From positions 3,348,001-3,412,000 of the forward strand of contig NZ_JAGVRK010000001.1 of the NCBI RefSeq assembly GCF_018283675.1: a stretch of 64,000 nt of DNA, written 5' to 3'. Positions 1-64,000 of this stretch are shown in pieces. The translations under genes and the position numbers were made by a program. Below the pieces are notes generated by a model. That model was given only the letters and a program-made list of their open reading frames with translations. It did not search any database and was not told where the DNA came from. Source of the DNA: Metabacillus flavus. GTDB taxonomy: Bacteria; Bacillota; Bacilli; Bacillales; Bacillaceae. Positions within the stretch are counted from its first letter, which is position 1. Each line of letters begins with the position of its first letter.

Positions 1-450
1 AATCGCATGTCCGATATCCCCTGTACGGTTGCCGGCAATGGCTTGTTCGATCCCTTTATCCAGCGACGTTTTTGTAACATGCATAAGTCTTGAAGACTCA
101 TCATCCAACTCCCCAACAGCATAAGACCATGCAGAGTCAGCAAGGCCTCCATTTAAATTAACCACCATATCAATCGTGACGATATCCCCGCTCTTAAGTT
201 CTTTTTTACTTGGAAATCCGTGACAGATTTCATCATTCACGGACGCACACGTTGCAAATGGATAGCCATGGTAGCCCTTCTGCTCAGGAGTAGCCCCATT
301 GCTTTTCAGAAACTTTTCCACAAAGGTATCAATTTCAAGTGTTGTAATCCCTGGCCGGATCATCATGGCAATCTCTTTATGGGTTTCGGCTAAAAGTCTC
401 CCTGCTTCATGCATGAGTTCTATTTCTCTCTTACTTTTTAACTGAATCAT
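1..450 (-). CDS. map: Methionine aminopeptidase, type I (5' part of gene only)
   Basis: This gene encodes the enzyme that removes the initiator methionine from nascent proteins in the cytosol; it is a dinuclear metalloprotease of the pita-bread fold. The first 150 codons lie in the window and the rest runs off the left edge. The visible part has the family N-terminus (MIQLKSKREIELMHEAG), the GITTLEID segment, the GYHGYPFATCASVNDEICHG stretch that carries the substrate-binding His, and the first metal-ligand region (GDIVTIDM, with a downstream ADSAWSYAVG). The start is the ATG at 450, preceded by GGAG seven bases away. A TATAAT box lies at 471-476 on the same strand with no clear -35. Identity is secure; only completeness is unknown. 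Confidence 0.93.
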   Translation of the reverse strand, partial: MIQLKSKREIELMHEAGRLLAETHKEIAMMIRPGITTLEIDTFVEKFLKSNGATPEQKGYHGYPFATCASVNDEICHGFPSKKELKSGDIVTIDMVVNLNGGLADSAWSYAVGELDDESSRLMHVTKTSLDKGIEQAIAGNRTGDIGHAI

Positions 451-895
451 CTTAACGCTCCTAACCGATCATTATATCCTGCTTATAAACGATACCATAT
501 TACAGTTTGGAAGAGCGAACCTCCTGCACTTTTTATCGTTAGTTTTAACAGCAGCTTCTTCTGAAAATCCCTTATTAGCCTATATGTGCGGCTTCATCAA
601 TAAACCATTTCCAAGCCAAATATGTCGTCTCAAAGTTCTCCCTTTTAGCATGTGTATCTCCAGCATTTATTTATACGCGTATCATTCTGATTTGGTGTCC
701 TATTTTGTTCATGTACCTTTTTAACAGGCAGTTGGAGCGCATATAAACTATCTTAAAATAAAAAATGAGATACATATTTTATCTTAATTTCCGAAAGAAA
801 ATATTTCCTATTCGTGTGTTAACAGGTTTTAGTTATATCATTTTAGGCTATGTATATCCTAAACACAAACTTAGATTAATAAGGGAGAGATTCTT
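451..895. other. Intergenic region between divergent map and SDR gene
   Basis: This 445-base gap contains no convincing gene. It holds the probable map promoter (TATAAT on the minus strand at 471-476). About 40 bases before the SDR start codon there is a TTTAGG/CCTAAA inverted repeat around a 10-base centre (about 852-873), a possible operator. No terminator-like hairpin was seen. Confidence 0.4.
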
Positions 896-1681
896 ATGTC
901 AGAAAAACGTCCGCTTGCATTAATTACTGGAGCTTCCTCCGGTCTTGGCCTTGAGCTATCCAAACAATTTGCCCAGAACGGTTATGATCTGGCCATATCA
1001 GGATCAAGCGACCGAATTTTTGAAGCAGCAGAAGTCATTCGCGGCCTTGGAGCTAACGCTTATCCCCATCAGGCAGACGCGGCCTCATACGATGGTGTTG
1101 AAAGCTTCTGGACCTTTGTGAAAGAATTAAACCGGCCGGTTGAAGCAGCTGTCCTAAACGTTGGAATTGGACTTGGAGGGGCATTTGCGGACACCGATCT
1201 CGAAGAAGAGCTTAAGCTGATTTCCATCAACATTACAGGTACGGTTCACATGGCAAAACGCGTGGTTAAACATATGATTCCAAATGGCCGCGGTAAAATT
1301 CTAGTGGTCTCATCCATTGCTGCAACTCTTCCAACCCCATATGAGACTGTATATGGACCTTCTAAGGCATTTGGTTTTCTATTTGCAGAATCGCTGCGTG
1401 AAGAACTGCGCGAAACAGGCGTTACGGTCACTGCCATCCTTCCAGGGCCGACGGATACAAATTTCCACTCTAACGCAGGAATGGGCTCAAGCGAAATCGG
1501 TTCTTCAAAGAAAAACGATAAAGAGCTCGTAGCCAGACAGGGCTTCGAAGCACTAATGAACGATGTAGATCACGTTGTTGGCGGAGATGAAGCAACAAAA
1601 CAGGAGGCAATGGAAAATCGAAGTACCCCAGAGCCAGAGAAGGCCGCCCGCCATGCAAAACGGGCACGCCTGCAAAACTAA
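896..1681 (+). CDS. Short-chain dehydrogenase/reductase (SDR)
   Basis: A classical SDR oxidoreductase of 261 residues, probably cytosolic and NAD(P)H-dependent. The cofactor glycine motif TGASSGLG is at residues 11-18, the structural NVG (in place of NAG) at 88-90, the catalytic Ser at 140 (VVSSIA) and the Tyr153-x3-Lys157 pair (YGPSK). The PGPTDT segment after beta-6 is typical of the family. The C-terminal 25 residues are rich in charged residues and look like an unstructured tail. The ATG has GGGAGAG eight bases upstream. The gene appears monocistronic, closed by the hairpin at 1814. The substrate cannot be inferred. Confidence 0.85.
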   Translation: MSEKRPLALITGASSGLGLELSKQFAQNGYDLAISGSSDRIFEAAEVIRGLGANAYPHQADAASYDGVESFWTFVKELNRPVEAAVLNVGIGLGGAFADTDLEEELKLISINITGTVHMAKRVVKHMIPNGRGKILVVSSIAATLPTPYETVYGPSKAFGFLFAESLREELRETGVTVTAILPGPTDTNFHSNAGMGSSEIGSSKKNDKELVARQGFEALMNDVDHVVGGDEATKQEAMENRSTPEPEKAARHAKRARLQN

Positions 1682-1813
1682 AGGAGGATTTACTATCAGC
1701 GGGTTAACGGGACAGCGGAGTTATTTCTCAGAAAAAGGAAATCACTGGTCCTAAAAGTTATTAGCTGAAAAGTTGCAAATACAGAAGAGATAAAGTTAAA
1801 AGGAACTGCTGCT

Positions 1814-1847
1814 CACCTCCAAGTCTTAAAGTTGGAGGTGATTTTTC
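1814..1847 (+). terminator. Rho-independent terminator after SDR gene
   Basis: A perfect 9-bp stem (CACCTCCAA at 1814-1822 with TTGGAGGTG at 1832-1840) around a 9-base loop is followed by ATTTTT. It lies just upstream of the DUF4003 gene and argues against starting that gene at the TTG at 1832, which is inside the hairpin. Confidence 0.85.
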
Positions 1848-1909
1848 ATTCATTGGAACTTTTTTTATCTTTATCCGTATTACTGGCAGAACGAATGGAG
1901 GGAAGCGCT

Positions 1910-2905
1910 ATGGAACATGTTCAGCACAAACTGGATCAATACAGTCATATCTTTCTACTGCTAAAAGATGAATTGAAATGGAAGGTCTCTGACCAGAGAA
2001 TTTTAATGATGGCCGCTTCTATTTATGCTGTTTCCAATCGGCCTTTCAACCTTCCGCACTATCTCAATATATGTGATTATATGAAAGCTTACAGCGGAAT
2101 GTTTTCTCCATATAAATCCTACCACCGCTTCATCACAGCTGCTATCCTTGACACAAGGTACGAAGATCCCTTTTCCAAATTTGACGAAATGAATCGGATA
2201 CACGATGAATTTGTAAAGGCCGGGTTTCGAAAGGGAATCTTTACTTATATCTCTGCATTGGCATTCATGGGCACAAATACTCCAGAAGAGAGAATCCATG
2301 AAAAAGCCGCAAAAGCGCATACCATTTACTCCTATATGAAGGACCAGCATTTTTTTCTTACATCTGCAAGTGACTATCCGCTTGCTGTTCTTCTCGCTGA
2401 AGGAGAGGAACGGTCAGAGGACATTGTAGGGTTAATGGAATCTTATTATGACCAGCTGAACCGAAGCGGTTTTAAAAAAGGCAATGAACTGCAATTTTTA
2501 AGTCATATTCTATCTCTAGCAGGTGCAGCAGGTTCTCAAAACTTAGTGGACCGCTGTGTTCAAACCGCTTACACACTGGAGAATCACGGCTTTAGATTAA
2601 AAAGAAAAAACTATCCGGAAATCGGTCTGCTTTCTTTAATTGACAGTCAAAGCTCGGATATAGAAAACCTTGCAAGTGCCATTAGCCAGCTGAATGCTGC
2701 AAAACATTTTAAATGGAATAAAGAAATGAACTTCACGGTAGCCGTCCATCTAATTGCCAGTGAACGCTTGGAAAACACAACCTTGCTCGGAACCGGATTT
2801 TATACTTCCATCGAAATCATGATGCAAGCTCAGCAAGCCGCTATGATTGCCGTAGTTGCAAGCTCAGCCACCTCTGTCTCTGACGGCGGCGGGGGCGGAG
2901 AATAA
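1910..2905 (+). CDS. DUF4003 family protein
   Basis: A predicted cytosolic helical protein of 331 residues of the DUF4003 type found in Bacilli; its function is unknown. The ATG at 1910 is chosen because GGAGG lies 7-8 bases upstream, whereas the longer frame (from 1832) overlaps a terminator. The C-terminus is low complexity, ending in a Ser-rich stretch and GGGGGE. The cupin gene begins ten bases after its stop with its own ribosome binding site, so the two are probably one transcript. No signal peptide, membrane segment or catalytic motif could be recognised. Confidence 0.7.
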   Translation: MEHVQHKLDQYSHIFLLLKDELKWKVSDQRILMMAASIYAVSNRPFNLPHYLNICDYMKAYSGMFSPYKSYHRFITAAILDTRYEDPFSKFDEMNRIHDEFVKAGFRKGIFTYISALAFMGTNTPEERIHEKAAKAHTIYSYMKDQHFFLTSASDYPLAVLLAEGEERSEDIVGLMESYYDQLNRSGFKKGNELQFLSHILSLAGAAGSQNLVDRCVQTAYTLENHGFRLKRKNYPEIGLLSLIDSQSSDIENLASAISQLNAAKHFKWNKEMNFTVAVHLIASERLENTTLLGTGFYTSIEIMMQAQQAAMIAVVASSATSVSDGGGGGE

Positions 2906-2914
2906 GGAGGAGAA

Positions 2915-3430
2915 ATGATGAATCCCTTTGAAAATCGAATCGAAACTCTCCATTTCAAAAGGAGCGGAATGATACCAAACCACCCATCCTTTCCCGTACT
3001 TGTATATAAAGGACCAATCCTTGAACATGCCAGCAAGATTGAAGAACTGTTTAACCGGAATAATTGGCTGAACAGCTGGAGAAACGGTATTTTTCCTTAT
3101 CATCATTACCACAGCAATTCTCACGAGGTACTTGGTGTGATTTCAGGTTATGCCGAGGTGCGGATCGGAGGAGAAGATGGACAAGACATAATGATTCAAA
3201 CAGGAGATGTTATCGTTCTCCCTGCTGGAACCGGCCACAAAAAACTCTCATCCTCCGCCGATTTTAAAGTGGCAGGAGCTTATCCTGAAGGAATGAACCC
3301 TGATCAATACTCAGAAAACGACCCTCTTCTTCAAGAAGCCATCGACTGTATTCAATCCGTTCCCATTCCAGTTCAGGACCCGGTAACGGGAGGGAACGGA
3401 CCACTTCATGAGCATTGGAAAAACAAATAA
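2915..3430 (+). CDS. Cupin-domain protein, YjlB-like
   Basis: A single-domain cupin of 171 residues resembling Bacillus YjlB. Cupin motif 1 is visible as HHYHSNSHEVLGV (residues 63-75; candidate metal ligands His64, His66 and Glu71) and motif 2 as GDVIVLPAGTGHK, with His108 as the fourth ligand. It is probably a cytosolic metal-binding enzyme or small-ligand binder, but the reaction is not known. The ribosome binding site AAGGAGG directly follows the stop of the DUF4003 gene. Two consecutive ATG codons (2915 and 2918) are both possible starts. Confidence 0.85.
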   Translation: MMNPFENRIETLHFKRSGMIPNHPSFPVLVYKGPILEHASKIEELFNRNNWLNSWRNGIFPYHHYHSNSHEVLGVISGYAEVRIGGEDGQDIMIQTGDVIVLPAGTGHKKLSSSADFKVAGAYPEGMNPDQYSENDPLLQEAIDCIQSVPIPVQDPVTGGNGPLHEHWKNK

Positions 3431-3435
3431 AAAAT

Positions 3436-3470
3436 GGCCTGCTTCCATTCAAACGAAGCAGGCCTTTTAT
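3436..3470. terminator. Bidirectional terminator between cupin and htrA-like gene
   Basis: A perfect 10-bp stem GGCCTGCTTC/GAAGCAGGCC (3436-3445 and 3455-3464) is followed by TTTT on the plus side and preceded by AAAA, giving a T-run on the minus side too. It can serve both convergent genes. Confidence 0.85.
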
Positions 3471-3498
3471 CTATTTAAGGGGGAAGGGTTTTGCCAAT

Positions 3499-4728
3499 CT
3501 ATTCTTGAGCAGTGAGCGTAAGAGTAGCCTCTTGCTTTTTGCCATCGCGATAAACCGTGACTTTCACCTTGTCGCCAATGGACTTGCTTTCATAAAGGTA
3601 CTTTCTCAGCTCACTGGAATTTTTCACTTTTTTACCATCCAGGGCAGTAATGACATCGCCTCTCTCAAGTCCTCCTTTTTCTGCCGGAGAACCCGATTGA
3701 ATTTTTTCCAGGTACACACCGGTAGTCATTCCTTCTGGAAGACCGAGCTGCTCGCTCGCAATTTGAGGCGGAATTTGCTCAATATCTCCAAGGGTAACCC
3801 CAAGGAACGGACGATCAATCTGTCCTTTCTCCATCAGCTGATTGGCAATCGGCATCACATCATTGCTTGGAATAGCAAATCCAAGACCCTCTACACCGTT
3901 CTGGCTGATTTTCAAGCTATTGATGCCAATGACCTCACCGTTCATATTGATAAGAGGGCCGCCGCTGTTTCCCGGATTAATGGCCGCATCCGTTTGAAGA
4001 ACGTTTAATTCCCAAGGTCCTTTCGACGTATCGATTTGGATGCTCCGGTCCGTTCCGCTAATAATTCCTTCCGTTACAGTGCGGGAGAACTCAATGCCAA
4101 GCGGATTCCCGATCGCAATCACCTTCTCGCCAGCACGAAGCTTAGAGGAATCACCGATTGGCGCCATACCCGGAGCCTCATCCGCATTAATGCGAAGAAC
4201 AGCCAAATCTGTTAAAGGATCTGCTCCAACCAGCTCTCCCTTTGCCTTTTTCCCATTAGATAAGGAAACGTCAAGCGACTGTGCCCCTTCAACCACGTGA
4301 TTATTCGTCAAGATAAAGGCATCCTTACCATCCTTCTTAAAGATTACACCGGAGCCCGTACTGCTTTCCTGAGCCGTATCACTAAAGCTCTGCTGACTTT
4401 GCTGCAAATTCGCAATTCCCACAATTGCAGGAGATAAATTCTCCGCCACATCCGCAACATTCGTAGAATTGCTCACCGTTTGCACATTCGCTGATTTGGA
4501 AGCACTTTGTGAAGCAGTTTGCTCATTCGGAGCTGATTGCACAGCCGGCGATTCCTGCTGCTTATCAAGCATCGGATAAACCCCAAGAACAATCATCCCT
4601 CCGACCACACCGCTCGTTATCGAAGAAAGAACCGGCTTCCAGCGGCTGGGCTTGGATGGTTTCTTTCCACCCTCAAAGCGGCTCGAAGATTCCTGATTAT
4701 GATTTGAATGCTCGTCATAGTAACCCAT
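3499..4728 (-). CDS. HtrA/DegP-family membrane-anchored serine protease
   Basis: A surface quality-control protease that degrades misfolded exported proteins. The 409-residue product has a short hydrophilic N-terminus, one membrane segment at about 33-54, a Ser/Gln-rich linker, a trypsin-like domain and one C-terminal PDZ domain (about 311-406). The catalytic triad is visible: His144 (TNNHVVEG), Asp174 (LTDLAV) and Ser255 (PGNSGGPL). The start ATG at 4728 has GGGAGG eight bases upstream; a longer frame with a GTG start at 4755 has no such site. The sequence resembles HtrA/HtrB/YyxA of B. subtilis but I cannot choose among these paralogues. Confidence 0.93.
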   Translation of the reverse strand: MGYYDEHSNHNQESSSRFEGGKKPSKPSRWKPVLSSITSGVVGGMIVLGVYPMLDKQQESPAVQSAPNEQTASQSASKSANVQTVSNSTNVADVAENLSPAIVGIANLQQSQQSFSDTAQESSTGSGVIFKKDGKDAFILTNNHVVEGAQSLDVSLSNGKKAKGELVGADPLTDLAVLRINADEAPGMAPIGDSSKLRAGEKVIAIGNPLGIEFSRTVTEGIISGTDRSIQIDTSKGPWELNVLQTDAAINPGNSGGPLINMNGEVIGINSLKISQNGVEGLGFAIPSNDVMPIANQLMEKGQIDRPFLGVTLGDIEQIPPQIASEQLGLPEGMTTGVYLEKIQSGSPAEKGGLERGDVITALDGKKVKNSSELRKYLYESKSIGDKVKVTVYRDGKKQEATLTLTAQE

Positions 4729-4827
4729 TATGAATTCCTCCCTCACGTTATTCACTCGATCATCTTTGCTGATGTCTTAATCTTATAAGAAGATTTTGGT
4801 AAGAGAATGAGAGAATGATGTGAAATT

Positions 4828-5210
4828 ATGAGAAAAGCGGAGGGCGCTTGGTCATGCCGACTGGGACATTGGAGCCCCCGACCGAGAGGCGTTCTTTGCC
4901 TCGACCGAGGGGGCGAAATGGCTCTGCGGCATAGCGCCCGGAGCTGGACAATGAGAAAAGCGGAGGGCGCTTGGTCATGCCGACTGGGACATTGGAGCCC
5001 CCGACCGAGAGGCGTTCTTTGCCTCGACCGAGGGGGCGAAATGGCTCTGCGGCATAGCGCCCGGAGCTGGACAATGAGAAAAGCGGAGGGCGCTTGGTCA
5101 TGCCGACTGGGACATTGGAGCCCCCGACCGAGAGGCGTTCTTTGCCTCGACCGAGGGGGAATGGCTCTGCGGCATAGCGCCCGGAGCTGGACAATGAGAA
5201 AAGCGGAGGC
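4828..5210. repeat. Three tandem copies of a 123-bp palindromic intergenic element plus a remnant
   Basis: Copies start at 4828, 4951 and 5074 (123, 123 and 120 bp; the third lacks three bases), and a fourth remnant of about 17 bp starts at 5194. Each unit begins ATGAGAAAAGCGGAGG. It can fold into one long hairpin: GGCGCT with AGCGCC, ATGCCG with CGGCAT, GAGCC with GGCTC, GCCCCC with GGGGGC, and an inner AGGC/GCCT. All three frames on both strands are open by chance of composition; these are not genes. The near identity of the copies implies recent amplification or ongoing homogenisation. Confidence 0.9.
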
Positions 5211-5362
5211 GGCTTCTAGTAAGGATGTTCTGCTAAAGGCGCGACGTCCTGTCACAACGCAGAACTGACCTGCCTCGTGCTGCGGCCTCCGTGAGAGACG
5301 GTGAGCTGAAAGAGAGATGGCGGAGTTCATGCCTTGAGGTATAAACCCAAAAAATACAAACA
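5211..5362. other. Non-coding sequence after the repeat block
   Basis: This is GC-rich sequence continuing from the truncated fourth repeat copy. It has the look of another intergenic repeat family but no second copy was seen in the window. No gene can be supported. Confidence 0.4.
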
Positions 5363-5390
5363 AAATCCCGCCGAATAGCCAGCGGGATTC
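5363..5390 (-). terminator. Terminator of sortase gene
   Basis: The stem AATCCCGC (5364-5371) with GCGGGATT (5382-5389), read on the minus strand, is followed by TTGTTTG. It lies six bases past the sortase stop codon. Confidence 0.8.
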
Positions 5391-5394
5391 TTTA

Positions 5395-6366
5395 TTATTT
5401 TTCAGTTGTCCATTTTGCAAAATGGGATTCCTGTCCGTAAATATCGACAGACGTGACGGAGTAGATGGAGCTCTCTGAATCAGGATCTAAATAATTTTTA
5501 CGGTCAAGAGAAGATACACTTCCCACTTGCTCCTTCGTTCCATTACTGTTCTTGCGATAGACACGGTATCCGATGATTTTTTCATCCCTGACCGCATGCC
5601 ATGAAACCAAGTTCCCTTTTACCTCCACTTTGGTAGGAGCTTCAGGGTTTTCCGCATTTGTTTCAATCTGTTTAACTAAATCGTCTCTGAGCTCCGTATA
5701 AACGACGAGACGTTCTTCATGAGTTCGGTTAGAGCGGTCAAATGTTCCTGTACAAGTAATTAAATTTAAATTCCGTCTGCTTGTACTCCCAAAAATATCA
5801 TCTAGAGGGGCTTTATCACGCGGATAGCTTACCTTGTTTTTCACAATAAAAACAAGCTCTTTTCCCTGATTGTCCTTCACTTTAATTTCGTCGCCTTTTT
5901 CAAGCTTCTTAAGGTTGTAAAAGACAGCCGGACCGGTCTTATTATCTACATGACCTGCTAAAACGGCGTTTCCTTCATTACCCACCTTCGTTCCCGGTTC
6001 AAACCAGCCGATATTATTATCATCTTTCGGAACATCCATCTGACCGCTCGGAAGGGTTCCTACACTTTCAATACTGCCCGAGACATTGATTTTAGGAATT
6101 TCCACCTTCACCGGCTCCAATCCTTTAAAGGCGGAGGTCAATCCGTTCATGGATTCAATTTGCTCTTTGATTCTTGGAAACTCCTTATTAAGAGGAAGCT
6201 TCGTCTTTATCACAGCTGGCGCTGCATCTTTCTTTTCTTCTGTCTTTCTCTCATCCTGCGTTGCATTAACCGCTGGTTCTTGGTTATTTAAGAAAAAATA
6301 ATCAGCTGCACTATAAATGAATAGGGTGAACAGTCCTACATAAACAATTGAGAGGAACCATTTCAC
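5395..6366 (-). CDS. Sortase, class F-like, with C-terminal Fn3-like extension
   Basis: A transpeptidase that would cleave a sorting motif in a secreted protein and attach it to the cell wall. The 323-residue protein has an N-terminal membrane anchor (about 4-26), a linker, the sortase barrel (about 88-230) with His139 (AGHVD), Cys205 (LITCTG) and Arg219 (ERLVVYTEL), and an extra module of about 80 residues (about 243-323) whose IIGYRVYRK and SSIYSVTSVD segments resemble a fibronectin type III fold. GTG is the start, with GGAGG seven bases upstream. The gene follows that of a protein with an MPKTG sorting signal on the same strand, so that protein is the likely substrate. The class assignment is by motif resemblance only. 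Confidence 0.88.
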   Translation of the reverse strand: MKWFLSIVYVGLFTLFIYSAADYFFLNNQEPAVNATQDERKTEEKKDAAPAVIKTKLPLNKEFPRIKEQIESMNGLTSAFKGLEPVKVEIPKINVSGSIESVGTLPSGQMDVPKDDNNIGWFEPGTKVGNEGNAVLAGHVDNKTGPAVFYNLKKLEKGDEIKVKDNQGKELVFIVKNKVSYPRDKAPLDDIFGSTSRRNLNLITCTGTFDRSNRTHEERLVVYTELRDDLVKQIETNAENPEAPTKVEVKGNLVSWHAVRDEKIIGYRVYRKNSNGTKEQVGSVSSLDRKNYLDPDSESSIYSVTSVDIYGQESHFAKWTTEK

Positions 6367-6403
6367 GAAAACACCTCCGCTTCAAAAGAATAGATATCAT
6401 AGG

Positions 6404-6436
6404 AAAAAGAAGAGAAGGAGTTCTCTTCTTTTTTTC
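6404..6436. terminator. Hairpin between surface-protein gene and sortase gene
   Basis: The stem GAAGAGAA (6409-6416) with TTCTCTTC (6421-6428) has T-runs on both strands. On the minus strand it sits between the substrate gene and the sortase gene, so it may act as a partial terminator giving more substrate than enzyme. Confidence 0.65.
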
Positions 6437-6450
6437 CTATCCCCGGTCTA

Positions 6451-7788
6451 TTACTTATTCATTGCTCTTTTACGAATAACTAATCCGCCAGTTAGAGCTA
6501 GAATTCCAGCAAGTGCAGCATACATCATGTATTGAGACTGATCATTTGCTGTACCGCCCATACCTGTTTTAGGCATATCAGAAGGCATATTTTCTGCCAT
6601 GAATTTGTCTGGCATTTGTTTTACGATTGCTCCGCCAAGTGCTTCACCTACACCGTACATGTAAGCATATCCTTCACGGAATGAAGCTGTACTTGTGTCA
6701 TAATCTTTTGCTGCATAGCTATCAAACGTTTTGATGACTGTGTCTTCATGTTCTTTTACTGCTGCTTGAGCATCTGCAGTAGGAAGGTTTTCTTCCGTTG
6801 CTGCACCAAGGAATGCACCAAATTCTTTAGAGAACATGCTTAGAGATTCTTTAGCTGCTTTTACTTTTTCTTCATCGCCTTGTGCAGCCGCTGCAGCTAG
6901 ATCAGCTTGTGCTGTGATGTGTTTAGACTGCCATACTTTTTCAAATTGTGCTCCGCCTTCTTCACCATAAATTGAAGCGATGGCTGCTTTGAAATCAGCT
7001 GTGTGCATATCTTCAGCCCAAGTTGCGAAATCGTAATCTTTTGCTCCATCAAAGCCTTTTTGCATACCCATTGCGGCGAGTGCAAAGTGCTCAGAAGCAA
7101 GCATATTCAGGTTAGATCTTAAGTCAGCTGCCGGTGTATCTGCTTTAGAGTTTTCGAATTTTTCAGGCATTTGAGAAACGATTGCTGTAGATAATGCTTT
7201 AGAGATGACAAACATCCGTGCATAACCTTCGCGGAAAGCTGTGTATGATGCTTCATAATCACCTTTTACATGCATATCGAATGCTTTCATTACATCATCT
7301 TCATGTGCACGAAGAGCTTCGTTTGCTGCTGCTTCAGGAAGTTTTCCTTCAGTAGCTGTTCCAAGGAATTTAGCGAAGTTGTCAACAAATTCCTGAACTT
7401 CAGCTTCAGCTGCTTTGCGCGCTTCAGCATCTCCGCTTTTCGCTGCTTCGACTAGAGAGTCTGTGTATGTGTTATGACCAAGGAAAATTTCTTCAAACTG
7501 TGCTGCGCCTTCTTTACCGTAAATGGATTCAATGGCTGGCGTCATATCTTTTGCATTTTGATTTAGTGCTGCTTGTACTTGTTCTGCATCAGCAGCTCCG
7601 TCATATTTCTTCGTCATGGACATTACTGCTAAAACAAAGTGCTCGGATAACAGCTGGTCCAAAGTCGATCTAAGATCTGCTGCTGGTGTTGACACCGTCG
7701 GCTGTGCCTTTTCTCCTGCGGCCATAGCCATAGTCGGGATAAAAAGCAGTAAAGCCATCATCATTATTAGTATTCTTTTCATATTCAT
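6451..7788 (-). CDS. Secreted, wall-anchored protein with duplicated domain and MPKTG sorting signal
   Basis: A 445-residue exported protein. It has a signal peptide ending near AMAAG, two homologous domains of about 185 residues (each starting with TPAADLRS and containing an SEHFxLAxMxM segment, an E-G-x-A-QFE segment and an FREGYA segment), then the sorting signal MPKTG, a hydrophobic stretch and the RKRAMNK tail. It is therefore a predicted sortase substrate anchored to peptidoglycan, and the next gene on the strand is a sortase. The function of the repeated domain is not recognised. The ATG at 7788 is preferred over an upstream GTG that overlaps the GGGAG ribosome site; another ATG lies two codons later. 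Confidence 0.85.
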   Translation of the reverse strand: MNMKRILIMMMALLLFIPTMAMAAGEKAQPTVSTPAADLRSTLDQLLSEHFVLAVMSMTKKYDGAADAEQVQAALNQNAKDMTPAIESIYGKEGAAQFEEIFLGHNTYTDSLVEAAKSGDAEARKAAEAEVQEFVDNFAKFLGTATEGKLPEAAANEALRAHEDDVMKAFDMHVKGDYEASYTAFREGYARMFVISKALSTAIVSQMPEKFENSKADTPAADLRSNLNMLASEHFALAAMGMQKGFDGAKDYDFATWAEDMHTADFKAAIASIYGEEGGAQFEKVWQSKHITAQADLAAAAAQGDEEKVKAAKESLSMFSKEFGAFLGAATEENLPTADAQAAVKEHEDTVIKTFDSYAAKDYDTSTASFREGYAYMYGVGEALGGAIVKQMPDKFMAENMPSDMPKTGMGGTANDQSQYMMYAALAGILALTGGLVIRKRAMNK

Positions 7789-7885
7789 ATAGCTATTCAC
7801 TCCCTTTTTTTTGTTTTACATATAGTAAACGGGACAGTTTACCTAATGGATCACTTTTTTTAAAATAAAGCTCTGTTAAACTTAG

Positions 7886-8020
7886 CTGTTGATTGCAGCT
7901 AGCAGGCGTTCGCTTTCCGCGGGGCGGGCTGCTTGAGCCTCCTCGCCGCTTTGCGCCTGCGGGGTCTCACCTGTCCCGCTGCTCCCGCAGGAGTCTCACG
8001 CCTTCCGCTCCTATCAACAG
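7886..8020. repeat. 135-bp palindromic intergenic element (copy A)
   Basis: The element has 8-bp perfect terminal inverted repeats (CTGTTGAT at 7886-7893, ATCAACAG at 8013-8020) and a GC-rich interior with CGCTTTCCGCGGGGCGGGC and GGGGTCTCACCTGTCCCGCT blocks. A related copy lies at 27396-27527 in the opposite orientation. The sequence style matches intergenic palindromes that are common in Bacillaceae genomes. No coding potential. Confidence 0.75.
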
Positions 8021-8074
8021 GTGTCAAAAAATCAACACCATGCTTTAACATAGCCAAAAATAAAAACAGATTTC

Positions 8075-8818
8075 TTATTGAAATCTGCTCTCAGACCAGG
8101 CTTTTCTTAGTGTATTTAGAAAAAGAAGATTCAGTTCTGCGGTGGGATCTGCGGGATTTTGTCTTAAAGATTCGGCGTATTCTCTCAATTCTTCCATTTC
8201 ACGGTGAATAAAAGCCTGCTTTTCTTTATTTAACAAAATGGGATCCGTGGAACCGGATTTCTTCATATTTATAAAAGGTGCCCAAACAGAAGATTCCATT
8301 GTGTTCGGAGGAAAAGTACCACGATCCCTAATCCAGCCTGCGCTTAGGATTGAACGAATAAGATTTAAAAGAGGCTTAATAGGTATCGCTTCTCCGCTGA
8401 TCTTCCTCTCATTTGCTGCGGCCATACTTAAATAGTGGAAAAGCGCCGGTTTTGGCTGAAAGTATGTGCGGTTCAATGAACGGAGCTCATGGGCAACGGA
8501 AAAACGATCCTCATAATACGTATCAGCATAGAGCCACTCCAGCAAGGACGGATTCGATTTCCTGAAAAGCCTTAGTGCCTTCGTCATTTCCCATCCGCTT
8601 ATATCCAGGTTATCGCTGACAGGCACCTCTATCACATCTCTTTCTTTGTCTATAGAAAGATACCATTCCGGACGGTGGATATAAATAAAGCGCACATCAT
8701 AATCGCTTTTAGCTGATGCGTAACCGAACGCGCGGCTTCCGGCTTCGACGGCGAAGCAGATTTTGACTTGGTGGGTGGATTGGATTTTTTGGAGGTGGGT
8801 GGGGATGTGGGTGTGCAT
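8075..8818 (-). CDS. Nucleotidyltransferase of the RlaP/YcgL family
   Basis: A 247-residue protein of the DNA polymerase beta superfamily, related to the proteins called RNA repair pathway nucleotidyltransferases (RlaP; YcgL in B. subtilis). The GSRAFG motif is at residues 27-32 and the metal-binding Asp pair SDYDVRF at 38-44 (Asp39, Asp41). The helical C-terminal half contains the conserved KSNPSLLEWL segment. Its physiological substrate is not known. The ATG is preceded by AAAGGGG. It stands alone between a repeat element and the NERD gene, 18 bases from the latter on the same strand, so co-transcription is possible. Confidence 0.85.
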   Translation of the reverse strand: MHTHIPTHLQKIQSTHQVKICFAVEAGSRAFGYASAKSDYDVRFIYIHRPEWYLSIDKERDVIEVPVSDNLDISGWEMTKALRLFRKSNPSLLEWLYADTYYEDRFSVAHELRSLNRTYFQPKPALFHYLSMAAANERKISGEAIPIKPLLNLIRSILSAGWIRDRGTFPPNTMESSVWAPFINMKKSGSTDPILLNKEKQAFIHREMEELREYAESLRQNPADPTAELNLLFLNTLRKAWSESRFQ

Positions 8819-8836
8819 ACTCTTAAACCCCTTTCA

Positions 8837-9808
8837 TTACTCGATTAAGCTGGATAAATTATAAACTGTGCCCCTTTTTTCGCCTTCTGCTGGAAATCCT
8901 TCTTTTCTCATCAAATAAGCGGCAGCATTTCTTGAATTGAGGTTTAAAAAGCTTCTCATTTCTTTGTTTGAGATTTTTGTATCAAATAATAATGCATAGT
9001 CAGTTAGTGCGTCCAGATGCCCTCTTTTAGTTAGATTACCACAATTTCTACACTTCCAATTTCCATTGATCTTATCAATTGGATAAGACCCGCAATGAGA
9101 ACAGACAACTCCTATTATGATATCTTGAGGAAGAATGCTGTACGAGCCTAGAACATCGACCTCCAATGCAATATGATTTTTCAACAAATTTTTTATTATC
9201 TTCTTTATTTGCTTATCTGTAATAATAGGAATCGTATATTTTTTTTCAAGTTCTTCTATCTTTAAAATAAGCTCTGCGCTTTGAATAATAGGTTTCATTG
9301 TATGGGAATGCGGATTGGACGATTTTATAATAGCGGAGGAATTACTGAAGATCAATAGATTTTCAACGGGGACATTTAGAATTTGATGTTCTTTTAACCA
9401 ATTAGTTAATTGCATTTTGTGCCTGACAATTTGAAAAAGCGGATTAGGAAATACCTCTTCTTTACCATCGATCGTCCGAATAAATTGACGGAAAGAATGA
9501 TCAAAGTATAACGTTCCAGCTATGTTTTTAATTTCCATTATTAGAATAAAGTTTGGTGAGAGGAGAAGAGAATCAATCTGAAAATGATGGGTTTTGTGGG
9601 GGAGACGAAGATCATGAAGAATATGGTACTTTTCGTTTGAGAGGAAGCTTAAGTAATAATCAAGTGACTGTTCTCCTCTATACCCTGCTTTTATCTTGGA
9701 TAAATCTTCTTTTATTAAAGGATATTTCAGATGCGCTTTTGACAGCCTCCTCAAAAGAGCCTCTAATTTAAGTATTTTTATAGGAATTTTTCTCTCTTTT
9801 CTAATCAA
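8837..9808 (-). CDS. NERD-domain protein with C-terminal zinc ribbon (paralogue 1)
   Basis: A 323-residue protein with a nuclease-related domain (NERD). The PD-(D/E)xK-like residues Glu46 (YRGEQ), Asp79 (QIDS) and Glu92-x-Lys94 (MEIKN) are present, so metal-dependent nuclease activity is plausible but unproven. The C-terminal part has a four-cysteine ribbon (CSHCG and CRNCG, about 233-262). It is a close paralogue of the protein at 30960-31940 along its whole length. The start is TTG at 9808, with AAGGAG upstream. A 20-21 bp direct-repeat array begins about 90 bases upstream, and the same arrangement occurs at the paralogue. Confidence 0.85.
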   Translation of the reverse strand: MIRKERKIPIKILKLEALLRRLSKAHLKYPLIKEDLSKIKAGYRGEQSLDYYLSFLSNEKYHILHDLRLPHKTHHFQIDSLLLSPNFILIMEIKNIAGTLYFDHSFRQFIRTIDGKEEVFPNPLFQIVRHKMQLTNWLKEHQILNVPVENLLIFSNSSAIIKSSNPHSHTMKPIIQSAELILKIEELEKKYTIPIITDKQIKKIIKNLLKNHIALEVDVLGSYSILPQDIIIGVVCSHCGSYPIDKINGNWKCRNCGNLTKRGHLDALTDYALLFDTKISNKEMRSFLNLNSRNAAAYLMRKEGFPAEGEKRGTVYNLSSLIE

Positions 9809-9899
9809 AATGCTTTCTCCTTTCTTTTGGGTTTATATATATTCTCCAATTCAGGATCTTTCCCCTTCTTTCATACTAACTTTTATTAGTTAACAGCCC

Positions 9900-9996
9900 T
9901 TATGATGAATTTTTTCGATTTATGATGAATTTCAGGCAGCTTATGATGAATTTTTCTGATTTATGATGAATTTTAAGACGTTTATGATGAAAATTT
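9900..9996. repeat. Direct-repeat array, core TTATGATGAA, period 20-21 bp, upstream of NERD gene 1
   Basis: The core TATGATGA begins at 9901, 9921, 9942, 9962 and 9983, a spacing of 20, 21, 20 and 21 bp (two helical turns). Spacers are AT-rich and variable. Removing the IS element and one copy of its target duplication places a sixth, one-mismatch copy (TATGCTGA, 11377-11384) exactly 20 bp after the fifth. The array lies 90-180 bp upstream of the NERD start codon. Confidence 0.85.
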
Positions 9997-11362
9997 GGTA
10001 AAGTCCATATAATTGTGTAAATAGAAAAAGGGTCATATCACCCTCATGTTACAATGTTTTCGACCAAGAAAAAATGTAATGGAGGATGAATATGACCCAA
10101 ATTAATCTTACCCTAAATGTAGAGGACTTAAAAGACCACCTCATGAATTCCAACTTGGACGCTGTGGTGAAATCATCACTTGTCCTCATTCTCAATCAAA
10201 TGATGGAAACCGAGAGGGATGAGCACCTGAATGCGGATGCTTATGAAAGAACGAGTGCCCGTACAGACTACCGGAATGGCTATTATGACCGAGACTTTCT
10301 CGTCTCCATCGGAAAAATCAACCTGAAAGTCCCTCGTACCCGAAACGGGGAGTTTTCCACATCTGTATTCGAGAAGTATCAGCGTGCGGACCAAGCACTC
10401 GTCTTGTCTATGATAGAAATGGTCGTCAACGGGGTTTCGACCCGCAAAGTGACGAAGATCATGGAACAGCTTTGCGGGGAAAGTGTGTCCAAGTCCCTTG
10501 TCTCCACGATCACCAAAAAACTTGATCCCATCGTGAACGAGTGGGCTAGCCGACCCCTGAATGTCATGTACTACAAGTATGTGTTTGTGGACGCTTTGTA
10601 TATTAAGGTCCGCGAACATCAGCGTGTAGTTTCCAAAGCCGTTTATGTGGCCGTTGGGGTCAACTCCCAGCTCAAACGGGAAGTCATTGGGCTGGCTGTC
10701 AATCATTCCGAATCCAAAGAAGGCTGGACGCAATTCTTTAGCTACCTCAAATCCAGGGGATTTCAATCTCCCAAATTGATGATTTCAGACGCCCACAAGG
10801 GCTTGAAGGCAGCGATTCAGGAATCCTTTGTCGGAACCAGCTGGCAGAGATGCACGTTCCACTTTAAAAAGAACCTCTTTGACCGCATGCCGAAGAAACA
10901 GGCAGAAGAATTAAAACACGCCCTCCTGCGTATTTTTGATGCCACAAAACCAGAGGACGCTAGAGCTTTAAAAGAGGAGTTTATGCAGACCTATGATGGA
11001 GAGCGCGGATATGAAACGGTCTTGTCTCTATTGGACGATGGCTTTGAAGATGCCATCCAATTCATGAATGAGCCACTGGGCTTTCAAAAGAAGCTGCGGA
11101 CCACGAACAATCTGGAACGCCTAAATTCGGAAATCAGGAGAAGAGAGCGTGTCATTCGGATCTTCCCCAACACCCAGTCTGCTTTTCGTCTAATCGGAGC
11201 TGTCTTGATGGACTATGAAAAATCTCTTGATCCTGGAGAAAGAAAATACATGTACGATGAGAAAGAGAACTAAGTTCTCTTCCTTTATAGATCCATACCC
11301 TATCCAATTTATAAGGTTGAAAACATGGTAATGAACTTTTACACAAAATAATGGACTTGACC
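9997..11362 (+). mobile_element. IS256-family insertion sequence, 1366 bp, with 8-bp target duplication
   Basis: The terminal inverted repeats match at 20 of 25 positions (left begins GGTAAAGTCCAT; right end, reversed, begins GGTCAAGTCCAT). They are flanked by the direct repeat GAAAATTT at 9989-9996 and 11363-11370, an 8-bp duplication of the size expected for IS256-type transposition. One intact transposase gene lies inside. The insertion falls within the repeat array of the NERD locus. The intact ends, gene and duplication indicate a recent, probably functional insertion. Confidence 0.93.
10092..11273 (+). CDS. IS256-family (mutator type) transposase
   Basis: A DDE transposase of 393 residues that catalyses cut-and-paste or copy-out movement of the surrounding element. 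Asp167 (FVDALYIK), Asp233 (ISDAHKG) and Glu342 (NLERLNSEIRRR) form the catalytic triad, and the CTFHF motif (about 254-258) is conserved in the family. The length is normal for IS256 transposases and no frame disruption is seen. The ATG at 10092 is preferred because GGAGG ends directly before an earlier in-frame ATG (10086), too close to use it. Confidence 0.95.
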   Translation: MTQINLTLNVEDLKDHLMNSNLDAVVKSSLVLILNQMMETERDEHLNADAYERTSARTDYRNGYYDRDFLVSIGKINLKVPRTRNGEFSTSVFEKYQRADQALVLSMIEMVVNGVSTRKVTKIMEQLCGESVSKSLVSTITKKLDPIVNEWASRPLNVMYYKYVFVDALYIKVREHQRVVSKAVYVAVGVNSQLKREVIGLAVNHSESKEGWTQFFSYLKSRGFQSPKLMISDAHKGLKAAIQESFVGTSWQRCTFHFKKNLFDRMPKKQAEELKHALLRIFDATKPEDARALKEEFMQTYDGERGYETVLSLLDDGFEDAIQFMNEPLGFQKKLRTTNNLERLNSEIRRRERVIRIFPNTQSAFRLIGAVLMDYEKSLDPGERKYMYDEKEN

Positions 11363-11437
11363 GAAAATTTAAGATTTATGCTGAAAGAGGACCACGGACC
11401 GGGAATCTACCCGCTCAGCGGTCCCCCATCCATCCCA

Positions 11438-12202
11438 CTACCTCCGAAACCCGCCTTCCGAGTGCAACACCTGCCCCGTGATCCACGCTGCTTCCTCACT
11501 GACTAAAAAGCGGATGAGCCGCGCGGCGTCTGCAGGCTGGCCGATTCGTCCGAAGGGGAACATGGGCGCGAGGTGCTCTTTTACTTCGCTGTTCATCCAG
11601 CCGCTGTCGGTGGGACCTGGGTTGACGGCATTTACGGTGATGCCCATGGGCGCAAGTTCAGCTGAGATTGATACAGTCAGAGCGTCGATGGCTCCCTTGC
11701 TTGCGGCATAAGGGATTTCCCCCGGCATGGGACCGAGTGATTGGCCGGACGTCATGTTGACGATGCGTCCTCCGCTCGTCTTAGAAAATTGGCGGGCGAA
11801 GGCTCCGCACATGAGGGCCGTTCCTCTGACATTGACGTGATAGTGACGGTCCATGTCAAGGGCAGTCATCTCCAAAATGTCCTTATTCACACTGAATGCG
11901 GCATTATTAATGAGAATATCAGGCTCTGCCCCAAATCTCCTTTTTACTTCACTGAAAATCAGCTCAGGTACCCCCGGATCGGATAGGTCAGCATCCATCA
12001 TTTCTGATCGGACTCCGGTTGAGCGCAGTTCTTCCATTAATAGCCCGGGTTCGTTTACATGATTTTTCTCGTACACAGCCTGATCAAATGGAGACCATGC
12101 CGTAAAGAAAATGTCGTTTCCTGCAGACGCTAGCTCTCTGCAGATAGCGGCTCCAATACCATTTAAACGGGAAGCCCCCGTAATAAGCGCGATTTTGTTC
12201 AT
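11438..12202 (-). CDS. SDR oxidoreductase, FabG-like
   Basis: A 254-residue classical short-chain dehydrogenase. It has the cofactor motif GASRLNGIG (residues 9-17), NNAA, a catalytic Ser in NMTSGQS, a YAASK catalytic pair and the C-terminal ITGQVLHSEGG typical of FabG-like proteins. It is the last gene of a three-gene operon with a FadR-type regulator and a fatty-acid hydroxylase-like protein, which suggests an acyl substrate. Its ATG (12202) begins one base after the TGA of the upstream gene, so translation is probably coupled; an upstream in-frame GTG overlaps the AAAGG ribosome site and was not used. The exact substrate is unknown. Confidence 0.85.
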   Translation of the reverse strand: MNKIALITGASRLNGIGAAICRELASAGNDIFFTAWSPFDQAVYEKNHVNEPGLLMEELRSTGVRSEMMDADLSDPGVPELIFSEVKRRFGAEPDILINNAAFSVNKDILEMTALDMDRHYHVNVRGTALMCGAFARQFSKTSGGRIVNMTSGQSLGPMPGEIPYAASKGAIDALTVSISAELAPMGITVNAVNPGPTDSGWMNSEVKEHLAPMFPFGRIGQPADAARLIRFLVSEEAAWITGQVLHSEGGFRR

Positions 12203-12203
12203 A

Positions 12204-12827
12204 TCACAATCCACCTTTTCCCTCTAAATCTTTCGCAGTTTGACTCATTTCTACCTTTTTTTCATCCTTTAATGTCCCAAACAGAACATCTCCGATTGGA
12301 TTGGAGACGCCATACCAGTAGTTTTCATTTTTAAAATGATGGAGCTGATGGGTTTTTTTCATCCATTTTCCGAATCCGAAAAGCGGTTTGATCGGCCGAT
12401 GGGCGACATAGTGCTTCCACTCATAGGTGAGCAGCATGAGAATCAGCCCCATGCCGAAAGCGGCTGTACTTATTACATTCGCTGTGAAAAGATAAAAAAT
12501 GGCCGCCAAAACAACAAAATTTGGAAGACTGTACCAGACCGGCAGAAATAAAAGCTTTAAGTCATTCGGATATTTGTGATGATCGTAGTGTAAGCGCTTT
12601 AGAAAGTGGAGAAACAAACGATTTTTCGGCGGTTTAAGATGAAAAAGAAAGCGGTGTGTTAAATACTCGCTGAAAATAAAAACGATTAATCCGGCACAAA
12701 AAAAACCTAAGTTCAGCCAGGAAGGATTCATAATTAGAACAGCAGCACCAAGGAAAATAAGTATCAGCCCCATTACTAAAATATCAAAATGAAGGAAAAA
12801 ATCACCGTACAATCCTTTGCTTTTCAT
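12204..12827 (-). CDS. Fatty acid hydroxylase/sterol desaturase family membrane protein
   Basis: A 207-residue integral membrane di-iron oxygenase candidate. It has several hydrophobic helices and the eight-histidine pattern of the family: HRFLFH (58-63), HYDHH (80-84), then HYVAHRP and HQLHH in the second half. These enzymes hydroxylate or desaturate lipid acyl chains at the membrane face. The ATG at 12827 overlaps the stop of the upstream regulator gene (ATGA) and has GAGGAG upstream; the longer frame starting at 12857 lies inside the regulator gene. Control by the FadR-like protein suggests a role in acyl-lipid metabolism, which is inference. Confidence 0.88.
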   Translation of the reverse strand: MKSKGLYGDFFLHFDILVMGLILIFLGAAVLIMNPSWLNLGFFCAGLIVFIFSEYLTHRFLFHLKPPKNRLFLHFLKRLHYDHHKYPNDLKLLFLPVWYSLPNFVVLAAIFYLFTANVISTAAFGMGLILMLLTYEWKHYVAHRPIKPLFGFGKWMKKTHQLHHFKNENYWYGVSNPIGDVLFGTLKDEKKVEMSQTAKDLEGKGGL

Positions 12828-13510
12828 TTTTTCAGCTCCTCGTTTTCGGCCTCCCATAACACCAAGCTATCCTGCATCATCTTCCTTGCTATTGATTCCG
12901 CTTCCCTTGAACTCCCGGCGAGAACAGCCTCCAGCAGAACTTTATAATATTTCCCTGAGGCAATCCGATGGCTTTCCTCCCTGAAATATTGCATCGCCAT
13001 CGCCATATAAAAATCTGTAAAACTATTAATAATAAGCAAATACATCGGATTGGAGGACAATGCGGCCATTCCCCGCTGAAGATCCCAGTCAAATCTCGCA
13101 AAATCATCAGCAGCATGCTTAAGATCATCAGCTCTGATCAAGAGTGCGGCGGCCTCTGTCCGCTTCGTTTCAACTGCATCCCGGATATAGGCTGGAGTGA
13201 GCGAAATCCGGAGCTTCAGCAAATAGCTAATCCATTCACGCGGGATATTCTCATAGGATTTTAGCAGGCTGACAATCGTCATCAGATTCCCTTGCTGCAA
13301 GTAATCATTTACAGTCGGCGGCATTCCTTTTCTCAAGGTAACCCATCCATCCCGCTCCATTCTTTGAATCGCTTCCCTCACAGCCGGTCTGCCAACTCCA
13401 TAGATTGCTGCAAGCTCTCTTTCAGGCTTTAAAGAGGTGTGAGGCAAAAGTTTGTACGCCAGAATGGATTGAACGAGTGCTTTTTCAACAAGATCTGATG
13501 CCCTCTCCAC
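12824..13510 (-). CDS. GntR-family regulator with FadR-type acyl-CoA domain
   Basis: A transcription factor of about 228 residues. The N-terminal winged helix includes LKPERELAAIYGVGR and EAIQRMERDGWVTLRKG, close in pattern to E. coli FadR. The C-terminal helical domain also follows FadR rather than the general FCD domain (the DWDLQRGMAALSSNPMYLLI segment corresponds to the FadR acyl-CoA-binding region), so long-chain acyl-CoA is the likely ligand. This is unusual in Bacilli, whose known FadR is a TetR-type protein. The start may be the GTG at 13510, nine bases after GGAG, or the ATG at 13519, which abuts the ribosome site. Two operator-like sites precede the gene, suggesting autoregulation of the whole operon. 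Confidence 0.85.
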   Translation of the reverse strand: MERASDLVEKALVQSILAYKLLPHTSLKPERELAAIYGVGRPAVREAIQRMERDGWVTLRKGMPPTVNDYLQQGNLMTIVSLLKSYENIPREWISYLLKLRISLTPAYIRDAVETKRTEAAALLIRADDLKHAADDFARFDWDLQRGMAALSSNPMYLLIINSFTDFYMAMAMQYFREESHRIASGKYYKVLLEAVLAGSSREAESIARKMMQDSLVLWEAENEELKK

Positions 13511-13527
13511 ATTCCCCATCTCCTTTT

Positions 13528-13559
13528 TGGTATGACCAAAATATATGCTGGTAAGACCA
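13528..13559 (-). promoter_or_regulatory. Two FadR-like operators (TGGTnnGACCA) in the fadR-like promoter
   Basis: TGGTATGACCA lies at 13528-13538 and TGGTAAGACCA at 13549-13559, with centres 21 bp apart (two helical turns). Both match the E. coli FadR core TGGTCnGACCA in half-site and spacing. The upstream site overlaps the -10 element, which suits repression released by acyl-CoA. Confidence 0.75.
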
Positions 13560-13587
13560 AATTATTCTAAAATTCAGAAATTGTCAA
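13559..13587 (-). promoter_or_regulatory. SigA-type promoter of fadR-like operon
   Basis: A perfect -35 TTGACA (13582-13587, minus strand), a 17-bp spacer and the -10 TAATTT (13559-13564) precede the operators and the start codon. Confidence 0.7.
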
Positions 13588-13642
13588 TAAGCAACAGGTG
13601 CTTTTAGGCTTTATCCCTTCCCGTGTTACGGAAAATCTCCAT

Positions 13643-13672
13643 AAAAAAAGCGAACCCATTGCGGTCCGCCTT
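13643..13672 (-). terminator. Terminator after HesB-like gene
   Basis: On the minus strand GCGGACC pairs with GGTTCGC (one G-U pair) and is followed by seven T residues (plus-strand A-run at about 13643-13649). Confidence 0.75.
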
Positions 13673-13676
13673 CCCC

Positions 13677-13988
13677 TTACTGTTCCACTGTTAATCTCAC
13701 CCGGCTGTTAAAAATCTGATTTTTATTTCGGAGTACAAAATGATTGTTGGAGAAGTCCATCTCCAGTTCATGATCAAAGCCCTCTTCGAAATCCTTGTCG
13801 ACGATAAAATCGTATCCCTCGGCTGAAATTTTCTTTTCGCGGCCTTCCAGATCGCGGTCCTTCATTCCTTTGATTTCATAAACATTGTTTACAATATCGC
13901 AGCTTCCGGGATCAAAAGGGATTGCAAAGACTGTGCCCTCCGGTGCCTCATTCAGCTTCTGTTTTGCATTTTCGGTTAGCTTAATCAG
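13677..13988 (-). CDS. HesB/IscA-like (YneR-type) small protein with CTG start
   Basis: A protein of about 103 residues of the Fe-S cluster biosynthesis (HesB-like) fold, of the single-cysteine type (PGSCDIVNN) that lacks the C-terminal Cys-x-Cys of true IscA proteins. Its role is unclear. The family N-terminus (M)IKLTENAKQKLNEA begins at a CTG codon (13986-13988). AAGGAGG lies eight bases upstream and no ATG, GTG or TTG sits at that place; the open frame continues upstream into the SDR gene, but only with poor starts. ATT, the next codon, is an alternative start. The preceding SDR gene ends 16 bases away, so the two genes form an operon. Confidence 0.75.
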   Translation of the reverse strand: MIKLTENAKQKLNEAPEGTVFAIPFDPGSCDIVNNVYEIKGMKDRDLEGREKKISAEGYDFIVDKDFEEGFDHELEMDFSNNHFVLRNKNQIFNSRVRLTVEQ

Positions 13989-14004
13989 TGTGAATTCCTC
14001 CTTA

Positions 14005-14796
14005 TTATAAAGAACGAATAATGCCTCCCTCGACCCTCTGGGCAGAGCCATTAATGGCAGAAGCCTTATCCGAAGCTAAAAACAAAATGGTACTGGCCAC
14101 TTCTTCAACGGTTGCAAAACGCTGAATCAATGAAGTCGGCTCATTCTCTATAAAATAATCCTTCGTGAACGGCTCGAGATCTTTTCCTTCCGATTCGGCT
14201 GCGCCTTTCATGAAGTTCTCGACACCTTCAGTCCAGGTTGGCCCCGGCAGGACAGAGTTTACCGTTACGTTTGTTCCCTTTGTCAATTCTGCCAATCCTC
14301 TTGAAAGAGAAATGAGAGCTGTTTTGGTTACCGAATAAGGAATCATCTGCGGCAAAGGCTTGACTCCGGCTTCACTTGCAAGGTTAAGAAGGCGCCCGCT
14401 GTTCCGTTTCAGCATATCCGGCAAAAATTTGCGCGAGAGTCTTACGGCACTCATAATATTGGTTTGGAAGTAATCTTCCCATTCTTCATCGGTGACCTCT
14501 TCAAATGACTTCACTTCGAAAAAGGCAAGGTTGTTGACCAATATATCAACTGGTCCGATTTCATTCACTTTTGAAATGAAATCATTGCTTCCCTCAAGCT
14601 TTGAAAGATCTGCTGCAATTCCATACACCGTTCCAAATGCGGATAGCTCGTCCACAACTTTTTGTACTTTTTCTTCTGTTCTTCCATTAACAATGACTTT
14701 GGCGCCTTCCTGAAGAAAGCTTTTTGCTGTTTCTTTACCTATACCCCCTGTTGACCCTGTTACAACAGCTAATTTACCTTTTAAATTTAAATCCAA
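14005..14796 (-). CDS. SDR oxidoreductase
   Basis: A classical short-chain dehydrogenase of about 263 residues. It has TGSTGGIG as the cofactor motif near residue 13, NNLAFFE in place of NNAG, a catalytic Ser in NLASEAG, YSVTK as the Tyr-x3-Lys pair and a PGPTWTEG loop. The C-terminal INGSAQRVEGG is typical of NAD(P)H-dependent oxidoreductases of this group. The start is ambiguous between TTG at 14796 (giving MDLNLKGK, the usual family beginning) and GTG at 14805. It is followed by the HesB-like gene in the same operon. The substrate is unknown. Confidence 0.85.
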   Translation of the reverse strand: MDLNLKGKLAVVTGSTGGIGKETAKSFLQEGAKVIVNGRTEEKVQKVVDELSAFGTVYGIAADLSKLEGSNDFISKVNEIGPVDILVNNLAFFEVKSFEEVTDEEWEDYFQTNIMSAVRLSRKFLPDMLKRNSGRLLNLASEAGVKPLPQMIPYSVTKTALISLSRGLAELTKGTNVTVNSVLPGPTWTEGVENFMKGAAESEGKDLEPFTKDYFIENEPTSLIQRFATVEEVASTILFLASDKASAINGSAQRVEGGIIRSL

Positions 14797-14941
14797 ACCT
14801 TCCACCTGCTTTCAACTTATTTAAATATTCATTAGGTTATCATACCCTTAACTCTCAGTGCCAATGTTTGAGCTTATGGTAAAACCCTTCTATAATGGAA
14901 TTGTCCACCATATAGGCGGAAAAAAAGTTCAGGAGGGAATC

Positions 14942-16747
14942 ATGACAATTATTCGTGTGAAAGAGCCGCAGAAGCAGTGGAACCAAGCATCTTCAGCCCA
15001 TCAGGAACAGCAGGCGATGAAAAGGTATGAGCATCGTTCCAATGAACGTGAAAAACTGGCAAAAAAGCTGGAGACAAAGAATCCTCTTGAAGTCGATACT
15101 CCTGAAAGAGCCGCTTACCGGCAAGCACTTGTCAATCCTCGAGATGGCTTAGCACTTGAACGAATTGTTGGTGAAAACAACCTGTTTCCGATTTCTTATT
15201 TGGAATCCGGAATTCAAGCTTCAAAATCTGTGTGCAGAATTGAAGTGAGAGACCGGATCGGCAGAGTGCTTGGACATGGCACAGGTTTTCTCGTTTCCCC
15301 TTCCCTTCTGCTTACGAATCACCACGTCTTGGTTGACGAAGATGCTGCTATAAACAGTTTGGCTCAATTCAATTATGAATTGGATCTCAATTTAAGAGAA
15401 AAGCAGATTAAAAGTTTTCGGATTACTCCTGAAAGATTGTTTATTACTAACGAAGTAATGGATTTTACCCTTACAGCTGTTGAAGAAATTTCAGCCGATG
15501 GCTCTCCGTTAAGTGATTTCGGCTTTCTCCCCCTGCATGCCCAGTCTGGAAAAGGGCTTGTCGGAGAATATGTTTCAATCATTCAGCACCCGTCCGGAGC
15601 ACCTAAGTCACTGGCTATCCGCGATAATAAGATAACAGATGTTTTCGATGATTACATTCATTATTCTACAGATACACAAGAAGGGTCTTCCGGATCACCC
15701 GTTTTAAACGATGAATGGGTCATAGTGGCTCTTCACCATGCCGGCGTACCCGATCCTGAAAATCCGGAAGAATACACAGCAAATGAAGGAATTCGAATCA
15801 GCAGCATTGTTAAGTTCCTTTCAGAGCACAAAGCATCTCTTAAAGAACACCAAAAGGAGCTTCTAACTGACATCCTTGGAGATAGAAAAGCGGAACAAGC
15901 GAATCCTAAACCGGTGAAAGTAGAAAAATTAAAGCCTTCCCGATATGAAAAAGCCACCGGGTATGACAGTAAATTCCTCGGAAGCAACCATACAGTATCT
16001 TTGCCGAAGCTCTCCAAGGCTCAGGAAGCGGATGCCGCCCCAGTGAAAGCCGGCGGGAACGTGCTTAATTACACTCATTTCTCCATTGTTATGAGTAAAA
16101 AGAGAAGAATTGCTTACTATACGGTTGTCAATATAGATGGAAAACAGCTGAAGGAGATCGAACGGGATAAAGATTCCTGGTATTACGATCCGCGTATTGA
16201 TGAAAAGTATCAAGCAGGTGAGGAATTATACAGCCGTAACGACTTGGATCGAGGTCATCTGGTTAGAAGAAGAGATCCGGTATGGGGATCAGATGCAAAA
16301 AAAGCAAACGATGATACGTTCCACTTTACTAACTGCTCCCCTCAGCATAAAAATTTGAACCAAAAAACGTGGCTTGAGCTTGAAAATTATATTCTGGACA
16401 ATGCCGAAAACCATCAATTTAAAGCCACCATTTTTACTGGACCGGTCTTCAGAGATGATGACCTTGCCTATCGCGATATTCAAATTCCGGCAGAGTTTTG
16501 GAAAGTGGCGGTCATGGTAAAAGAAGACGACACCCTCTCCGCTACCGCCTACCTTCAGTCACAAAAGAATTTAATTGGAGATTTGGAATTTGCATACGGA
16601 GATTACAAAACATATCAGGTTCCTTTATCGAAAATTGAGTCTTTAACAGGACTTCAATTCAAGGATTTGAAAAAGAGCGATCCGATTGAAAAACTTGAAT
16701 CGGATGTCGGACGGGTAATTGAAGGACCGGAAGATATTGAAATCTAA
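14942..16747 (+). CDS. Trypsin-like protease fused to DNA/RNA non-specific (DRGH) endonuclease
   Basis: A 601-residue two-domain protein. The N-terminal trypsin-like domain (about 85-300) has His128 (LTNHHV), Asp174 (VMDFTL) and Ser250 (EGSSGSP). The C-terminal domain (about 370-570) is a beta-beta-alpha metal nuclease of the NucA/Serratia type, with DRGH (436-439; His439 catalytic) and the metal-binding Asn of NLNQKTW (Asn473). No signal peptide or membrane segment is seen, so both activities would be cytosolic, unlike secreted relatives of either domain. The start at 14942 has GGAGGG five bases upstream; an in-frame extension from 14858 has no ribosome site. A protease-controlled suicide nuclease is a possible role, which is inference. 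Confidence 0.88.
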   Translation: MTIIRVKEPQKQWNQASSAHQEQQAMKRYEHRSNEREKLAKKLETKNPLEVDTPERAAYRQALVNPRDGLALERIVGENNLFPISYLESGIQASKSVCRIEVRDRIGRVLGHGTGFLVSPSLLLTNHHVLVDEDAAINSLAQFNYELDLNLREKQIKSFRITPERLFITNEVMDFTLTAVEEISADGSPLSDFGFLPLHAQSGKGLVGEYVSIIQHPSGAPKSLAIRDNKITDVFDDYIHYSTDTQEGSSGSPVLNDEWVIVALHHAGVPDPENPEEYTANEGIRISSIVKFLSEHKASLKEHQKELLTDILGDRKAEQANPKPVKVEKLKPSRYEKATGYDSKFLGSNHTVSLPKLSKAQEADAAPVKAGGNVLNYTHFSIVMSKKRRIAYYTVVNIDGKQLKEIERDKDSWYYDPRIDEKYQAGEELYSRNDLDRGHLVRRRDPVWGSDAKKANDDTFHFTNCSPQHKNLNQKTWLELENYILDNAENHQFKATIFTGPVFRDDDLAYRDIQIPAEFWKVAVMVKEDDTLSATAYLQSQKNLIGDLEFAYGDYKTYQVPLSKIESLTGLQFKDLKKSDPIEKLESDVGRVIEGPEDIEI

Positions 16748-16753
16748 TCAAAA

Positions 16754-16783
16754 AGGCTTGCCGACGCGGCAAGTCTTTTTATT
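16754..16783 (+). terminator. Terminator of protease-nuclease gene
   Basis: The stem CTTGCCG (16757-16763) with CGGCAAG (16767-16773) has a three-base loop and is followed by TCTTTTTATTTTT. It lies before the convergent hxlR stop. Confidence 0.85.
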
Positions 16784-17141
16784 TTTGAGCCGCCTTTTCA
16801 AGCGGATTCTCTTCTAACTCACTCATATAATTTTTTCCCCAGTCATACATGGCTTCAAGAATTGGCATCAGGCTTTCTCCCTGAATGGTGAGGGAATATT
16901 CTACTTTCGGCGGAACTACAGGATATACTTCCCTGTGAACGATCCCGTCTTCCTCAAGCTCCCGAAGCTGGTTTACAAGCATCCGCTGTGTAATTCCAGG
17001 CATGAGCGATTTAAGTTCTCCAAAACGCTTTGTCCCTTCTTTTCCAAGATGCCAAAGAATCAGCATTTTCCACTTCCCGCCGATAACGGAAAGGGTTAAT
17101 TCTTTTTCACAATTAAAAAATTTATCTTTCGTTCGTGTCAT
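16779..17141 (-). CDS. hxlR: HxlR-family transcriptional regulator
   Basis: A 120-residue winged-helix DNA-binding protein. Cys11 ([10 protein letters not shown]) is at the position of the conserved family cysteine, and the segment [14 protein letters not shown], with the recognition region [17 protein letters not shown], is diagnostic. It is transcribed away from hxlA-hxlB, the genes its homologue activates in B. subtilis in response to formaldehyde, so the same function is likely. The ATG has GAGGTGA upstream and a TATAAT lies about 25-30 bases before it. The intergenic region carries a GTAAGT/ACTTAC inverted repeat that may be the operator. Confidence 0.9.
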
Positions 17142-17192
17142 TTAAATCACCTCAAGCCTCATTATAACTCATGGTATACTTTTTTACACTAT

Positions 17193-17215
17193 GTAAGTTT
17201 TAAGTCAGTACTTAC
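17193..17215. promoter_or_regulatory. Candidate HxlR operator between hxlR and hxlA
   Basis: The inverted repeat GTAAGT (17193-17198) and ACTTAC (17210-17215) has an 11-base centre and lies in the divergent promoter region about 95 bases before hxlA. Assignment to HxlR rests on position only. Confidence 0.45.
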
Positions 17216-17309
17216 AAAATAATAAATTTGAGAGTATGCTTATTTCAGGCAGTCTTTTGGGAATAGTAAAGTGGATTGCTCTACACTAACTTTACAGGAG
17301 TGATTACAG

Positions 17310-17942
17310 ATGGAATTGCAGCTCGCATTAGACCTCGTGAACATTCCAGAGGCAATTGAATTGGTAAAAGAAGTAGAAGAACATATCGATATCGTTGAAA
17401 TCGGTACACCCGTTGTAATAAATGAAGGACTTAAAGCGGTAAAAGAAATGAAGAAAGCTTTTCCAAATCTTAAGGTTTTAGCTGACCTCAAAATTATGGA
17501 CGCAGCCGGATATGAAGTCATGAAGGCTTCTGAAGCTGGTGCAGACATCATTACCATCCTTGGAGCAGCTGAGGATATGTCTATAAAAGGCGCTGTAGAA
17601 GAAGCAAAAAAACAAAACAAAAAAATTCTTGTAGACATGATTGCGGTTAAAGACATCGAAACACGTGCAAAGGAATTGGACGCAATCGGCGTTGATTACA
17701 TTTGCGTTCATACTGGTTATGACCTGCAGGCAGTTGGCCAAAACTCCTTTGAAGATCTTAAAGCCATTAAACGCGTTGTAAAAAATGCTAAAACAGCAGT
17801 AGCCGGCGGGATCAAAATGGATACATTGCCAGAAGTAATCAAAGCCAACCCGGATTTAGTGATTGTTGGAGGCGGCATTACCGGTCAGGATGACAAAAAA
17901 GCAACAGCCGCTGAAATGCAAAAACTGATAAAACAAGGGTAA
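17310..17942 (+). CDS. hxlA: 3-hexulose-6-phosphate synthase
   Basis: First enzyme of the ribulose monophosphate pathway: it condenses formaldehyde with ribulose 5-phosphate to give hexulose 6-phosphate, here most likely for detoxification. The 210-residue TIM barrel belongs to the OMP decarboxylase superfamily, with the DLKIMD signature (Asp59, Lys61, Asp64), an ICVHTGYD segment near residue 130 and the phosphate-binding GGI(T/K) loops at the C-terminus. CAGGAGTG precedes the ATG. hxlB follows after four bases, so the pair is one operon, divergent from hxlR. Confidence 0.95.
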   Translation: MELQLALDLVNIPEAIELVKEVEEHIDIVEIGTPVVINEGLKAVKEMKKAFPNLKVLADLKIMDAAGYEVMKASEAGADIITILGAAEDMSIKGAVEEAKKQNKKILVDMIAVKDIETRAKELDAIGVDYICVHTGYDLQAVGQNSFEDLKAIKRVVKNAKTAVAGGIKMDTLPEVIKANPDLVIVGGGITGQDDKKATAAEMQKLIKQG

Positions 17943-17946
17943 CCCC

Positions 17947-18504
17947 ATGCGTACCGCTGAATTCTTCCGCACCATTCTGAATGAATTGGATGCTGCAGCA
18001 GATGCACTGAACGAAAAGGAAGCCGCCGAGCTTGTCGAAAAAATAGTGGCATCGAATAAAATTTTTGTCGCAGGCGCCGGCCGCTCCGGGTTAATGGCCA
18101 AATCCTTCGTAATGAGAATGATGCATATGGGACTGGACGCTTACGCAGTCGGTGAAACGACCACTCCCCAATTCGAAGACAACGATCTCATCATCATCGC
18201 ATCCGGATCAGGGGAAACAAAAAGTCTTGTTTCCATGGCTGAAAAAGCCCGTTCCATCGGAGGCAGCATAGCGTGCGTCACCATTTCAACAGATTCCACT
18301 CTTGGGAAGATGGCAGATCTCATTGTGAAAATGCCTGGAGCACCCAAGGACCAATTCGGGGACCGAAAAGAAACGATCCAGCCGATGGGTTCACTTTTTG
18401 AACAAACCCTGCTCCTTTTTTTCGACGCCGTTATCCTGAAGTTCATGGAAAAAAAGGGACTCGATTCGAAAACGATGTATGGGAAACATGCGAATTTGGA
18501 ATAG
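17947..18504 (+). CDS. hxlB: 6-phospho-3-hexuloisomerase
   Basis: Second enzyme of the ribulose monophosphate pathway, converting 3-hexulose 6-phosphate to fructose 6-phosphate in the cytosol. The 185-residue SIS-domain protein has the GAGRSGLMAKSFVMRMMHMG phosphosugar-binding stretch near residue 40 and the SGSGETKS loop near residue 81. The length is normal. It starts four bases after the hxlA stop and is closed by a strong terminator at 18515. Confidence 0.95.
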   Translation: MRTAEFFRTILNELDAAADALNEKEAAELVEKIVASNKIFVAGAGRSGLMAKSFVMRMMHMGLDAYAVGETTTPQFEDNDLIIIASGSGETKSLVSMAEKARSIGGSIACVTISTDSTLGKMADLIVKMPGAPKDQFGDRKETIQPMGSLFEQTLLLFFDAVILKFMEKKGLDSKTMYGKHANLE

Positions 18505-18514
18505 AAGTTTAGGA

Positions 18515-18547
18515 ACGGAGAGGTTTTATGACCTCTCCGTATTTTTG
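18515..18547 (+). terminator. Terminator of hxlAB
   Basis: A perfect 10-bp stem ACGGAGAGGT/ACCTCTCCGT (18515-18524 and 18531-18540) with a six-base loop is followed by ATTTTT. Confidence 0.92.
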
Positions 18548-18633
18548 TGATGTTTTCTTGTAAGATGGCAGAATCGTTTGGTCTGGAAGCGGTGTCTGCC
18601 TTCTTTTCACAACCGGATTTGGCTTTAATAAAC

Positions 18634-18667
18634 AAAAAAAGCGGAAAGACCTCGTCAGGTCTTTCCG
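18634..18667 (-). terminator. Terminator of secreted repeat protein gene
   Basis: A perfect 10-bp stem CGGAAAGACC/GGTCTTTCCG (18642-18651 and 18658-18667) is followed on the minus strand by C and a run of seven T residues. Confidence 0.9.
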
Positions 18668-18684
18668 TTGTAATGGGGTAATTC

Positions 18685-19995
18685 TTATAGTCCTAGATCA
18701 AGACCATCTTCAGAGTCAGTAGCTCCATTCAGCATAAGGTTAAGACCAAGGTTCAGGCCGCTTTTGAAGTTGCTTTCGCTTCCGTCTCCATCTTCGCTGT
18801 CAGAGAACATAGCTTGAAGATCTGTCATAAGTCCGACGTTCGCACCAAGCATGGATTCTTCTCCGTTCGTTAGGTTCAAACCAAGTTGATTATTTGTTTT
18901 AGAGTTTAGTCCAGCTTCGTAAGAATCATCCTTTTCATTTGATTGTACCCAAAGTCCAGTAAGGATATCAGACATTCCATTAATCATTACAGATTCATCA
19001 TCTTCACCTTGCAAACCAAGTCCAAAGTTTGCAGCGGAATCCGCTCCGATCGCAGCTTTTGAAGAATCATCGTTTGTTTCGAAAACATTCCAGATTTTCG
19101 TGTTTGTGTCAGCGTTGGCAGCGGCAGAGCTTTCTTCACCTTCCAAAACAGTTCCTATCCCTGTTCCAAGGCTACCTTCTGTTTTTGAAGAATAAGAATC
19201 ATTTTCTTCATCAACCATTGTTTCATTGGAGATTCCAGCGTTCCCTTTAGCTTTTACAGCGGCAGAAGCATCTTCTCCTTCAAGAACAGCACCTGTTTCA
19301 CCAGCAAGGTTCCCTTCTGTTTTAGAAGAGTAGGTGTCTTTTTCTTCGTCAACAACTGTTTCATTCGAGATTCCAGCGTCGCCTTTCGCATTCACTGCGG
19401 CTGATGTATCTTCGCCTTTGAACATTGCTCCAGTTTCACCAGACGCTTTAGCATCGGTTTTAGAAGAATATTTATCTTCTTTTACTACTGTTTCATTCGA
19501 GATTCCAGCGTCGCCTTTCGCATTCGCTGCGGCTGATGTGTCTTCGCCTTCAATCATCGCTCCAGTTTCACCAGATGCTTTGGCATCAGTTTTGGAAGAA
19601 TATGTGTCGTTTTCTTTATCAACGATCGTTTCGTTGGATATATTTCCGCTTCCGGCTGCTTTCGCTGCGGCTGATGTGTCTTCGCCTTCAATGGCTGCGG
19701 CGGCTCCCGCTTTTCCCTCTGCTTCTGAAACTGTTGTTTTCATATCTTCTGTTTCTTTCACATCGGTTTTAATGTTTCCATCGGTAACCGTATCTGCCTT
19801 TACACGCTGATCGTCATTGCGATCCAGAATATTAATGTTTTCGAGCAAGCTTTGATTTTCTCCGCTTTCCAAGATATTGATTCTATCTAAGTCCAGCAAA
19901 GACTCCTTTTCAGCTGCGTAGCTTGTTTGACCGCCTGCAAATAGACTTGCTGCAAGAGCACCTGTAACTGTTAATGTTCTGAGTACATTTTTCAT
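18685..19995 (-). CDS. Secreted protein with five 44-46 residue repeats
   Basis: A 436-residue acidic protein with a signal peptide (cleavage expected after TSYA, about residue 27). The central region has five imperfect repeats marked by EGEDTSAAA-like segments at about 103, 149, 193, 239 and 285, each followed by GISNET and YSSKT motifs. The C-terminal 130 residues are different, rich in Leu, Gly and Asn, and end in GLDLGL. No wall-sorting signal, lipobox or membrane helix is present, so the product is probably released or bound non-covalently. It is unlike any enzyme I recognise. The ATG has AAAGGAGAG upstream. The next upstream gene encodes another secreted repeat protein on the same strand. 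Confidence 0.8.
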   Translation of the reverse strand: MKNVLRTLTVTGALAASLFAGGQTSYAAEKESLLDLDRINILESGENQSLLENINILDRNDDQRVKADTVTDGNIKTDVKETEDMKTTVSEAEGKAGAAAAIEGEDTSAAAKAAGSGNISNETIVDKENDTYSSKTDAKASGETGAMIEGEDTSAAANAKGDAGISNETVVKEDKYSSKTDAKASGETGAMFKGEDTSAAVNAKGDAGISNETVVDEEKDTYSSKTEGNLAGETGAVLEGEDASAAVKAKGNAGISNETMVDEENDSYSSKTEGSLGTGIGTVLEGEESSAAANADTNTKIWNVFETNDDSSKAAIGADSAANFGLGLQGEDDESVMINGMSDILTGLWVQSNEKDDSYEAGLNSKTNNQLGLNLTNGEESMLGANVGLMTDLQAMFSDSEDGDGSESNFKSGLNLGLNLMLNGATDSEDGLDLGL

Positions 19996-20031
19996 AATTT
20001 CATTCTCTCCTTTTAATAAAAGTTTTTTTGT

Positions 20032-21237
20032 TTATATGCTTTTAGTTAAAAGAAGAGAAGATTGGGGCGGCTGTGCCGGCGGAGCGTTTAACCATTGGTC
20101 ATAGTAGTTCTTCATCTGGGTGTTATGGATTGGATCGGTGAAAATAAATTCTCCCTGCATCGGATTCAGCAATCCGATTGCTGCCCATCCTGAACCGGCT
20201 GTGCTGCTTCCTGTCATCATTGTTGTAGAGGATGATGAAGCACTTTGGCTTACTGTAATGGCGGTTAGTTTATCTTTAACCATTTCAGGATTGACGTTTG
20301 CCGGGTCTTCCGTACCCTTCACTATTTTTACCGGGCTTGTTTCGGAAGGATTAGCCGTGATTTTTGCACGTTCAGGCTCAGTTTGGCTGATTACCTTTTT
20401 AACTGGCGCTGGAACGGCTGCTGCAGGTTTCTTGATTGCTTCCGGTTTAGCGGCAGCCTGCAAGGAATTGGATGTTTCTTTTTCGATTGTTTCTCTCGTA
20501 TCCTTTTCTTTCGGTTCGGTTGGAGCTTGAGCAGGTTCATCCTTTACCGGAGTTTCGGCAGGTGTTTGATCTGCTTCATTTTTAGGCTGCTCCTCTTTTA
20601 CCGGGATGACTGATTTGGCTGGCGTGCTGCCCGTATTGACCGAGATGCTGTCCTTGTTTACTTCTGCCTCTACAACCTTCGTATCAATTTTGATACTTGG
20701 TTCTTTGGATACATCGGCTTGAATCACGTTTGTATCGATTTTTATGCTTGGTTCTTCCGATACATCTGCTTTGACTGCGCCGGTATACACTTTGACAGAA
20801 GGTTTTTCTGAAAGAACTGCATCAGCGATACCGGTTTCAACCTTCACGCTTGGCTTTCTGGAAAGATCTGCGTTAACAGCTCCAGCGTTCACTTTTAAAG
20901 AAGGATCCTTTGATAGAATCAAATCTACTAAAGGTTTGCCGTCGGATAGGGAATCTGTCACCTTGGCCGTTGCAGTAGATAGAGACTCTGTTACGGAAGA
21001 AACCGTTTTGCTTAATGCGTTATGGGTGCTGCTATCCTTTTTGATTGGAGCAGTCTGCTTTTCTTCCATAGCAGAATCTTCTTTTTCTGATGAAACACCA
21101 ATAACTTCATTCGAGACAGATTCCACAATTCCAGTGGTATTTTTCACAGTAGAGCTCAGCAAGCCTTCAGCGGAAGCGAATGCAGGAACCGTAAAAATTC
21201 CTAAGACTAATGCAGCCTGAATTACTTGCTTATGCAC
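20032..21237 (-). CDS. Secreted protein with about 19-residue repeats and Pro-rich linker
   Basis: A 401-residue exported protein not recognised as a known family. A signal peptide ends near FASAEG (about residue 23). Residues about 108-210 contain five or six repeats of about 19 residues built on an EPSIKIDTxVxxADVS pattern, followed by a Pro/Glu/Lys-rich linker (about 210-310), a Ser/Thr-rich stretch and a C-terminal segment with FTDPIHNTQMKNYYDQWL. There is no sorting signal. The start is GTG at 21237, ten bases after an AAGGAGGAGGTG site. Together with the downstream gene it may form a pair of surface or matrix proteins; no function can be given. Confidence 0.75.
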   Translation of the reverse strand: MHKQVIQAALVLGIFTVPAFASAEGLLSSTVKNTTGIVESVSNEVIGVSSEKEDSAMEEKQTAPIKKDSSTHNALSKTVSSVTESLSTATAKVTDSLSDGKPLVDLILSKDPSLKVNAGAVNADLSRKPSVKVETGIADAVLSEKPSVKVYTGAVKADVSEEPSIKIDTNVIQADVSKEPSIKIDTKVVEAEVNKDSISVNTGSTPAKSVIPVKEEQPKNEADQTPAETPVKDEPAQAPTEPKEKDTRETIEKETSNSLQAAAKPEAIKKPAAAVPAPVKKVISQTEPERAKITANPSETSPVKIVKGTEDPANVNPEMVKDKLTAITVSQSASSSSTTMMTGSSTAGSGWAAIGLLNPMQGEFIFTDPIHNTQMKNYYDQWLNAPPAQPPQSSLLLTKSI

Positions 21238-21486
21238 CTTATCTTTTCACCTCCTCCTTGAAAAGGTCATTTTCCAAGCAGTAACGATTAATTTTTGTGT
21301 ATTCGTTAAGCTAACGGAAAAGATTTAGGCTTGGATCACTTTTTTTAAAATTCACTCAAAAAAATTTGGCTATTTTCGTAAATATTGTTGTTTTTGACAA
21401 ATAGTTAGGGAGGTTAAGGGCAGTTCTATTTTTCAATTTACATTTATCTTTAACACAACAATCTCTTAGGCCAGAGCCAAAAATTT
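21238..21486. other. Intergenic region upstream of the secreted repeat protein genes
   Basis: This 250-base AT-rich gap contains the strong ribosome binding site of the downstream gene (AAGGAGGAGG) but no hairpin, repeat or obvious promoter hexamer pair that I can support. Confidence 0.35.
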
Positions 21487-22587
21487 TTAATTGATGACCC
21501 CATGCTCTGTCACTGTGACTTCAACTTTTGGAAGGATTTCAATGGATGGATATTCTTTTTTCCAGTCAAGATCCTTCCATACTTGAGGATAGTAAGCCAT
21601 TAATTCTCTCCCGATTCCAAACATATCACTGTTGGCTTCCTGGATTTTGCTGATGACGGATTGAGCTTCGGCTGTCAGCTGCTCTGAGATTTTCTTATTT
21701 ATTGCTTTAACTAATTTTTCACTGGTCAAAGAATCCTGCGGATATTCTGCAATATCAATTTCTGCCTTCATCCTCACCTCGGCCTTTATACTTCTGGGGG
21801 ATGCATGGATTACTTTCATTCCTGACTTCACTTTCAGGAAAGAATAGGTGATATAGTTGTTTTTTTCAGGCTTCTCTCCATCGTGAATACGGTTAATATA
21901 TCTTGCAGATTTAGCCTTTACCCCCATTAATAAAAGTAATAGTGTAGACTCATCAACAGATAGATATCCAGTCAGCGATTTATCATGGAAAAGAGCCATG
22001 CCGTCAACCGTTACTTCATTCATTATTCTTTTCACTAAAGGAAGGCCAAAGTCTTTTCCCTCGTCAAACATCAAGGTACAGATCGTCTGCAGGCTATGAA
22101 TGGGGATGGTCGTGGACTGTTCCTCGCTTTCAATAAGTTCAATCAAATACTCGGAAATGAGCACATTACCGACCTTTACCATATCTATGATCTCACTTGC
22201 CTCCCCTTTTACTACAGCCACCTTGGAAGATACCGAACTATTGGAGTCTCTGTACAGAACATCGAGGTATGAATAGAGATCACTTTTTGCGAGATTTTCA
22301 CCTAAGAGAAAAATTCTGTTTTTGGAAGGATCAAATTGGCCGGATACTTTCCTGTCCATTATCATCCTGGATTCCCTTAATGTATGAGCTTTTGTATGGA
22401 TAATTGAATTACTCGGAATTCCACCGATGAAGTCTCTTATCGCGGCCGTCACATATAATTGTTCATCCTCAGCCAGATCTATGCCCGTTCCAAAAACAAG
22501 TCTGCTATCCTTGAGCAGGCGCTGATCCCAGCATCCAGATATAAAAATTTGCACACCAGCCAATACCGCGAGCATGATTTTCTTCAT
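21487..22587 (-). CDS. Spore germination lipoprotein, Ger(x)C family
   Basis: C subunit of a GerA-type nutrient germinant receptor in the spore inner membrane. The 366-residue product has a lipoprotein signal with lipobox ISGC (Cys18 modified) followed by WDQR, the usual beginning of mature GerC proteins. The rest matches the two-part GerC fold, with a KVIHASPRSIKAEVRMKAEIDI segment before the C-terminal domain. The ATG at 22587 begins one base after the TGA of the GerA-GerB gene and has GGGAG eight bases upstream, so translation is coupled. It is the last gene of the operon. Confidence 0.92.
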   Translation of the reverse strand: MKKIMLAVLAGVQIFISGCWDQRLLKDSRLVFGTGIDLAEDEQLYVTAAIRDFIGGIPSNSIIHTKAHTLRESRMIMDRKVSGQFDPSKNRIFLLGENLAKSDLYSYLDVLYRDSNSSVSSKVAVVKGEASEIIDMVKVGNVLISEYLIELIESEEQSTTIPIHSLQTICTLMFDEGKDFGLPLVKRIMNEVTVDGMALFHDKSLTGYLSVDESTLLLLLMGVKAKSARYINRIHDGEKPEKNNYITYSFLKVKSGMKVIHASPRSIKAEVRMKAEIDIAEYPQDSLTSEKLVKAINKKISEQLTAEAQSVISKIQEANSDMFGIGRELMAYYPQVWKDLDWKKEYPSIEILPKVEVTVTEHGVIN

Positions 22588-22588
22588 A

Positions 22589-25189
22589 TCACATACTCCC
22601 TTTGGTTTTCTTTTTGTGAAAAAACAAAGCAATAATCAAGAGAAGAAATGGAATGATAATAATTTGCAAAAAGCTGGATTTTAGCAAAAGATCGTTAAGC
22701 ACAAGCATCTGCTTCTCATCCTTTAAAAACAAAGCAATGAAAAACGTTACGGCGCAAAGACCATAAGCAATATACGTCCGTTTCACTTTCATAAGAATCA
22801 TTTTCATTCCTTCTGCAGATAGAAATAAGTAACTTACATAAGACGTTGACACATTGACAATCCAGATGGATGCGAAAAGCAAATCAAATCTTTCCACGAC
22901 CTGGATATAAAGAGCCTTTACCATATAAAGAAGCGGCTGAGGAATGATATCCATCTCATCAGGACTAAAAACGATTTGACAGACTACCGTTAAATAGGTG
23001 TAAATTCCTGTAACCGTCACATTTGCCCATGTAGCGGATTTTAAAATGGCTCCTGCAGTTTTCGTCTTCACCAGCGGATATAAAATTAAAAGGACTTCAA
23101 ACCCGATCATTGAAAAATAAGCTTTGCTGACTCCCATTGAAATTTCTTTCCAGCCGGTTTGCGACAGCGGCAGCAGATACCTGAATTCCAATGGATAGGA
23201 AAAAAGGGCAATCCCTGTAATCACCAAAAGCAGAATGATTAATCCCGATACAATTACATGAAACTTCGCAATGACTTCCGCTTCTTCCCTCCCAAGGTAA
23301 ACCCCTACAAGACAAAGCATGGCTACTATTATCCATCTGGGCGTTTCATCCAGCACCCAATCCTTAATAATTCCCACTGCAAAAACAAGAATGACAACCA
23401 TTACTGCAATCCCGTATAAAACGTATAATCCATTTATGATTCTCCCTGCAATTCCCCCAAGCATGCTGACTGTGTATTGGAACAGATTTTTATTAGGGTT
23501 CCTTTTGGCCAATAGCCAATACAAAGTGATAACCAACTGAATGAAGATGCCCGCAACTAAAATCGAAAGCCAGGCATTCCCTTTCGCATCACTGTGAACT
23601 TCATAAGGAAGTCCAAGAACCCCCACCCCAATTTGAGTTTGAATGATAAAGAAGTAGAGCTGAAATGCTGATAAGTTTTTATTCATTTTTTTCCATCCTC
23701 TTGACCTTGATTCCTTCCATGAATAGATCGGCTTTACATCTGCCGGCCGTTCGTTCATTTTCCATATTGGCAGGCGAAGAATCGTATCCTTAAAAACCTT
23801 GAAGTCAAATGGCGCAAGCGGGTAAAAGTAGGGACAACCAAAGGGCTTTAATTTTACGAGATGAATCAAAATGAGCATTAGAGAAATCACAATTCCAAAG
23901 AAACCGAAAAGGGCCGACATAAGCATAATGGGAAAGCCCAAAATCCTGATTGTATTGCTCATCTCATTGGAAGGAATGACGAAGGAAGAGATGGCTGTAA
24001 TGGCAACTACAATAATCATGGTATTGGAAACAAGATGGGCTTCCACTACCGCCGTTCCAATAACTAAACCTCCGACGACGCCGATTGTCTGGGAAATGGC
24101 ATTCGGGAGGCGAATGGCTGCCTCTCTAAGCAATTCAAGGGTAAGCTGCATAATCATTGCTTCAAGAAGCGGCTGGAACGGAACATATTCAAGTGAGCTT
24201 TTAATGGAAAAAACAATTTCCACCGGGATTACCTCATAGTTAAAGGAAACCAAGGCTATATAAAATGCAGGCAGCCCCAATGCAATAAAAAAAGAGATCA
24301 TTCGGACAATCCTGTAAAAGGATCCAATTAGCGTACGCTGATTATAATCCTCCGATGATTGAAAAAACGTAAAGAAGTGGGCCGGCAGAATCAGTACAGT
24401 CGGACTTCCTTCCATTAAAATAGCGATTCTGCCATCCATTAAATTCGCCGCTGCACGGTCAGGTCTTTCCGTGCTCAAAAACTGAGGAAACGGAGAAAAT
24501 GGATAGTCTTCGAGAAATTCCTCAAAATACCCTGGTGACTGAACGGAATCAACCTGAAGGTAGCTGAGCCTTCTCTCAACTTCCTTAATGAGGGTTGGAT
24601 TAGCAATCTTCCGGACATATACAATTGCCATTTTCGACTGGCCAGTCCTTCCTACTGAACGAAATTGAACGGTTAAAGAAGGATTCTTAATTCTTTCCCG
24701 GATAAAATGGATGTTTTTCAATACATTTTCAGAAAAGCTTTGGTGTGATCCTCTGATTACTTTCTCATTATTTGGTTCCTGGCCGGTCTCCATCTCTTTT
24801 TTGTGTACATTCAATAGAAAGAGTTCTGCTTCTCCTTCTGTAAATAAGAGACAATGTCCTTCCACCATGGATTCAATAGCGCTTTCAAGCTCCACTGTTC
24901 TATGCATGACGGTTATGGTCACAATGTCTTCAATCTTTCCTTTTTGCTTATTCAGCAGCGGCTTTAAAACATTCGTCTGGATGATATCGCGGTCTGCAAT
25001 GGAATCTATATAGAGAATAAATGTACTTTTTTCATTGAACATAAACTTTTTTATTTTAAGATCATCCGCCTGAAAGAACGAATTCTTTATGTATGAAACC
25101 GTTTCGTCTGCGATGCCTGAAAAGAGCGGTCCGTTTTGGCCGCCTGTTCTTCCTGATGGATCATGATTAGTATGAGAATTTAAGCTCAT
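22589..25189 (-). CDS. Fused spore germination receptor, GerA-type plus GerB-type subunits
   Basis: An 866-residue protein that joins two normally separate germinant receptor subunits. Residues 1 to about 495 are a GerA-type protein (N-terminal soluble domain, then about five membrane helices with the PFQPLLEAMIMQLTLELLRE segment). From about 502 (MNKNLSAFQLYFF) a complete GerB-type permease of the APC superfamily follows, with about ten helices. At the junction an A7 run (minus strand, 23684-23697 area) precedes ATGAATAAA. With six A residues the A part would stop at a TGA overlapping the B start codon, and GAGGA lies before that ATG. So the fusion is real, made by slippage, or a one-base sequence error. 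The ATG at 25189 has AGGTG upstream. Confidence 0.85.
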   Translation of the reverse strand: MSLNSHTNHDPSGRTGGQNGPLFSGIADETVSYIKNSFFQADDLKIKKFMFNEKSTFILYIDSIADRDIIQTNVLKPLLNKQKGKIEDIVTITVMHRTVELESAIESMVEGHCLLFTEGEAELFLLNVHKKEMETGQEPNNEKVIRGSHQSFSENVLKNIHFIRERIKNPSLTVQFRSVGRTGQSKMAIVYVRKIANPTLIKEVERRLSYLQVDSVQSPGYFEEFLEDYPFSPFPQFLSTERPDRAAANLMDGRIAILMEGSPTVLILPAHFFTFFQSSEDYNQRTLIGSFYRIVRMISFFIALGLPAFYIALVSFNYEVIPVEIVFSIKSSLEYVPFQPLLEAMIMQLTLELLREAAIRLPNAISQTIGVVGGLVIGTAVVEAHLVSNTMIIVVAITAISSFVIPSNEMSNTIRILGFPIMLMSALFGFFGIVISLMLILIHLVKLKPFGCPYFYPLAPFDFKVFKDTILRLPIWKMNERPADVKPIYSWKESRSRGWKKMNKNLSAFQLYFFIIQTQIGVGVLGLPYEVHSDAKGNAWLSILVAGIFIQLVITLYWLLAKRNPNKNLFQYTVSMLGGIAGRIINGLYVLYGIAVMVVILVFAVGIIKDWVLDETPRWIIVAMLCLVGVYLGREEAEVIAKFHVIVSGLIILLLVITGIALFSYPLEFRYLLPLSQTGWKEISMGVSKAYFSMIGFEVLLILYPLVKTKTAGAILKSATWANVTVTGIYTYLTVVCQIVFSPDEMDIIPQPLLYMVKALYIQVVERFDLLFASIWIVNVSTSYVSYLFLSAEGMKMILMKVKRTYIAYGLCAVTFFIALFLKDEKQMLVLNDLLLKSSFLQIIIIPFLLLIIALFFHKKKTKGSM

Positions 25190-25224
25190 CCGCTTCACCT
25201 CGATTGTTTTTAGCATTTTCGATT

Positions 25225-25246
25225 CTGTCTGAAAATATACAGACAG
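25225..25246. promoter_or_regulatory. Inverted repeat upstream of ger operon
   Basis: CTGTCTG (25225-25231) and CAGACAG (25240-25246) form a perfect 7-bp inverted repeat about 35-57 bases before the ger start codon. It has no T-run, so an operator or 5' leader hairpin is more likely than a terminator. Confidence 0.35.
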
Positions 25247-25262
25247 GAAAGCCTCGTAAACG

Positions 25263-25296
25263 CCAAAAAAACCTGCAGAGCAGGTCTGCAGGTTTT
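25263..25296 (-). terminator. Terminator of desaturase gene
   Basis: A 10-bp stem AACCTGCAGA/TCTGCAGGTT (25270-25279 and 25285-25294) is followed on the minus strand by a run of T residues (plus-strand A-run from 25265). T residues also follow on the plus strand. Confidence 0.88.
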
Positions 25297-25304
25297 TGAA
25301 ACTA

Positions 25305-26321
25305 TTACATTTCTGAATTCGGTTTCCGGAGAAGATGCTTAATATCCTTAAATCGGACGAACGTTCTATTTTTCTGATCCCACAAGTGAAAACGCAGGGA
25401 CTTGAAGCTGGATAAAAGCGTAATCGTTGTCGCCTTGTGGAGCGGCGGAGTGGATTGATGCGCTTTTTCCAGGTTGTAGTTTGGCACCTTAGGGCTCAAA
25501 TGGTGAACGTGGTGAAAGCCGATGTTTCCTGTTACCCATTGAAGGACCTTTGGCAGCTTATAATAAGAACTGCCGTCTACAGCAGCTTTGACATAATCCC
25601 ATTCTTCTTCATTCTCATAATAGGAATCCTCAAATTGATGCTGTACATAAAACAGCCAAATTCCAAGGGCACCAGATACAAAGACAATCGGAACCTGGAT
25701 AAGCAGGAACGCCTGCCAGCCGATCCACCAGCACATTAGCGCATAAGATCCAGCAATCAAAAAGTTAATCAGGTACGTATTAAGGCGTTCCTTTTTCCTT
25801 GCCCCTTTACGGTTAAAGCGGTTTGAAACAAGGAAAAGATAAATTGGACCAAGTCCGAACATCACGAGCGGATTGCGGTATAGCTGATAACCGACTTTTC
25901 TCCAAAAAGAGGAAGAAACATATTCGTCAACCGTTAATACCCAAATGTCGCCTGTTCCTCTTTTAGTTAAATTACTGCTTGTTGCATGATGAATGGAATG
26001 GGCTCTCTTCCATTTTTCATAAGGGAACAAGGTGAGGACGCCGCTGATAATCCCCAGAATTTCATTGCCTTTGCGGGTCTTCATAAACGATTGATGGCAG
26101 CAATCATGAAAAATAATAAAGATTCGAATGACAAAACCGGAAGCGGCTATTGCGAGAGCAAGGGACAGCCAATATGAAACGGATAAGCATTGATAGGCTC
26201 CAAACCAAAGGAGAAAAAATGGCGGAAATGTATTAATAAGCTGTCTTACGCTTGATTTTACACTGGATTTTTCAAATGGGGCCATGTCTTTTTTGAGCAT
26301 TACTTGTTTTTGTTTAGACAT
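25305..26321 (-). CDS. des: Membrane fatty acid desaturase, Des-like
   Basis: An integral membrane di-iron enzyme that introduces a double bond into acyl chains of phospholipids, the B. subtilis Des being a cold-induced delta-5 desaturase. The 338-residue protein has all three histidine boxes: HDCCH (72-76), HSIHH (108-112) and HHVHH (270-274), between two pairs of hydrophobic segments. AGGAGGAAG precedes the ATG. The desK-desR two-component genes that control it in B. subtilis are not adjacent here. Confidence 0.92.
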   Translation of the reverse strand: MSKQKQVMLKKDMAPFEKSSVKSSVRQLINTFPPFFLLWFGAYQCLSVSYWLSLALAIAASGFVIRIFIIFHDCCHQSFMKTRKGNEILGIISGVLTLFPYEKWKRAHSIHHATSSNLTKRGTGDIWVLTVDEYVSSSFWRKVGYQLYRNPLVMFGLGPIYLFLVSNRFNRKGARKKERLNTYLINFLIAGSYALMCWWIGWQAFLLIQVPIVFVSGALGIWLFYVQHQFEDSYYENEEEWDYVKAAVDGSSYYKLPKVLQWVTGNIGFHHVHHLSPKVPNYNLEKAHQSTPPLHKATTITLLSSFKSLRFHLWDQKNRTFVRFKDIKHLLRKPNSEM

Positions 26322-26508
26322 ATCTTCCTCCTCGAAAGTTGGGTACTTAATCTATTTGCAGCTGAACGGCTGTTATTTTCAACTTCATGAACTACTCCCA
26401 TCTTACTATGTTTGGTTCAATAAAACTAGATGCTTTAATTTTTTAAAGAGTTAAAATACCGTAAAAATTCTTTAAATGGCTGCTGTGCCTGAATTTAGCG
26501 GCAGAAGA

Positions 26509-27198
26509 TTAGTACAGTTTAACAAATGGAAAGAATTCCGTATTCAACTCCTTGGCGTATAAAATATGTAAATAATCCCTTTCCTCTCTTCTGAAGGGGG
26601 GAGTGATGGTGTCTGCGTGAATGCTGCATGTTCCTGTTTGAAGTTTCCATGGTTCATGATAAAGATCCCCCCGGAATAAATGGCCACATTTTTTGGTAAA
26701 GAGGCAATAGCGTTCCGTCAGCCAAAGATCGAGTGCGGATGGCTTCATTATCACCTCAGATGAAGCAGGTCCATATTCTATATGAAGTTTTGCGGGTGGA
26801 GCTCCTTTGTGAAGTCTTTCTGAAGTGAATTGTGTCCGTTCTCCTTTTTTCCCGGCCATCATTTTAGCACGGTAATATGGCAGGTGAAAGAACGACCTTG
26901 CCACCTGAACTCCGATCAGGTTGCTCGCATCAAGACTGAAGAAATATACACCTGGCTTGTTTTTGCAGGTTACATACGTCCTTATGTTCAGCTCTAAAAG
27001 GTTAGAGAGGAGCGGCATAGAGGGCAATCCCCTTAACCTGATATTATCCATTTCAAACGGCACGAGCCCTATCCATGCCTGCCCTTCAAATAAATCTGCT
27101 TTTAATGGATTCGGAAGCCTTGACTGCAGCCATACAGGATCAACCGCCCAATGCACAAACAGCAGATTCCGCCACGTTTGCTTCATGATCCATTTCAT
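26509..27198 (-). CDS. DUF2071 (YqjF-like) protein
   Basis: A 229-residue cytosolic protein of the DUF2071/YqjF family, whose function is unknown. The family N-terminus WRNLLFVHWAVDPVWLQSRLP, the GQAWIGLVPF segment and the ELNIRTYV segment are all visible, and the length is typical. The ATG at 27198 follows an AGGGGGGG run; a TTG one codon earlier is also open. It is a single gene, preceded by a MITE-like insertion about 75 bases upstream. Confidence 0.85.
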   Translation of the reverse strand: MKWIMKQTWRNLLFVHWAVDPVWLQSRLPNPLKADLFEGQAWIGLVPFEMDNIRLRGLPSMPLLSNLLELNIRTYVTCKNKPGVYFFSLDASNLIGVQVARSFFHLPYYRAKMMAGKKGERTQFTSERLHKGAPPAKLHIEYGPASSEVIMKPSALDLWLTERYCLFTKKCGHLFRGDLYHEPWKLQTGTCSIHADTITPPFRREERDYLHILYAKELNTEFFPFVKLY

Positions 27199-27316
27199 CA
27201 AATCCCCCCCTCTATTATGTATATGTGCCTTTTATAAATAATTTAGCCAGACAGGGAATCAGCCATTCAAAAAATGGGGCTGTCTAATAAGTCCTGTAGA
27301 GAGGAAATGATTGAAA

Positions 27317-27362
27317 CCAAAACCCCCTGAACGCTTTGTGTAAGCATTCAGGGGGTTTTGGT
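27317..27362. repeat. Long perfect-stem hairpin inside the MITE-like element
   Basis: ACCAAAACCCCCTGAA pairs with TTCAGGGGGTTTTGGT around a loop of about 14 bases that extends the stem with GC. The stem is strong and ends in T residues, so it could also terminate transcription of the DUF2071 or transporter side. Confidence 0.7.
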
Positions 27363-27395
27363 TGTTACATAGGTACTTTGAACAATTATTGTTTA

Positions 27396-27527
27396 GGCTG
27401 ATTGGAGCGGAAGGTGCGCGACATTTGCTAAGAGCAGCGGGACAAGTGAGACCCCACAGGCGCTTGTGCCGCGGAGGCTCACCGCCCGCCTCGCTTCAGC
27501 TTGAGCATCCTGGAGCGGAAATCAGCC
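27396..27527. repeat. 132-bp palindromic intergenic element (copy B)
   Basis: The terminal repeats are GGCTGAT (27396-27402) and ATCAGCC (27521-27527). Its reverse complement shares TCCGCTCC, GGGGTCTCAC-TGTCCCGCTGCTC and GCGGGCGGTGAGCCTCC-type blocks with copy A at 7886-8020. It is nested inside the MITE-like element. Confidence 0.7.
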
Positions 27528-27597
27528 GAAACCAATCCAATTTTATAATGCGAAAGGGGCTTTGAAAATTGACTTTCTGGACAGCCCCATCATTTTT

Positions 27598-28791
27598 TCA
27601 CCAAACGTATAAGCCTACAATCATGGCACTCAACAGGGAGACTGCCATACCGCTGACAAGCAGCTTCCAGACATTTTTCCCAATCATCGAGGATTTTTCC
27701 TCTCCTAAAACGGAGCTGAATGTGCCGTAAATCATTCCTACAGTACTGAAGTTTGCAAAGGAGGTTAGAAACGTCGTTGCAACGGCAACAGTATGCGGGC
27801 TGAGCGTATTCAGATTATTTTTCAAGTCAAGCATAGCCACAAATTCATTTGTCGCCATCTTAATTCCCATAAGCTGAGCTACATACATCGTATCCTTTCC
27901 TGACAAACCAAGAAGGAATGCAAAAGGACTGAAAATGATGGAGAAGATTTTTTGAATGGTCAGACCGTCTGCGAAAAAGCCAAGAATACCATTCAAGACA
28001 GCCGTTAGGGCTACATATCCAATTACCATTGCCAGTATTACAATCACCATGTTCATTCCAACCATCATACTGTTGGAAATGGTCGAAAAGAAATCCTTCT
28101 TTTCGCTTTTTGGCGGAACGTACACAATGTCTTCCTCTTTAGGGACAACTGCAGGATTCAAAATACTTGCAAGAAGGAGTGCATTCAGGCAGTTCAGAGG
28201 AATCGCACTGAACACATACTCAGCCGGAACCATCGTTAAGTAGGCGCCGATGATCGACCCGCTTATGCTGCTCATACTCATGATTCCAAAGGTTAGAAGT
28301 CGGTTCTCTTTTAGAACAACCAGCTGCTGCCGGATAACCGCCAGTGCTTCTGTATTTCCCAGAAACATCATTTGAATGGAAAAAAAGCTTTCAAGCTTCG
28401 GCAACCCGGAAATTTTCGAGATCACCCAGCCTACTTTATCAATAATCCAAGTCAAGATACCAAAATAAGATAATATATCAAAAAAGGTGACAATTACAAT
28501 GATAGGAAGAAGTGCACTAAAAAAGAAATCTACCGTGTCATTGGCCATGACGGAAGGAAAGACGAACGAAATCCCCTCATTTGCGCATGCAATCAGCCAA
28601 GTAAAAAATGAAGCAAACGTGCCAATTGCCTTACCGCCGATTTCTGTACCAAGCATGAACCAGGTAATAAGCAGTTCAGCCGCGAGCAAAATTCCAATCG
28701 ACTTCCATTTTACCTCTCTCTTTTGCGGAGAACAGGCAAAGACAAGAGCGATTACAACGAAGATGCCCAGCAGGTTAATTAAAAAATACAT
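27598..28791 (-). CDS. nupG: Concentrative nucleoside transporter (NupC/NupG family)
   Basis: A cation-coupled importer of nucleosides in the cytoplasmic membrane. The 397-residue polytopic protein has the family features FSIQMMFLGNTEALAVI, SSISGSIIGAYLTMVPAEYV and, near the C-terminus, a SFANFSTVG motif. The length equals that of B. subtilis NupG (purine nucleosides). A guanine-type riboswitch and terminator lie in its leader, which supports a purine substrate. The symbol is assigned from that combination and is probable rather than certain. Confidence 0.88.
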   Translation of the reverse strand: MYFLINLLGIFVVIALVFACSPQKREVKWKSIGILLAAELLITWFMLGTEIGGKAIGTFASFFTWLIACANEGISFVFPSVMANDTVDFFFSALLPIIVIVTFFDILSYFGILTWIIDKVGWVISKISGLPKLESFFSIQMMFLGNTEALAVIRQQLVVLKENRLLTFGIMSMSSISGSIIGAYLTMVPAEYVFSAIPLNCLNALLLASILNPAVVPKEEDIVYVPPKSEKKDFFSTISNSMMVGMNMVIVILAMVIGYVALTAVLNGILGFFADGLTIQKIFSIIFSPFAFLLGLSGKDTMYVAQLMGIKMATNEFVAMLDLKNNLNTLSPHTVAVATTFLTSFANFSTVGMIYGTFSSVLGEEKSSMIGKNVWKLLVSGMAVSLLSAMIVGLYVW

Positions 28792-28821
28792 GATCTCAAC
28801 TCCCGGATGTATTGACCCAAT

Positions 28822-28876
28822 AAAAAAACCCTAATTTTCACCCTCAGCCAAATGGACCGAAAGCATGAAAATTAGA
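28822..28876 (-). terminator. Riboswitch-controlled terminator in transporter leader
   Basis: On the minus strand CTAATTTTCA pairs with TGAAAATTAG (28866-28875 and 28831-28840) and is followed by GG and seven T residues. It lies between the purine aptamer and the start codon and is the expression platform. Confidence 0.85.
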
Positions 28877-28940
28877 GCCTGCAGACAAGGGTTGCCCATT
28901 GTAAACGGCATGCCCCTGCTTCTCTTATATGATCATACTT

Positions 28941-29012
28941 CCTTGTAGTCCGGCATTTTGCGGCTGCCAGGTAGAAACTATCAGACCGAATCTTAACTGA
29001 TATTATACAAGG
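28941..29012 (-). ncRNA. Purine riboswitch aptamer, guanine type
   Basis: The 72-nt aptamer has a perfect 7-bp P1 stem (CCTTGTA/TACAAGG), the conserved AGTTTCTACC core, a P3 arm with GGCAGCCGCAAAATGCC and the closing GGACTAC. The base in the GACTA position is C, which specifies guanine or hypoxanthine rather than adenine. Binding is expected to favour the downstream terminator and switch the transporter off when guanine is plentiful. Confidence 0.92.
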
Positions 29013-29107
29013 ATATAAAATTAGGTTAATTGAGTATAGCTTATTCTAAAACAGGTATAGGTATTTAGCAACCTATCACGGAGAAGTTGAAATTTTGAGA
29101 TAGTTTT

Positions 29108-29782
29108 CTATTGCTGATTCAAATAATCTAGAAAGCAGCTAACTAATCTTTTTGATTGCTGAAAATAATGTCTGCCTTCTGCAATTTCTTTCAAACTTTG
29201 AACATACTGTCCCTTTGAAGGAGTTTCACTCTCGGCAACTTTAGAAACAATTTCTTCTGTAAACTCCAGATGAAACTGGAGACCGATGACCCGCTCATCG
29301 TATAGAAACGCCTGGTTGGAACAAGCTTCGCTCTCTGCCAGCCAAATGCAGTCTTCCGGGAGATCAAATGTATCCCCATGCCATTGCATCGCTTTAAAAC
29401 TGGTTGGCAGACCCGGAATTCGAGTCTCTCTCATTTTCACCTCATGCCATCCTACTTCTTCAAACGCGTTTTTGCTTACGTTTGCGCCCAAAGCACTCGC
29501 GGTTAACTGAGATCCCATACAAATTCCCAGCACCTTTTTACCTGAATGTATGGCTTTGGAAATATACTCTTTTTCTTGCTTCAGCCAAGGATATTCGTCT
29601 GTTTGATCGATATTCATCGGACCGCCGAGAACAATAAGCAGATCAAACTCGTTCAATTCCGGGAAATGGATGTCACTCTTATATAAAGCTGTCTTCATCA
29701 GATGGAACCCTTTTTAATCTGCCCAATCCTGTATGTAACCCAAACCCTCATAGGGGACATGCTGCAAATAATGAATGATCAA
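29108..29782 (-). pseudogene. Class I glutamine amidotransferase-like gene interrupted by a stop codon
   Basis: The full frame would run from TTG at 29782 (AAAAGGAGAGG six bases upstream) and begin IIHYLQHVPYEGLGYIQDWAD, the usual N-terminus of GMP synthase-like amidotransferases. It meets TAA at 29714-29716 and continues in the same frame to 29108. The downstream open frame (ATG at 29698, 196 codons) keeps the nucleophile Cys60 (GICMGSQL) and the His of GLQFHLE but lacks the first strand and helix of the fold. A weak AAAGGG before the ATG could allow restart. A pseudogene, or a single-base error, is the best reading. Confidence 0.75.
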
Positions 29783-30115
29783 CTTGAACCTCTCCTTTTC
29801 CGGCAAAATAGCCCAAAAAAGATACCTTTATGATATCCTTCCGGGCTTTTATCTCCGTGTACAAGCATCTCTTCTCGGATCAGGCCGCCTAAAAGCGCGC
29901 GGAACCCTAGGAAACTTTGATTTGAATGTACATGTATTTAGGGTTTTTCGTCAATGCTATTTTGTGATTAAGTCCTCTTTGCTGATGGGGATTTTTAGTC
30001 TTTTGGGATTCTAAGATTCACCTATCTTTTGCTTGTCCTCCGGCACATTCGTATGTTTACTCCTTCACATACAGGGAAGCTAGCAGACAGAGATTATTTT
30101 AGGAGGTTTTCCAGT
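29783..30115. other. Intergenic region between divergent amidotransferase and SDR genes
   Basis: These 333 bases hold no supported gene. A GCCC/GGGC-bounded imperfect hairpin followed by TTTT is seen at about 29811-29859. The open frame that continues upstream of the SDR start lacks a ribosome site. Confidence 0.35.
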
Positions 30116-30940
30116 ATGGGAAGATTAGAAAACAAGACAGCTGTCATTACTGGTGCTGCAACCGGAATCGGACGGGCGACCGCCGAAATTTTTGCCAGAG
30201 AAGGCGCTAAAGTGATTTGTGCGGATATCAATGAAGATGAAATGAAGAAAACCGTGGAAAAAATCAAAGAAAATGGCGGACAGGCTGAAGCAACTTATCT
30301 CGACGTTTCCAGTGAGGAAAGCGTAGCTGCTTTTGCCGGGAAATTAAAAGAATCGTATGGAACCATTGATATACTTTTCAATAACGCAGGCGTTGATCAG
30401 CAAGGCGGAAAAGTGCACGAATACCCAGTCGAGCTGTTTGATAAAATTATAGCCGTCGATTTGCGCGGAACGTTCCTTGCGAGCAAATACTTAATCCCGC
30501 TCATGCTTGATAACGGAGGGTCGATTATCAATACCTCCTCAATGTCAGGGAGAGCAGCCGACCTTGACCGCTCTGGATACAATGCTGCAAAAGGCGGAAT
30601 CACAAACTTTACACGGGCAATGGCGATTGATTATGCCCGTGATGGAATCCGTGTAAACTCCCTCTCTCCTGGAACAATTGAAACGCCTTTAATTGACACA
30701 CTTGTAGGCGGCAAAGACGAAGATATGGGCGAGAAATTCAGAGAAGCCAACAAGTGGATTACCCCGATGGGCAGACTCGGGCGTCCGGAAGAAATGGCAA
30801 ACGTCGCTCTATTCCTGGCATCAGACGACAGCTCTTATGTAACGGGCGAAGACATTACCGCTGATGGCGGAATTATGGCTTATACGTGGCCGGGAAAAAT
30901 GCTGATTGAGGCTGAAAAATGGAAAAAAGGTACGGAATGA
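30116..30940 (+). CDS. SDR oxidoreductase
   Basis: A classical NAD(H)-type short-chain dehydrogenase of 274 residues. GAATGIGRA is the cofactor motif near residue 13 and the acidic residue of CADIN after beta-2 indicates NAD preference. NNAGVDQQGG, the Ser of INTSSMSG and the YNAAK pair complete the active site, followed by PGTIETPL. The C-terminal extension (MAYTWPGKMLIEAEKW) resembles glucose/ribitol-dehydrogenase-like members. AGGAGG lies nine bases before the ATG. It is a single gene closed by the hairpin at 30951. The substrate is unknown. Confidence 0.88.
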   Translation: MGRLENKTAVITGAATGIGRATAEIFAREGAKVICADINEDEMKKTVEKIKENGGQAEATYLDVSSEESVAAFAGKLKESYGTIDILFNNAGVDQQGGKVHEYPVELFDKIIAVDLRGTFLASKYLIPLMLDNGGSIINTSSMSGRAADLDRSGYNAAKGGITNFTRAMAIDYARDGIRVNSLSPGTIETPLIDTLVGGKDEDMGEKFREANKWITPMGRLGRPEEMANVALFLASDDSSYVTGEDITADGGIMAYTWPGKMLIEAEKWKKGTE

Positions 30941-30949
30941 TTTTCGCAG

Positions 30950-30977
30950 GAGCACCTCTTCAAGTGGTGCTTTTTTC
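30950..30977 (+). terminator. Terminator of SDR gene
   Basis: The stem AGCACC/GGTGCT (30951-30956 and 30966-30971) is followed by six T residues. It overlaps the last codons of the convergent NERD gene. Confidence 0.8.
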
Positions 30978-31940
30978 TTTGAGCGAGAGTTCGTAAACTC
31001 TGCCTTTGTTTTGGCCGGTGGATTTTAGGTTGAGGGAATGGAGGAGCTTTGTTGCTGAAGAGGGGCTAACAAGCTGCAAGTAATCACGGATTTCTTTATT
31101 CGTAATCGTAGAACTAATTAGCAGTTTGTAATCATTTAGCGCTTCAAGGTGAGCGTTTCTATACTTATTCTGGCATTTTAAGCAATACCAGCCGCCTTTA
31201 TATCTCTCAGTTAAGAGTATGCAAACCGGACAGAAAACTCCTTTTAACAGGTCCTCATGTGTTAATCCAAATCTATCAAGTATGGGGAAATCTGCCTCAC
31301 TGTGTTCTTTCATTAAAAATTTTTTTAGCTTTCTAAATTCTTTTTCACTAAGAATACCGGTATTAACATCAGACTCTATTTGTTTCATTTTCAGAGGAAG
31401 TTTTTCACAGTGAATGATTTTTTCTGCTAATTTAGACTGGTAGGCATGCGGCGATTGGATAATGGTTTGCGGATTACTGATGACTACTAGAGAGAAAATA
31501 GGAACATAGGGGAAACCGTTATTCACAAACCATTGCTTGAGAAGAAATTGAAGGCGTTCTGTCTGAAGAATAGGATCAGCAAAAGCTGTTTCCTGTCCAT
31601 CTTTGGTCCGAATTAGCTGATTAAAATTCGGTTCAAAAAATATGGTTCCCGCTATATTTTTTATTTCTAAAATAATTGCATATTTAGAGGTTATAATCAG
31701 AGTATCCATTTGGAAATAAGACGTTTCGCAAGGAAGACGTAAATCCTGTAAAATAAATTGTTTCTCTTGAGAATAAAGGGAAAGCTGATAGTCAGCAGCA
31801 AGTTCACCTCTATAGCCTGCCATTCTTTTTTTGAGTTCTTCAGTAATTTGGGGTACCTTTGGATGATTGTCCGGCAATCTTCTCTGCAGAGCTTGTAATT
31901 TGAGGATGATGAGCGGGGATTTTCTCTTCTTAATGATCAT
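30960..31940 (-). CDS. NERD-domain protein with C-terminal zinc ribbon (paralogue 2)
   Basis: A 326-residue paralogue of the protein at 8837-9808, with the same order of domains. The NERD core has Glu46 (YRGEL), Asp79 (QMDT) and Glu92-x-Lys94 (LEIKN) at identical positions, and the ribbon has CPVC and CLKC near residues 238-258. The ATG has AAAGGAG upstream. A 20-bp inverted repeat GAGAATA/TATTCTC (31959-31978) covers a TATAAT-like -10 box, and a direct-repeat array of exact 20-bp period lies 85-210 bases upstream. The function is unknown; the shared promoter layout suggests common control. Confidence 0.85.
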   Translation of the reverse strand: MIIKKRKSPLIILKLQALQRRLPDNHPKVPQITEELKKRMAGYRGELAADYQLSLYSQEKQFILQDLRLPCETSYFQMDTLIITSKYAIILEIKNIAGTIFFEPNFNQLIRTKDGQETAFADPILQTERLQFLLKQWFVNNGFPYVPIFSLVVISNPQTIIQSPHAYQSKLAEKIIHCEKLPLKMKQIESDVNTGILSEKEFRKLKKFLMKEHSEADFPILDRFGLTHEDLLKGVFCPVCILLTERYKGGWYCLKCQNKYRNAHLEALNDYKLLISSTITNKEIRDYLQLVSPSSATKLLHSLNLKSTGQNKGRVYELSLKEKSTT

Positions 31941-31958
31941 GTAAGCACTCCTTTTTTG

Positions 31959-31978
31959 AGAATACTATTATATTCTCG
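31959..31978 (-). promoter_or_regulatory. Promoter -10 inside an inverted repeat, NERD gene 2
   Basis: GAGAATA and TATTCTC form a perfect 7-bp inverted repeat around a TATAAT-like box (31967-31972, minus strand). NERD gene 1 also has GAGAATATA at its probable -10. The -35 is weak. Confidence 0.45.
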
Positions 31979-32024
31979 AAAAATTTTGCTGTACCTTCAT
32001 CCGTTTTGGAGTTAGCTGGGAGGA

Positions 32025-32150
32025 TATCGACCGAACTACGGATATATCGACCAAAATAAAATTTTATCGGCTATTATTTCAATTTATCGACCGAAATCTC
32101 ATTATATCGGCTATTTTTCCGATATATCGACTTTCCGACAAAAATCGACC
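32025..32150. repeat. Direct-repeat array, core TATCG(A/G)C, exact 20-bp period, upstream of NERD gene 2
   Basis: TATCGA or TATCGG begins at 32025, 32045, 32065, 32085, 32105 and 32125, each exactly 20 bp apart; a last AATCGACC ends at 32150. CGACC and CGGCTATT versions alternate in the middle, giving a partial 40-bp superperiod. Units are too short and spacers too irregular for CRISPR. The array lies between the NERD gene and the divergent yebC-like gene. Confidence 0.85.
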
Positions 32151-32287
32151 TCCTCTTCGCCCCCTCCCCCTATCCACCAAGAAAAACTCGTAACCACCCA
32201 CCCAAATACGTTATAATAAAAGGTAATGAATCACCCTATCATAACCGAATCATAAAATAGATTTAATACCGAAAGAGAGTGAGCAGT

Positions 32288-33007
32288 ATGGGTCGTAAGT
32301 GGAATAATATTAAGGAAAAAAAGGCAGCTAAGGATAAAAACACGAGTCGGATTTACGCAAAATTCGGACGCGAAATCTACGTTGTGGCTAAACAGGGCGA
32401 GCCGGATCCTGAATTGAACCAAGCCTTGAAGTTCGTTCTTGAACGGGCCAAAACATACAATGTGCCGAAGCATATTATTGACCGCGCGATTGAGAAAGCA
32501 AAAGGCGGTTCTGAGGAAAACTACGATACTCTTCGCTATGAAGGGTTTGGACCGAACGGGGCTATGGTTATCGTAGATGCACTGACCAATAACGTAAACC
32601 GCACGGCTTCAGAGGTTCGGGCAGCATTCGGTAAAAATGGCGGGAACATGGGGGTCAGTGGTTCTGTTGCTTACATGTTTGACGCTACAGCTGTTATCGG
32701 AGTAGAAGGAAAATCTTCCGATGACGTTCTTGAGCTTCTTATGGAAGCCGATGTTGATGCACGCGATATTCAGGAAGAAGAGGATTCCGTCATTGTTTAT
32801 GCAGAGCCGGATCAGTTCCATGCGATGCAGGAAGCGTTCAAAGGCGCCGGCATTACTGAATTCACTGTTGCCGAGCTGTCCATGCTTGCACAAAACGATG
32901 TAGAGCTTCCGGAAGATACCCAAGCTCAATTTGAAAAATTGATTGATGCGCTTGAAGATTTAGAAGACGTTCAGCAGGTTTATCATAACGTAGACCTGGG
33001 TGAATAA
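32288..33007 (+). CDS. YebC/PmpR-family protein
   Basis: A 239-residue cytosolic protein of the YebC/PmpR family, studied members of which act as DNA-binding regulators or as ribosome-associated factors relieving stalling at proline runs. The family N-terminus [20 protein letters not shown] and the [19 protein letters not shown] segment are both present, and the length is normal. The start at ATG 32288 is preferred over a GTG three codons earlier. A TATAAT lies at 32212-32217. It is divergent from NERD gene 2 across the repeat array. Confidence 0.92.
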
Positions 33008-33013
33008 CAGATA

Positions 33014-33048
33014 AAGCAGATCCGGCCGCCGGATCTGCTTTTTTTACA
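33014..33048 (+). terminator. Terminator of yebC-like gene
   Basis: A perfect 12-bp stem AAGCAGATCCGG/CCGGATCTGCTT (33014-33025 and 33029-33040) with a three-base loop is followed by T residues. Confidence 0.93.
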
Positions 33049-33070
33049 TGAACAACCACCGACCTTCGCT

Positions 33071-33364
33071 TCACTCTTTCTTAGCTGAAAAACTCTCCCT
33101 ATAGGCTAGAATTGACGTTTTCAAAGAAGCATAGCTTCCAATTGCTGCACTTCCATAAAAAAATCCCATGAACAAGCCCGCCCACAGGTTATGCCGGTGG
33201 CTGAAAAAAATGGATATCATTAAACCCAGGATGGATGCTACTGTGGGAATATATGGACGGGGAATGGGCAGGAAAATTTTAATTAGCTGTGTCAGAATAA
33301 TAATGGCAGGGACAGCGAGTACAACGTCCCAGAAATTTGTATGGATGACAGGAAATTCGGTCAT
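33071..33364 (-). CDS. Small membrane protein, holin-like
   Basis: A protein of about 97 residues with two or three hydrophobic segments (WDVVLAVPAIIILTQLIKIF, IPTVASILGLMISIFF and LWAGLFMGFFYGSAAIGSYA) and a basic hinge after the first. The PRPYIPTVASILGL arrangement resembles phage holins of the Hol44 kind, but a lone gene here is not evidence for lysis and the role is unknown. The ATG at 33364 has AAGGGG nine bases upstream; GTG at 33385 is an alternative. The yebC-like terminator separates it from the convergent neighbour. Confidence 0.65.
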   Translation of the reverse strand: MTEFPVIHTNFWDVVLAVPAIIILTQLIKIFLPIPRPYIPTVASILGLMISIFFSHRHNLWAGLFMGFFYGSAAIGSYASLKTSILAYRESFSAKKE

Positions 33365-33449
33365 AAACATCGGCCCCTTAATCACTCTTATGCTTATTAA
33401 TATTTGCGAAAATTGATTTGATATCCAAACCGCCTGAATTCCGGATATA

Positions 33450-33480
33450 CAAAGACCCCCATCTTGTTTGATGGAGGCCG
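33450..33480 (-). terminator. Hairpin after PBP gene
   Basis: On the minus strand GGCCTCCATC pairs with GATGGGGGTC (33470-33479 and 33454-33463, one G-T pair) and is followed by TTTGT. The T-run is short. Confidence 0.6.
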
Positions 33481-33486
33481 CATTGA

Positions 33487-35613
33487 TTATTCTGCTTTAC
33501 TGGTCCCGGCTGGTTCCTCAGCATACTTCTTCTGCAAATCCACATAAGCTTTCACAACCCTGGCAGCGATGTCTTTATTGATGTGCTTCTCAGCATACGG
33601 TACGACTACGCTAAAAGCAATTTCCGGTTCATCGGAGGGATAGTAGCCCACAAAATTTATGTTATATGTTTTTTCCGTAAGGTCTGAATCAGGGTATCTA
33701 TATGTTGTCTGAGCGGTTCCGGTTTTTCCGGATACATCCAGGCCGGTAAAGGTGCCGGCGGCGGTTCCGCCCGTTTGTGTTACGGCTTTAAATCCCCTTT
33801 GGACCTGTCTGATTTCTGCCGGGGTATTATTGATCCGGTTTAATACCTTTGGTTCCTTATCCAGATGAAACGGGCCAAGCCCCTTTTCAGATGTGGGTTC
33901 ATGAACCGATTTTACGACTCTTGGCTGAATGCGGTATCCACCGTTTGCTATGACAGAAACATATTGTGCCAGCTGAAGCGGTGTATACGTGTCCAGCTGT
34001 CCGATGGAAAAGTCAAGGAGCTGTCCGACATTGTCAGGATCTGTTCTGTATCCATGTGATTCATTTGGCAGGTCAATTCCGGTTTCTCTTCCTAATCCAA
34101 ACTGGTAGTACCCGTTTCTCAAAGTCTCAAAATCGTTAAAACCTCCTTTAAACGTGCCATTTTCTACATATGAAAATCCTGCAATATTTTCAATGACTGC
34201 TTTAAACATGTAGATGTTCGAGCTCTTTTTTAACGCTGTAATATCGCTTACCAAGCCGAGTGACCGATTGCCGGCAGAGGACTTCGTAGCGGTGTTTTTA
34301 AACGTCATTGGAGCATCGTAATAGGTTGTGCTGACAGGCATTCCATTTTGATAGGCCGTCAGAACAGTCGCACCCTTCACCACAGATCCCATCTCATACT
34401 GTCCTGTAAAAGCTCCGTAGGAAAAATCCAGCGGCTTGCTGCTCTTTCTAAAGTCAAATTGCTTTCCGGCCATTGAAAGCACGTCCCCATTGTTTGGATC
34501 CATCACCACGGCAAAGGCACTGTTCACAAGCCCGTTGCCGCTTGTTCTTTTACCTTTTATGATTTCTTCTTCAAGAATTTTCTCAATTTCTTTTTGAAGC
34601 TCCATATCAAATGTCAGCTGCAAGTCATAGCCGCGTTTTCCGGTACTTAGGATTTCTTCAGATACGCTGCCGTCTCGATCGGTTGTATATTGGATCTTAG
34701 ACTTGGAGGCATTTAAAAACTGCTCATACTGCATTTCAATATATCCTTTGCCTACACGATCGTTCCTTGAGTACCCCCGTGCCTGAAAATAATCCATGCG
34801 CTCTTTCGGAATACCTTCTTGAGATGTCGTGACCTTCCCAAGGATTGGCCCTAATAAATTACCATAAGGATACTGCCTGTCCCAGTCGGTGATGATATTC
34901 AGTCCCGGCATTTTTTCAAGATTTTCCGAAACGCGGGCTATCTCATCATTGGTCAGCATGACATCCGCTCCTGGCTTTGCATCCTTAGGTAAAACCTGAG
35001 CTTTAATAATTTGCGGCTCATATTGGTACCCGGATGAAAACCGTTTAAACAGCACGGCCATTGAAAGCTGCCTTTCACTTCGCTTCATTTTTTGAATTTC
35101 TGCTTTGGGAACCCTTTCAATTTGCAGCTGATATTGCTCTTTTCCATCCAGTTCCAGCTCTTTTTTCTTAAGAAGCTCCTTTGCTCTTTCTGGATGAGCG
35201 GATAGCCAGTAATCCCTTAGGTCTCTGCTGCTCTCCTGCTCCTGAATCTTTTTAAGCGCTTCTGATTCGACCTTAATATGTTTAATCAGTTCTCTTGCGG
35301 TTTTTATTTTATTCTCCGGTTTCGTTTTCTTATCAACCGTATATGTAATAGCAGGAACCCCAATATTATCAACAACCACTCTGCCATAGCGGTCAAACAT
35401 TTTGCCTCTCGGTGCAGGGTAGGAAGATACATTTGTCTCGGTTCTCGAGAGTTCCTTATTAAACTCTTCTCCCCGTACAATCTGAACAATCCCTAAACGG
35501 ACAATCACCATAACAAAAGCAAAGAATACCGCAAAAAACAATATATTAATACGCCGTAATCTGGTCTTTTTTAAACCGCGATTTTCGGATGTATTTGTGG
35601 CCGGCTCGGTCAT
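33487..35613 (-). CDS. Class B penicillin-binding protein (PbpA/PbpH type transpeptidase)
   Basis: A peptidoglycan D,D-transpeptidase with a single N-terminal membrane anchor (about 22-42), an extracytoplasmic dimerisation domain starting with PAPRGKMFDRYGR, and a transpeptidase domain. The active-site motifs are SVVK with Ser410, SSN at 464-466 and KTG starting at Lys630. The 708-residue length and sequence agree with the rod-shape PBPs PbpA and PbpH of B. subtilis; I cannot decide between them. GGAAGGGG lies ten bases before the ATG at 35613, and the frame upstream of it has no site. Confidence 0.92.
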   Translation of the reverse strand: MTEPATNTSENRGLKKTRLRRINILFFAVFFAFVMVIVRLGIVQIVRGEEFNKELSRTETNVSSYPAPRGKMFDRYGRVVVDNIGVPAITYTVDKKTKPENKIKTARELIKHIKVESEALKKIQEQESSRDLRDYWLSAHPERAKELLKKKELELDGKEQYQLQIERVPKAEIQKMKRSERQLSMAVLFKRFSSGYQYEPQIIKAQVLPKDAKPGADVMLTNDEIARVSENLEKMPGLNIITDWDRQYPYGNLLGPILGKVTTSQEGIPKERMDYFQARGYSRNDRVGKGYIEMQYEQFLNASKSKIQYTTDRDGSVSEEILSTGKRGYDLQLTFDMELQKEIEKILEEEIIKGKRTSGNGLVNSAFAVVMDPNNGDVLSMAGKQFDFRKSSKPLDFSYGAFTGQYEMGSVVKGATVLTAYQNGMPVSTTYYDAPMTFKNTATKSSAGNRSLGLVSDITALKKSSNIYMFKAVIENIAGFSYVENGTFKGGFNDFETLRNGYYQFGLGRETGIDLPNESHGYRTDPDNVGQLLDFSIGQLDTYTPLQLAQYVSVIANGGYRIQPRVVKSVHEPTSEKGLGPFHLDKEPKVLNRINNTPAEIRQVQRGFKAVTQTGGTAAGTFTGLDVSGKTGTAQTTYRYPDSDLTEKTYNINFVGYYPSDEPEIAFSVVVPYAEKHINKDIAARVVKAYVDLQKKYAEEPAGTSKAE

Positions 35614-35815
35614 TTGATAAATTCCCCTTCCTAAAAAAATGCAATAAACCACCCTCCTCTATTCTACATTTTTTTACAAGGGAATAATACCCATACATAG
35701 AAATGATTTATGCACACCTTACTGCCCTGGCATCTTTCGCTGCAATCATTAAAAAAAGAGGAGAAAATAGGAGCATCTATCCCCTCCAGCATTTCCCATC
35801 CAATTTCGCCAGATC

Positions 35816-36505
35816 CTATTCCATATTCTCTACGTCCACCCGAAAAACACCCGATGGTTTCCTGATTGTATAAAAGATTTCTGTAGGGCTGTCTATTACT
35901 TCGGAAGCCACAACGCAATAAATGGTGATCCATTCTTTTTCTTCCTTGATTCTGATGCGCTTGATTCCAAGCTTCAATGCCTCTAATTCTTTCAGCAGCT
36001 TGGTAAGATTGGTATCTTTCGAAATATATATTTTTACTTTGAATTCTTTTTCTCTTAAACGCCTGATTACAAACTTCTCCAGCAGATAGGGAAGGATTCT
36101 TACACCTGTAAAAATGAAAGCCACTCCAGCCAGTGCTTCAATATAAAAGCCCGCTCCTATGGTAATCCCGATGGCTGCGGAGGAAAAGACGAGTGCAGCC
36201 GTCGTTAATCCGGAGATAACCTCGTTGTGTCTTCTCAGAATTACCCCTGCTCCCAAAAAACCAATGCCGCTAATCACGTACGAGGGAATCCTGCCGGGAT
36301 CCATTGGCCGGGAATAAGCTTCAGCATACATAAAGGCAGACTCATACGAAACAAGCGTTAACAAACAGGCAGTTACTGAAATAATCAAGCATGTCTTCAA
36401 ACCAAGGGGTTTTCCCTTTAATTCTCTTTCCAATCCTATTATGATGCCTGCAATGGCCGAAAAGCTGAGCTTCATCAGGACATCGACTTGCAGGACCTCC
36501 TCCAT
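35816..36505 (-). CDS. MgtC/SapB-family membrane protein
   Basis: A 229-residue protein with four or five N-terminal membrane helices containing the family signatures GLERELKGKPLGLKT and GIGFLGAGVI, and a cytoplasmic ACT-like C-terminal domain from about residue 150. MgtC proteins are linked to magnesium limitation and F-ATPase inhibition in some bacteria; the role of this chromosomal homologue is not known. AAAGGGGGGG precedes the ATG. It appears to be a single gene. Confidence 0.9.
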   Translation of the reverse strand: MEEVLQVDVLMKLSFSAIAGIIIGLERELKGKPLGLKTCLIISVTACLLTLVSYESAFMYAEAYSRPMDPGRIPSYVISGIGFLGAGVILRRHNEVISGLTTAALVFSSAAIGITIGAGFYIEALAGVAFIFTGVRILPYLLEKFVIRRLREKEFKVKIYISKDTNLTKLLKELEALKLGIKRIRIKEEKEWITIYCVVASEVIDSPTEIFYTIRKPSGVFRVDVENME

Positions 36506-36858
36506 CTCTTCCCCCCCTTTATTACCGCCTTTATTAAATATATAAAGCGCTGGCTTAAAATATTTCAGAAGAAAAGAAAAGCGTTTTTGTATGTACGCCT
36601 TAGATTACAGAAGAATCACCTTGGCCTGCTTTGATCTGTTCCCCCACAGTCCATTTTGCCTTGTTCATAATAATACAGATGGTTAACCCACTCTGGCCCT
36701 GCCTGGTCCAATTAAATCTTCCCGCTAACGTGTGTATGAATTTTTTCACCAAGTTCTGAATAAAAATGTTAAAGGAACTCAACGTAATTGAATAAGCCCG
36801 CTGCAATAAGTAAACTAAAGAGGAGACATAATACAAAACGGTAAATGGAGAGGTTAAA
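36506..36858. other. Intergenic region between divergent mgtC-like and DUF6526 genes
   Basis: This 353-base gap has an open frame on the minus strand (36600-36836) without ribosome site or recognisable product, which I do not accept as a gene. No hairpin with a T-run or repeat was found. Confidence 0.35.
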
Positions 36859-37293
36859 ATGGAGACCCAAAATTACAAAAACCACACACGGATGCACCCG
36901 CTTTATCATTATGTTCTATCCGTACTGCTTCTCGGTATGCTGATTTCGGCAGTTATTCATGCAATCAATGCAATGAGCAGCGGAAAAAATGTGTTCCAGG
37001 CCTTTATCATACTGCTTACTGCAGTAAGTGTTGTCATCATTGGAGTGCTCGTGCGGACATACACTTTGAAAGCTCAAGACCGTGCTATACGTGCGGAAGA
37101 AAATCTGCGTCACTATGTGCTTACAGGAAAAATGATGAATCCCTCTCTGACTGTGAAACAAGCGGTCGCGCTAAGGTTTGCCTCCGACAAAGAGCTGCCA
37201 GCGCTAAGTGAAAAAGCAGCGGCAGAGAACTTAAAGCCTGATGATATTAAGAAGCTTATTCAGGACTGGAGAGCGGATCATTACAGGATATAA
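36859..37293 (+). CDS. DUF6526 family membrane protein
   Basis: A 144-residue protein with two membrane helices near the N-terminus (about 15-35 and 46-66) and a cytosolic tail containing LKAQDRAIRAEENLRHYVLTG, the family hallmark. Its function is unknown. GGAGAGG precedes the ATG. It is closed by the strong hairpin at 37345 shared with the convergent VOC gene. Confidence 0.85.
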   Translation: METQNYKNHTRMHPLYHYVLSVLLLGMLISAVIHAINAMSSGKNVFQAFIILLTAVSVVIIGVLVRTYTLKAQDRAIRAEENLRHYVLTGKMMNPSLTVKQAVALRFASDKELPALSEKAAAENLKPDDIKKLIQDWRADHYRI

Positions 37294-37344
37294 TCTCACA
37301 ATCAGTAAATTAGGCGGGATGACAACCGTGTGATTCAGGAAAAA

Positions 37345-37382
37345 AATAAAGCAGCATCCGCAAATATGGATGCTGCTTTATT
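37345..37382. terminator. Bidirectional terminator between DUF6526 and VOC genes
   Basis: A perfect 15-bp stem AATAAAGCAGCATCC/GGATGCTGCTTTATT (37345-37359 and 37368-37382) with A and T flanks serves both converging genes. Confidence 0.92.
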
Positions 37383-37395
37383 CTCTATTAAACAC

Positions 37396-37776
37396 TCACT
37401 TTTTTTCCATGACAGCGAAATAATTTTCTTCACAATCTGAAAAATTAAATACCCGGCCAGAAGGCATGGCCACGATTTCTCCAACTGTAATTTCTTTGCT
37501 TGAGAATTCGCTATGTAATCGATCCAGATTGTCAGAGAAAAACAGTAAAGAAGGCGTACCAAGATTTAATTCAGGCGACATTTTTGCAATGAATTCTTTG
37601 TTGTGGAGAACAATTGTGGTTTCCGAATCATTGGCTGGAGCAATTTCAATCCATCTCATTCCCTGTCCGTTATCTTCATCAGAAATAACCTGGAAGCCTG
37701 CTTTTTCCGTCCAAAATTTCACAACCTCATCCTGGTTGTTTACATACAGCATGATTTGGCCCACTTTATGAATCAC
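37396..37776 (-). CDS. VOC (glyoxalase/bleomycin resistance) family protein
   Basis: A 126-residue protein with two beta-alpha-beta-beta-beta halves typical of the vicinal oxygen chelate superfamily: QIMLYVNNQDEVVKFWTEKAGF at the start, RWIEIAPA, and a C-terminal GRVFNFSDCEENYFAVME. Such proteins are metal-dependent lyases, dioxygenases or binding proteins, and the reaction cannot be told. It is the last gene before the AT-rich island. Confidence 0.85.
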   Translation of the reverse strand: MIHKVGQIMLYVNNQDEVVKFWTEKAGFQVISDEDNGQGMRWIEIAPANDSETTIVLHNKEFIAKMSPELNLGTPSLLFFSDNLDRLHSEFSSKEITVGEIVAMPSGRVFNFSDCEENYFAVMEKK

Positions 37777-38187
37777 TCGCGCCCACTCCCTTTTTCACTT
37801 TTCTGAAATTTTACCATCATTTACAATTATGGACAATGAGGGAATGGTAAATTTAGTCTGTTTTAATAAGAAGGGTTTCACTAATGATCCGCATATAAAA
37901 TAAAGCATAAACTGCCCTATTGGACATTTTATGCTTTATATTGCATCTATGTGTGACTTAAATCATATATTTGTCAAATTATTAAGCATAAGTTTGCCAC
38001 TCTTACAGCCACATGAGATACAACTGTTTAATACATTATTATTACTGAAACTTTAATGGAATTTCCCTATTAATACAGGTCGAAATAGGCATTCTCCCTA
38101 ACTCTTGACATCTTTATGTTTTAAATAAATACTTCTGACATTAATATGATTTATACTTGTATTAACCTTCAATTATTTATTAAAATG
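37777..38187. other. Left junction of the accessory island
   Basis: This 411-base AT-rich gap has a hairpin ATAAAGCATAAA/TTTATGCTTTAT (37900-37911 and 37928-37939), possibly a terminator. GACAT-containing segments at 37923, 38107 and 38137 recall, in inverted orientation, those upstream of the first tniQ gene, so a left end of the Tn7-like element could lie here. That is weak evidence. Confidence 0.35.
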
Positions 38188-40023
38188 CTATTGATACTGC
38201 TCTATTCCACTCTCATAATTAGTCCAACCATCCTTATCTAATCGTGATAGTATCTCATCAGAACCAGATATTAACCTTGCAGGTATCGCGATCGTAGCTA
38301 AATGCGTTGGTCTACTCAAAGCAACATAGCCAAACTTCAAGGCTTTGATTGTTTCATCTCTTTCTGAGAAGTCAGAAATTAAGTAAGGATTCTTATGATT
38401 CCCTATAAGATATTGACTAAGTAAATCAAATATGTGGCGACGTTGCAAAAGAGTTCCATCCCGCGAAAATTCTCTAAACTCAGTATCTAAAAGCAGCAAT
38501 GTTGAGCGGTGTGTTTCACCTTTCACTGAATGAATCGTCCCTATATAAAATTCAAGCTCTTTCTCAGACATGTTTCCCCACTCTTCATGAGACAAAGACT
38601 GCTGAAGATATTGAATCTGCTTGTCTACATTAACACAAGTAAAACTAACCTTTTCATGGTTTGTTAATATACTCAAAATCTCCTCAAGATTATTTTTAAC
38701 TAAATAAGTTTTAGAATTGCTCTGCATCATTTCTTTAATACATATACCCATTTTTTCTTTATAAAGTGAATTTTCATTAACCATTATTCTTATTTCTTTA
38801 AACGAGGTATCTGTTTCCTTTGCTATTAACTTCAGAAGATAGTTATAAGTCTTCCTAATTCGACCTTCTCTGTTTCCAGTATTAACTGAAGGCCTAACAT
38901 AGCTAGTAAATAGATTTTCTAAATCAGCATGAAGTGGCGCTACTATTGCATCTTTTTTTTGAGAGTAAAAAAATGATTCAGACTCATCTTCGCATAAACT
39001 AATAAGCCCTCTATATTTTACCAATAAGTCATTCTCGTCTTCATAAATTATATAATACGGAGGGAACGAGACTACCGCCTCTGAAGACTCAAATGAATCA
39101 TACCTTTCAACACATACATTTTTCACTATATTAGACACGCTTGAGCCAAATCGAGAAGTTTGAGCAATTTCTCTTTTAGGTACTTCCAGCTCACTTGAAG
39201 GTACCCATACATCATTATTTCCTTCAAAAATATTATACAAAGCTTGGTATGGATCACCGAATTTTTGATAGATAACATTAGAATTTAAAAAAAGGTTATT
39301 TAACATCTCATATTGAAGCTCATTAGTATCTTGTGCTTCATCTAAAAAAACATAATTAAAACGGTTTTTAATAGCTTCCTGTAACTGTTCCTTGTATTTT
39401 TCGATATACCATTTCGATAGTTCTAAGCATTGATGATTTGTTAATATTCCCATCTCGAACATTCTTATAATGCTCTCTTCAAACTCTCTTCTATAAGAAT
39501 TCTTAGCATGACTTTCAATAGAAAGTGTGCCCTCATTACTAATTACTAAACTCGGTTTCATATTTTTAAGTCTAGGAGTTCTATAATTATAATTATATGG
39601 CTTATACTGCTCAAATATATTAAAATATATTGCCTCATATTCATCATCATCTAGAACCCTAATTTGTTTGTCTCCATTTATATAGTGATAGGCTTTTTTA
39701 GCAAAATACGTATTAAAAAATTCTTGAATAGTGCCAATAAAGTTAGGATGTTCTATATTATAGACCCCAACCTTTTTTAACCCTAACCGTATTTCGTCAA
39801 CTGCTACATTAGTATGTGTAATCAGACAAATACCTCTATTACTATAGATATTCTCTTTTAAAATATACGCACACTTTGCAATTAAAACTGTTGTTTTTCC
39901 AGTACCCGGTCCCGCAACTATATTGGCAGACTTATCAAAGGTTATCACTTCTTTCTGGCTATCAGAAAAGTCACAACCATCAGGTAGTAACAGAGACGTT
40001 ATTTCATTCATCTCGCTTCTCAT
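38188..40023 (-). CDS. UvrD/PcrA-like helicase, GajB-like
   Basis: A 611-residue superfamily 1 helicase. Walker A is GPGTGKTT near residue 39, Walker B is FLDEAQD near residue 220, and the C-terminal motifs include IGTIHSVKGET and GYVALSRPTHL. It overlaps the end of the upstream OLD-family nuclease gene by an ATGA junction, the gene pair that defines Gabija anti-phage defence. It is longer than the canonical GajB (about 490 residues), so it may belong to a divergent Gabija type. AAGGCAGG lies eight bases before the ATG. The partner gene carries a frameshift, so activity of the system is uncertain. Confidence 0.85.
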   Translation of the reverse strand: MRSEMNEITSLLLPDGCDFSDSQKEVITFDKSANIVAGPGTGKTTVLIAKCAYILKENIYSNRGICLITHTNVAVDEIRLGLKKVGVYNIEHPNFIGTIQEFFNTYFAKKAYHYINGDKQIRVLDDDEYEAIYFNIFEQYKPYNYNYRTPRLKNMKPSLVISNEGTLSIESHAKNSYRREFEESIIRMFEMGILTNHQCLELSKWYIEKYKEQLQEAIKNRFNYVFLDEAQDTNELQYEMLNNLFLNSNVIYQKFGDPYQALYNIFEGNNDVWVPSSELEVPKREIAQTSRFGSSVSNIVKNVCVERYDSFESSEAVVSFPPYYIIYEDENDLLVKYRGLISLCEDESESFFYSQKKDAIVAPLHADLENLFTSYVRPSVNTGNREGRIRKTYNYLLKLIAKETDTSFKEIRIMVNENSLYKEKMGICIKEMMQSNSKTYLVKNNLEEILSILTNHEKVSFTCVNVDKQIQYLQQSLSHEEWGNMSEKELEFYIGTIHSVKGETHRSTLLLLDTEFREFSRDGTLLQRRHIFDLLSQYLIGNHKNPYLISDFSERDETIKALKFGYVALSRPTHLATIAIPARLISGSDEILSRLDKDGWTNYESGIEQYQ

Positions 40024-42139
40024 AGGTTAAGCCTGCCTTCTCTTTGGCTAGACATTGCAGCATGTTTTATAGCCTCTCTCAAGTATGCTATATTACTGTC
40101 CTCCATGACTTTTTCTTTCCATTTTTCAGCTTTCGTTTCATCCTTTGTTATTTCATTTATTTCAATGGCAAGTCTCTGTGCCACTTCAGCTTTAGAAACA
40201 TTCTTATCATTAATAGGTTTAAATATCGAGTATGCAACTTCCTCTCGATTTTTTCCTTCTGACAAGCCTCTACTGAGATCATCAAAGAACTTTTTTCTCT
40301 TACCGGTATAGGGTTTTTATATCTTACTTCATGAACAGCTTTTAATAACAAAGGTGCAAGTTCACTTAATGCTAGACTGTACTCTAGAGTCCATTTGGGT
40401 GCTACATTTACACTTATATTAGCGCTGTACTCATTATACTTATCTTGGAATTGTATAAACTTTTGCTTTTCAATTGAATCTAAATATTGTGGGGTGATAT
40501 CTTTTTTGGTTATTTGAGTTAATAGATCTTCATTTGATGAATCAATATTAAACCCAAAATCAGTTACTAATTTTTTTACAGTAGAATATTCTTGTCCAAT
40601 CTTATCAACATCTATATCTTCAATCTCCTCATCACAATAAGCCAGAACATCATTTAGTTCGTTTATATCTTTAATTGCATATATTGATTTAATCTTCCCT
40701 TCAGTCTCGTAATAGGTCCATGCTTTTACGTCTAAATCGGTTATTATCGATAATGGTAGATTAATAGCAGGTAAGTCCATATCTTCCAACCATAAGTCAG
40801 ATCTAGAAAACAATTTTATATATCGCTCAAAAGAAGTTCCTTGAACATTAACAAGCGATATTCCATGTTTATGCAATGGATATCCTATCAAGTTCGCAAT
40901 TGCCGGTAATAAAAGCATCTCAGAATCACCTTCAACAAATATTACTCCTTTGGCGAAAAACAAATTGCTCTTTGTTGAATCTAGGAATCTTTCAATAAAC
41001 CCATAATCTGCTTTGTCCAACTTTGTATAAATTTCATCCAAAGGATAAGCTGTTTTATCATGCATTAAAATAACAAATTTAGGATCAATGGATGCTACAA
41101 GATTGGGACTATGTGATGTTAAGATGAATTGGTTTCGATTATTTCGCCTATCAAGCTCTTCTTCCAAATACTTAATAAGTCTTATTTGTGCTTGGGTATG
41201 CAGGTGTGCCTCTATCTCTTCAATTAAAGTAATATTTGGACCAATGAGTAGTTGATCTTCCTCCAAATTATTCAATAGAAGTAACTCCGCAGCAATAAAA
41301 AGTAAATTCAAGTTACCCAAACCCAAATTGATATCCTCATTTTCAAGACTTAATTTTCTTAAAATAGAGGTTAAGTCAGTCCTTGATACAGTAAATCTTG
41401 ATTTTGATTTACTTTTATCATGGATATCATAGAAATCACTTAGTAAAGTTTCTATATCACCAACTAAAGAGTGGCTATCAGCATACTCTTCCCTAAAATA
41501 TGATTCAATTTGATTGTTGGCTTCTTTCATAACAGTTACTAACTGATGTTCATTGCTATCCTTAGAAGAGTCAACATTATTAAATGCAGGATGGGCTTTC
41601 AATATATAGGCTAGTCTTGAACGAATTCCTGGTTTCAATTCTGTTTGAGCATCACGCATTGGTTTTAAGTATGTTGTTTTAAGTAGATTTTTAGCTGAAG
41701 CGTCTAGTCTATACTCGAAATTTTTATCTCCCGCTTGAACTTTTCTATCGATATATTCCTTTCCATTTTCGTTTTTCCTTCTATCTGCGCTAAGACAAAC
41801 TCTCAATTGGTAATGTTTATCTTCATCGAAAGATAACCATTCAAGAAACGTTCCTGCTTCTCGGTCAGATAAGTCAGTAAAAATACCTTCTATATAAAAA
41901 GAATCACTGTACATATCCTTGTCGTAACAATAAAAGTCCTCTTGGTTAATTTTTTCAAAGTCATCACTTACGCTTCCTAGTAAGTATCTAATCGCATCAG
42001 TTATCGCTGTCTTACCAGCATCATTTTCGCCTACTAATACATTAAAATTTGAATTAAAAAACACTGTGATTCCTGGGTTACCATCCTCTTTCATGCCAAA
42101 CTGCCTGAAATTTGTAAGACTTATACTCTTTAAATACAT
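40020..42139 (-). pseudogene. OLD-family ATPase/TOPRIM nuclease, GajA-like, with a frameshift
   Basis: An ABC-type ATPase joined to a TOPRIM nuclease domain. Walker A is GENDAGKT (37-44), the signature and Walker B region is LLLNNLEE then LIEEIEAHL, and the TOPRIM Glu is in FVEGDSE near residue 400. At an A5 run (40314-40318) the frame goes wrong. The original frame yields a foreign C-terminus ending at 40157, while the -1 frame continues as YTGKRKKFFDDLSRGLSEGK and on to 40020, overlapping the helicase start. One missing A restores a protein of about 706 residues. The ATG at 42139 follows GGGGGG. Mutation or sequence error is more likely than programmed shifting, because the run is short. 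Confidence 0.75.
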
Positions 42140-42187
42140 ATTTAACAACCCCCCATAATATTTTGCAACTGTAATTGTCGTACGCAT

Positions 42188-42323
42188 TCAGCGCTAATTA
42201 TTTCTATTTATTTCCAATCTACCATATTCCTGGACTTCCGAATAGCTTATAAACAAGAATTTCCATAAAAAAATACACCTTTTAAGTATAGGTGTAGAAA
42301 GGAGGTGCAGGTGTTGAAATGCT
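42188..42323. other. Upstream region of the Gabija-like operon
   Basis: It contains an inverted repeat TACACCT/AGGTGTA around TTTTAAGTAT (about 42273-42295) and, on the plus strand, a GGAGGTG with no usable reading frame behind it. No gene supported. Confidence 0.35.
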
Positions 42324-42530
42324 CTAATCTAACTCTTTAATTTTATCAGGATACCAGTTCCTATTTATCGATATTACTAATTCTTCAAAAAGCTGCAAAC
42401 GGTAACTTTTTAGCTCCTCTTCTTTAAAAACTAATTCATTGTTTATTCGAGGAATTGATGGATAGTGTCCTTCTTTATTCAATTTAATAATTAGTGCCCT
42501 TAATTTTTTCTTATTCCTATCTAGGTCATT
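42324..42530 (-). pseudogene. C-terminal remnant of a further TniQ/TnsD-like protein
   Basis: An open stretch of 68 codons without start codon, ending at TAG (42324-42326). Its product has a KLRALIIKLNKEGHYPSIPR segment followed by a helix and NRNWYPDKIKELD. This matches in style the end of the TniQ protein encoded just upstream (FELIRKIVNEMHSSNQYPGL with a C-terminal helix). A further coding-like stretch (RRYKKYKNIV) continues in another frame to about 42655. It is probably a decayed tnsD copy. Identification rests on a short match, so it is tentative. Confidence 0.45.
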
Positions 42531-42734
42531 TTACTTACTTACAATTAAGCTCCTTTGTCTGAGTCCGCTAATTAATAGTGGAAAAGTCTTGTTATCGACA
42601 ATATTCTTATATTTCTTGTATCTTCGCCACTGTTATAAATTAGATATTAACACACTTGTTCGCGCCTCATTATAAGTAACTACAACCATAGAACTAATAG
42701 CCTTGATATAAGGACAGCGAAGTATAGTTGTAGT

Positions 42735-42779
42735 AATGATATCAGTATTAATGATATCAGTATTAATGAAATCAGTTAG
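42735..42779. repeat. Three tandem 15-bp repeats downstream of tniQ
   Basis: AATGATATCAGTATT occurs twice in tandem (42735-42749, 42750-42764), followed by a diverged third copy AATGAAATCAGTTAG. It lies 45 bases after the end of the last tniQ gene. The role is unknown. Confidence 0.8.
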
Positions 42780-42824
42780 AACTTTCATAAAAACAAAATT
42801 TCTACGTTTAGTTAACTAATAATA

Positions 42825-44186
42825 CTAATTTTTTTTCATCTTAATCCCAAGTTCCTTCAAAGAATTTTCCCACACATCCCTATACTCCTTTTCAAATCCC
42901 GTTATAACAAAAGGAAGTTCTCTCATAACTTTTTTCAAGCCCGGATATTGGTTAGAACTATGCATTTCATTTACAATTTTTCTAATCAGTTCAAATCTCT
43001 CCACCTTTATTCTGTCCCTATTTTTCTTTCTTATTGACACATTTAATTCTTTCATTTCTAGGTAGATCTCTGGAAAATACTTTTCAACAGAAACATAACT
43101 AATTCCTAAAACTTTTTTTAACTGCCTAAACACTATCAGTTCATTACTTTTTTTACACGATTCAAAAAAGTGTTTCACTTTGTTTTTCATTTTTAAAATC
43201 TCACTTGCAGCCTTCTTTTTCCCTATTTTATTTAAACTCGTTAAGCTAAATTCTTCTATTTCACCTACAATATTTTGAGTTAATAAATCTCCTATAGTAG
43301 TGTTACTTGCTAAAGAAAGTTTAAGTATAGTTTCTAGTTTAATATGTGAATGCGAATTTTTTATAAATCCCGTAAATGATTTCCTGGAAATCCCCACTCT
43401 ATCTTTAATTGTTTTTTCTTTCGGTGCAGGAAGCATATCATAGATTTTCCTGCAATTATTTATCAGACAGTCATTAGCTACTAGACTAACTTCAGTTGGT
43501 ACAACTAACATCTCTCCAATCAAACTTTCTGCCACATGTTTTTTCTGATTTTTAACTTCCCTATTTATTACTTGACCTAGCCATAGATTACAACATTGAC
43601 AATATCCTATAGTAGATTTAAACTTGATAAATTTTTGAAACGAATTACAAAATGGACATGTATGATGCAACTCTGTTTTATGAATAGTACAACAATTAAC
43701 ATGACAAATATTCCAAATTAACATTTCGTAAATATTGCTATTATTTATTCTCATATCCTCAAGACAATAACCACACCAGTACTTGTTTTGTTTTATAGAA
43801 CCTTTAGTATCTAACCATACACCATGGGGAACAAGTGTTAAATGTTTGAGGTCACTTCTACTGGTAAGATTATTTAAAATATCTATATTCATTGAAGCTG
43901 TTTGAGTATTCCCTAATAAACATGCGCCATCGTGAAAATTTTGGACATAATTTTGAGCGTAAATCCCAGAGTAATAGAGTTTTTTCTTCAATATAGGCAA
44001 CAATATACCCTTTATAAAGTCTCCTGTTGTTATACAATGTGCGCTAGAAATTCTCATAAGGTAGCTAGTTAAACCTTCCACGAATGGGGTGCCTATTCCT
44101 ATTGGTTCTAAGTTATACAATGTAGATCTATTAGAAGTGCTCGTATTATACACATGGTCGTTATACAAAGGGTCTACCTCTATCAC
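42825..44186 (-). CDS. TniQ/TnsD-like target-selection protein (second TniQ)
   Basis: A 453-residue member of the TniQ family, which brings Tn7-like transposition machinery to a target. The N-terminus YNLEPIGIGTPFVEGLTSYLMR is the TniQ beginning, and the zinc-binding motifs WCGYC, CCTIHKTEL, CPFC and CQCC lie at about 135-205. The C-terminal half is helical and lysine-rich and could bind DNA directly, as in TnsD. It is the last gene of the tniQ-tnsAB-tnsC-tniQ operon. The start is GTG at 44186, ten bases after AGGAGG. Compared with the first TniQ of the operon it is clearly homologous but diverged, so the two may select different targets. Confidence 0.85.
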   Translation of the reverse strand: MIEVDPLYNDHVYNTSTSNRSTLYNLEPIGIGTPFVEGLTSYLMRISSAHCITTGDFIKGILLPILKKKLYYSGIYAQNYVQNFHDGACLLGNTQTASMNIDILNNLTSRSDLKHLTLVPHGVWLDTKGSIKQNKYWCGYCLEDMRINNSNIYEMLIWNICHVNCCTIHKTELHHTCPFCNSFQKFIKFKSTIGYCQCCNLWLGQVINREVKNQKKHVAESLIGEMLVVPTEVSLVANDCLINNCRKIYDMLPAPKEKTIKDRVGISRKSFTGFIKNSHSHIKLETILKLSLASNTTIGDLLTQNIVGEIEEFSLTSLNKIGKKKAASEILKMKNKVKHFFESCKKSNELIVFRQLKKVLGISYVSVEKYFPEIYLEMKELNVSIRKKNRDRIKVERFELIRKIVNEMHSSNQYPGLKKVMRELPFVITGFEKEYRDVWENSLKELGIKMKKN

Positions 44187-44226
44187 TCTTCACTAACCTC
44201 CTCTTTAAGATTTATTCAAAGTTCAG

Positions 44227-45360
44227 TTAGTTACTTTCATCAATTCCAATTTTATCTCTTTTTGGATTCCTTTTCCCAACAGTTATTTTTTTTGTTTTTT
44301 CCCCTTTGTCGTTCTCATTGAGGCCTACATTGTATTTATGACCTTCTTTTTGAGACATACCTAATAGGTTTTGCAGTACTTCAATTTTCCCTTCATTGTC
44401 TTTAAACTCGTTTTCCCCATTAATAGCTTCTTCAGCAATTTTGTAGGCTTTTGATGGTGCGGGGGCATACTTCTCAATGATGTCTAGGTTTATACCATTT
44501 CCACTTTCTTTTATGGCCTCTAAAAAACATTTATCTATCCATTCTTTTAAAATCCCGACACAACCAACCGATCTTTCATAGAAAAATTCCCAATGATTCA
44601 ATAGACAACCTTCTTTTTCCTCGAATGGTAATAACGATTGGAAAGTATATACTATACCCTTAAATGCCATGAGATCTTTTTCAATTTTAATATCATATCT
44701 AGGGAAATGAATTTCAGATATCCTCCTACTCAGCTGTCCATTCATATCAAAAAATGCATTTAACTCATACGTCCCAAATAAAACAAATATGGAACCGGTA
44801 ATATTCGCCATGGATTTTATAAAATCCATTTGATCTTGTATTCGCCTTCCGCTTCCCATTTTTAATAAATGTTGAGCTTCATCTAACAATATTACTTTTG
44901 TTTTTCTATATCTAATTGCATTTTCTAGTGACTTCCTAAGTTCTGGAGAGGTTGTGGGTTTATAATTAGATATCTTACCTCTATAAGAATTACTTTGATC
45001 AACTTTATTACCAATTAAAGGCTCATTAAATTCTATTAGTATTCTTTGATAAAAGTCTTTCCAGTTGAACTTACCGTTATCAGGAGAAGGTAATTCTAGC
45101 GATACTACCGGGATCATTCCCCGATCTACTTTCATGTTATCATTACTCAAAAATAATAATTGGCTTTTAACCTTTGCATAAAGTGTAGACTTTCCTACTC
45201 CAGTGGGTCCAAATACGATGAATACTTTTCCTTCTTTTGAAGTCTCAATCTTTTCCATTAAATCAGTGTATACATGATTTAAAATTGGATGATTGATGTT
45301 TCGGATGATAAATTGTTCTTTTATTTTATTTTCGTGGTTAAATTCAATATCATCTTTCAT
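44227..45360 (-). CDS. tnsC: TnsC-like AAA+ ATPase, transposition regulator
   Basis: A 377-residue AAA+ protein that in Tn7-like elements links target complex and transposase. Walker A is GPTGVGKST (51-59), Walker B is ILLDEAQHL (157-165) and a sensor-like LFGTYEL follows near 194-200. The C-terminal third is polar and ends with a basic tail that probably contacts the transposase. Its ATG directly follows the TAA of tnsAB, with GAGGAG in the end of that gene, so the two are translationally coupled. Confidence 0.9.
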   Translation of the reverse strand: MKDDIEFNHENKIKEQFIIRNINHPILNHVYTDLMEKIETSKEGKVFIVFGPTGVGKSTLYAKVKSQLLFLSNDNMKVDRGMIPVVSLELPSPDNGKFNWKDFYQRILIEFNEPLIGNKVDQSNSYRGKISNYKPTTSPELRKSLENAIRYRKTKVILLDEAQHLLKMGSGRRIQDQMDFIKSMANITGSIFVLFGTYELNAFFDMNGQLSRRISEIHFPRYDIKIEKDLMAFKGIVYTFQSLLPFEEKEGCLLNHWEFFYERSVGCVGILKEWIDKCFLEAIKESGNGINLDIIEKYAPAPSKAYKIAEEAINGENEFKDNEGKIEVLQNLLGMSQKEGHKYNVGLNENDKGEKTKKITVGKRNPKRDKIGIDESN

Positions 45361-48048
45361 TTAAAACTCCTCAAACAATTCCAGATTTTTAAATACTTCA
45401 TTATTATTGCTTAAAGTTTCATTAATAGGATATGGAGGATGGGATTTAAACTGGGGTTCAGGTGCCACGTGATCATAATTATTATTTGTTACTTTTTTTA
45501 ATTCATTAGCTTTTGATTGTAACATCTCAAATTGAATATTATCTTCCATATTATTTATAAAAGCTGCGATTTTACTTGCATTGATTGAATAATTTTTCGA
45601 ATTATCTTTTTTAATTTTCCTTAATTCAGTTGTAATAAATCTAATCTCTTTTTCTGAGAGGTCTTTAAATATAGAATAGTACTCAGAAATACACTTTACC
45701 CATTTTTTATTAACATATGCATATGCAATTCCCATATTAAATGGGTCATATCTTACTTTCACTTTAGTTTTTACTAATTCTGGATTTTTAAATACATCAT
45801 TCCAATAATAGAGATAGTTTATTTTGACTCCAGTATTTGTGTGAATAACTACTTCTCCGTTTTTTGTAGATGGTAACGTTAAAATTTCAAATAACGGATC
45901 ATACGGAATATATTCATGATCTCTTTTACCACTTAATTCAATGCCTAATTTAAAAACTTCTGAAGGGGACAAACCTAATGAAGGATGTTCCAATGAATCG
46001 TATACTTCGTGGAAGAAATGGTTTAATGCTTTATGTAAATCCGGCAATGTCCATATAGCGAGGTTTTTTGGGTTTACTTTTTTGGTAACCTGCCTTACAT
46101 TTTTCATGTTTTTTGTGTTTCCTTGAAGATTATGGATTAATGAAGTATTAGTTGTACCGAACATCCTTTCTAAAACTGACCCATACCTAGGTTGTGCAGA
46201 TGGCCTTCTCTTTATTTCTTTTTCATACATAGCAAGTAATGTTTCAAAATAAACACTATGGAACTCCTTACCATTATCAACTACGATTTGCTGAGGTAAT
46301 CGGTTATGTATTCTGACACATTCTCTGAAAACCATTAAACATGACCTATAACTGGGCTCTTCAAAAGACAGAAAAAAAGCTAGTACTTTGCGTGAATAAG
46401 CATCCGAGAGAAGAGTTAAATATGGTCTTCCTAAATTTTTCCCACTATGGGAATGTACAAGTTCAATATCCAACTCTGTATGGTCTAGATGAGCTATGTT
46501 AAAAGGAAAATCTCCATGTCTCGGTGTAGTAAATTCCAACTCCCAATAAAAGGATTTTTCTTGATAGGCAGCCTTATCTCCCTTTCTTTTTCTTATTTGC
46601 TGAACTCTAGGACGTAATTTTATATATTTACAAAACGTTTGTAAACTAGGAGCTAATAGGCCTTTTTCTTCACAAACCAATTTAAACTCCCCCCATACTA
46701 CCGACCTATTTTTCTCAGTACTTGTTTCATACCTGTTTTCTATGAAGTCTTCCATTAATTCTTTAACTTGACTAGATAATCTCTCTGTTCTATTACCCTT
46801 ATTTTTGTCATTTGGAAGTAAACCTACATATCCATTCCCCACTAACTTTTCTGCTTTTCTATATTTAGAAACCCAATCTCGGACTAGTCTTTTGCTTGGC
46901 TTTTCTTTCTCTTTGAATGTTCCATTAATATATTCCCTAACGTAAACTAACCTGTAATTAGCCACTTGATAATCAGATTCACTAGCAGCTATAATAATTT
47001 CCATTAAGTCGCTTTCTATCTCTTTAGATCTCTGGTCACTTGATATTCGACCTTTTTGGATTTGTTTTTTAATCAAATCCTTCGGAAGTTCATTATATTT
47101 ACCATCCTCTGTCATTAGCATTATAGTCGATTTGCCAACATTAATAATTTTCCAATTTATTGAATCCCAAATAATACTGTTTCCTACTTCGAGAGAGATT
47201 TTATTGACTTTAGGCAAGTCATTTTTACAGTCGATGATATTTTTATGCATTGTAGCATGCTCTTTATCTAAATAAACAAAAACTTTATTCGCTTCAGGTA
47301 AAACTTCTTCATTTAAATTTACATAAATAGACTGTTTAATGATTGATGTATAGATACTGTCAGCATTTATCTGTCCTTTTAATGTTTTAATTAATTCATT
47401 TAAGGAAATACCAGGCTCATTAGTAACTATTTCTCTTATTAGTAGTACATCATCTCCAGGTACACAAAGAAAATCAATTTTTCGTAAGTAACTATCTAAG
47501 AATGTATAATTTCTATGGAGTTTCCAATTGATCTTTTCACTTGTACATACAGTAAAATTAAGACCAAACTGTTTAGCAAATTCTTCTCCAGGAGGGCACC
47601 GCCAAACCCCCTTTTCATCTTTAATATATTTCCACGGCTGTTTAGAAGAAAGGTATTGCAAGTCCCCTTCATTTTTCCATTCTTCCCACCCTGCACTACT
47701 TTTTCGAATTACAAAGAAATCTGGAGTGTACAAGACCCCTCTTCTCTTCCCACTATTGTCTACGAAATTAAGTTTTATTTGATTTGGTTGATCATAGTAT
47801 TCAAGCACTTCTGTATCGTTTTCCATCATTAATATAGCAGGACCTTCAACCTTACCGCTCTCCCATTGAATGTAGACTCCCATTTTTTTGCTTGGATATT
47901 TTCCAGTAAGACTAACATTTCCACCTCCCACATTTCGGGAAGGCTGCATAAGCCTAATGTTGTTATTAATAAAATCTTGAGTTTTTTTTTCAATATTATT
48001 CATCTCACACCACATCTTAAATGAGGACATTTCCAAATTTATCACCAT
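45361..48048 (-). CDS. TnsA-TnsB fusion transposase
   Basis: An 895-residue fusion. Residues about 40-210 are a TnsA-type restriction-like endonuclease domain with Glu68, Asp110 (YTPDF) and Glu123-x-Lys125, which cuts the 5' ends of the element. Residues about 290-895 are a TnsB-type DDE integrase with helix-turn-helix regions, then Asp522 (HLDHTELD), Asp591 (VVDNGKEF) and Glu627 (SVLERMFG), and a Mu-type C-terminal barrel. Both catalytic sets are intact, which predicts cut-and-paste movement. Fused TnsAB is known from some Tn7-like and CRISPR-associated transposons. The start is uncertain: ATG 48048 lies within an AAAGGATGGTGAT ribosome site, and TTG 48036 or ATG 48030 are alternatives. Confidence 0.9.
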   Translation of the reverse strand: MVINLEMSSFKMWCEMNNIEKKTQDFINNNIRLMQPSRNVGGGNVSLTGKYPSKKMGVYIQWESGKVEGPAILMMENDTEVLEYYDQPNQIKLNFVDNSGKRRGVLYTPDFFVIRKSSAGWEEWKNEGDLQYLSSKQPWKYIKDEKGVWRCPPGEEFAKQFGLNFTVCTSEKINWKLHRNYTFLDSYLRKIDFLCVPGDDVLLIREIVTNEPGISLNELIKTLKGQINADSIYTSIIKQSIYVNLNEEVLPEANKVFVYLDKEHATMHKNIIDCKNDLPKVNKISLEVGNSIIWDSINWKIINVGKSTIMLMTEDGKYNELPKDLIKKQIQKGRISSDQRSKEIESDLMEIIIAASESDYQVANYRLVYVREYINGTFKEKEKPSKRLVRDWVSKYRKAEKLVGNGYVGLLPNDKNKGNRTERLSSQVKELMEDFIENRYETSTEKNRSVVWGEFKLVCEEKGLLAPSLQTFCKYIKLRPRVQQIRKRKGDKAAYQEKSFYWELEFTTPRHGDFPFNIAHLDHTELDIELVHSHSGKNLGRPYLTLLSDAYSRKVLAFFLSFEEPSYRSCLMVFRECVRIHNRLPQQIVVDNGKEFHSVYFETLLAMYEKEIKRRPSAQPRYGSVLERMFGTTNTSLIHNLQGNTKNMKNVRQVTKKVNPKNLAIWTLPDLHKALNHFFHEVYDSLEHPSLGLSPSEVFKLGIELSGKRDHEYIPYDPLFEILTLPSTKNGEVVIHTNTGVKINYLYYWNDVFKNPELVKTKVKVRYDPFNMGIAYAYVNKKWVKCISEYYSIFKDLSEKEIRFITTELRKIKKDNSKNYSINASKIAAFINNMEDNIQFEMLQSKANELKKVTNNNYDHVAPEPQFKSHPPYPINETLSNNNEVFKNLELFEEF

Positions 48049-48075
48049 CCTTTCTACGCTATTTATTCTAATTCA

Positions 48076-49386
48076 TTATTTCTGAATATTCAAACATTTT
48101 AAGTAAATCTTTCTTTCAAATTCTCCTCGTAAAAGTTGATTAGAATTCAGAAATAGCTCTATATTTCTTCTTGTAATAGGCACTTCTTTTTGAACAAGTT
48201 CAACAATTACTTCTTTGATTACCTTTTCTAGTCGTATACGATTGGCTTGCTTTTTTTGATTTATATGTGAACTATATCTTGCAGAAATTTGTTTGCATAT
48301 AAATGGCATTTTATTATAAAGTAACCTCTTATTTATCCCTATTTTTTTTGATGACTCTTCCATAGAGATGGGTTGTTCTAACTCTAAGTACGCTTCTAAG
48401 ATTATTTCAAGCTGACTGTAATTAAGCTCTCTCCTTTTCAAAGTAACATCTTGCGGATTCTTCACCTTCGGAACCACTGATAAATTTCCGCTATAAAAAA
48501 AATCTTTAAATGAGATTCCAAAGAGGTAGCATAATTCAAGTAGTTTGAGTAGTTGAGGGATAGACTTTCCTGTTTTCCATTCATGGATAGTAACCTTTGG
48601 AAAACCCAAATCCTTTTGTCTGTATCCCTTTTTTATATATTCATCAATCAAAGAAACTAGCTTTTCTTTAATAACTTCTCTTTTTAAAACGGGATAAGTA
48701 TGAGCACCACTAATAAACCCCCCTAAACTTTCAGTATAAAAAGATTCCTCTTCTTTCTTATTTCTTTTAAAACCAGGGTATGAATCAATTTGTGTTAAAT
48801 TGTTCTTGCAATATGGACAAAATCCGTTAACTAAACTCCTATGTAGTATTGGAATTTCTTTACTGCAGCTAGGACATTTATTAACTAAATATATATTGTG
48901 TTCTGTGCAACAAGATACTGGTTCTAAATACCATAGAAGTGGATAATAGAAAGTATGGTACTTATTTTGAAAGTCATTTAAACAAAATGGACACCAATAT
49001 AAGTTTTTATTAAACAACCCTTTATTAGAAATTACGCCCCTCCATTTATAAAGAGTCGAATCAATTAAGTCACTATTGGAAGTTAATTTTTCTAATACTT
49101 TTACCATATTATAGGCATTTGAATTAACTCCATTTAAACTGTGAGCATTGTCAAAAAATCGATTTCCGCCAAATTTTATACTTCTATTAATATAGTCCTT
49201 GTTAAGTGCTGGAGCTAAAATGCAATTAAATAATTTACCAAAACTTAAACAATGAGCCTCAGCCATCCTAACTAAATAGCTAGTTAGACTTTCCGAATAT
49301 TTAGAACCCTTACCAATTAGTTCTAAATTGTAAAGTGAGGTCCGACTTTTTTGATTACCTATATTATCTATTGAGTTTATATTCAT
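48076..49386 (-). CDS. TniQ-family target-selection protein (first TniQ)
   Basis: A 436-residue TniQ protein and first gene of the transposition operon. The TniQ beginning YNLELIGKGSKYSESLTSYL is followed by zinc motifs WCPFC, CCTEH, CPSC and FCPYC (about 135-205). A segment near 255-280 (RQKDLGFPKVTIHEWKTGKS) looks like an HTH of the Cro type, and a helical C-terminal domain follows. It shares the domain order of the second TniQ at 42825. The coding region ends 27 bases before tnsAB. The ATG is preceded by only a weak GAGG site. Confidence 0.85.
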   Translation of the reverse strand: MNINSIDNIGNQKSRTSLYNLELIGKGSKYSESLTSYLVRMAEAHCLSFGKLFNCILAPALNKDYINRSIKFGGNRFFDNAHSLNGVNSNAYNMVKVLEKLTSNSDLIDSTLYKWRGVISNKGLFNKNLYWCPFCLNDFQNKYHTFYYPLLWYLEPVSCCTEHNIYLVNKCPSCSKEIPILHRSLVNGFCPYCKNNLTQIDSYPGFKRNKKEEESFYTESLGGFISGAHTYPVLKREVIKEKLVSLIDEYIKKGYRQKDLGFPKVTIHEWKTGKSIPQLLKLLELCYLFGISFKDFFYSGNLSVVPKVKNPQDVTLKRRELNYSQLEIILEAYLELEQPISMEESSKKIGINKRLLYNKMPFICKQISARYSSHINQKKQANRIRLEKVIKEVIVELVQKEVPITRRNIELFLNSNQLLRGEFERKIYLKCLNIQK

Positions 49387-49620
49387 TTTAAAACCTCATT
49401 AAATTACCTTTTATGATTATTATGTCCAAATCCTTAAGAATTATGTCTATATTTAAATTATCAATAGAAAGTTGCCGTCTTAATTTGTTTATATACAATA
49501 TATAAAAAATTTATAACAGTCTTTTTACTCTTAAATAAAATTTTGTACTTCTTCTATTATCCATTACGGATCATTTCACCAATGTTTTACAGGCCAATAC
49601 TATTGTTTACGCAAAGGAGG
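49387..49620. other. Presumed right-end region of the Tn7-like element
   Basis: An AT-rich non-coding leader of the operon. On the minus strand GACATAAT occurs twice, 21 bp apart (ends at about 49426 and 49447), with further GAC-centred AT-rich segments near 49478 and 49520. Repeats of this spacing are what TnsB-binding sites look like, but the terminal TGT/ACA of the element could not be fixed. Confidence 0.4.
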
Positions 49621-49892
49621 CAGGGCTTCTTTACGTTAAATAAAGTAGTTTTTCTTTCAAATTATAATAATGGTTTTAGGTAGGAGTGATGAACACAGCC
49701 CTCAATGGCTTGAACGGGCGCCTTCAGCAAGCTCTTCGTGGCGGCATTGTCCTTCCTGCTTTGTCGCTCGGATTGTAACTACAGAAGTGGGAGCAAATTT
49801 TATTAAGAGCGGTGGCTAGTTACATGTGTTTTCAACTCAATTGGCTTACAGACTTCTAATCGCTGAGCTTAGAAGAAGCGGGAGGATGCTAC
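49621..49892. other. Non-coding junction with a GC-rich patch
   Basis: A GC-rich segment (49690-49790) interrupts AT-rich sequence. Its minus strand reads like a short coding fragment but I could not identify it. No start codon or frame long enough to call. Confidence 0.3.
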
Positions 49893-50152
49893 ATGATCTT
49901 AAGCAATGTCTATTCTTGCCTTGAAAAAAATCATCAGAATAAAAAATTAATGATGCCATGTCCAGTTCATGGGCAAATAGAGTGTTTATCGGAAGATTAT
50001 TAAGGTGCAGTGTATGACGAACTTAATCATGTTTTACAAAAGTTGAACTTAAATGCTATGAGTGTTTGAAAGAAAAAGGGTTACAAGCACAAAGTGTGGA
50101 GATACGTGAAAGATACATTTTTGTTATGGTAATATCTATAATCTCTCACTGA
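49893..50152 (+). pseudogene. Remnant of a small zinc-finger protein
   Basis: From ATG 49893 (GGGAGG seven bases upstream) a 36-codon frame ends CPVHGQIECLSEDY, and the following sequence in another frame gives VYDELNHVLQKL and then CYECLKEKGLQAQSVEIRERY. Together these form a CPxHG...CxxC zinc-binding protein of about 85 residues, broken by at least two frame changes. It resembles small phage or plasmid proteins. Low-level identification only. Confidence 0.5.
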
Positions 50153-50198
50153 TTATTCCTCCAAAATAAAAAAGCATCCGAAGACGCTTTAAATTTCA

Positions 50199-50531
50199 TT
50201 AAAGTACTGGGTGTCTAGTTAATAATTTTTTTAATTCTTCAAAAGACATTTCATATTTATTCTCGAAAGAATTCCAAGTCTTCAACATCTCCAAGTATTT
50301 AGGAATCATTCGCCTATGACTATTGAAATCTCTAAATTCTGTACTTTCCTTAAGTTCCTGGAATCTACCTAAATCCTTTATTTAATACCTTGTATAAACT
50401 AAGTAAGTTGTTTCATTATTCCCATCAAAACCTGGGAATTCGACTTTTGTATAACTCAAATTCCCTTTGTCCTCTAAACTTTCAAATTTAAATAAAATTT
50501 GACAATACATATCTAAAACATCTAATAAGAC
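50199..50531 (-). pseudogene. YfbU-family protein remnant
   Basis: The minus strand encodes LDVLDMYCQILFKFESLEDK, then FPGFDGNNET, an in-frame TAA (50382-50384), then LGRFQELKE, FNSHRRMIPKYLEMLKTW and a normal end at 50199. The GFDGNNE and NSH-xx-Y-xx-ML segments are the YfbU pattern. The 5' end is missing where the sequence switches to the metallopeptidase remnant. Truncation and the stop codon make this a pseudogene. Confidence 0.75.
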
Positions 50532-50532
50532 A

Positions 50533-50773
50533 TTGATTATGACGATCAGAAACAGCGCTGGGGGAGCTGCACACCGGCAGGATCCATTTTCTTTAACTGG
50601 CTCATTTTCTTAGCCCCTGTCTCTATGATTGAGTACGTGTTGGCGAATGAACTCACCCATTTGATACATATGTATCATTCAAAGTATTCTGGGAGTCGAT
50701 GGCCATGTTGAGGCCCGGTTATGAAAATCGAGAAGATTGGCTACGCACGAATGGGGCTACGCTTAACGTTTAA
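50533..50773 (+). pseudogene. YgjP-like M48 metallopeptidase remnant
   Basis: The plus strand encodes RWGSCTPAGSIFFNWLIFLA and YVLANELTHLIHMYHSK. After a frame change it continues FWESMAMLRPGYENREDWLR and TNGATLNV to TAA at 50771. This is the C-terminal half of a YgjP-like (DUF45) zinc peptidase, often found next to type I restriction genes. The HExxH motif has become NELTH, losing a zinc ligand, and the 5' half is missing, so it is not functional. Confidence 0.8.
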
Positions 50774-50837
50774 AGGTAGCAAAGTTTGCTGATTTTCTGC
50801 TTCTCATGCTTATATTGGAAATTTATTGGAATTTCTA

Positions 50838-51965
50838 TTACTTTACATTATGAATAACAATTTCATTTTTTCCTTTGTAAGAATCAAATTCACCAGTAAA
50901 TACATAAGTATTACCTTTATTTATATAAGGGGTTTCTATTCCTTTAAAAATCACCCCATCAATTGTCCGTTCTCCATCTGTAAGAATTAAAAACTTGGTT
51001 CCACTGTTTTTATCGTATGAAAACTGGTTTACTGTAGCTTCTAACTTTATACGGTCACCTATCTCTGCATTATCTTTTATAGCTTTAAGAGAAGAGTATG
51101 ATGCATTATTGCTTTCTCCTTTTACCCATTTACTGAAAAAAAATATTCCCGTTGCCAAAATAAGAACAACCGATATAAGTAATCCATACGTAACGGATTT
51201 CTTTAACTTCCTTATTGGTTTCTCTTGATTCTGAAACTTCTTATACTCATTTTGAACTCGCATGCTCTTTATATTCTCTTCTATAGAATCTAACTTCTTA
51301 TCAAAAAACTCTAAAACTTCATCGATCTTTATTTCGTTTGTAATCGAAATATTATCAATTACTTCGTGAAGAACATCTTTTGAGAATATTATAGAATTAC
51401 TGTTTAACGGATATTTTACCGCTTTCTCAAGTATAGTATTTATTTCATTGTTTATTTGATCTAAAAAAATGTGGTGTTTAAAATAATTCTCCTTATTCGA
51501 TTTTTCCCATCCAATCATTTTCCCTTCAATTTCCTTCTTAGTAAAGCCGAAGTGAAGGACGGTAAAGCCAATCATTTTATACGGATCTGATAGCGTCGGA
51601 ATTTTCAAGGATTTTATGTATCCATTAAATTCATCTATATGTTTCTTCACTTGATTTAAGGGATTTTGCTGGGTGTTTATGATTTTAAGTGCTCCGTTAG
51701 AATAGACCTCACGAATGTTCTGTATGCTCCAATTCTTTACCTCTACTAATCTAAATCCATATTTCGGAGAAATGATTAAAAAATCAGGATCATACTTTCC
51801 AATGGATGGATGAGCTATGACAAATGTATCGTCAGGCAAATATTGAGAAAGTAAATTTCCTACTTTTAGTTCTCCTTCTAATCCTTTTATATCACGTCTT
51901 CTATTGTTACCCCTTGATTCTTCTAAAGCTTTTTCTAGTGGTTCCTTTCCTATAAACACTGCCAT
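50838..51965 (-). CDS. NERD-domain protein with membrane helix and C-terminal OB-like domain
   Basis: A 375-residue protein unlike the two chromosomal NERD paralogues. The N-terminal NERD domain has Glu31, Asp61 (YDPDF) and Glu75-x-Lys77 (VEVKN). A helical region (about 170-250) leads to a single membrane segment (about 259-279), and the last 80 residues (GDRIKLEATVNQFSYDKNSG onwards) look like an OB-fold nucleic-acid-binding domain, presumably outside the membrane if the NERD domain is cytosolic. Nuclease activity is possible because the key residues are kept. Its place in the island between defence genes suggests a defence role, which is inference. Confidence 0.8.
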   Translation of the reverse strand: MAVFIGKEPLEKALEESRGNNRRRDIKGLEGELKVGNLLSQYLPDDTFVIAHPSIGKYDPDFLIISPKYGFRLVEVKNWSIQNIREVYSNGALKIINTQQNPLNQVKKHIDEFNGYIKSLKIPTLSDPYKMIGFTVLHFGFTKKEIEGKMIGWEKSNKENYFKHHIFLDQINNEINTILEKAVKYPLNSNSIIFSKDVLHEVIDNISITNEIKIDEVLEFFDKKLDSIEENIKSMRVQNEYKKFQNQEKPIRKLKKSVTYGLLISVVLILATGIFFFSKWVKGESNNASYSSLKAIKDNAEIGDRIKLEATVNQFSYDKNSGTKFLILTDGERTIDGVIFKGIETPYINKGNTYVFTGEFDSYKGKNEIVIHNVK

Positions 51966-52084
51966 TTCTTATTCTCTCCTTATAATCAGGAATAATTATC
52001 TTCACGCCTCAAGTATTTTCCAGTGAAATTATACCATGCCTTATAGTCTATCAAATGAAGTAAATGCAAATTTAGCTGACCTAA

Positions 52085-52121
52085 ACAAAAAAAACCAGAA
52101 ATCATAACAGATTTCTGGTTG
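52085..52121 (-). terminator. Terminator hairpin
   Basis: The stem AACCAGAAATC/GATTTCTGGTT with a six-base loop is followed on the minus strand by a T-run of eight. It can end transcripts coming from the HEPN-like gene. Confidence 0.8.
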
Positions 52122-52162
52122 AGTTCTATCTATTTTAATTAATACGAGTTGTAAAATGCAAC

Positions 52163-52212
52163 ATAAAAAACCCTAGAACTGTTGATATTACTCAACTTCT
52201 AGGGTTTTTATA
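52163..52212. terminator. Bidirectional terminator hairpin
   Basis: The 12-bp stem AAAACCCTAGAA (52167-52178) with TTCTAGGGTTTT (52197-52208), with A/T flanks on both sides, lies downstream of the HEPN-like gene. Confidence 0.75.
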
Positions 52213-52356
52213 TTTAAACTTGCTTTGTTGAAAAGTGTATTATCCCTCAACAACTTGGGGGAGGTTTTGGGGAATAAATTTAAAAATTTAAGTGGACAGA
52301 CGCTAAAAATAATAAAGAGCCATTCATTAAATCAAGGTTGATTATTTATTCATATC

Positions 52357-53043
52357 TTAATCTGAAAGCAATCCTGTTAAGAAAGTAACACCGCCACGAA
52401 CAATCATATTCCTTATTTCTTCTCCTGTTAGGCATAGCCAGTAGCTTTCCATTTTATTTTCAATTAATTGCGGGTCATCTCCAATTACATATGTGGAGTT
52501 CTTGAAGGCTTCCTTAAAATTAGGCTTTAACGCATACCCCATATAATCATCTTCTCTAAACACACACATCCAATAAATCCCTTCATGAGCAACCATATTA
52601 CGAATACCATTAAAGAGATCTGCTATATTAATTATATTAAGTGGTTGTCCATCCATTGCGTGGATCCCCGTTTTTAGCCTATCCTGGTCTTCTGAGTTAA
52701 TGTAGTTAGAAAAAAAATCCCTAATAATTTTGAATTTATCAGTGATTGCTTTTTGATTAGTTGCCTTGTAGAGCGCTTCGATGGTCATAATCCAATACTG
52801 AACTTGAATACCGTCTAGTTTCGTGGATTGATTCAGTTTAAAAACATTGTCTGCCATTGATATTCCTCGTACTAGTTGATGCATAGCTCGTTTACTAACC
52901 AAGTCATGATGTTCACATAAGTAGATAAATTCCTCAGCCTCTTTCATGGTTTTAAAAAAGGGTTTAAAGAATGAAATATATACCGAGAAATTACACTTGA
53001 ATGATTCAGCACTTAATCGTTTTCTTATGTCTTCGGGAATCAT
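52357..53043 (-). CDS. HEPN-like domain protein of unknown function
   Basis: A 228-residue, mostly helical cytosolic protein with no full family match that I know. Near residues 145-154 it has NGIRNMVAHE, the R-N-xxx-H signature (Arg148, His153) of HEPN domains; many HEPN proteins are RNases in toxin or anti-phage systems. A single HEPN protein without an adjacent nucleotidyltransferase is also seen in ApeA-like systems. The ATG follows a weak GGAG-like site. Its neighbours are a NERD protein and a type I restriction locus. The HEPN call rests on the motif and helical context. Confidence 0.6.
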   Translation of the reverse strand: MIPEDIRKRLSAESFKCNFSVYISFFKPFFKTMKEAEEFIYLCEHHDLVSKRAMHQLVRGISMADNVFKLNQSTKLDGIQVQYWIMTIEALYKATNQKAITDKFKIIRDFFSNYINSEDQDRLKTGIHAMDGQPLNIINIADLFNGIRNMVAHEGIYWMCVFREDDYMGYALKPNFKEAFKNSTYVIGDDPQLIENKMESYWLCLTGEEIRNMIVRGGVTFLTGLLSD

Positions 53044-53131
53044 TTTTATCTCCTTTCAAAAAAGAATATCCATAGGTTCCTTTTGCCACAAACATTTCAA
53101 GAATTGTCTTACTTAAAGAGGATTCGTACAA

Positions 53132-53251
53132 ATGCTCCATCTCCTTTCCAAATTGCTCGATTTAGCTGATGAACTTGTAGCGAATTCTACTTCGGATAAG
53201 CACCTAATAAAAGGCCGGGTACTGGAGATGTGGGTGTTTATCGAAGGTTAA
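53132..53251 (+). CDS. Small open frame, possibly a gene remnant
   Basis: A 39-codon frame starting MLHLLSKLLDLADELVANST and ending RVLEMWVFIEG, with AGAGGA nine bases before the ATG. It is amphipathic and could be a small protein or the end of a lost gene. No family recognised. Confidence 0.3.
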   Translation: MLHLLSKLLDLADELVANSTSDKHLIKGRVLEMWVFIEG

Positions 53252-53317
53252 ATTATTAATTACATATAGGAAACACTCGACTATATAAGCCCTGGCCAAA
53301 TTGGCGCAGGGCTGTTT

Positions 53318-53953
53318 TCACTTTACATATCTAAGTATTTCAACGGCTGCCTTAAAACGTTTATCTGGGTCGCTGGAGTGTAAAGCTTCATCCAAAACCT
53401 CCAGGGCTTTGTTTATAATGTCTTCCGGCACCTCACGCGGTATTAGCTGAGAAGGATGTTTTAGATCTGACTGAGAATATATTAGGGCTTCTAATTCCGC
53501 ATCTTCTAACGGATATTTAAAGCGCGTCACTGTACCTCGGTGCCGGAGCAGTTCTTGAAGCTTAGAATTCAATTCATCGAACTTCACAACCGTGAGCGGC
53601 TTAAATTTCCGTTGGTGACACATTCCATCCTCGTTGTTATCGAATTCCTCAACGTACTCATATGCGCCAACTTCTACAATATGAACGTTATCTAGGTGAC
53701 CATGGAATAGAGCGACAGCGCCCTCTTGCATGGTATCAACAAAAGCCCAAATGTTACCCAAGTCAACGCTGATAGTTCGCGGATTATCGTAGGTGTGGCC
53801 ATAAGCTTTCTGTAGACGTATCCGGATTTCTTCTTTGGATACTCCTGCTAGGTTTCCTATGCGAGGCCACCCTATAGCGATGAAATTCCCTTGAATAAAC
53901 TCATTTAACCTTACTGTACCATGGGGACGGGTTTTGATTTGAAAGATGTTCAA
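53318..53953 (-). CDS. PUA-like reader-domain protein, restriction-associated
   Basis: A 211-residue cytosolic protein. The N-terminal half (NIFQIKTRPHG, then QGNFIAIGWPRIGNLAG, and WAFVDTMQEGAVALFHG near residues 65-85) resembles the PUA/EVE-like domain at the front of several modification-dependent restriction enzymes. The C-terminal half is helical, without nuclease motif. It may be the specificity part of a restriction protein that stands alone. The start is TTG at 53953, seven bases after AAAGGAGG; the longer frame to 53980 contains that site. The neighbours are a serine recombinase and a type I restriction system. The role is inferred from fold resemblance. Confidence 0.6.
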   Translation of the reverse strand: MNIFQIKTRPHGTVRLNEFIQGNFIAIGWPRIGNLAGVSKEEIRIRLQKAYGHTYDNPRTISVDLGNIWAFVDTMQEGAVALFHGHLDNVHIVEVGAYEYVEEFDNNEDGMCHQRKFKPLTVVKFDELNSKLQELLRHRGTVTRFKYPLEDAELEALIYSQSDLKHPSQLIPREVPEDIINKALEVLDEALHSSDPDKRFKAAVEILRYVK

Positions 53954-54134
53954 TTCTAATCCTCCTTTTGCCTCACGCAACGTGACGCTTATTTAATTTT
54001 ATAATACAACACTGTTTTATCGCTGTCAATCCCTGAGGTACGCTGACGCACATGCTATATACCGGTTTTTTAGCAAATAATAATGTTAAAACCCGGAAAT
54101 TTGGTTAGGATGCACAGCAAAAAAAGAAGCTACC

Positions 54135-54695
54135 CTACTGGTCAGCCCCTATTTTACGCTTCGCTCTTATCATGGTACTCTTAGAAATTCCCGTAAGATC
54201 CTGTACCTGTTTATACGAATACTCCCCCAACAAAGATAGAGCGTGGTCTATTTGCTTCCTCGTATACTTTGCGGGTCTACCTTCGCGGAAGTCCTCACGC
54301 TGCCGAGCTATCGCCTTTCCCTCTTGAGTTCTCTCTACAATCAAGTCCCGTTCGAACTCCGCCAACCCCGACATGATTGTAAAAATAAGGCGTCCGGTAG
54401 GCGTGTTCTCAATCAGCCCCATATTTAATACATGTACCTTTACGTCGCGATGAAATAGGTCCTTGACGATCGTTAGTGCCTCAGAAGTAGACCTAGCGAA
54501 ACGGTCCAGCTTTGATACCACAAGAGTATCGCCTCCCTTTAACTTGGACAGCAGCTCTTGAAACTGCGGACGATTCACCTTGGTTCCCGTGAACTTCTCC
54601 GAATATATTTTCTCACAGCTTTCAGATTTTAGCGTGTTCAATTGCATCTGCAAATCTTGGCCGACTGTCGATACCCTCGCATATCCATATTTCAC
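54135..54695 (-). CDS. Serine recombinase of the resolvase/invertase family
   Basis: A 186-residue small serine recombinase that catalyses site-specific inversion or resolution. The catalytic Ser lies in GYARVST at about residue 9, followed by the conserved KLDRFARS and the long helix with [23 protein letters not shown]. The C-terminal HTH ([20 protein letters not shown]) binds the crossover site. The start is GTG at 54695, seven bases after GGGAG, which gives the usual [10 protein letters not shown] beginning. It sits 129 bases beyond the end of hsdS, where such enzymes can invert specificity segments, but no second hsdS or inverted repeat was seen. Confidence 0.9.
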
Positions 54696-54823
54696 AAAAC
54701 CGCTCCCTTTTATCACTTTTTGACACTAAGTTATGACAGCGGCATATACCTTGATATTATTACAACAGGAAAATAGTATAAATACTCTCAAGTTTTTACA
54801 CTATAAAACCTCTAACCATATGG

Positions 54824-56098
54824 CTAAAGGCTTGGCACCAAACAAGAATTTAATGTAACTTGCCCGTTCATGAGCATTGGCAAGAGCCATTCACGAAAAT
54901 TAGTTAGCTCATCTATCTCTTTTGCAATTGAAGTGATTTTATTATAAATAGGCTCTACTAAGTCATAATATTTTTCTAATGTCTGTTCATCCGGTACAAC
55001 AAATATTGTCTCATCAACGACTGTCTTGTTTATGTGAGGCTGTTGTGCGCCTGTACGTAAACTCATATAACGATTGACTTGAGACAACATGAATGGATAT
55101 AAAAATGCTGTTTTAAATTTTGAAGTGGGTATTATAGCGACTACAGATTGATTAAAGCAAGCATCTATTTCCAATATAGAAGGACGTATATATCGGGTTA
55201 TAGATAACAGGACCGCCCCAGCTTTAACAAACGAAGTAGTAGAATTATTTATTCCAGACTCTGTAATTGATTTCTCAGATTTTATTATCGGTGATGTGGC
55301 GATTTCTCCAGAACTAAGCCAAGGAATATTACCATTCCAATATTTAGAAACTTTTGTGTCAGGTGTTCCGCCTAGCAAAGTAATAAATTCGTTACTAATT
55401 AAAGAATCTTCCCAATCTTTTGGTATCTCACGTTTCAGCCGACTATTCCATACCATTTCTCCACCAGATGAGTGATAAGGTTTACCTTCAACATTAGGAA
55501 AATCAAATTGTACAAACCAATAATCATATATAGTTTTAGCCATCTGTTCCAACTCAGCAATAATCCTTTTATTAAGGCGGATTTTTTTCTCCATGCTATA
55601 TAATAAATCTCCAATACGTACCTGCTCGTCATAATCAGGCAAATACAAGTTTAAAAAAGAAAAAATGTCCTCATTGAAGCTTGCCCTAGTTGTAATAAAG
55701 GCATTATTAGTTACCGTTTTTCTAAACAAGTAGCTACGCAAATAAAACGCAAGGTACTTGTAATATACTATCCCTTCTGTTTTAGGGCGCAAACGCTTTG
55801 TAAATCCACTGTATGTGGCCGTGGGATAATCTTTTAGGGCTACACAACTCATTGCAAGTTCATTAATCGTTTCACTGGTGCGGGTAACTAGAATATCCCC
55901 TTCCTTTATGGAATAGGTATTTTGTTCTTTTTCCGTTGTATTCATTAAATCCGGTAAAACATCTGGTAAAAAATAATTATTGAAAACTGTACTAAACGAA
56001 ACAAAAGGGCTTCCATGTCCAGCTTGTTCTTTTTTAGTACTAATTCCTGAACTCATATCATATAAATCAGAGAATGCATATTTTTTAATATTTTTCAT
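54824..56098 (-). CDS. hsdS: Type I restriction-modification specificity subunit
   Basis: DNA sequence recognition subunit of the HsdR2M2S1 complex. The 424-residue protein has two target-recognition domains (about 1-150 and 225-380), each followed by a conserved helix (the first contains QVRIGDLLYSMEKKIRLNKR, the second NKITSIAKEIDELTNFREWL). This is the complete two-domain layout for a bipartite target. It overlaps hsdM by 14 bases. The recognised sequence cannot be predicted from reading alone. Confidence 0.93.
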   Translation of the reverse strand: MKNIKKYAFSDLYDMSSGISTKKEQAGHGSPFVSFSTVFNNYFLPDVLPDLMNTTEKEQNTYSIKEGDILVTRTSETINELAMSCVALKDYPTATYSGFTKRLRPKTEGIVYYKYLAFYLRSYLFRKTVTNNAFITTRASFNEDIFSFLNLYLPDYDEQVRIGDLLYSMEKKIRLNKRIIAELEQMAKTIYDYWFVQFDFPNVEGKPYHSSGGEMVWNSRLKREIPKDWEDSLISNEFITLLGGTPDTKVSKYWNGNIPWLSSGEIATSPIIKSEKSITESGINNSTTSFVKAGAVLLSITRYIRPSILEIDACFNQSVVAIIPTSKFKTAFLYPFMLSQVNRYMSLRTGAQQPHINKTVVDETIFVVPDEQTLEKYYDLVEPIYNKITSIAKEIDELTNFREWLLPMLMNGQVTLNSCLVPSL

Positions 56099-57764
56099 AA
56101 AGCAAACCTTCTAATCCCTTTTTAATCTCGACTTCCAACTCCCGACCTTCAGCAAACAAACTCTCCAGCCTTTTTGTAAAACCAGACATTTTTTCTGTAA
56201 ATTCCTCATGTTTCATTTCTACGTATTCAATTTTCACATCAAAATATTGTCCTGCAGAAAAAGACAACTTCTTTGACTCAATATCCAGATAATCCACTAC
56301 TACACAGAAATCATCTACTGGTTTAGCAGAGTTGAATGTGTCGATAATGTCATTTATCTCTTCAGGTCTTAGGACTGTTTTTTGATTTTTACCATCCCCT
56401 TTGACTTTTCTTCCCTTTTTCGAAGCATCCATTAAAACAACCTTGCCATCGTTGTTCTCTTTGTCAATGAAGAGAATAGAAACATTTGTGCTTGTTGTTG
56501 CAAAGATGTTGGAAGGCATGGAAATTACACCACGCAGCATTCTTTCTTTCACAAGATGTTCACGGATTTTCTTTTGAATACCGGTTCCAGCGGTTAAAAA
56601 ACCAGTCGGTACAACAATTGCCGCTTTGCCCTTTTCATCAAGAGAATATATTATGTGTTGTAAAAACATTAGATATATCGCCATGCCGCTCTTGTCTTTA
56701 TTGGGTACATTTGGTACACCTACCCAAAATCGTTCTTTATATTTTTCTCCTGTAAGTGTGTCTCTATTGTCGCTGAAATCCATATTAAATGGAGGATTTG
56801 AAACAATGTAATTATATTTCATAAGTCCGTTTTTCTGACGGTTCAGATGGCGTGGATATAGTAGTGTATCGTCATGTACTACATTACCGAGTGAATGAAC
56901 AAGGTTATTTAATATTAGATTCAGGCGTAGGAATTCATTGGATTTTTGAGAAATATCCTGGGTGTAAATGGTACAGTTATCTTCCCCGATTTCATGCGCA
57001 AGCGAAAGAACCAAAGTTCCAGTACCAGCAGCCGGATCGTAAACAGTCACATTCTGTGCGCCATCCGGTACCATGATACGGGCAATTATGTTGGCTATGA
57101 CATGAGGTGTGTAATATTCTGCGTACTTACCAAAATCTTTATTGTAGTCCTTTATAAGGTATTCAAACACAACGGCAAAGAAATCATATTTCTGTGCAAA
57201 TGCTTCCTCAAAACTAAAGCCAACTATTTTGTCAATCAAGGCGCGGCAGAAGTCGGATTTTTTATTGATTTCAATTATATACTGCGAGGGGGAGTCAAAC
57301 AGACGGATCTTCTCCTCTCCACCAGTTTTAACCGAAAATACCCCAATATTAGAATTAGCAATATCGATGAGAGTATCATCGAACAATTCATAAAATTGAT
57401 AAGGCTTACCATCAGATCTCTTCATCTCATCATCATACTTTCGGTTAAAAAGGTATGAAATGAAATGTTCCTTCTTTAACCGGGCAATAGTAGGTGGTAG
57501 GCTGGCAAGCAGCATCATGTAATCCATATCCCGCATTTGGCTTAAATGCTGTTCAAGTTCACCAATGGTAGTAAAACTATTTAGCTGTGTATCTGCCAGT
57601 TTTACCTCGTACAAAAATTTGTCATTTAAAAACTTGTACAAAAAAACTTCTGTAATTATCTTATATTCACTACTGGCATTACCAAGGCCATAGTTTGCAC
57701 AAACAGTCTTAAGGTCATCAATCATTTTTTTGGTTTTTGCCATTATATCCTGAGTGTTTATCAA
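56085..57764 (-). CDS. hsdM: Type I restriction-modification methyltransferase subunit
   Basis: An N6-adenine methyltransferase of 559 residues. An N-terminal helical domain (about 1-150) precedes the catalytic domain with the SAM-binding motif DPAAGTGTLVLS near residue 245 and the NPPF active site (SNPPFNMDF) near 330. The length is normal. It begins inside the end of hsdR (ATGA overlap) and overlaps hsdS, so the three genes are strongly coupled in the order R-M-S. Confidence 0.95.
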   Translation of the reverse strand: MINTQDIMAKTKKMIDDLKTVCANYGLGNASSEYKIITEVFLYKFLNDKFLYEVKLADTQLNSFTTIGELEQHLSQMRDMDYMMLLASLPPTIARLKKEHFISYLFNRKYDDEMKRSDGKPYQFYELFDDTLIDIANSNIGVFSVKTGGEEKIRLFDSPSQYIIEINKKSDFCRALIDKIVGFSFEEAFAQKYDFFAVVFEYLIKDYNKDFGKYAEYYTPHVIANIIARIMVPDGAQNVTVYDPAAGTGTLVLSLAHEIGEDNCTIYTQDISQKSNEFLRLNLILNNLVHSLGNVVHDDTLLYPRHLNRQKNGLMKYNYIVSNPPFNMDFSDNRDTLTGEKYKERFWVGVPNVPNKDKSGMAIYLMFLQHIIYSLDEKGKAAIVVPTGFLTAGTGIQKKIREHLVKERMLRGVISMPSNIFATTSTNVSILFIDKENNDGKVVLMDASKKGRKVKGDGKNQKTVLRPEEINDIIDTFNSAKPVDDFCVVVDYLDIESKKLSFSAGQYFDVKIEYVEMKHEEFTEKMSGFTKRLESLFAEGRELEVEIKKGLEGLLYEKY

Positions 57765-60700
57765 GCTGTCCAGTTCCTCTCAATAAAATATTCCTGTGCG
57801 ATGCAGTTATCAATAAATGTTATCTGTTCCAGATTGACCGACACATTCTGCTCTTTGCAAGCATTAATGATAAACGGCTGTAATGACAGAATGAAAAAAG
57901 GTTCGTTGTCTAATAAGTTCTGATTATGGGCAATCTTTTCATCTGCTTTTTCTTTTATTTTCATAAGGATTTTATGTGTTACCATATCATTAGCTAAGCT
58001 TGATGAAGACGCCATTACTCGCTTGTGGGTGCGCATATACTTGTTATCGCCGTTGTATTTTGCACTGAGCATACGGTCAGCGTGGTTTTTACGCTCTGCA
58101 CGTTTTCGTAAGCCATCTAGTTTAGCAGTAAGTTCTTTCATCTCATCGGCGGTAAGTTCCTCGATGTTTTTCTTTTTAAATACACGCTTTAATTCATCCA
58201 GCAGATCGATATATTCTGGATCTTTAGGGTCAAGGCTACGTTCTACGATTTCCTTTCGAGTCTTTTCTAGAGAGTCACGAAAAGTATCAGCAATAACCAG
58301 TTCTTCATCCTTTATTTTTCGGAACTGGAAATCAATCTGATCCATAGCGGTATTCAGTACTGAGGACACATCATCGACACTTTCAAGCTGCTGTTTAAAG
58401 TTAATGGTTGCAATACGATTATTAACCTCTGCTAGAAGCTTCAATGCTTTTTCAACGTCGAAACGGATGTAAAGATCATCAAATCCATACAGCTTTATAA
58501 GATTATTAAGTAGTTTATAATTTTCCAGTGCACGGCGTAAATTCAATAATTGCTCTTTATCATCAATCTGGTTAATCTGATTAATAAATTCTACAACGTT
58601 ATTTGTGTTATACAGGAAAAGTTGATTCTTAACATCTTCAAGGTCAGTTTCGATTTCTTCCCGGCTCTTAAAGATGTCGCTGTAATTTTGTACCTCATCA
58701 CCTAGCTCGGCTTCCAGTTCCTCAAAATAGGCTTTATTGGTCTTATCAAACTCATTCTTAATATTTGCAAAATCAACAACGAATCCATATTGGAAGTCTT
58801 TATACGGACGATTTACACGAGTAAGCGTCTGCAGGAGATTATGAGCCTTAATCATGCGGCACAGATATTGCTTTTTTAGACGAGGAGCGTCAAAACCAGT
58901 CAATAGCATATTGTAAACTACAAGAATATCGATTTTTGCTTTTTTGAAATCGTCCTGAATATCTCGGCGGTCTTGCTTTGTGCCTTCATCATGCAACACC
59001 AAAGCATAGGAAAATTCCGTCTGCTTTTGCAGTTCCTCAGTAACAGCACGAGCTTGTTCTGATGAATCACACACTACCATAGCACCAATGGTATCATCCC
59101 CAAGCGAAATACGACTATTATGAAAATCCTTTAAAATGTATTCCACCATGGCGGATACGAACTTTGGATGCGCGTACATATCCTTTTTTGATATAGACCC
59201 CTTCATAACTTCTAGTTCTTTCAAGGTGTCCTGCATCATTGTACGGTATGTGGTTTCGATTTCCTCACGTATCAATTTGAGGGTGTAACCGTCTGCAATG
59301 GATTGGTTATAGTAGTATTTGTGTATATAATTTCCAAAAATATTTTTTGTGTTGAATCCGTCTCCAATTAGTGGAGTACCAGTGAGAGCAATCATTACCG
59401 CATTACGGTCTGAGGCCATTAAATTGGCGAGGAAGGAACCTTGCGGATTGTAACTGCGGTGTGCTTCATCCATGAAATAAACTCGCTGAATATTTACATT
59501 GTAATCAGCTGACTGTACAACCGTGTCATTGGAGAATTTCTGGATATTAACCAGATTAATAGTGATTTTGCCGGATTTGTTGCTTTCTCCGACAGCACTA
59601 ATATTATTTTTGAATTCTTCTTTGGAATCAACTATTTCAACAAGGAGTCCACGGGCTTCGAACTCATTCTTGGCCTGTGTTGCAAGGTCAAGGCGGTCAA
59701 CGATAAAGTAGAACTTCGCAATCTGGTTATTCCGCTGATAATAGTCCTTTAAAAATTTCACATTGGAATAAGCCAGTGCAGTTTTGCCGCTTCCCTGCGT
59801 ATGCCAAATTACTCCTTTTTTCACACCTTTCGCAAGGCTATCACGAATTGCAAAAGTAGCGAAAATCTGCGGATAACGCATGATGTGCTTCTCTATGTGT
59901 TTGATGCCATTTTTGTCTGTAGTTTCTTTATAGCATATGCCGTACTTCATAAAGAACAGAAGTCGTTCCCTACTATAAAGGGATGTAATAATTCTGTTTG
60001 TAGGTGAATCTGGGTTCATAGAGGATTGATATTCTGGTGTACCCTTGATTGCAATCAGATTGGTATCCTTCAAAATAAAATCCTCAACACCTTTATCAAG
60101 CGGCTGTATGCCTCTGTGCAGTTCTTCAGACCGCTGTTCACGAAATTTACTGAAGAACATCTTTCCATAATTACTAGATGCATAGAAAGCACCCTGTATC
60201 GGAGCAATGACTGTATCGTCGTATTCATTATTATTTGAAAACACAGTGAACTGTGTCAGATTTACAAATCTTCTATATATCGGATTGGCAAACCGGCGTG
60301 TCATTCGATCGCGTTCTACTAGTATGCCTTCTCGGTTATTCTGCCGTTTAACTTCTACAAAAGAAAGCGGCATACCGTTGAGAAGAACAATAATATCGGG
60401 GCGGAAATTACCGTCATTGTTTACATAAGGCAGTTCCGTCACAATCGTGTAATTATTTTTATCAGCTTCTGTGAAATCAATTAGACGAATCCCATCAAAG
60501 CCATCTTGGAGAATCGAGAAAAAGGCTCTTCCATGGTCATCATTACTCAGCTTAACTTTGAGCTCCTCAACAATCTTTCTAACATCGGAAATAGTATAGT
60601 CTGTGTTATTTATCTGATTTATAGCATTACGAAATAAGTCAAAGAAAATATTTGTATCAGCGTCATAGGCAACACCACTGTCTTTGCCTTTGAGAGACAT

Positions 60701-60772
60701 GTAGGAATAACCCATTCTTGTAAAATGCGCAAGAGCAGGTATTTTTACTCTTGAATCTTCCGGTCTTCCCAT
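57761..60772 (-). CDS. hsdR: Type I restriction endonuclease/translocase subunit
   Basis: Motor and nuclease subunit of 1003 residues. The N-terminal nuclease site has Asp126 (FRPDIIVLL) and Glu140-x-Lys142 (VEVKRQ). The SF2 translocase has HTQGSGKTALA (Walker A), FMDEAHRSYNPQ (DEAH) and a downstream LTRVNRPYKDFQYG motif VI. A helical C-terminal domain contacts HsdM. The ATG at 60772 (seven bases after GGAGG) is preferred over ATG 60778, which touches the site. The gene appears intact. A broken XRE regulator gene lies immediately upstream on the same strand. Confidence 0.94.
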   Translation of the reverse strand: MGRPEDSRVKIPALAHFTRMGYSYMSLKGKDSGVAYDADTNIFFDLFRNAINQINNTDYTISDVRKIVEELKVKLSNDDHGRAFFSILQDGFDGIRLIDFTEADKNNYTIVTELPYVNNDGNFRPDIIVLLNGMPLSFVEVKRQNNREGILVERDRMTRRFANPIYRRFVNLTQFTVFSNNNEYDDTVIAPIQGAFYASSNYGKMFFSKFREQRSEELHRGIQPLDKGVEDFILKDTNLIAIKGTPEYQSSMNPDSPTNRIITSLYSRERLLFFMKYGICYKETTDKNGIKHIEKHIMRYPQIFATFAIRDSLAKGVKKGVIWHTQGSGKTALAYSNVKFLKDYYQRNNQIAKFYFIVDRLDLATQAKNEFEARGLLVEIVDSKEEFKNNISAVGESNKSGKITINLVNIQKFSNDTVVQSADYNVNIQRVYFMDEAHRSYNPQGSFLANLMASDRNAVMIALTGTPLIGDGFNTKNIFGNYIHKYYYNQSIADGYTLKLIREEIETTYRTMMQDTLKELEVMKGSISKKDMYAHPKFVSAMVEYILKDFHNSRISLGDDTIGAMVVCDSSEQARAVTEELQKQTEFSYALVLHDEGTKQDRRDIQDDFKKAKIDILVVYNMLLTGFDAPRLKKQYLCRMIKAHNLLQTLTRVNRPYKDFQYGFVVDFANIKNEFDKTNKAYFEELEAELGDEVQNYSDIFKSREEIETDLEDVKNQLFLYNTNNVVEFINQINQIDDKEQLLNLRRALENYKLLNNLIKLYGFDDLYIRFDVEKALKLLAEVNNRIATINFKQQLESVDDVSSVLNTAMDQIDFQFRKIKDEELVIADTFRDSLEKTRKEIVERSLDPKDPEYIDLLDELKRVFKKKNIEELTADEMKELTAKLDGLRKRAERKNHADRMLSAKYNGDNKYMRTHKRVMASSSSLANDMVTHKILMKIKEKADEKIAHNQNLLDNEPFFILSLQPFIINACKEQNVSVNLEQITFIDNCIAQEYFIERNWTA

Positions 60773-60792
60773 AGCCATTCCTCCAAAGTGAT

Positions 60793-61013
60793 TTATGCGT
60801 TTTCATCTCTCACATATTCCATGATGTCCCCGAAGTCAACATTGACGGTTTTACATATTTCCCCAAAAAGCAAGTGATACGTCCTCATCCCGGCGAAGAT
60901 ATGTCATAGTATTAGGGGCAATGTCCGCTGCTTTCCTTAAATTCGCCTTCCTCATTTTCTTGTATATCAATAATTTCCACATTCTTTGATACAGCCCTTT
61001 TCAAACCTTCCAT
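60793..61013 (-). pseudogene. XRE-type (Cro-like) regulator remnant upstream of hsdR
   Basis: Three frames together give a small YozG-like HTH protein: a start at ATG 61013, then KKMRKANLRKAADIAPNTMT, and finally EICKTVNVDFGDIMEYVRDE ending at TAA 60793. At least two frame changes separate the parts. The DFGDIMEY ending is typical of such regulators next to restriction genes, so this was probably the controller of the hsd operon. Confidence 0.65.
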
Positions 61014-61071
61014 CACACTAACTGAATATAAATTCCTAATTTAATATTGTAGCACAATGTTTTTTTTTTCA

Positions 61072-61239
61072 CTAGATTGTATGCAAATTGTTGCGAAGGA
61101 CTGGTAGTACCTTGAAACGGTTCTTCATATCAACATTTTTATGCAGCATAATTCCCGCCCAAAACCGGTTCATATCCATTATATCAGCAATAAACTGTAT
61201 ATCTAATTGTTCATTTCTCTCAAAAAGTAGTCCATCATC
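61072..61239 (-). pseudogene. Unidentified C-terminal gene fragment
   Basis: A 55-codon open stretch without a start, whose product contains LDIQFIADIMDMNRFWAGIM and ends VLPVLRNNLHTI at TAG 61072. Codon use looks coding, but no family was recognised. Confidence 0.35.
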
Positions 61240-61562
61240 TCAATAAAGATTTACAAATCTTAAGAATTATTAACAATTATTAGAAATTATAAGATGACAA
61301 TAGTTCAATATCCCCCTTCTATATACTCATTCTGCTGGACTGCTTTCTATGTTTTTATGTAACAAATACTGGGTATATTAGAACCTACAGAAACTAATGT
61401 TTATTGCGGTGTAAAGTCTAATTACCTTATCATCTTGAGGACAAAACTCTTTAAAATGAACAAATCGGTTAGTATATAAACTTCGATGCATTGATGCACA
61501 TATCAGATCGATAGAGTTTTTAATTGTAAAACAAAAAAGAATTTAAAACTTTGTTTCATAGG
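61240..61562. other. AT-rich non-coding stretch
   Basis: These 323 bases contain no supported gene, hairpin with T-run or repeat. Confidence 0.35.
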
Positions 61563-61946
61563 CATCACACTGCACCTGCCGGGCATAAGCTATCTATTGC
61601 TATCACGGATGGAGATATAGTGGTAGGGGTTGTGATGGCTGGCCGTCCTGTATCCCACTATTAAGATGATGGATTTACACTTGATATAACCAGGTGTTGC
61701 GTAAAAGAGGCATATAAAAACGGAGTTAGCAAACTGTGCTCTGCAGCCTGTACAGCTGCTAAAGGTCTTGGATATAATCGAGTGATTACTTATACCCTCG
61801 CTGAAGAGAGTGGATCCTCGATGAAGGCTTCCAACTTTGAAATAGTCAGAACTACCAAAGGGGGCTCTTGGAATTCTAATTCCAGAAAAAGAGTAGATAA
61901 GCATACTACCGGCCCTAAGTATCTATGGGTGAGAAATATCAGCTAA
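61563..61946 (+). pseudogene. Phage-type XF1762 family protein remnant
   Basis: A 128-codon frame from HHTAPAGHKLSIAITDGD through AGRPVSHY, an in-frame TAA (61662-61664), DDGFTLDITRCCVKEA, AAKGLGYNRVITYTLAEESG and WVRNIS to TAA at 61944. This follows the phage-associated XF1762 family (a GNAT-like fold) closely after the missing N-terminus. The internal stop and absent start mark it as decayed, a trace of a prophage or related element at the tmRNA locus. Confidence 0.8.
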
Positions 61947-62005
61947 TTACCTACGAAAGAGGAGAATTCTAAAGTAGAGAAAACATGATACGAGAAATAT
62001 ATATA

Positions 62006-62044
62006 AAACGTCTAAAACCCTTATTTTGGGGATTAGACGTTTTT
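62006..62044 (+). terminator. Rho-independent terminator
   Basis: AACGTCTAA pairs with TTAGACGTT, extended by CCC/GGG, and is followed by a T-run of seven. It lies after the XF1762 remnant. Confidence 0.85.
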
Positions 62045-62155
62045 TTACTTCAAGGTGCCAGACATACACGCACATGTGTATAAATGTGAATATTCGCCGA
62101 TATAAAAGATGATAAGTTTGACTGTAATGAACTGAAGTAAAGCTGGAGGAAAAGT

Positions 62156-63169
62156 ATGAAATTTAGAGCGCATATATTGATTTTATTTAGCTTATTTTTA
62201 ATATCCTATAGTTCAACTGACGTAAGTGCTCACAGTGGTAGGACTAACTCTTCTGGATGTCATAATAATCGTTCTACCGGTGGGTATCATTGCCATGGTG
62301 GCTACGGAGATACAACTTCAAATGGAAGAAGTACAGTAGAGTCTTATAAAGATAGTGACCTTAACGGGGTAAATGATTCTTATCAGGACCTACAGGAAAT
62401 TGGTATTAATATAGAGAACATGGGCTTTAAAGATGGAGAGCAAGATGCTGAATATGGTTCCTTCCAAGAAAATCCAAAAACTCCCGGAGAATTAAGCAAT
62501 GCAGAATATGGATGGTACAAAGAGGGGTACAAAAAAGGGTACAAAACTAAAATAGATGGTATAGCGTATGAACAAGGATACCAAAAAGGACTTGGTTTTA
62601 AGAGTACAATCACACCTGAGAAATTTGCCATTACATCAAAGGCGAAAGCCAAATTTAACAGTGGATATTTAAAAGGGCAGACAGAAAAATGGATATATAC
62701 TGCTAAACTAGCAGCATCTGAATCTAAGCCGCTATCCTTACCAAAAGACCTGCCAAAAGATGTAACCAATTTGGCTAAAGACGCATACGAAAAAAGTCTT
62801 TCAAATATAAAGAAAGAAGAAGAAGCTTATCAAGAAGGGTTATCTTCTGCTCGAAAAGAGGAAGATTACTCAGTTCCCACCAAATACGAAGGGCTTTCAG
62901 CTCTCTATTATCAAAAAGGGTATTACACTATCTTTAATCAACTAATAAATATTAAGAATACAGCTCTAAAAGAAGGGTGGTCAGGGGAAAAATATAAAGT
63001 ACCAAGTGCAGCAGAAGAATATAATTTACAATACATCTATCAAAAATATTATGAAGAGGGTAAAAGAAAAAAGATTATAGATAAAATTTACAAAGTTGGA
63101 ATGATATTTTTAATTTTAGCATGCATTCTTTTTATTGTTTTCATCACTTACAAAATCAGGAAAAAATAA
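62156..63169 (+). CDS. YHYH-domain protein with signal peptide and C-terminal membrane anchor
   Basis: A 337-residue exported protein. A signal peptide ends near DVSAHS (about residue 25). The YHYH motif region HSGRTNSSGCHNNRSTGGYH (about 26-45) has two cysteines and five histidines, probably for metal binding. Several EGYKKGY- and EQGYQKG-type segments recur through the middle, spaced irregularly. A single membrane helix (about 311-333) followed by KIRKK anchors the C-terminus. Such proteins occur in phage-related and mobile regions of Bacilli, with unknown function. The ATG has TGGAGGAAA upstream. The gene is intact. Confidence 0.8.
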   Translation: MKFRAHILILFSLFLISYSSTDVSAHSGRTNSSGCHNNRSTGGYHCHGGYGDTTSNGRSTVESYKDSDLNGVNDSYQDLQEIGINIENMGFKDGEQDAEYGSFQENPKTPGELSNAEYGWYKEGYKKGYKTKIDGIAYEQGYQKGLGFKSTITPEKFAITSKAKAKFNSGYLKGQTEKWIYTAKLAASESKPLSLPKDLPKDVTNLAKDAYEKSLSNIKKEEEAYQEGLSSARKEEDYSVPTKYEGLSALYYQKGYYTIFNQLINIKNTALKEGWSGEKYKVPSAAEEYNLQYIYQKYYEEGKRKKIIDKIYKVGMIFLILACILFIVFITYKIRKK

Positions 63170-63724
63170 AGCAGAAAAATGCTTTAAAGTAATATATTAT
63201 GCAAAACAAAAGCCATGTAGTTTACGCTACATGGCTCCCCGTACGATAGCTTCTCACACTCAACACCAAAAACTAAATAAAGAGAAGATTAACATCTTCA
63301 AAGAAATAGTATCAAATTCCCAAAAAATATCAATTTAGTCCTGGAAATAGAAAAACCATACATAGAACTTCTATGTATAAACTTTGATCTTATATTAGAG
63401 ACTATTTTAAAAGTGCATTTTATAGCGTACTTTTAGGCACACTTATATACCTAAACTTTATCTAAACAAAAAGCATGATTGGTTAATTGACCAATCATGC
63501 TTTTTCCTAATTATTAAAATTTAAGTATATTTTTTCCGAAGTTTTTTGAATCATAAAAATGCCTACTCAGCAATATTATGATTCAAGTCTCAGAACCGTT
63601 TCTAGAATCGAGAAATGGTATTTAAAGCATATAAATGTCACTGTTTTTTTAAAGCATAATCATGTAAAAAGACCTTTTTACGATTTAAGGTACACTATGT
63701 ATTTTTACCACCAAAATATGTATT
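63170..63724. other. Non-coding region between YHYH gene and tmRNA
   Basis: These 555 bases contain three palindromes: GCCATGTAG/CTACATGGC (about 63212-63236), a 21-bp palindrome ATACATAGAA-C-TTCTATGTAT (63358-63378), and a strong hairpin at 63468-63506 listed as a terminator. No gene is supported. This is the probable right junction of the island. Confidence 0.5.
63468..63508. terminator. Bidirectional terminator hairpin
   Basis: AAAAAGCATGATTGGT and ACCAATCATGCTTTTT form a perfect 16-bp stem with a six-base loop, with T-runs on both strands. It lies between the YHYH gene and the tmRNA gene. Confidence 0.9.
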
Positions 63725-64000
63725 TGGTGGAGACGGTGGGAGTCGAACCCACGTCCAGAAATATCGGCACTTAAGCGTCTACGAGCGTAGCTGGGATATT
63801 CGCATTTCGCTGCGCCGTATGCCTACCAGCAGGCGTCAGGGCAGCTAGTCTGATTGTTCTCTTCCTTCTCCCTCAGACGGCGAGATCCGGCGTAGCCCAC
63901 TTAGAGTGAGTCCCTTACCCTACCACATGGGCGATGGAGGGAGGAACCGCTATAAACTGTTGTTACGCAGCTACAGCGAGGTTGTTGTTAGTTTTGCCAG
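63725..64000 (-). ncRNA. ssrA: Transfer-messenger RNA (tmRNA), 3' part
   Basis: tmRNA rescues stalled ribosomes and tags the unfinished peptide for degradation. The minus strand ends with a T-arm-like GTGGGTTCGACTCCCAC and an encoded CCA (63725-63727). The tag reading frame closes with GKTNNNLAVAA and TAA (63965-64000 region), followed by pseudoknot-like GC-rich segments. The 5' end lies beyond the right edge of the window. No duplicate of its 3' end, which would mark an integrated element, was found in the window. Confidence 0.95.

Follow-up and report, generated by a model that had tools for sequence, protein, structure and literature searches.

Tn7 duplicates 5 bp of target DNA when it inserts. 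Its insertions lie about 20 bp behind a conserved target gene, where the selector protein TnsD contacts DNA between about +28 and +54 relative to the point of insertion (PMC2918618). Among CRISPR-associated transposons (CASTs), the I-B2 and I-D types use tRNA genes as attachment sites (PMC11406308). Two TniQ/TnsD genes have been recorded in 998 Tn7-like loci and attributed to a duplication after which one copy took on a new function (PMC10293859), in a paper whose main text does not mention tmRNA or ssrA. Integrase islands at ssrA, which may carry defence genes, are also known (PMC10121019). The portions of PMC12452197 and PMC10121019 available to us describe no Tn7-like element homing to ssrA, and nowhere in the literature searched, outside which lies the closest survey of this transposon branch, was ssrA reported as a Tn7-like attachment site.

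We analysed a 64-kb stretch of the Metabacillus flavus genome (hereafter the window). A preliminary description of this DNA had recognized a Tn7-like core, tniQ-tnsAB-tnsC-tniQ, with its catalytic residues kept, and Pfam searches together with a 16-row TnsAB alignment bore this out. All four genes are on the minus strand, at the positions originally noted: tniQ1 (48076..49386, 436 amino acids; Pfam TniQ E 8.5e-13), the fused transposase gene tnsAB (45361..48048, 895 amino acids; best solved match 9bw1_M, E 5.7e-238), the AAA+ regulator gene tnsC (44227..45360, 377 amino acids; best solved match the TnsC chain 8fcu_Q, E 9.8e-77) and tniQ2 (42825..44186, 453 amino acids; Pfam TniQ E 3.7e-7). Both TniQ matches are above the curated cut-off, and at E <= 0.001 the profile matched only these two loci across the 4.03-Mb genome. 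TnsAB matched Tn7_TnsA-like_N and Mu-transpos_C above cut-off and rve slightly below it, and TnsC matched TniB and AAA_22. Invariant residues in the TnsAB alignment were D522, D591 and E627, which we take to be the TnsB triad, and E63, D110, E123 and K125, presumably the TnsA nuclease residues. TnsAB is about 40-47% identical to cyanobacterial relatives, and by sequence it belongs with the TnsAB-fusion branch that includes the I-B CASTs.

We found that the operon is enclosed by a complete Tn7-like element of 25,743 bp (window 37952-63694), which extends far beyond the 42825-49386 first noted. The element begins at its left end with TGTGACTTAAATC... and finishes at its right end with ...CGATTTAAGGTACA, giving TGT...ACA termini, and CTATG on either flank (37947..37951 and 63695..63699) forms a 5-bp target-site duplication. 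A pattern scan placed TnsB-like sites in the left, ssrA-distal end (37952..38160) at 37957+, 37980+, 38107- and 38137- (0, 2, 3 and 3 mismatches, respectively) and in the right, ssrA-proximal end (63519..63694) at 63519+, 63545+, 63569-, 63621+, 63648+ and 63671- (3, 2, 1, 2, 4 and 3 mismatches, respectively). Five of the six matches with at most two mismatches in the window fell at the two ends, and no cluster at three or fewer mismatches was seen inside the element. Because the clusters occupy the outer ends only, we read the 25.7 kb as one element; nested or stacked elements within the window were ruled out on the same grounds. The insert is missing at the corresponding ssrA flank of a same-genus genome (G299), a comparison of occupied and empty sites of the kind that the preliminary description had proposed; its alternative of a decayed fragment did not materialize, the element being complete with its target duplication. 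The G299 site, where the element is absent, also carries a TnsB-site-like palindrome, which is probably an older relic.

Next to the right end, on the minus strand, lies ssrA, the gene for tmRNA, which frees ribosomes that have stalled. Its 3' part occupies 63725..64000 of the window (ARAGORN; Rfam RF00023, E 4.4e-89), and the whole gene (window 63725-64089; G000:C1:3411725-3412089) crosses the right edge. The ssrA 3' end is separated from the element by 30 bp, which falls in the 25-35 bp range proposed for an ssrA-homing family. This arrangement identifies ssrA as the predicted attachment site of the element.

The cargo consists of predicted phage-defence genes, namely Gabija and type I restriction-modification, and further genes carried with them. 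On the minus strand are genes for a Gabija GajB-like UvrD helicase (38188..40023; PADLOC GajB E 1.1e-214), a GajA-like OLD-family nuclease (40157..42187; PADLOC GajA E 1.8e-191, profile positions 1-562 of 622), a NERD-domain protein (50838..51965; Pfam NERD E 4.5e-11), a protein with no family match in Pfam, PADLOC or NCBIfam (52357..53043), a candidate defence protein with weak likeness to PDC-S02 (53318..53980; PADLOC E 1.6e-10), a small serine resolvase (54135..54716; Pfam Resolvase E 1.9e-39) and the type I restriction-modification proteins encoded by hsdS, hsdM and hsdR (54824..60778; PADLOC, NCBIfam and Pfam). An open reading frame on the plus strand (62156..63169) encodes a 337-residue protein with no match in PADLOC or Pfam.

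Insertion beside ssrA recurred among Bacillota relatives. We located ssrA in 36 Bacillota carrier genomes. In 23 of them it shared a contig with tnsAB, and in all 23 it lay upstream of tnsAB on the same strand, at a distance of 2.0-46.8 kb. We scanned for ends behind ssrA in 34 carriers (all but G081 and G175), of which 33 could be anchored, and 28 of the 33 had at least two TnsB-like sites no farther than 150 bp from the tmRNA end. Wherever the TGT of the element was found among these 28, it lay 27-34 bp behind ssrA; the scan gave no TGT for G370 and G320, whose TnsB-like sites were weak or odd. Six positives had ssrA and tnsAB on separate contigs: in G309 and G021 matching duplications tie the ssrA-side end to the tnsAB on another contig, and in G251, G321, G313 and G323 the end is counted without a link to that tnsAB. 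In a control of 30 ssrA loci of the order, 3 of 3 carriers were positive versus 1 of 27 other genomes. The order tniQ-tnsAB-tnsC-tniQ also recurred, and both tniQ genes were present in the Bacillota elements examined except where contig ends cut the locus (L110 and L112) or the operon was broken (L057 and L067). By these sequence comparisons, insertion next to ssrA is a family-wide feature of the Bacillota carriers. Separately, stacking was observed in four relatives (G246, G309, G085 and G032), with a second end-like sequence within about 10 bp past the left end.

Both ends with identical 5-bp duplications were found in 12 of 20 elements tested, including the one described here. These boundaries bear on the idea that a tyrosine or serine integrase put the island at ssrA, with the tns operon as a passenger. 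Such an origin would fit the frequent use of ssrA as an integrase site (PMC10121019) and the small resolvase in the cargo. We nevertheless give it almost no credence: the island is flanked by a mere 5-bp duplication with no repeat of the ssrA 3' end, and the boundaries coincide exactly with TGT...ACA termini that bear TnsB-like sites, here as in the others of those 12 elements.

A group-I-intron-like insert in ssrA leaves the insertion distance unchanged. When three ssrA loci of the intron type were scanned with Rfam, tmRNA was the only hit and no separate group I intron was reported; the intron reading is based on T-loop position and on the available text of PMC11915505. Because ssrA genes with the intron and a fragment resembling ssrA both serve as sites, the recognized DNA would be confined to about the final 15-30 bp of the gene; from the intron-bearing genes, some 16 bp would be expected to be enough.

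We compared the two TniQ proteins as candidate selectors. Their models (pLDDT 86.8 for TniQ1 and 85.1 for TniQ2) both matched TnsD (8v32_J), with E 5.3e-28 and E 2.9e-23, respectively, at high rmsd values of 10.5 and 11.2. As modelled, both proteins are TnsD-like along their full length. The HTH-like segment attributed to the first TniQ is present there, but it is not confined to that protein: both models have C-terminal helical parts, with weak, non-significant matches to XRE-type repressors. In a quick, midpoint-rooted tree the two proteins fell in different parts and not in one ordinary TnsD clade. Upstream TniQs formed a single clade of 33 rows (TniQ1 and 32 others; SH-aLRT 96), and downstream TniQs formed two groups with long branches, that of the window's TniQ2 being among the longest. 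Identity was 39-72% for TniQ1 versus 28-48% for TniQ2 and was higher for TniQ1 in 9 of 9 pairs; in the C-terminal part, the upstream protein was the more conserved in 218 of 253 element pairs. TniQ2 ranged in length from 307 residues (perhaps truncated) to 611. On these alignments the downstream TniQs evolve faster than the upstream ones. TniQ1 is the likely ssrA selector, with its conservation as the one line of evidence, and TniQ2 may be the selector for a second protein-guided route. The distance to ssrA was uninformative as a guide to which TniQ reads it, as the TniQ1 subclades overlap at 27-34 bp.

No such end was found behind ssrA in 5 of the 33 anchored carriers (G318, G317, G322, G311 and G382). 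In G318 (Lysinibacillus xylanilyticus) the element lies inside the competence gene comGA, and in G317 an element end lies behind tRNA-Arg. The TniQ1 of G318 is of the ssrA type, 51% identical to the TniQ1 of an ssrA element, yet its element is in comGA; thus a related TniQ1 does not determine where every copy sits. The comGA target was considered as an ssrA look-alike and rejected, as its match of 13 of 32 bases is within chance (random 99.9th percentile, 16). Searching 261 genomes with the TniQ2 of the comGA element gave 26-31% identity in G322, G535, G504 and G577, and the only closer matches (72-73%) were two decayed pieces, in G571 and G467. The G571 piece lies behind an ssrA-like fragment, 8 kb from an uninterrupted comGA, and no element end was seen by eye within 1.5 kb at the G467 piece.

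These exceptions bear on how the two proteins divide their work. TniQ2 might read ssrA, leaving to TniQ1 some other role shared by all elements, for instance at a second target or as a structural bridge; the TnsD-likeness of both over their length and the failure of TniQ1 alone to predict the G318 site speak for this. We consider this exchange of roles unlikely, as TniQ2 diverges more in both comparisons and varies in length although its ssrA target would be nearly constant. Both TniQs could instead form one joint targeting complex for ssrA, with no second pathway, consistent with the presence of both genes in the elements examined, barring cut or broken loci, and with ssrA being most of the readable sites. 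That reading appears improbable given the different evolutionary rates of the two proteins and the element that carries both TniQs in comGA, at a target whose likeness to ssrA is no better than chance. The boldest reading, at somewhat less than even probability, is an all-protein transposon with two pathways, in which a conserved TniQ1 would direct insertion to ssrA and a fast-diversifying, exchangeable TniQ2 might direct it to element-specific second targets such as comGA. Relatives of TniQ1 on plasmids comprised 24 records, 23 cyanobacterial and one from Caballeronia, with none from Bacillota, and phages yielded none; with no TniQ1 relatives on Bacillota plasmids or in phages, nothing points directly to a second pathway that targets plasmids.

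Another option raised at the outset was a CRISPR-associated transposon whose cas genes have been lost or whose guide system is unlinked. Kinship to type I-B CAST machinery, suspected from the start, is supported: chains of 9bw1, 8v32 and 8fcu are the closest among solved structures, the best sequence matches of TniQ1 (E 4e-45) and TniQ2 (E 5.2e-34) are type I-B CAST entries, and TniQ2 scores slightly higher in sequence to the CAST TniQ 8fcu_P than to TnsD. However, the genome has no Cas1 or Cas6 match, the 64-kb window has no CRISPR-like array, as the preliminary description had stated, and Pfam, PADLOC and NCBIfam found no cas family among the proteins of the element. Of the genome check for a guide system proposed there, the Cas1 and Cas6 searches cover the genome and the array scan covers the window. 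A short Cascade-docking TniQ is absent from the element: TniQ2 has 453 residues, of which 19-426 align with TnsD, versus 329 in 8fcu_P, and TniQ1 (436 residues) also matches TnsD along its full length. The same gene order recurs in Bacillota relatives. We therefore regard the loss or unlinking of a guide system as very improbable, and two protein-guided pathways, also listed among the early options, fit best with two TniQs that are TnsD-like throughout.

The observations as a whole are best explained, with high probability, by an intact Tn7-like transposon belonging to a family in Bacillota that homes to ssrA by means of a TnsD-like TniQ. In the proposed mechanism, this TniQ, most likely the upstream one, would bind the terminal stretch of ssrA delimited above (roughly 15-30 bp) and then recruit TnsC, and TnsAB would cut the element out and paste it in, always in one orientation, some 30 bp downstream, so that ssrA stays undamaged. 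The geometry is similar to that of Tn7 and its TnsD contacts. Less certainly, the downstream TniQ would act as a second protein-only selector whose target differs between elements. An RNA guide would not be involved. The functions proposed here (homing and selector roles) are read from sequence. They would add ssrA, a non-tRNA RNA gene, to the safe havens of Tn7-like elements. Because the layout has two selectors, no CRISPR was found and the ends are mapped, the role of each TniQ is directly testable. Since nearly all bacteria have ssrA (PMC11915505), TnsABC-TniQ1 could serve as a chromosomal insertion tool in Bacillus and relatives. If true, the all-protein two-pathway layout would offer a counterpart, built from protein only, to the CRISPR or TnsE pathway.

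Compared with Tn7 and its TnsD/glmS pathway, the element shares a TnsD-type selector, insertion shortly downstream of a conserved gene (30 bp here) and a 5-bp duplication. It differs in that TnsA and TnsB are fused, the target is ssrA rather than glmS and cargo separates the target-proximal end from the tns operon; the element proteins scanned with Pfam included no TnsE. With integrase islands at ssrA it shares the genomic address, but the enzyme is another and the 3' end of ssrA is not duplicated. Type I-B CASTs (9bw1, 8v32 and 8fcu, which have one TnsC sequence in common) provide the best solved matches for TnsAB, TnsC, TniQ1 and TniQ2 and likewise combine a TnsAB fusion with two TniQ-family proteins. 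Here, by contrast, no Cascade or CRISPR was found, both TniQs are long and TnsD-like, and one tniQ is upstream of tnsAB. The I-B2 and I-D CASTs also use an RNA gene as attachment site, a tRNA gene there and ssrA here. Relative to the dual TniQ-TnsD loci of PMC10293859, both copies here belong to the large kind, and the element has a defined attachment site.

The preliminary description placed a Tn7-like operon in the order tniQ-tnsAB-tnsC-tniQ at 42825-49386, and this assignment was correct for each gene: on the minus strand, an upstream tniQ1 (48076-49386), tnsAB (45361-48048), tnsC (44227-45360) and a downstream tniQ2 (42825-44186). Its statement that no CRISPR-Cas system was in view also held, as the window contained no spaced-repeat array and the two cas families sought across the whole M. 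flavus genome (G000), Cas1 and Cas6, gave no match. TniQ matches at E ≤ 0.001 in the two contigs of this genome fell in two places, both within the operon. Elsewhere, three copies of a 123-bp direct repeat lie at 4828-5196, and an 875-aa protein (22589-25216) may be a fusion of two spore-germination receptor subunits, GerA-type and GerAB-type.

Alignment with a same-genus genome (G299) ran to window position 37952 and picked up again at 63695, the two matches sharing six overlapping G299 bases. The left junction reads CTATG, then TGTGACTTAAATCATAT..., and the right junction reads ...CGATTTAAGGTACA, then CTATG. Because the alignment breaks here and CTATG stands on both sides, we delimit the element as 37952-63694 (25,743 bp), flanked by a 5-bp duplication; its G+C content is 34%, against 43% in the window to its left. 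A pattern scan revealed TnsB-like sites at 37957, 37980, 38107 and 38137 in the left end and six within 63519-63689 in the right end. Single matches at 3-4 mismatches are common by chance (a shuffled 25.7-kb sequence gave 49-67 at ≤4), and matches with ≤2 mismatches numbered six in 64 kb, five of them in the element ends and the sixth (49098) within tniQ1. The window scan found no cluster at ≤3 mismatches inside the element.

The right end adjoins the tmRNA gene ssrA (G000:C1:3411725-3412089, minus strand, extending past the right edge of the window). The TGT of the element begins 30 bp past the tmRNA CCA end, directly after a hairpin resembling the ssrA terminator. In chromosomal sequence outside the left end (37897-37942) lies a palindrome like a TnsB-site pair. 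It also occurs approximately 35 bp behind ssrA in G299, which is therefore not a pristine empty site, and is probably what remains of an earlier element at ssrA. Another same-genus genome, G300, has retained the right end almost unchanged, along with two segments of right-hand cargo (~97% identity), and a search of it for TnsAB gave no match. Candidate transposase-like frames lie to the left of these segments.

To survey the family, we searched for TnsAB homologues in 299 genomes of the order, 80 of the family and a named genome collection (best 80 of 235). The Bacillota loci had the gene order tniQ-tnsAB-tnsC-tniQ; a tniQ upstream of tnsAB was not found in the fetched non-Bacillota loci. We located ssrA in 36 carriers of tnsAB (31 from a 33-genome set, whose other two members, G299 and G300, have no tnsAB, then three and two more). 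Both genes shared a contig in 23 of the 36, with ssrA upstream on the same strand in all 23, at 2.0-46.8 kb. One script scanned behind ssrA in 34 carriers (all but G081 and G175) and anchored 33, of which 28 had two or more TnsB-like sites in the first 150 bp. Among these positives, the TGT lies 27-34 bp behind ssrA where present (it was not found in G370 and G320), and ssrA and tnsAB are on separate contigs in six (G251, G309, G021, G321, G313 and G323). In the 34th carrier, G315, which the script did not anchor, end-like sequence behind ssrA was seen by eye. As a control, the same site pattern, with a slightly shifted scan start, was applied to 30 ssrA loci, the best-scoring ones among 41 sampled genomes of the order, a choice that made them intron-free. 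All three carriers were positive; among the 27 others, G026 alone had at least two sites, and G024 had one with TGTGAC.

Both ends with an identical 5-bp duplication were present in 12 of 20 tested elements (G000, G303, G275, G246, G319, G309, G021, G178, G085, G032, G132 and G308) and, beyond this test, in G577. The remaining duplication matches lacked end-like sequence and were judged to be chance. In G246 (L065, L066) and at loci L071, L058 and L064, a second end-like sequence within ~10 bp past the left end marks elements stacked in tandem at ssrA. In Paenibacillus mellifer (G320, L153 628-1475) and P. tianmuensis (G323, L203), one tmRNA gene precedes end-like TnsB sites, and immediately inside these sites stands another complete tmRNA gene, so that these elements seem to carry their own ssrA; the G320 tags differ (GKQQQPYALAA in the inner gene versus GKQNNNLAFAA).

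Five of the 33 anchored ssrA genes had no such end behind them. In Lysinibacillus xylanilyticus (G318), a 39.4-kb element (G318:C1 161200-200633, a composite of L185, L115 and L186) sits within the competence gene comGA, with TATCC at each end; joining the flanks restores an uninterrupted ComGA frame. No element end was found behind ssrA in this genome, and the comGA site was ruled out as an ssrA look-alike (13/32 matches). G317, an uncultured Firmicutes genome, has a right end that begins 31 bp past a tRNA-Arg gene, ~11 kb upstream of tniQ1; this right end likely belongs to that operon, the left end being off the contig. The scan of ssrA flanks did not assign insertion sites in carriers G322, G311 and G382; the left flank in G322 resembles sequence found after ssrA.

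Both TniQ proteins were modelled with AlphaFold2 from 28-row alignments (pLDDT 86.8 for TniQ1 and 85.1 for TniQ2). The best structural match of each, over the full length and with high rmsd (10.5 and 11.2), was 8v32_J, the TnsD of a TnsD-TnsC-DNA complex, followed by 8fcu_P, the TniQ of a CRISPR-associated transposon. Sequence searches agreed for TniQ1 (TnsD best) and placed TniQ2 about equally near TnsD and 8fcu_P. A quick tree of 93 rows separated the 33 upstream TniQs from all others at a branch with SH-aLRT 96; the 29 downstream TniQs split into groups of 26 and 3 and had long branches. Across 23 elements, two with a short TniQ2 having been left out, TniQ1 was conserved above TniQ2 in 211 of 253 pairs for the core and 218 of 253 for the C-terminal part. 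Between G318 (comGA) and G535 (ssrA), identity was 51% for TniQ1, 40% for TnsAB and TnsC, and 29% for TniQ2. The simplest reading of these sequence comparisons is that the conserved TniQ would select the conserved site and the diversifying TniQ other sites. At G504:C1:858157-859347 (L234), a solitary TniQ shows kinship to TniQ1 (32% to the G318 copy), and no tnsAB or tnsC match was found in the surrounding 60 kb.

Gabija (GajA and GajB) and type I restriction-modification genes are among the cargo, together with those for a NERD protein, a small resolvase and further proteins. The GajA frame (40157-42187) matches only profile positions 1-562 of 622; an overlapping frame (40020-40265), with no Pfam match, might be its remainder, and the gene may be frameshifted. 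Gabija and type I restriction-modification fit the defence-rich cargo that one study reports for Tn7-like elements (PMC8649781).

Dual TniQ-TnsD loci are already known (PMC10293859); in the literature searched, which excluded key works on this branch, we met no account of ssrA as a site of Tn7-like elements. Among the 33 anchored ssrA genes, 14 (13 of them among the 28 positives) carry an insert of ~270-290 bp in the T-loop, a position for which group I introns have been described (PMC11915505). In these genes the element end keeps the same distance, counted behind the second exon, so interrupted and intact ssrA share only about the last 16 gene bases beside the site. In G571 (L280 13130-13270), no complete ssrA adjoins the family end, which has a decayed tniQ2 next to it; this end lies ~30 bp behind a fragment resembling the 3' end of ssrA, itself located after a gene for glycine dehydrogenase. 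In the fragment, 24 of 32 bases match the ssrA 3' end (random 99.9th percentile, 16). In Tn7, TnsD contacts DNA ~28-54 bp from the insertion point (PMC2918618), a span that, transferred to this element, corresponds to the final bases of ssrA.
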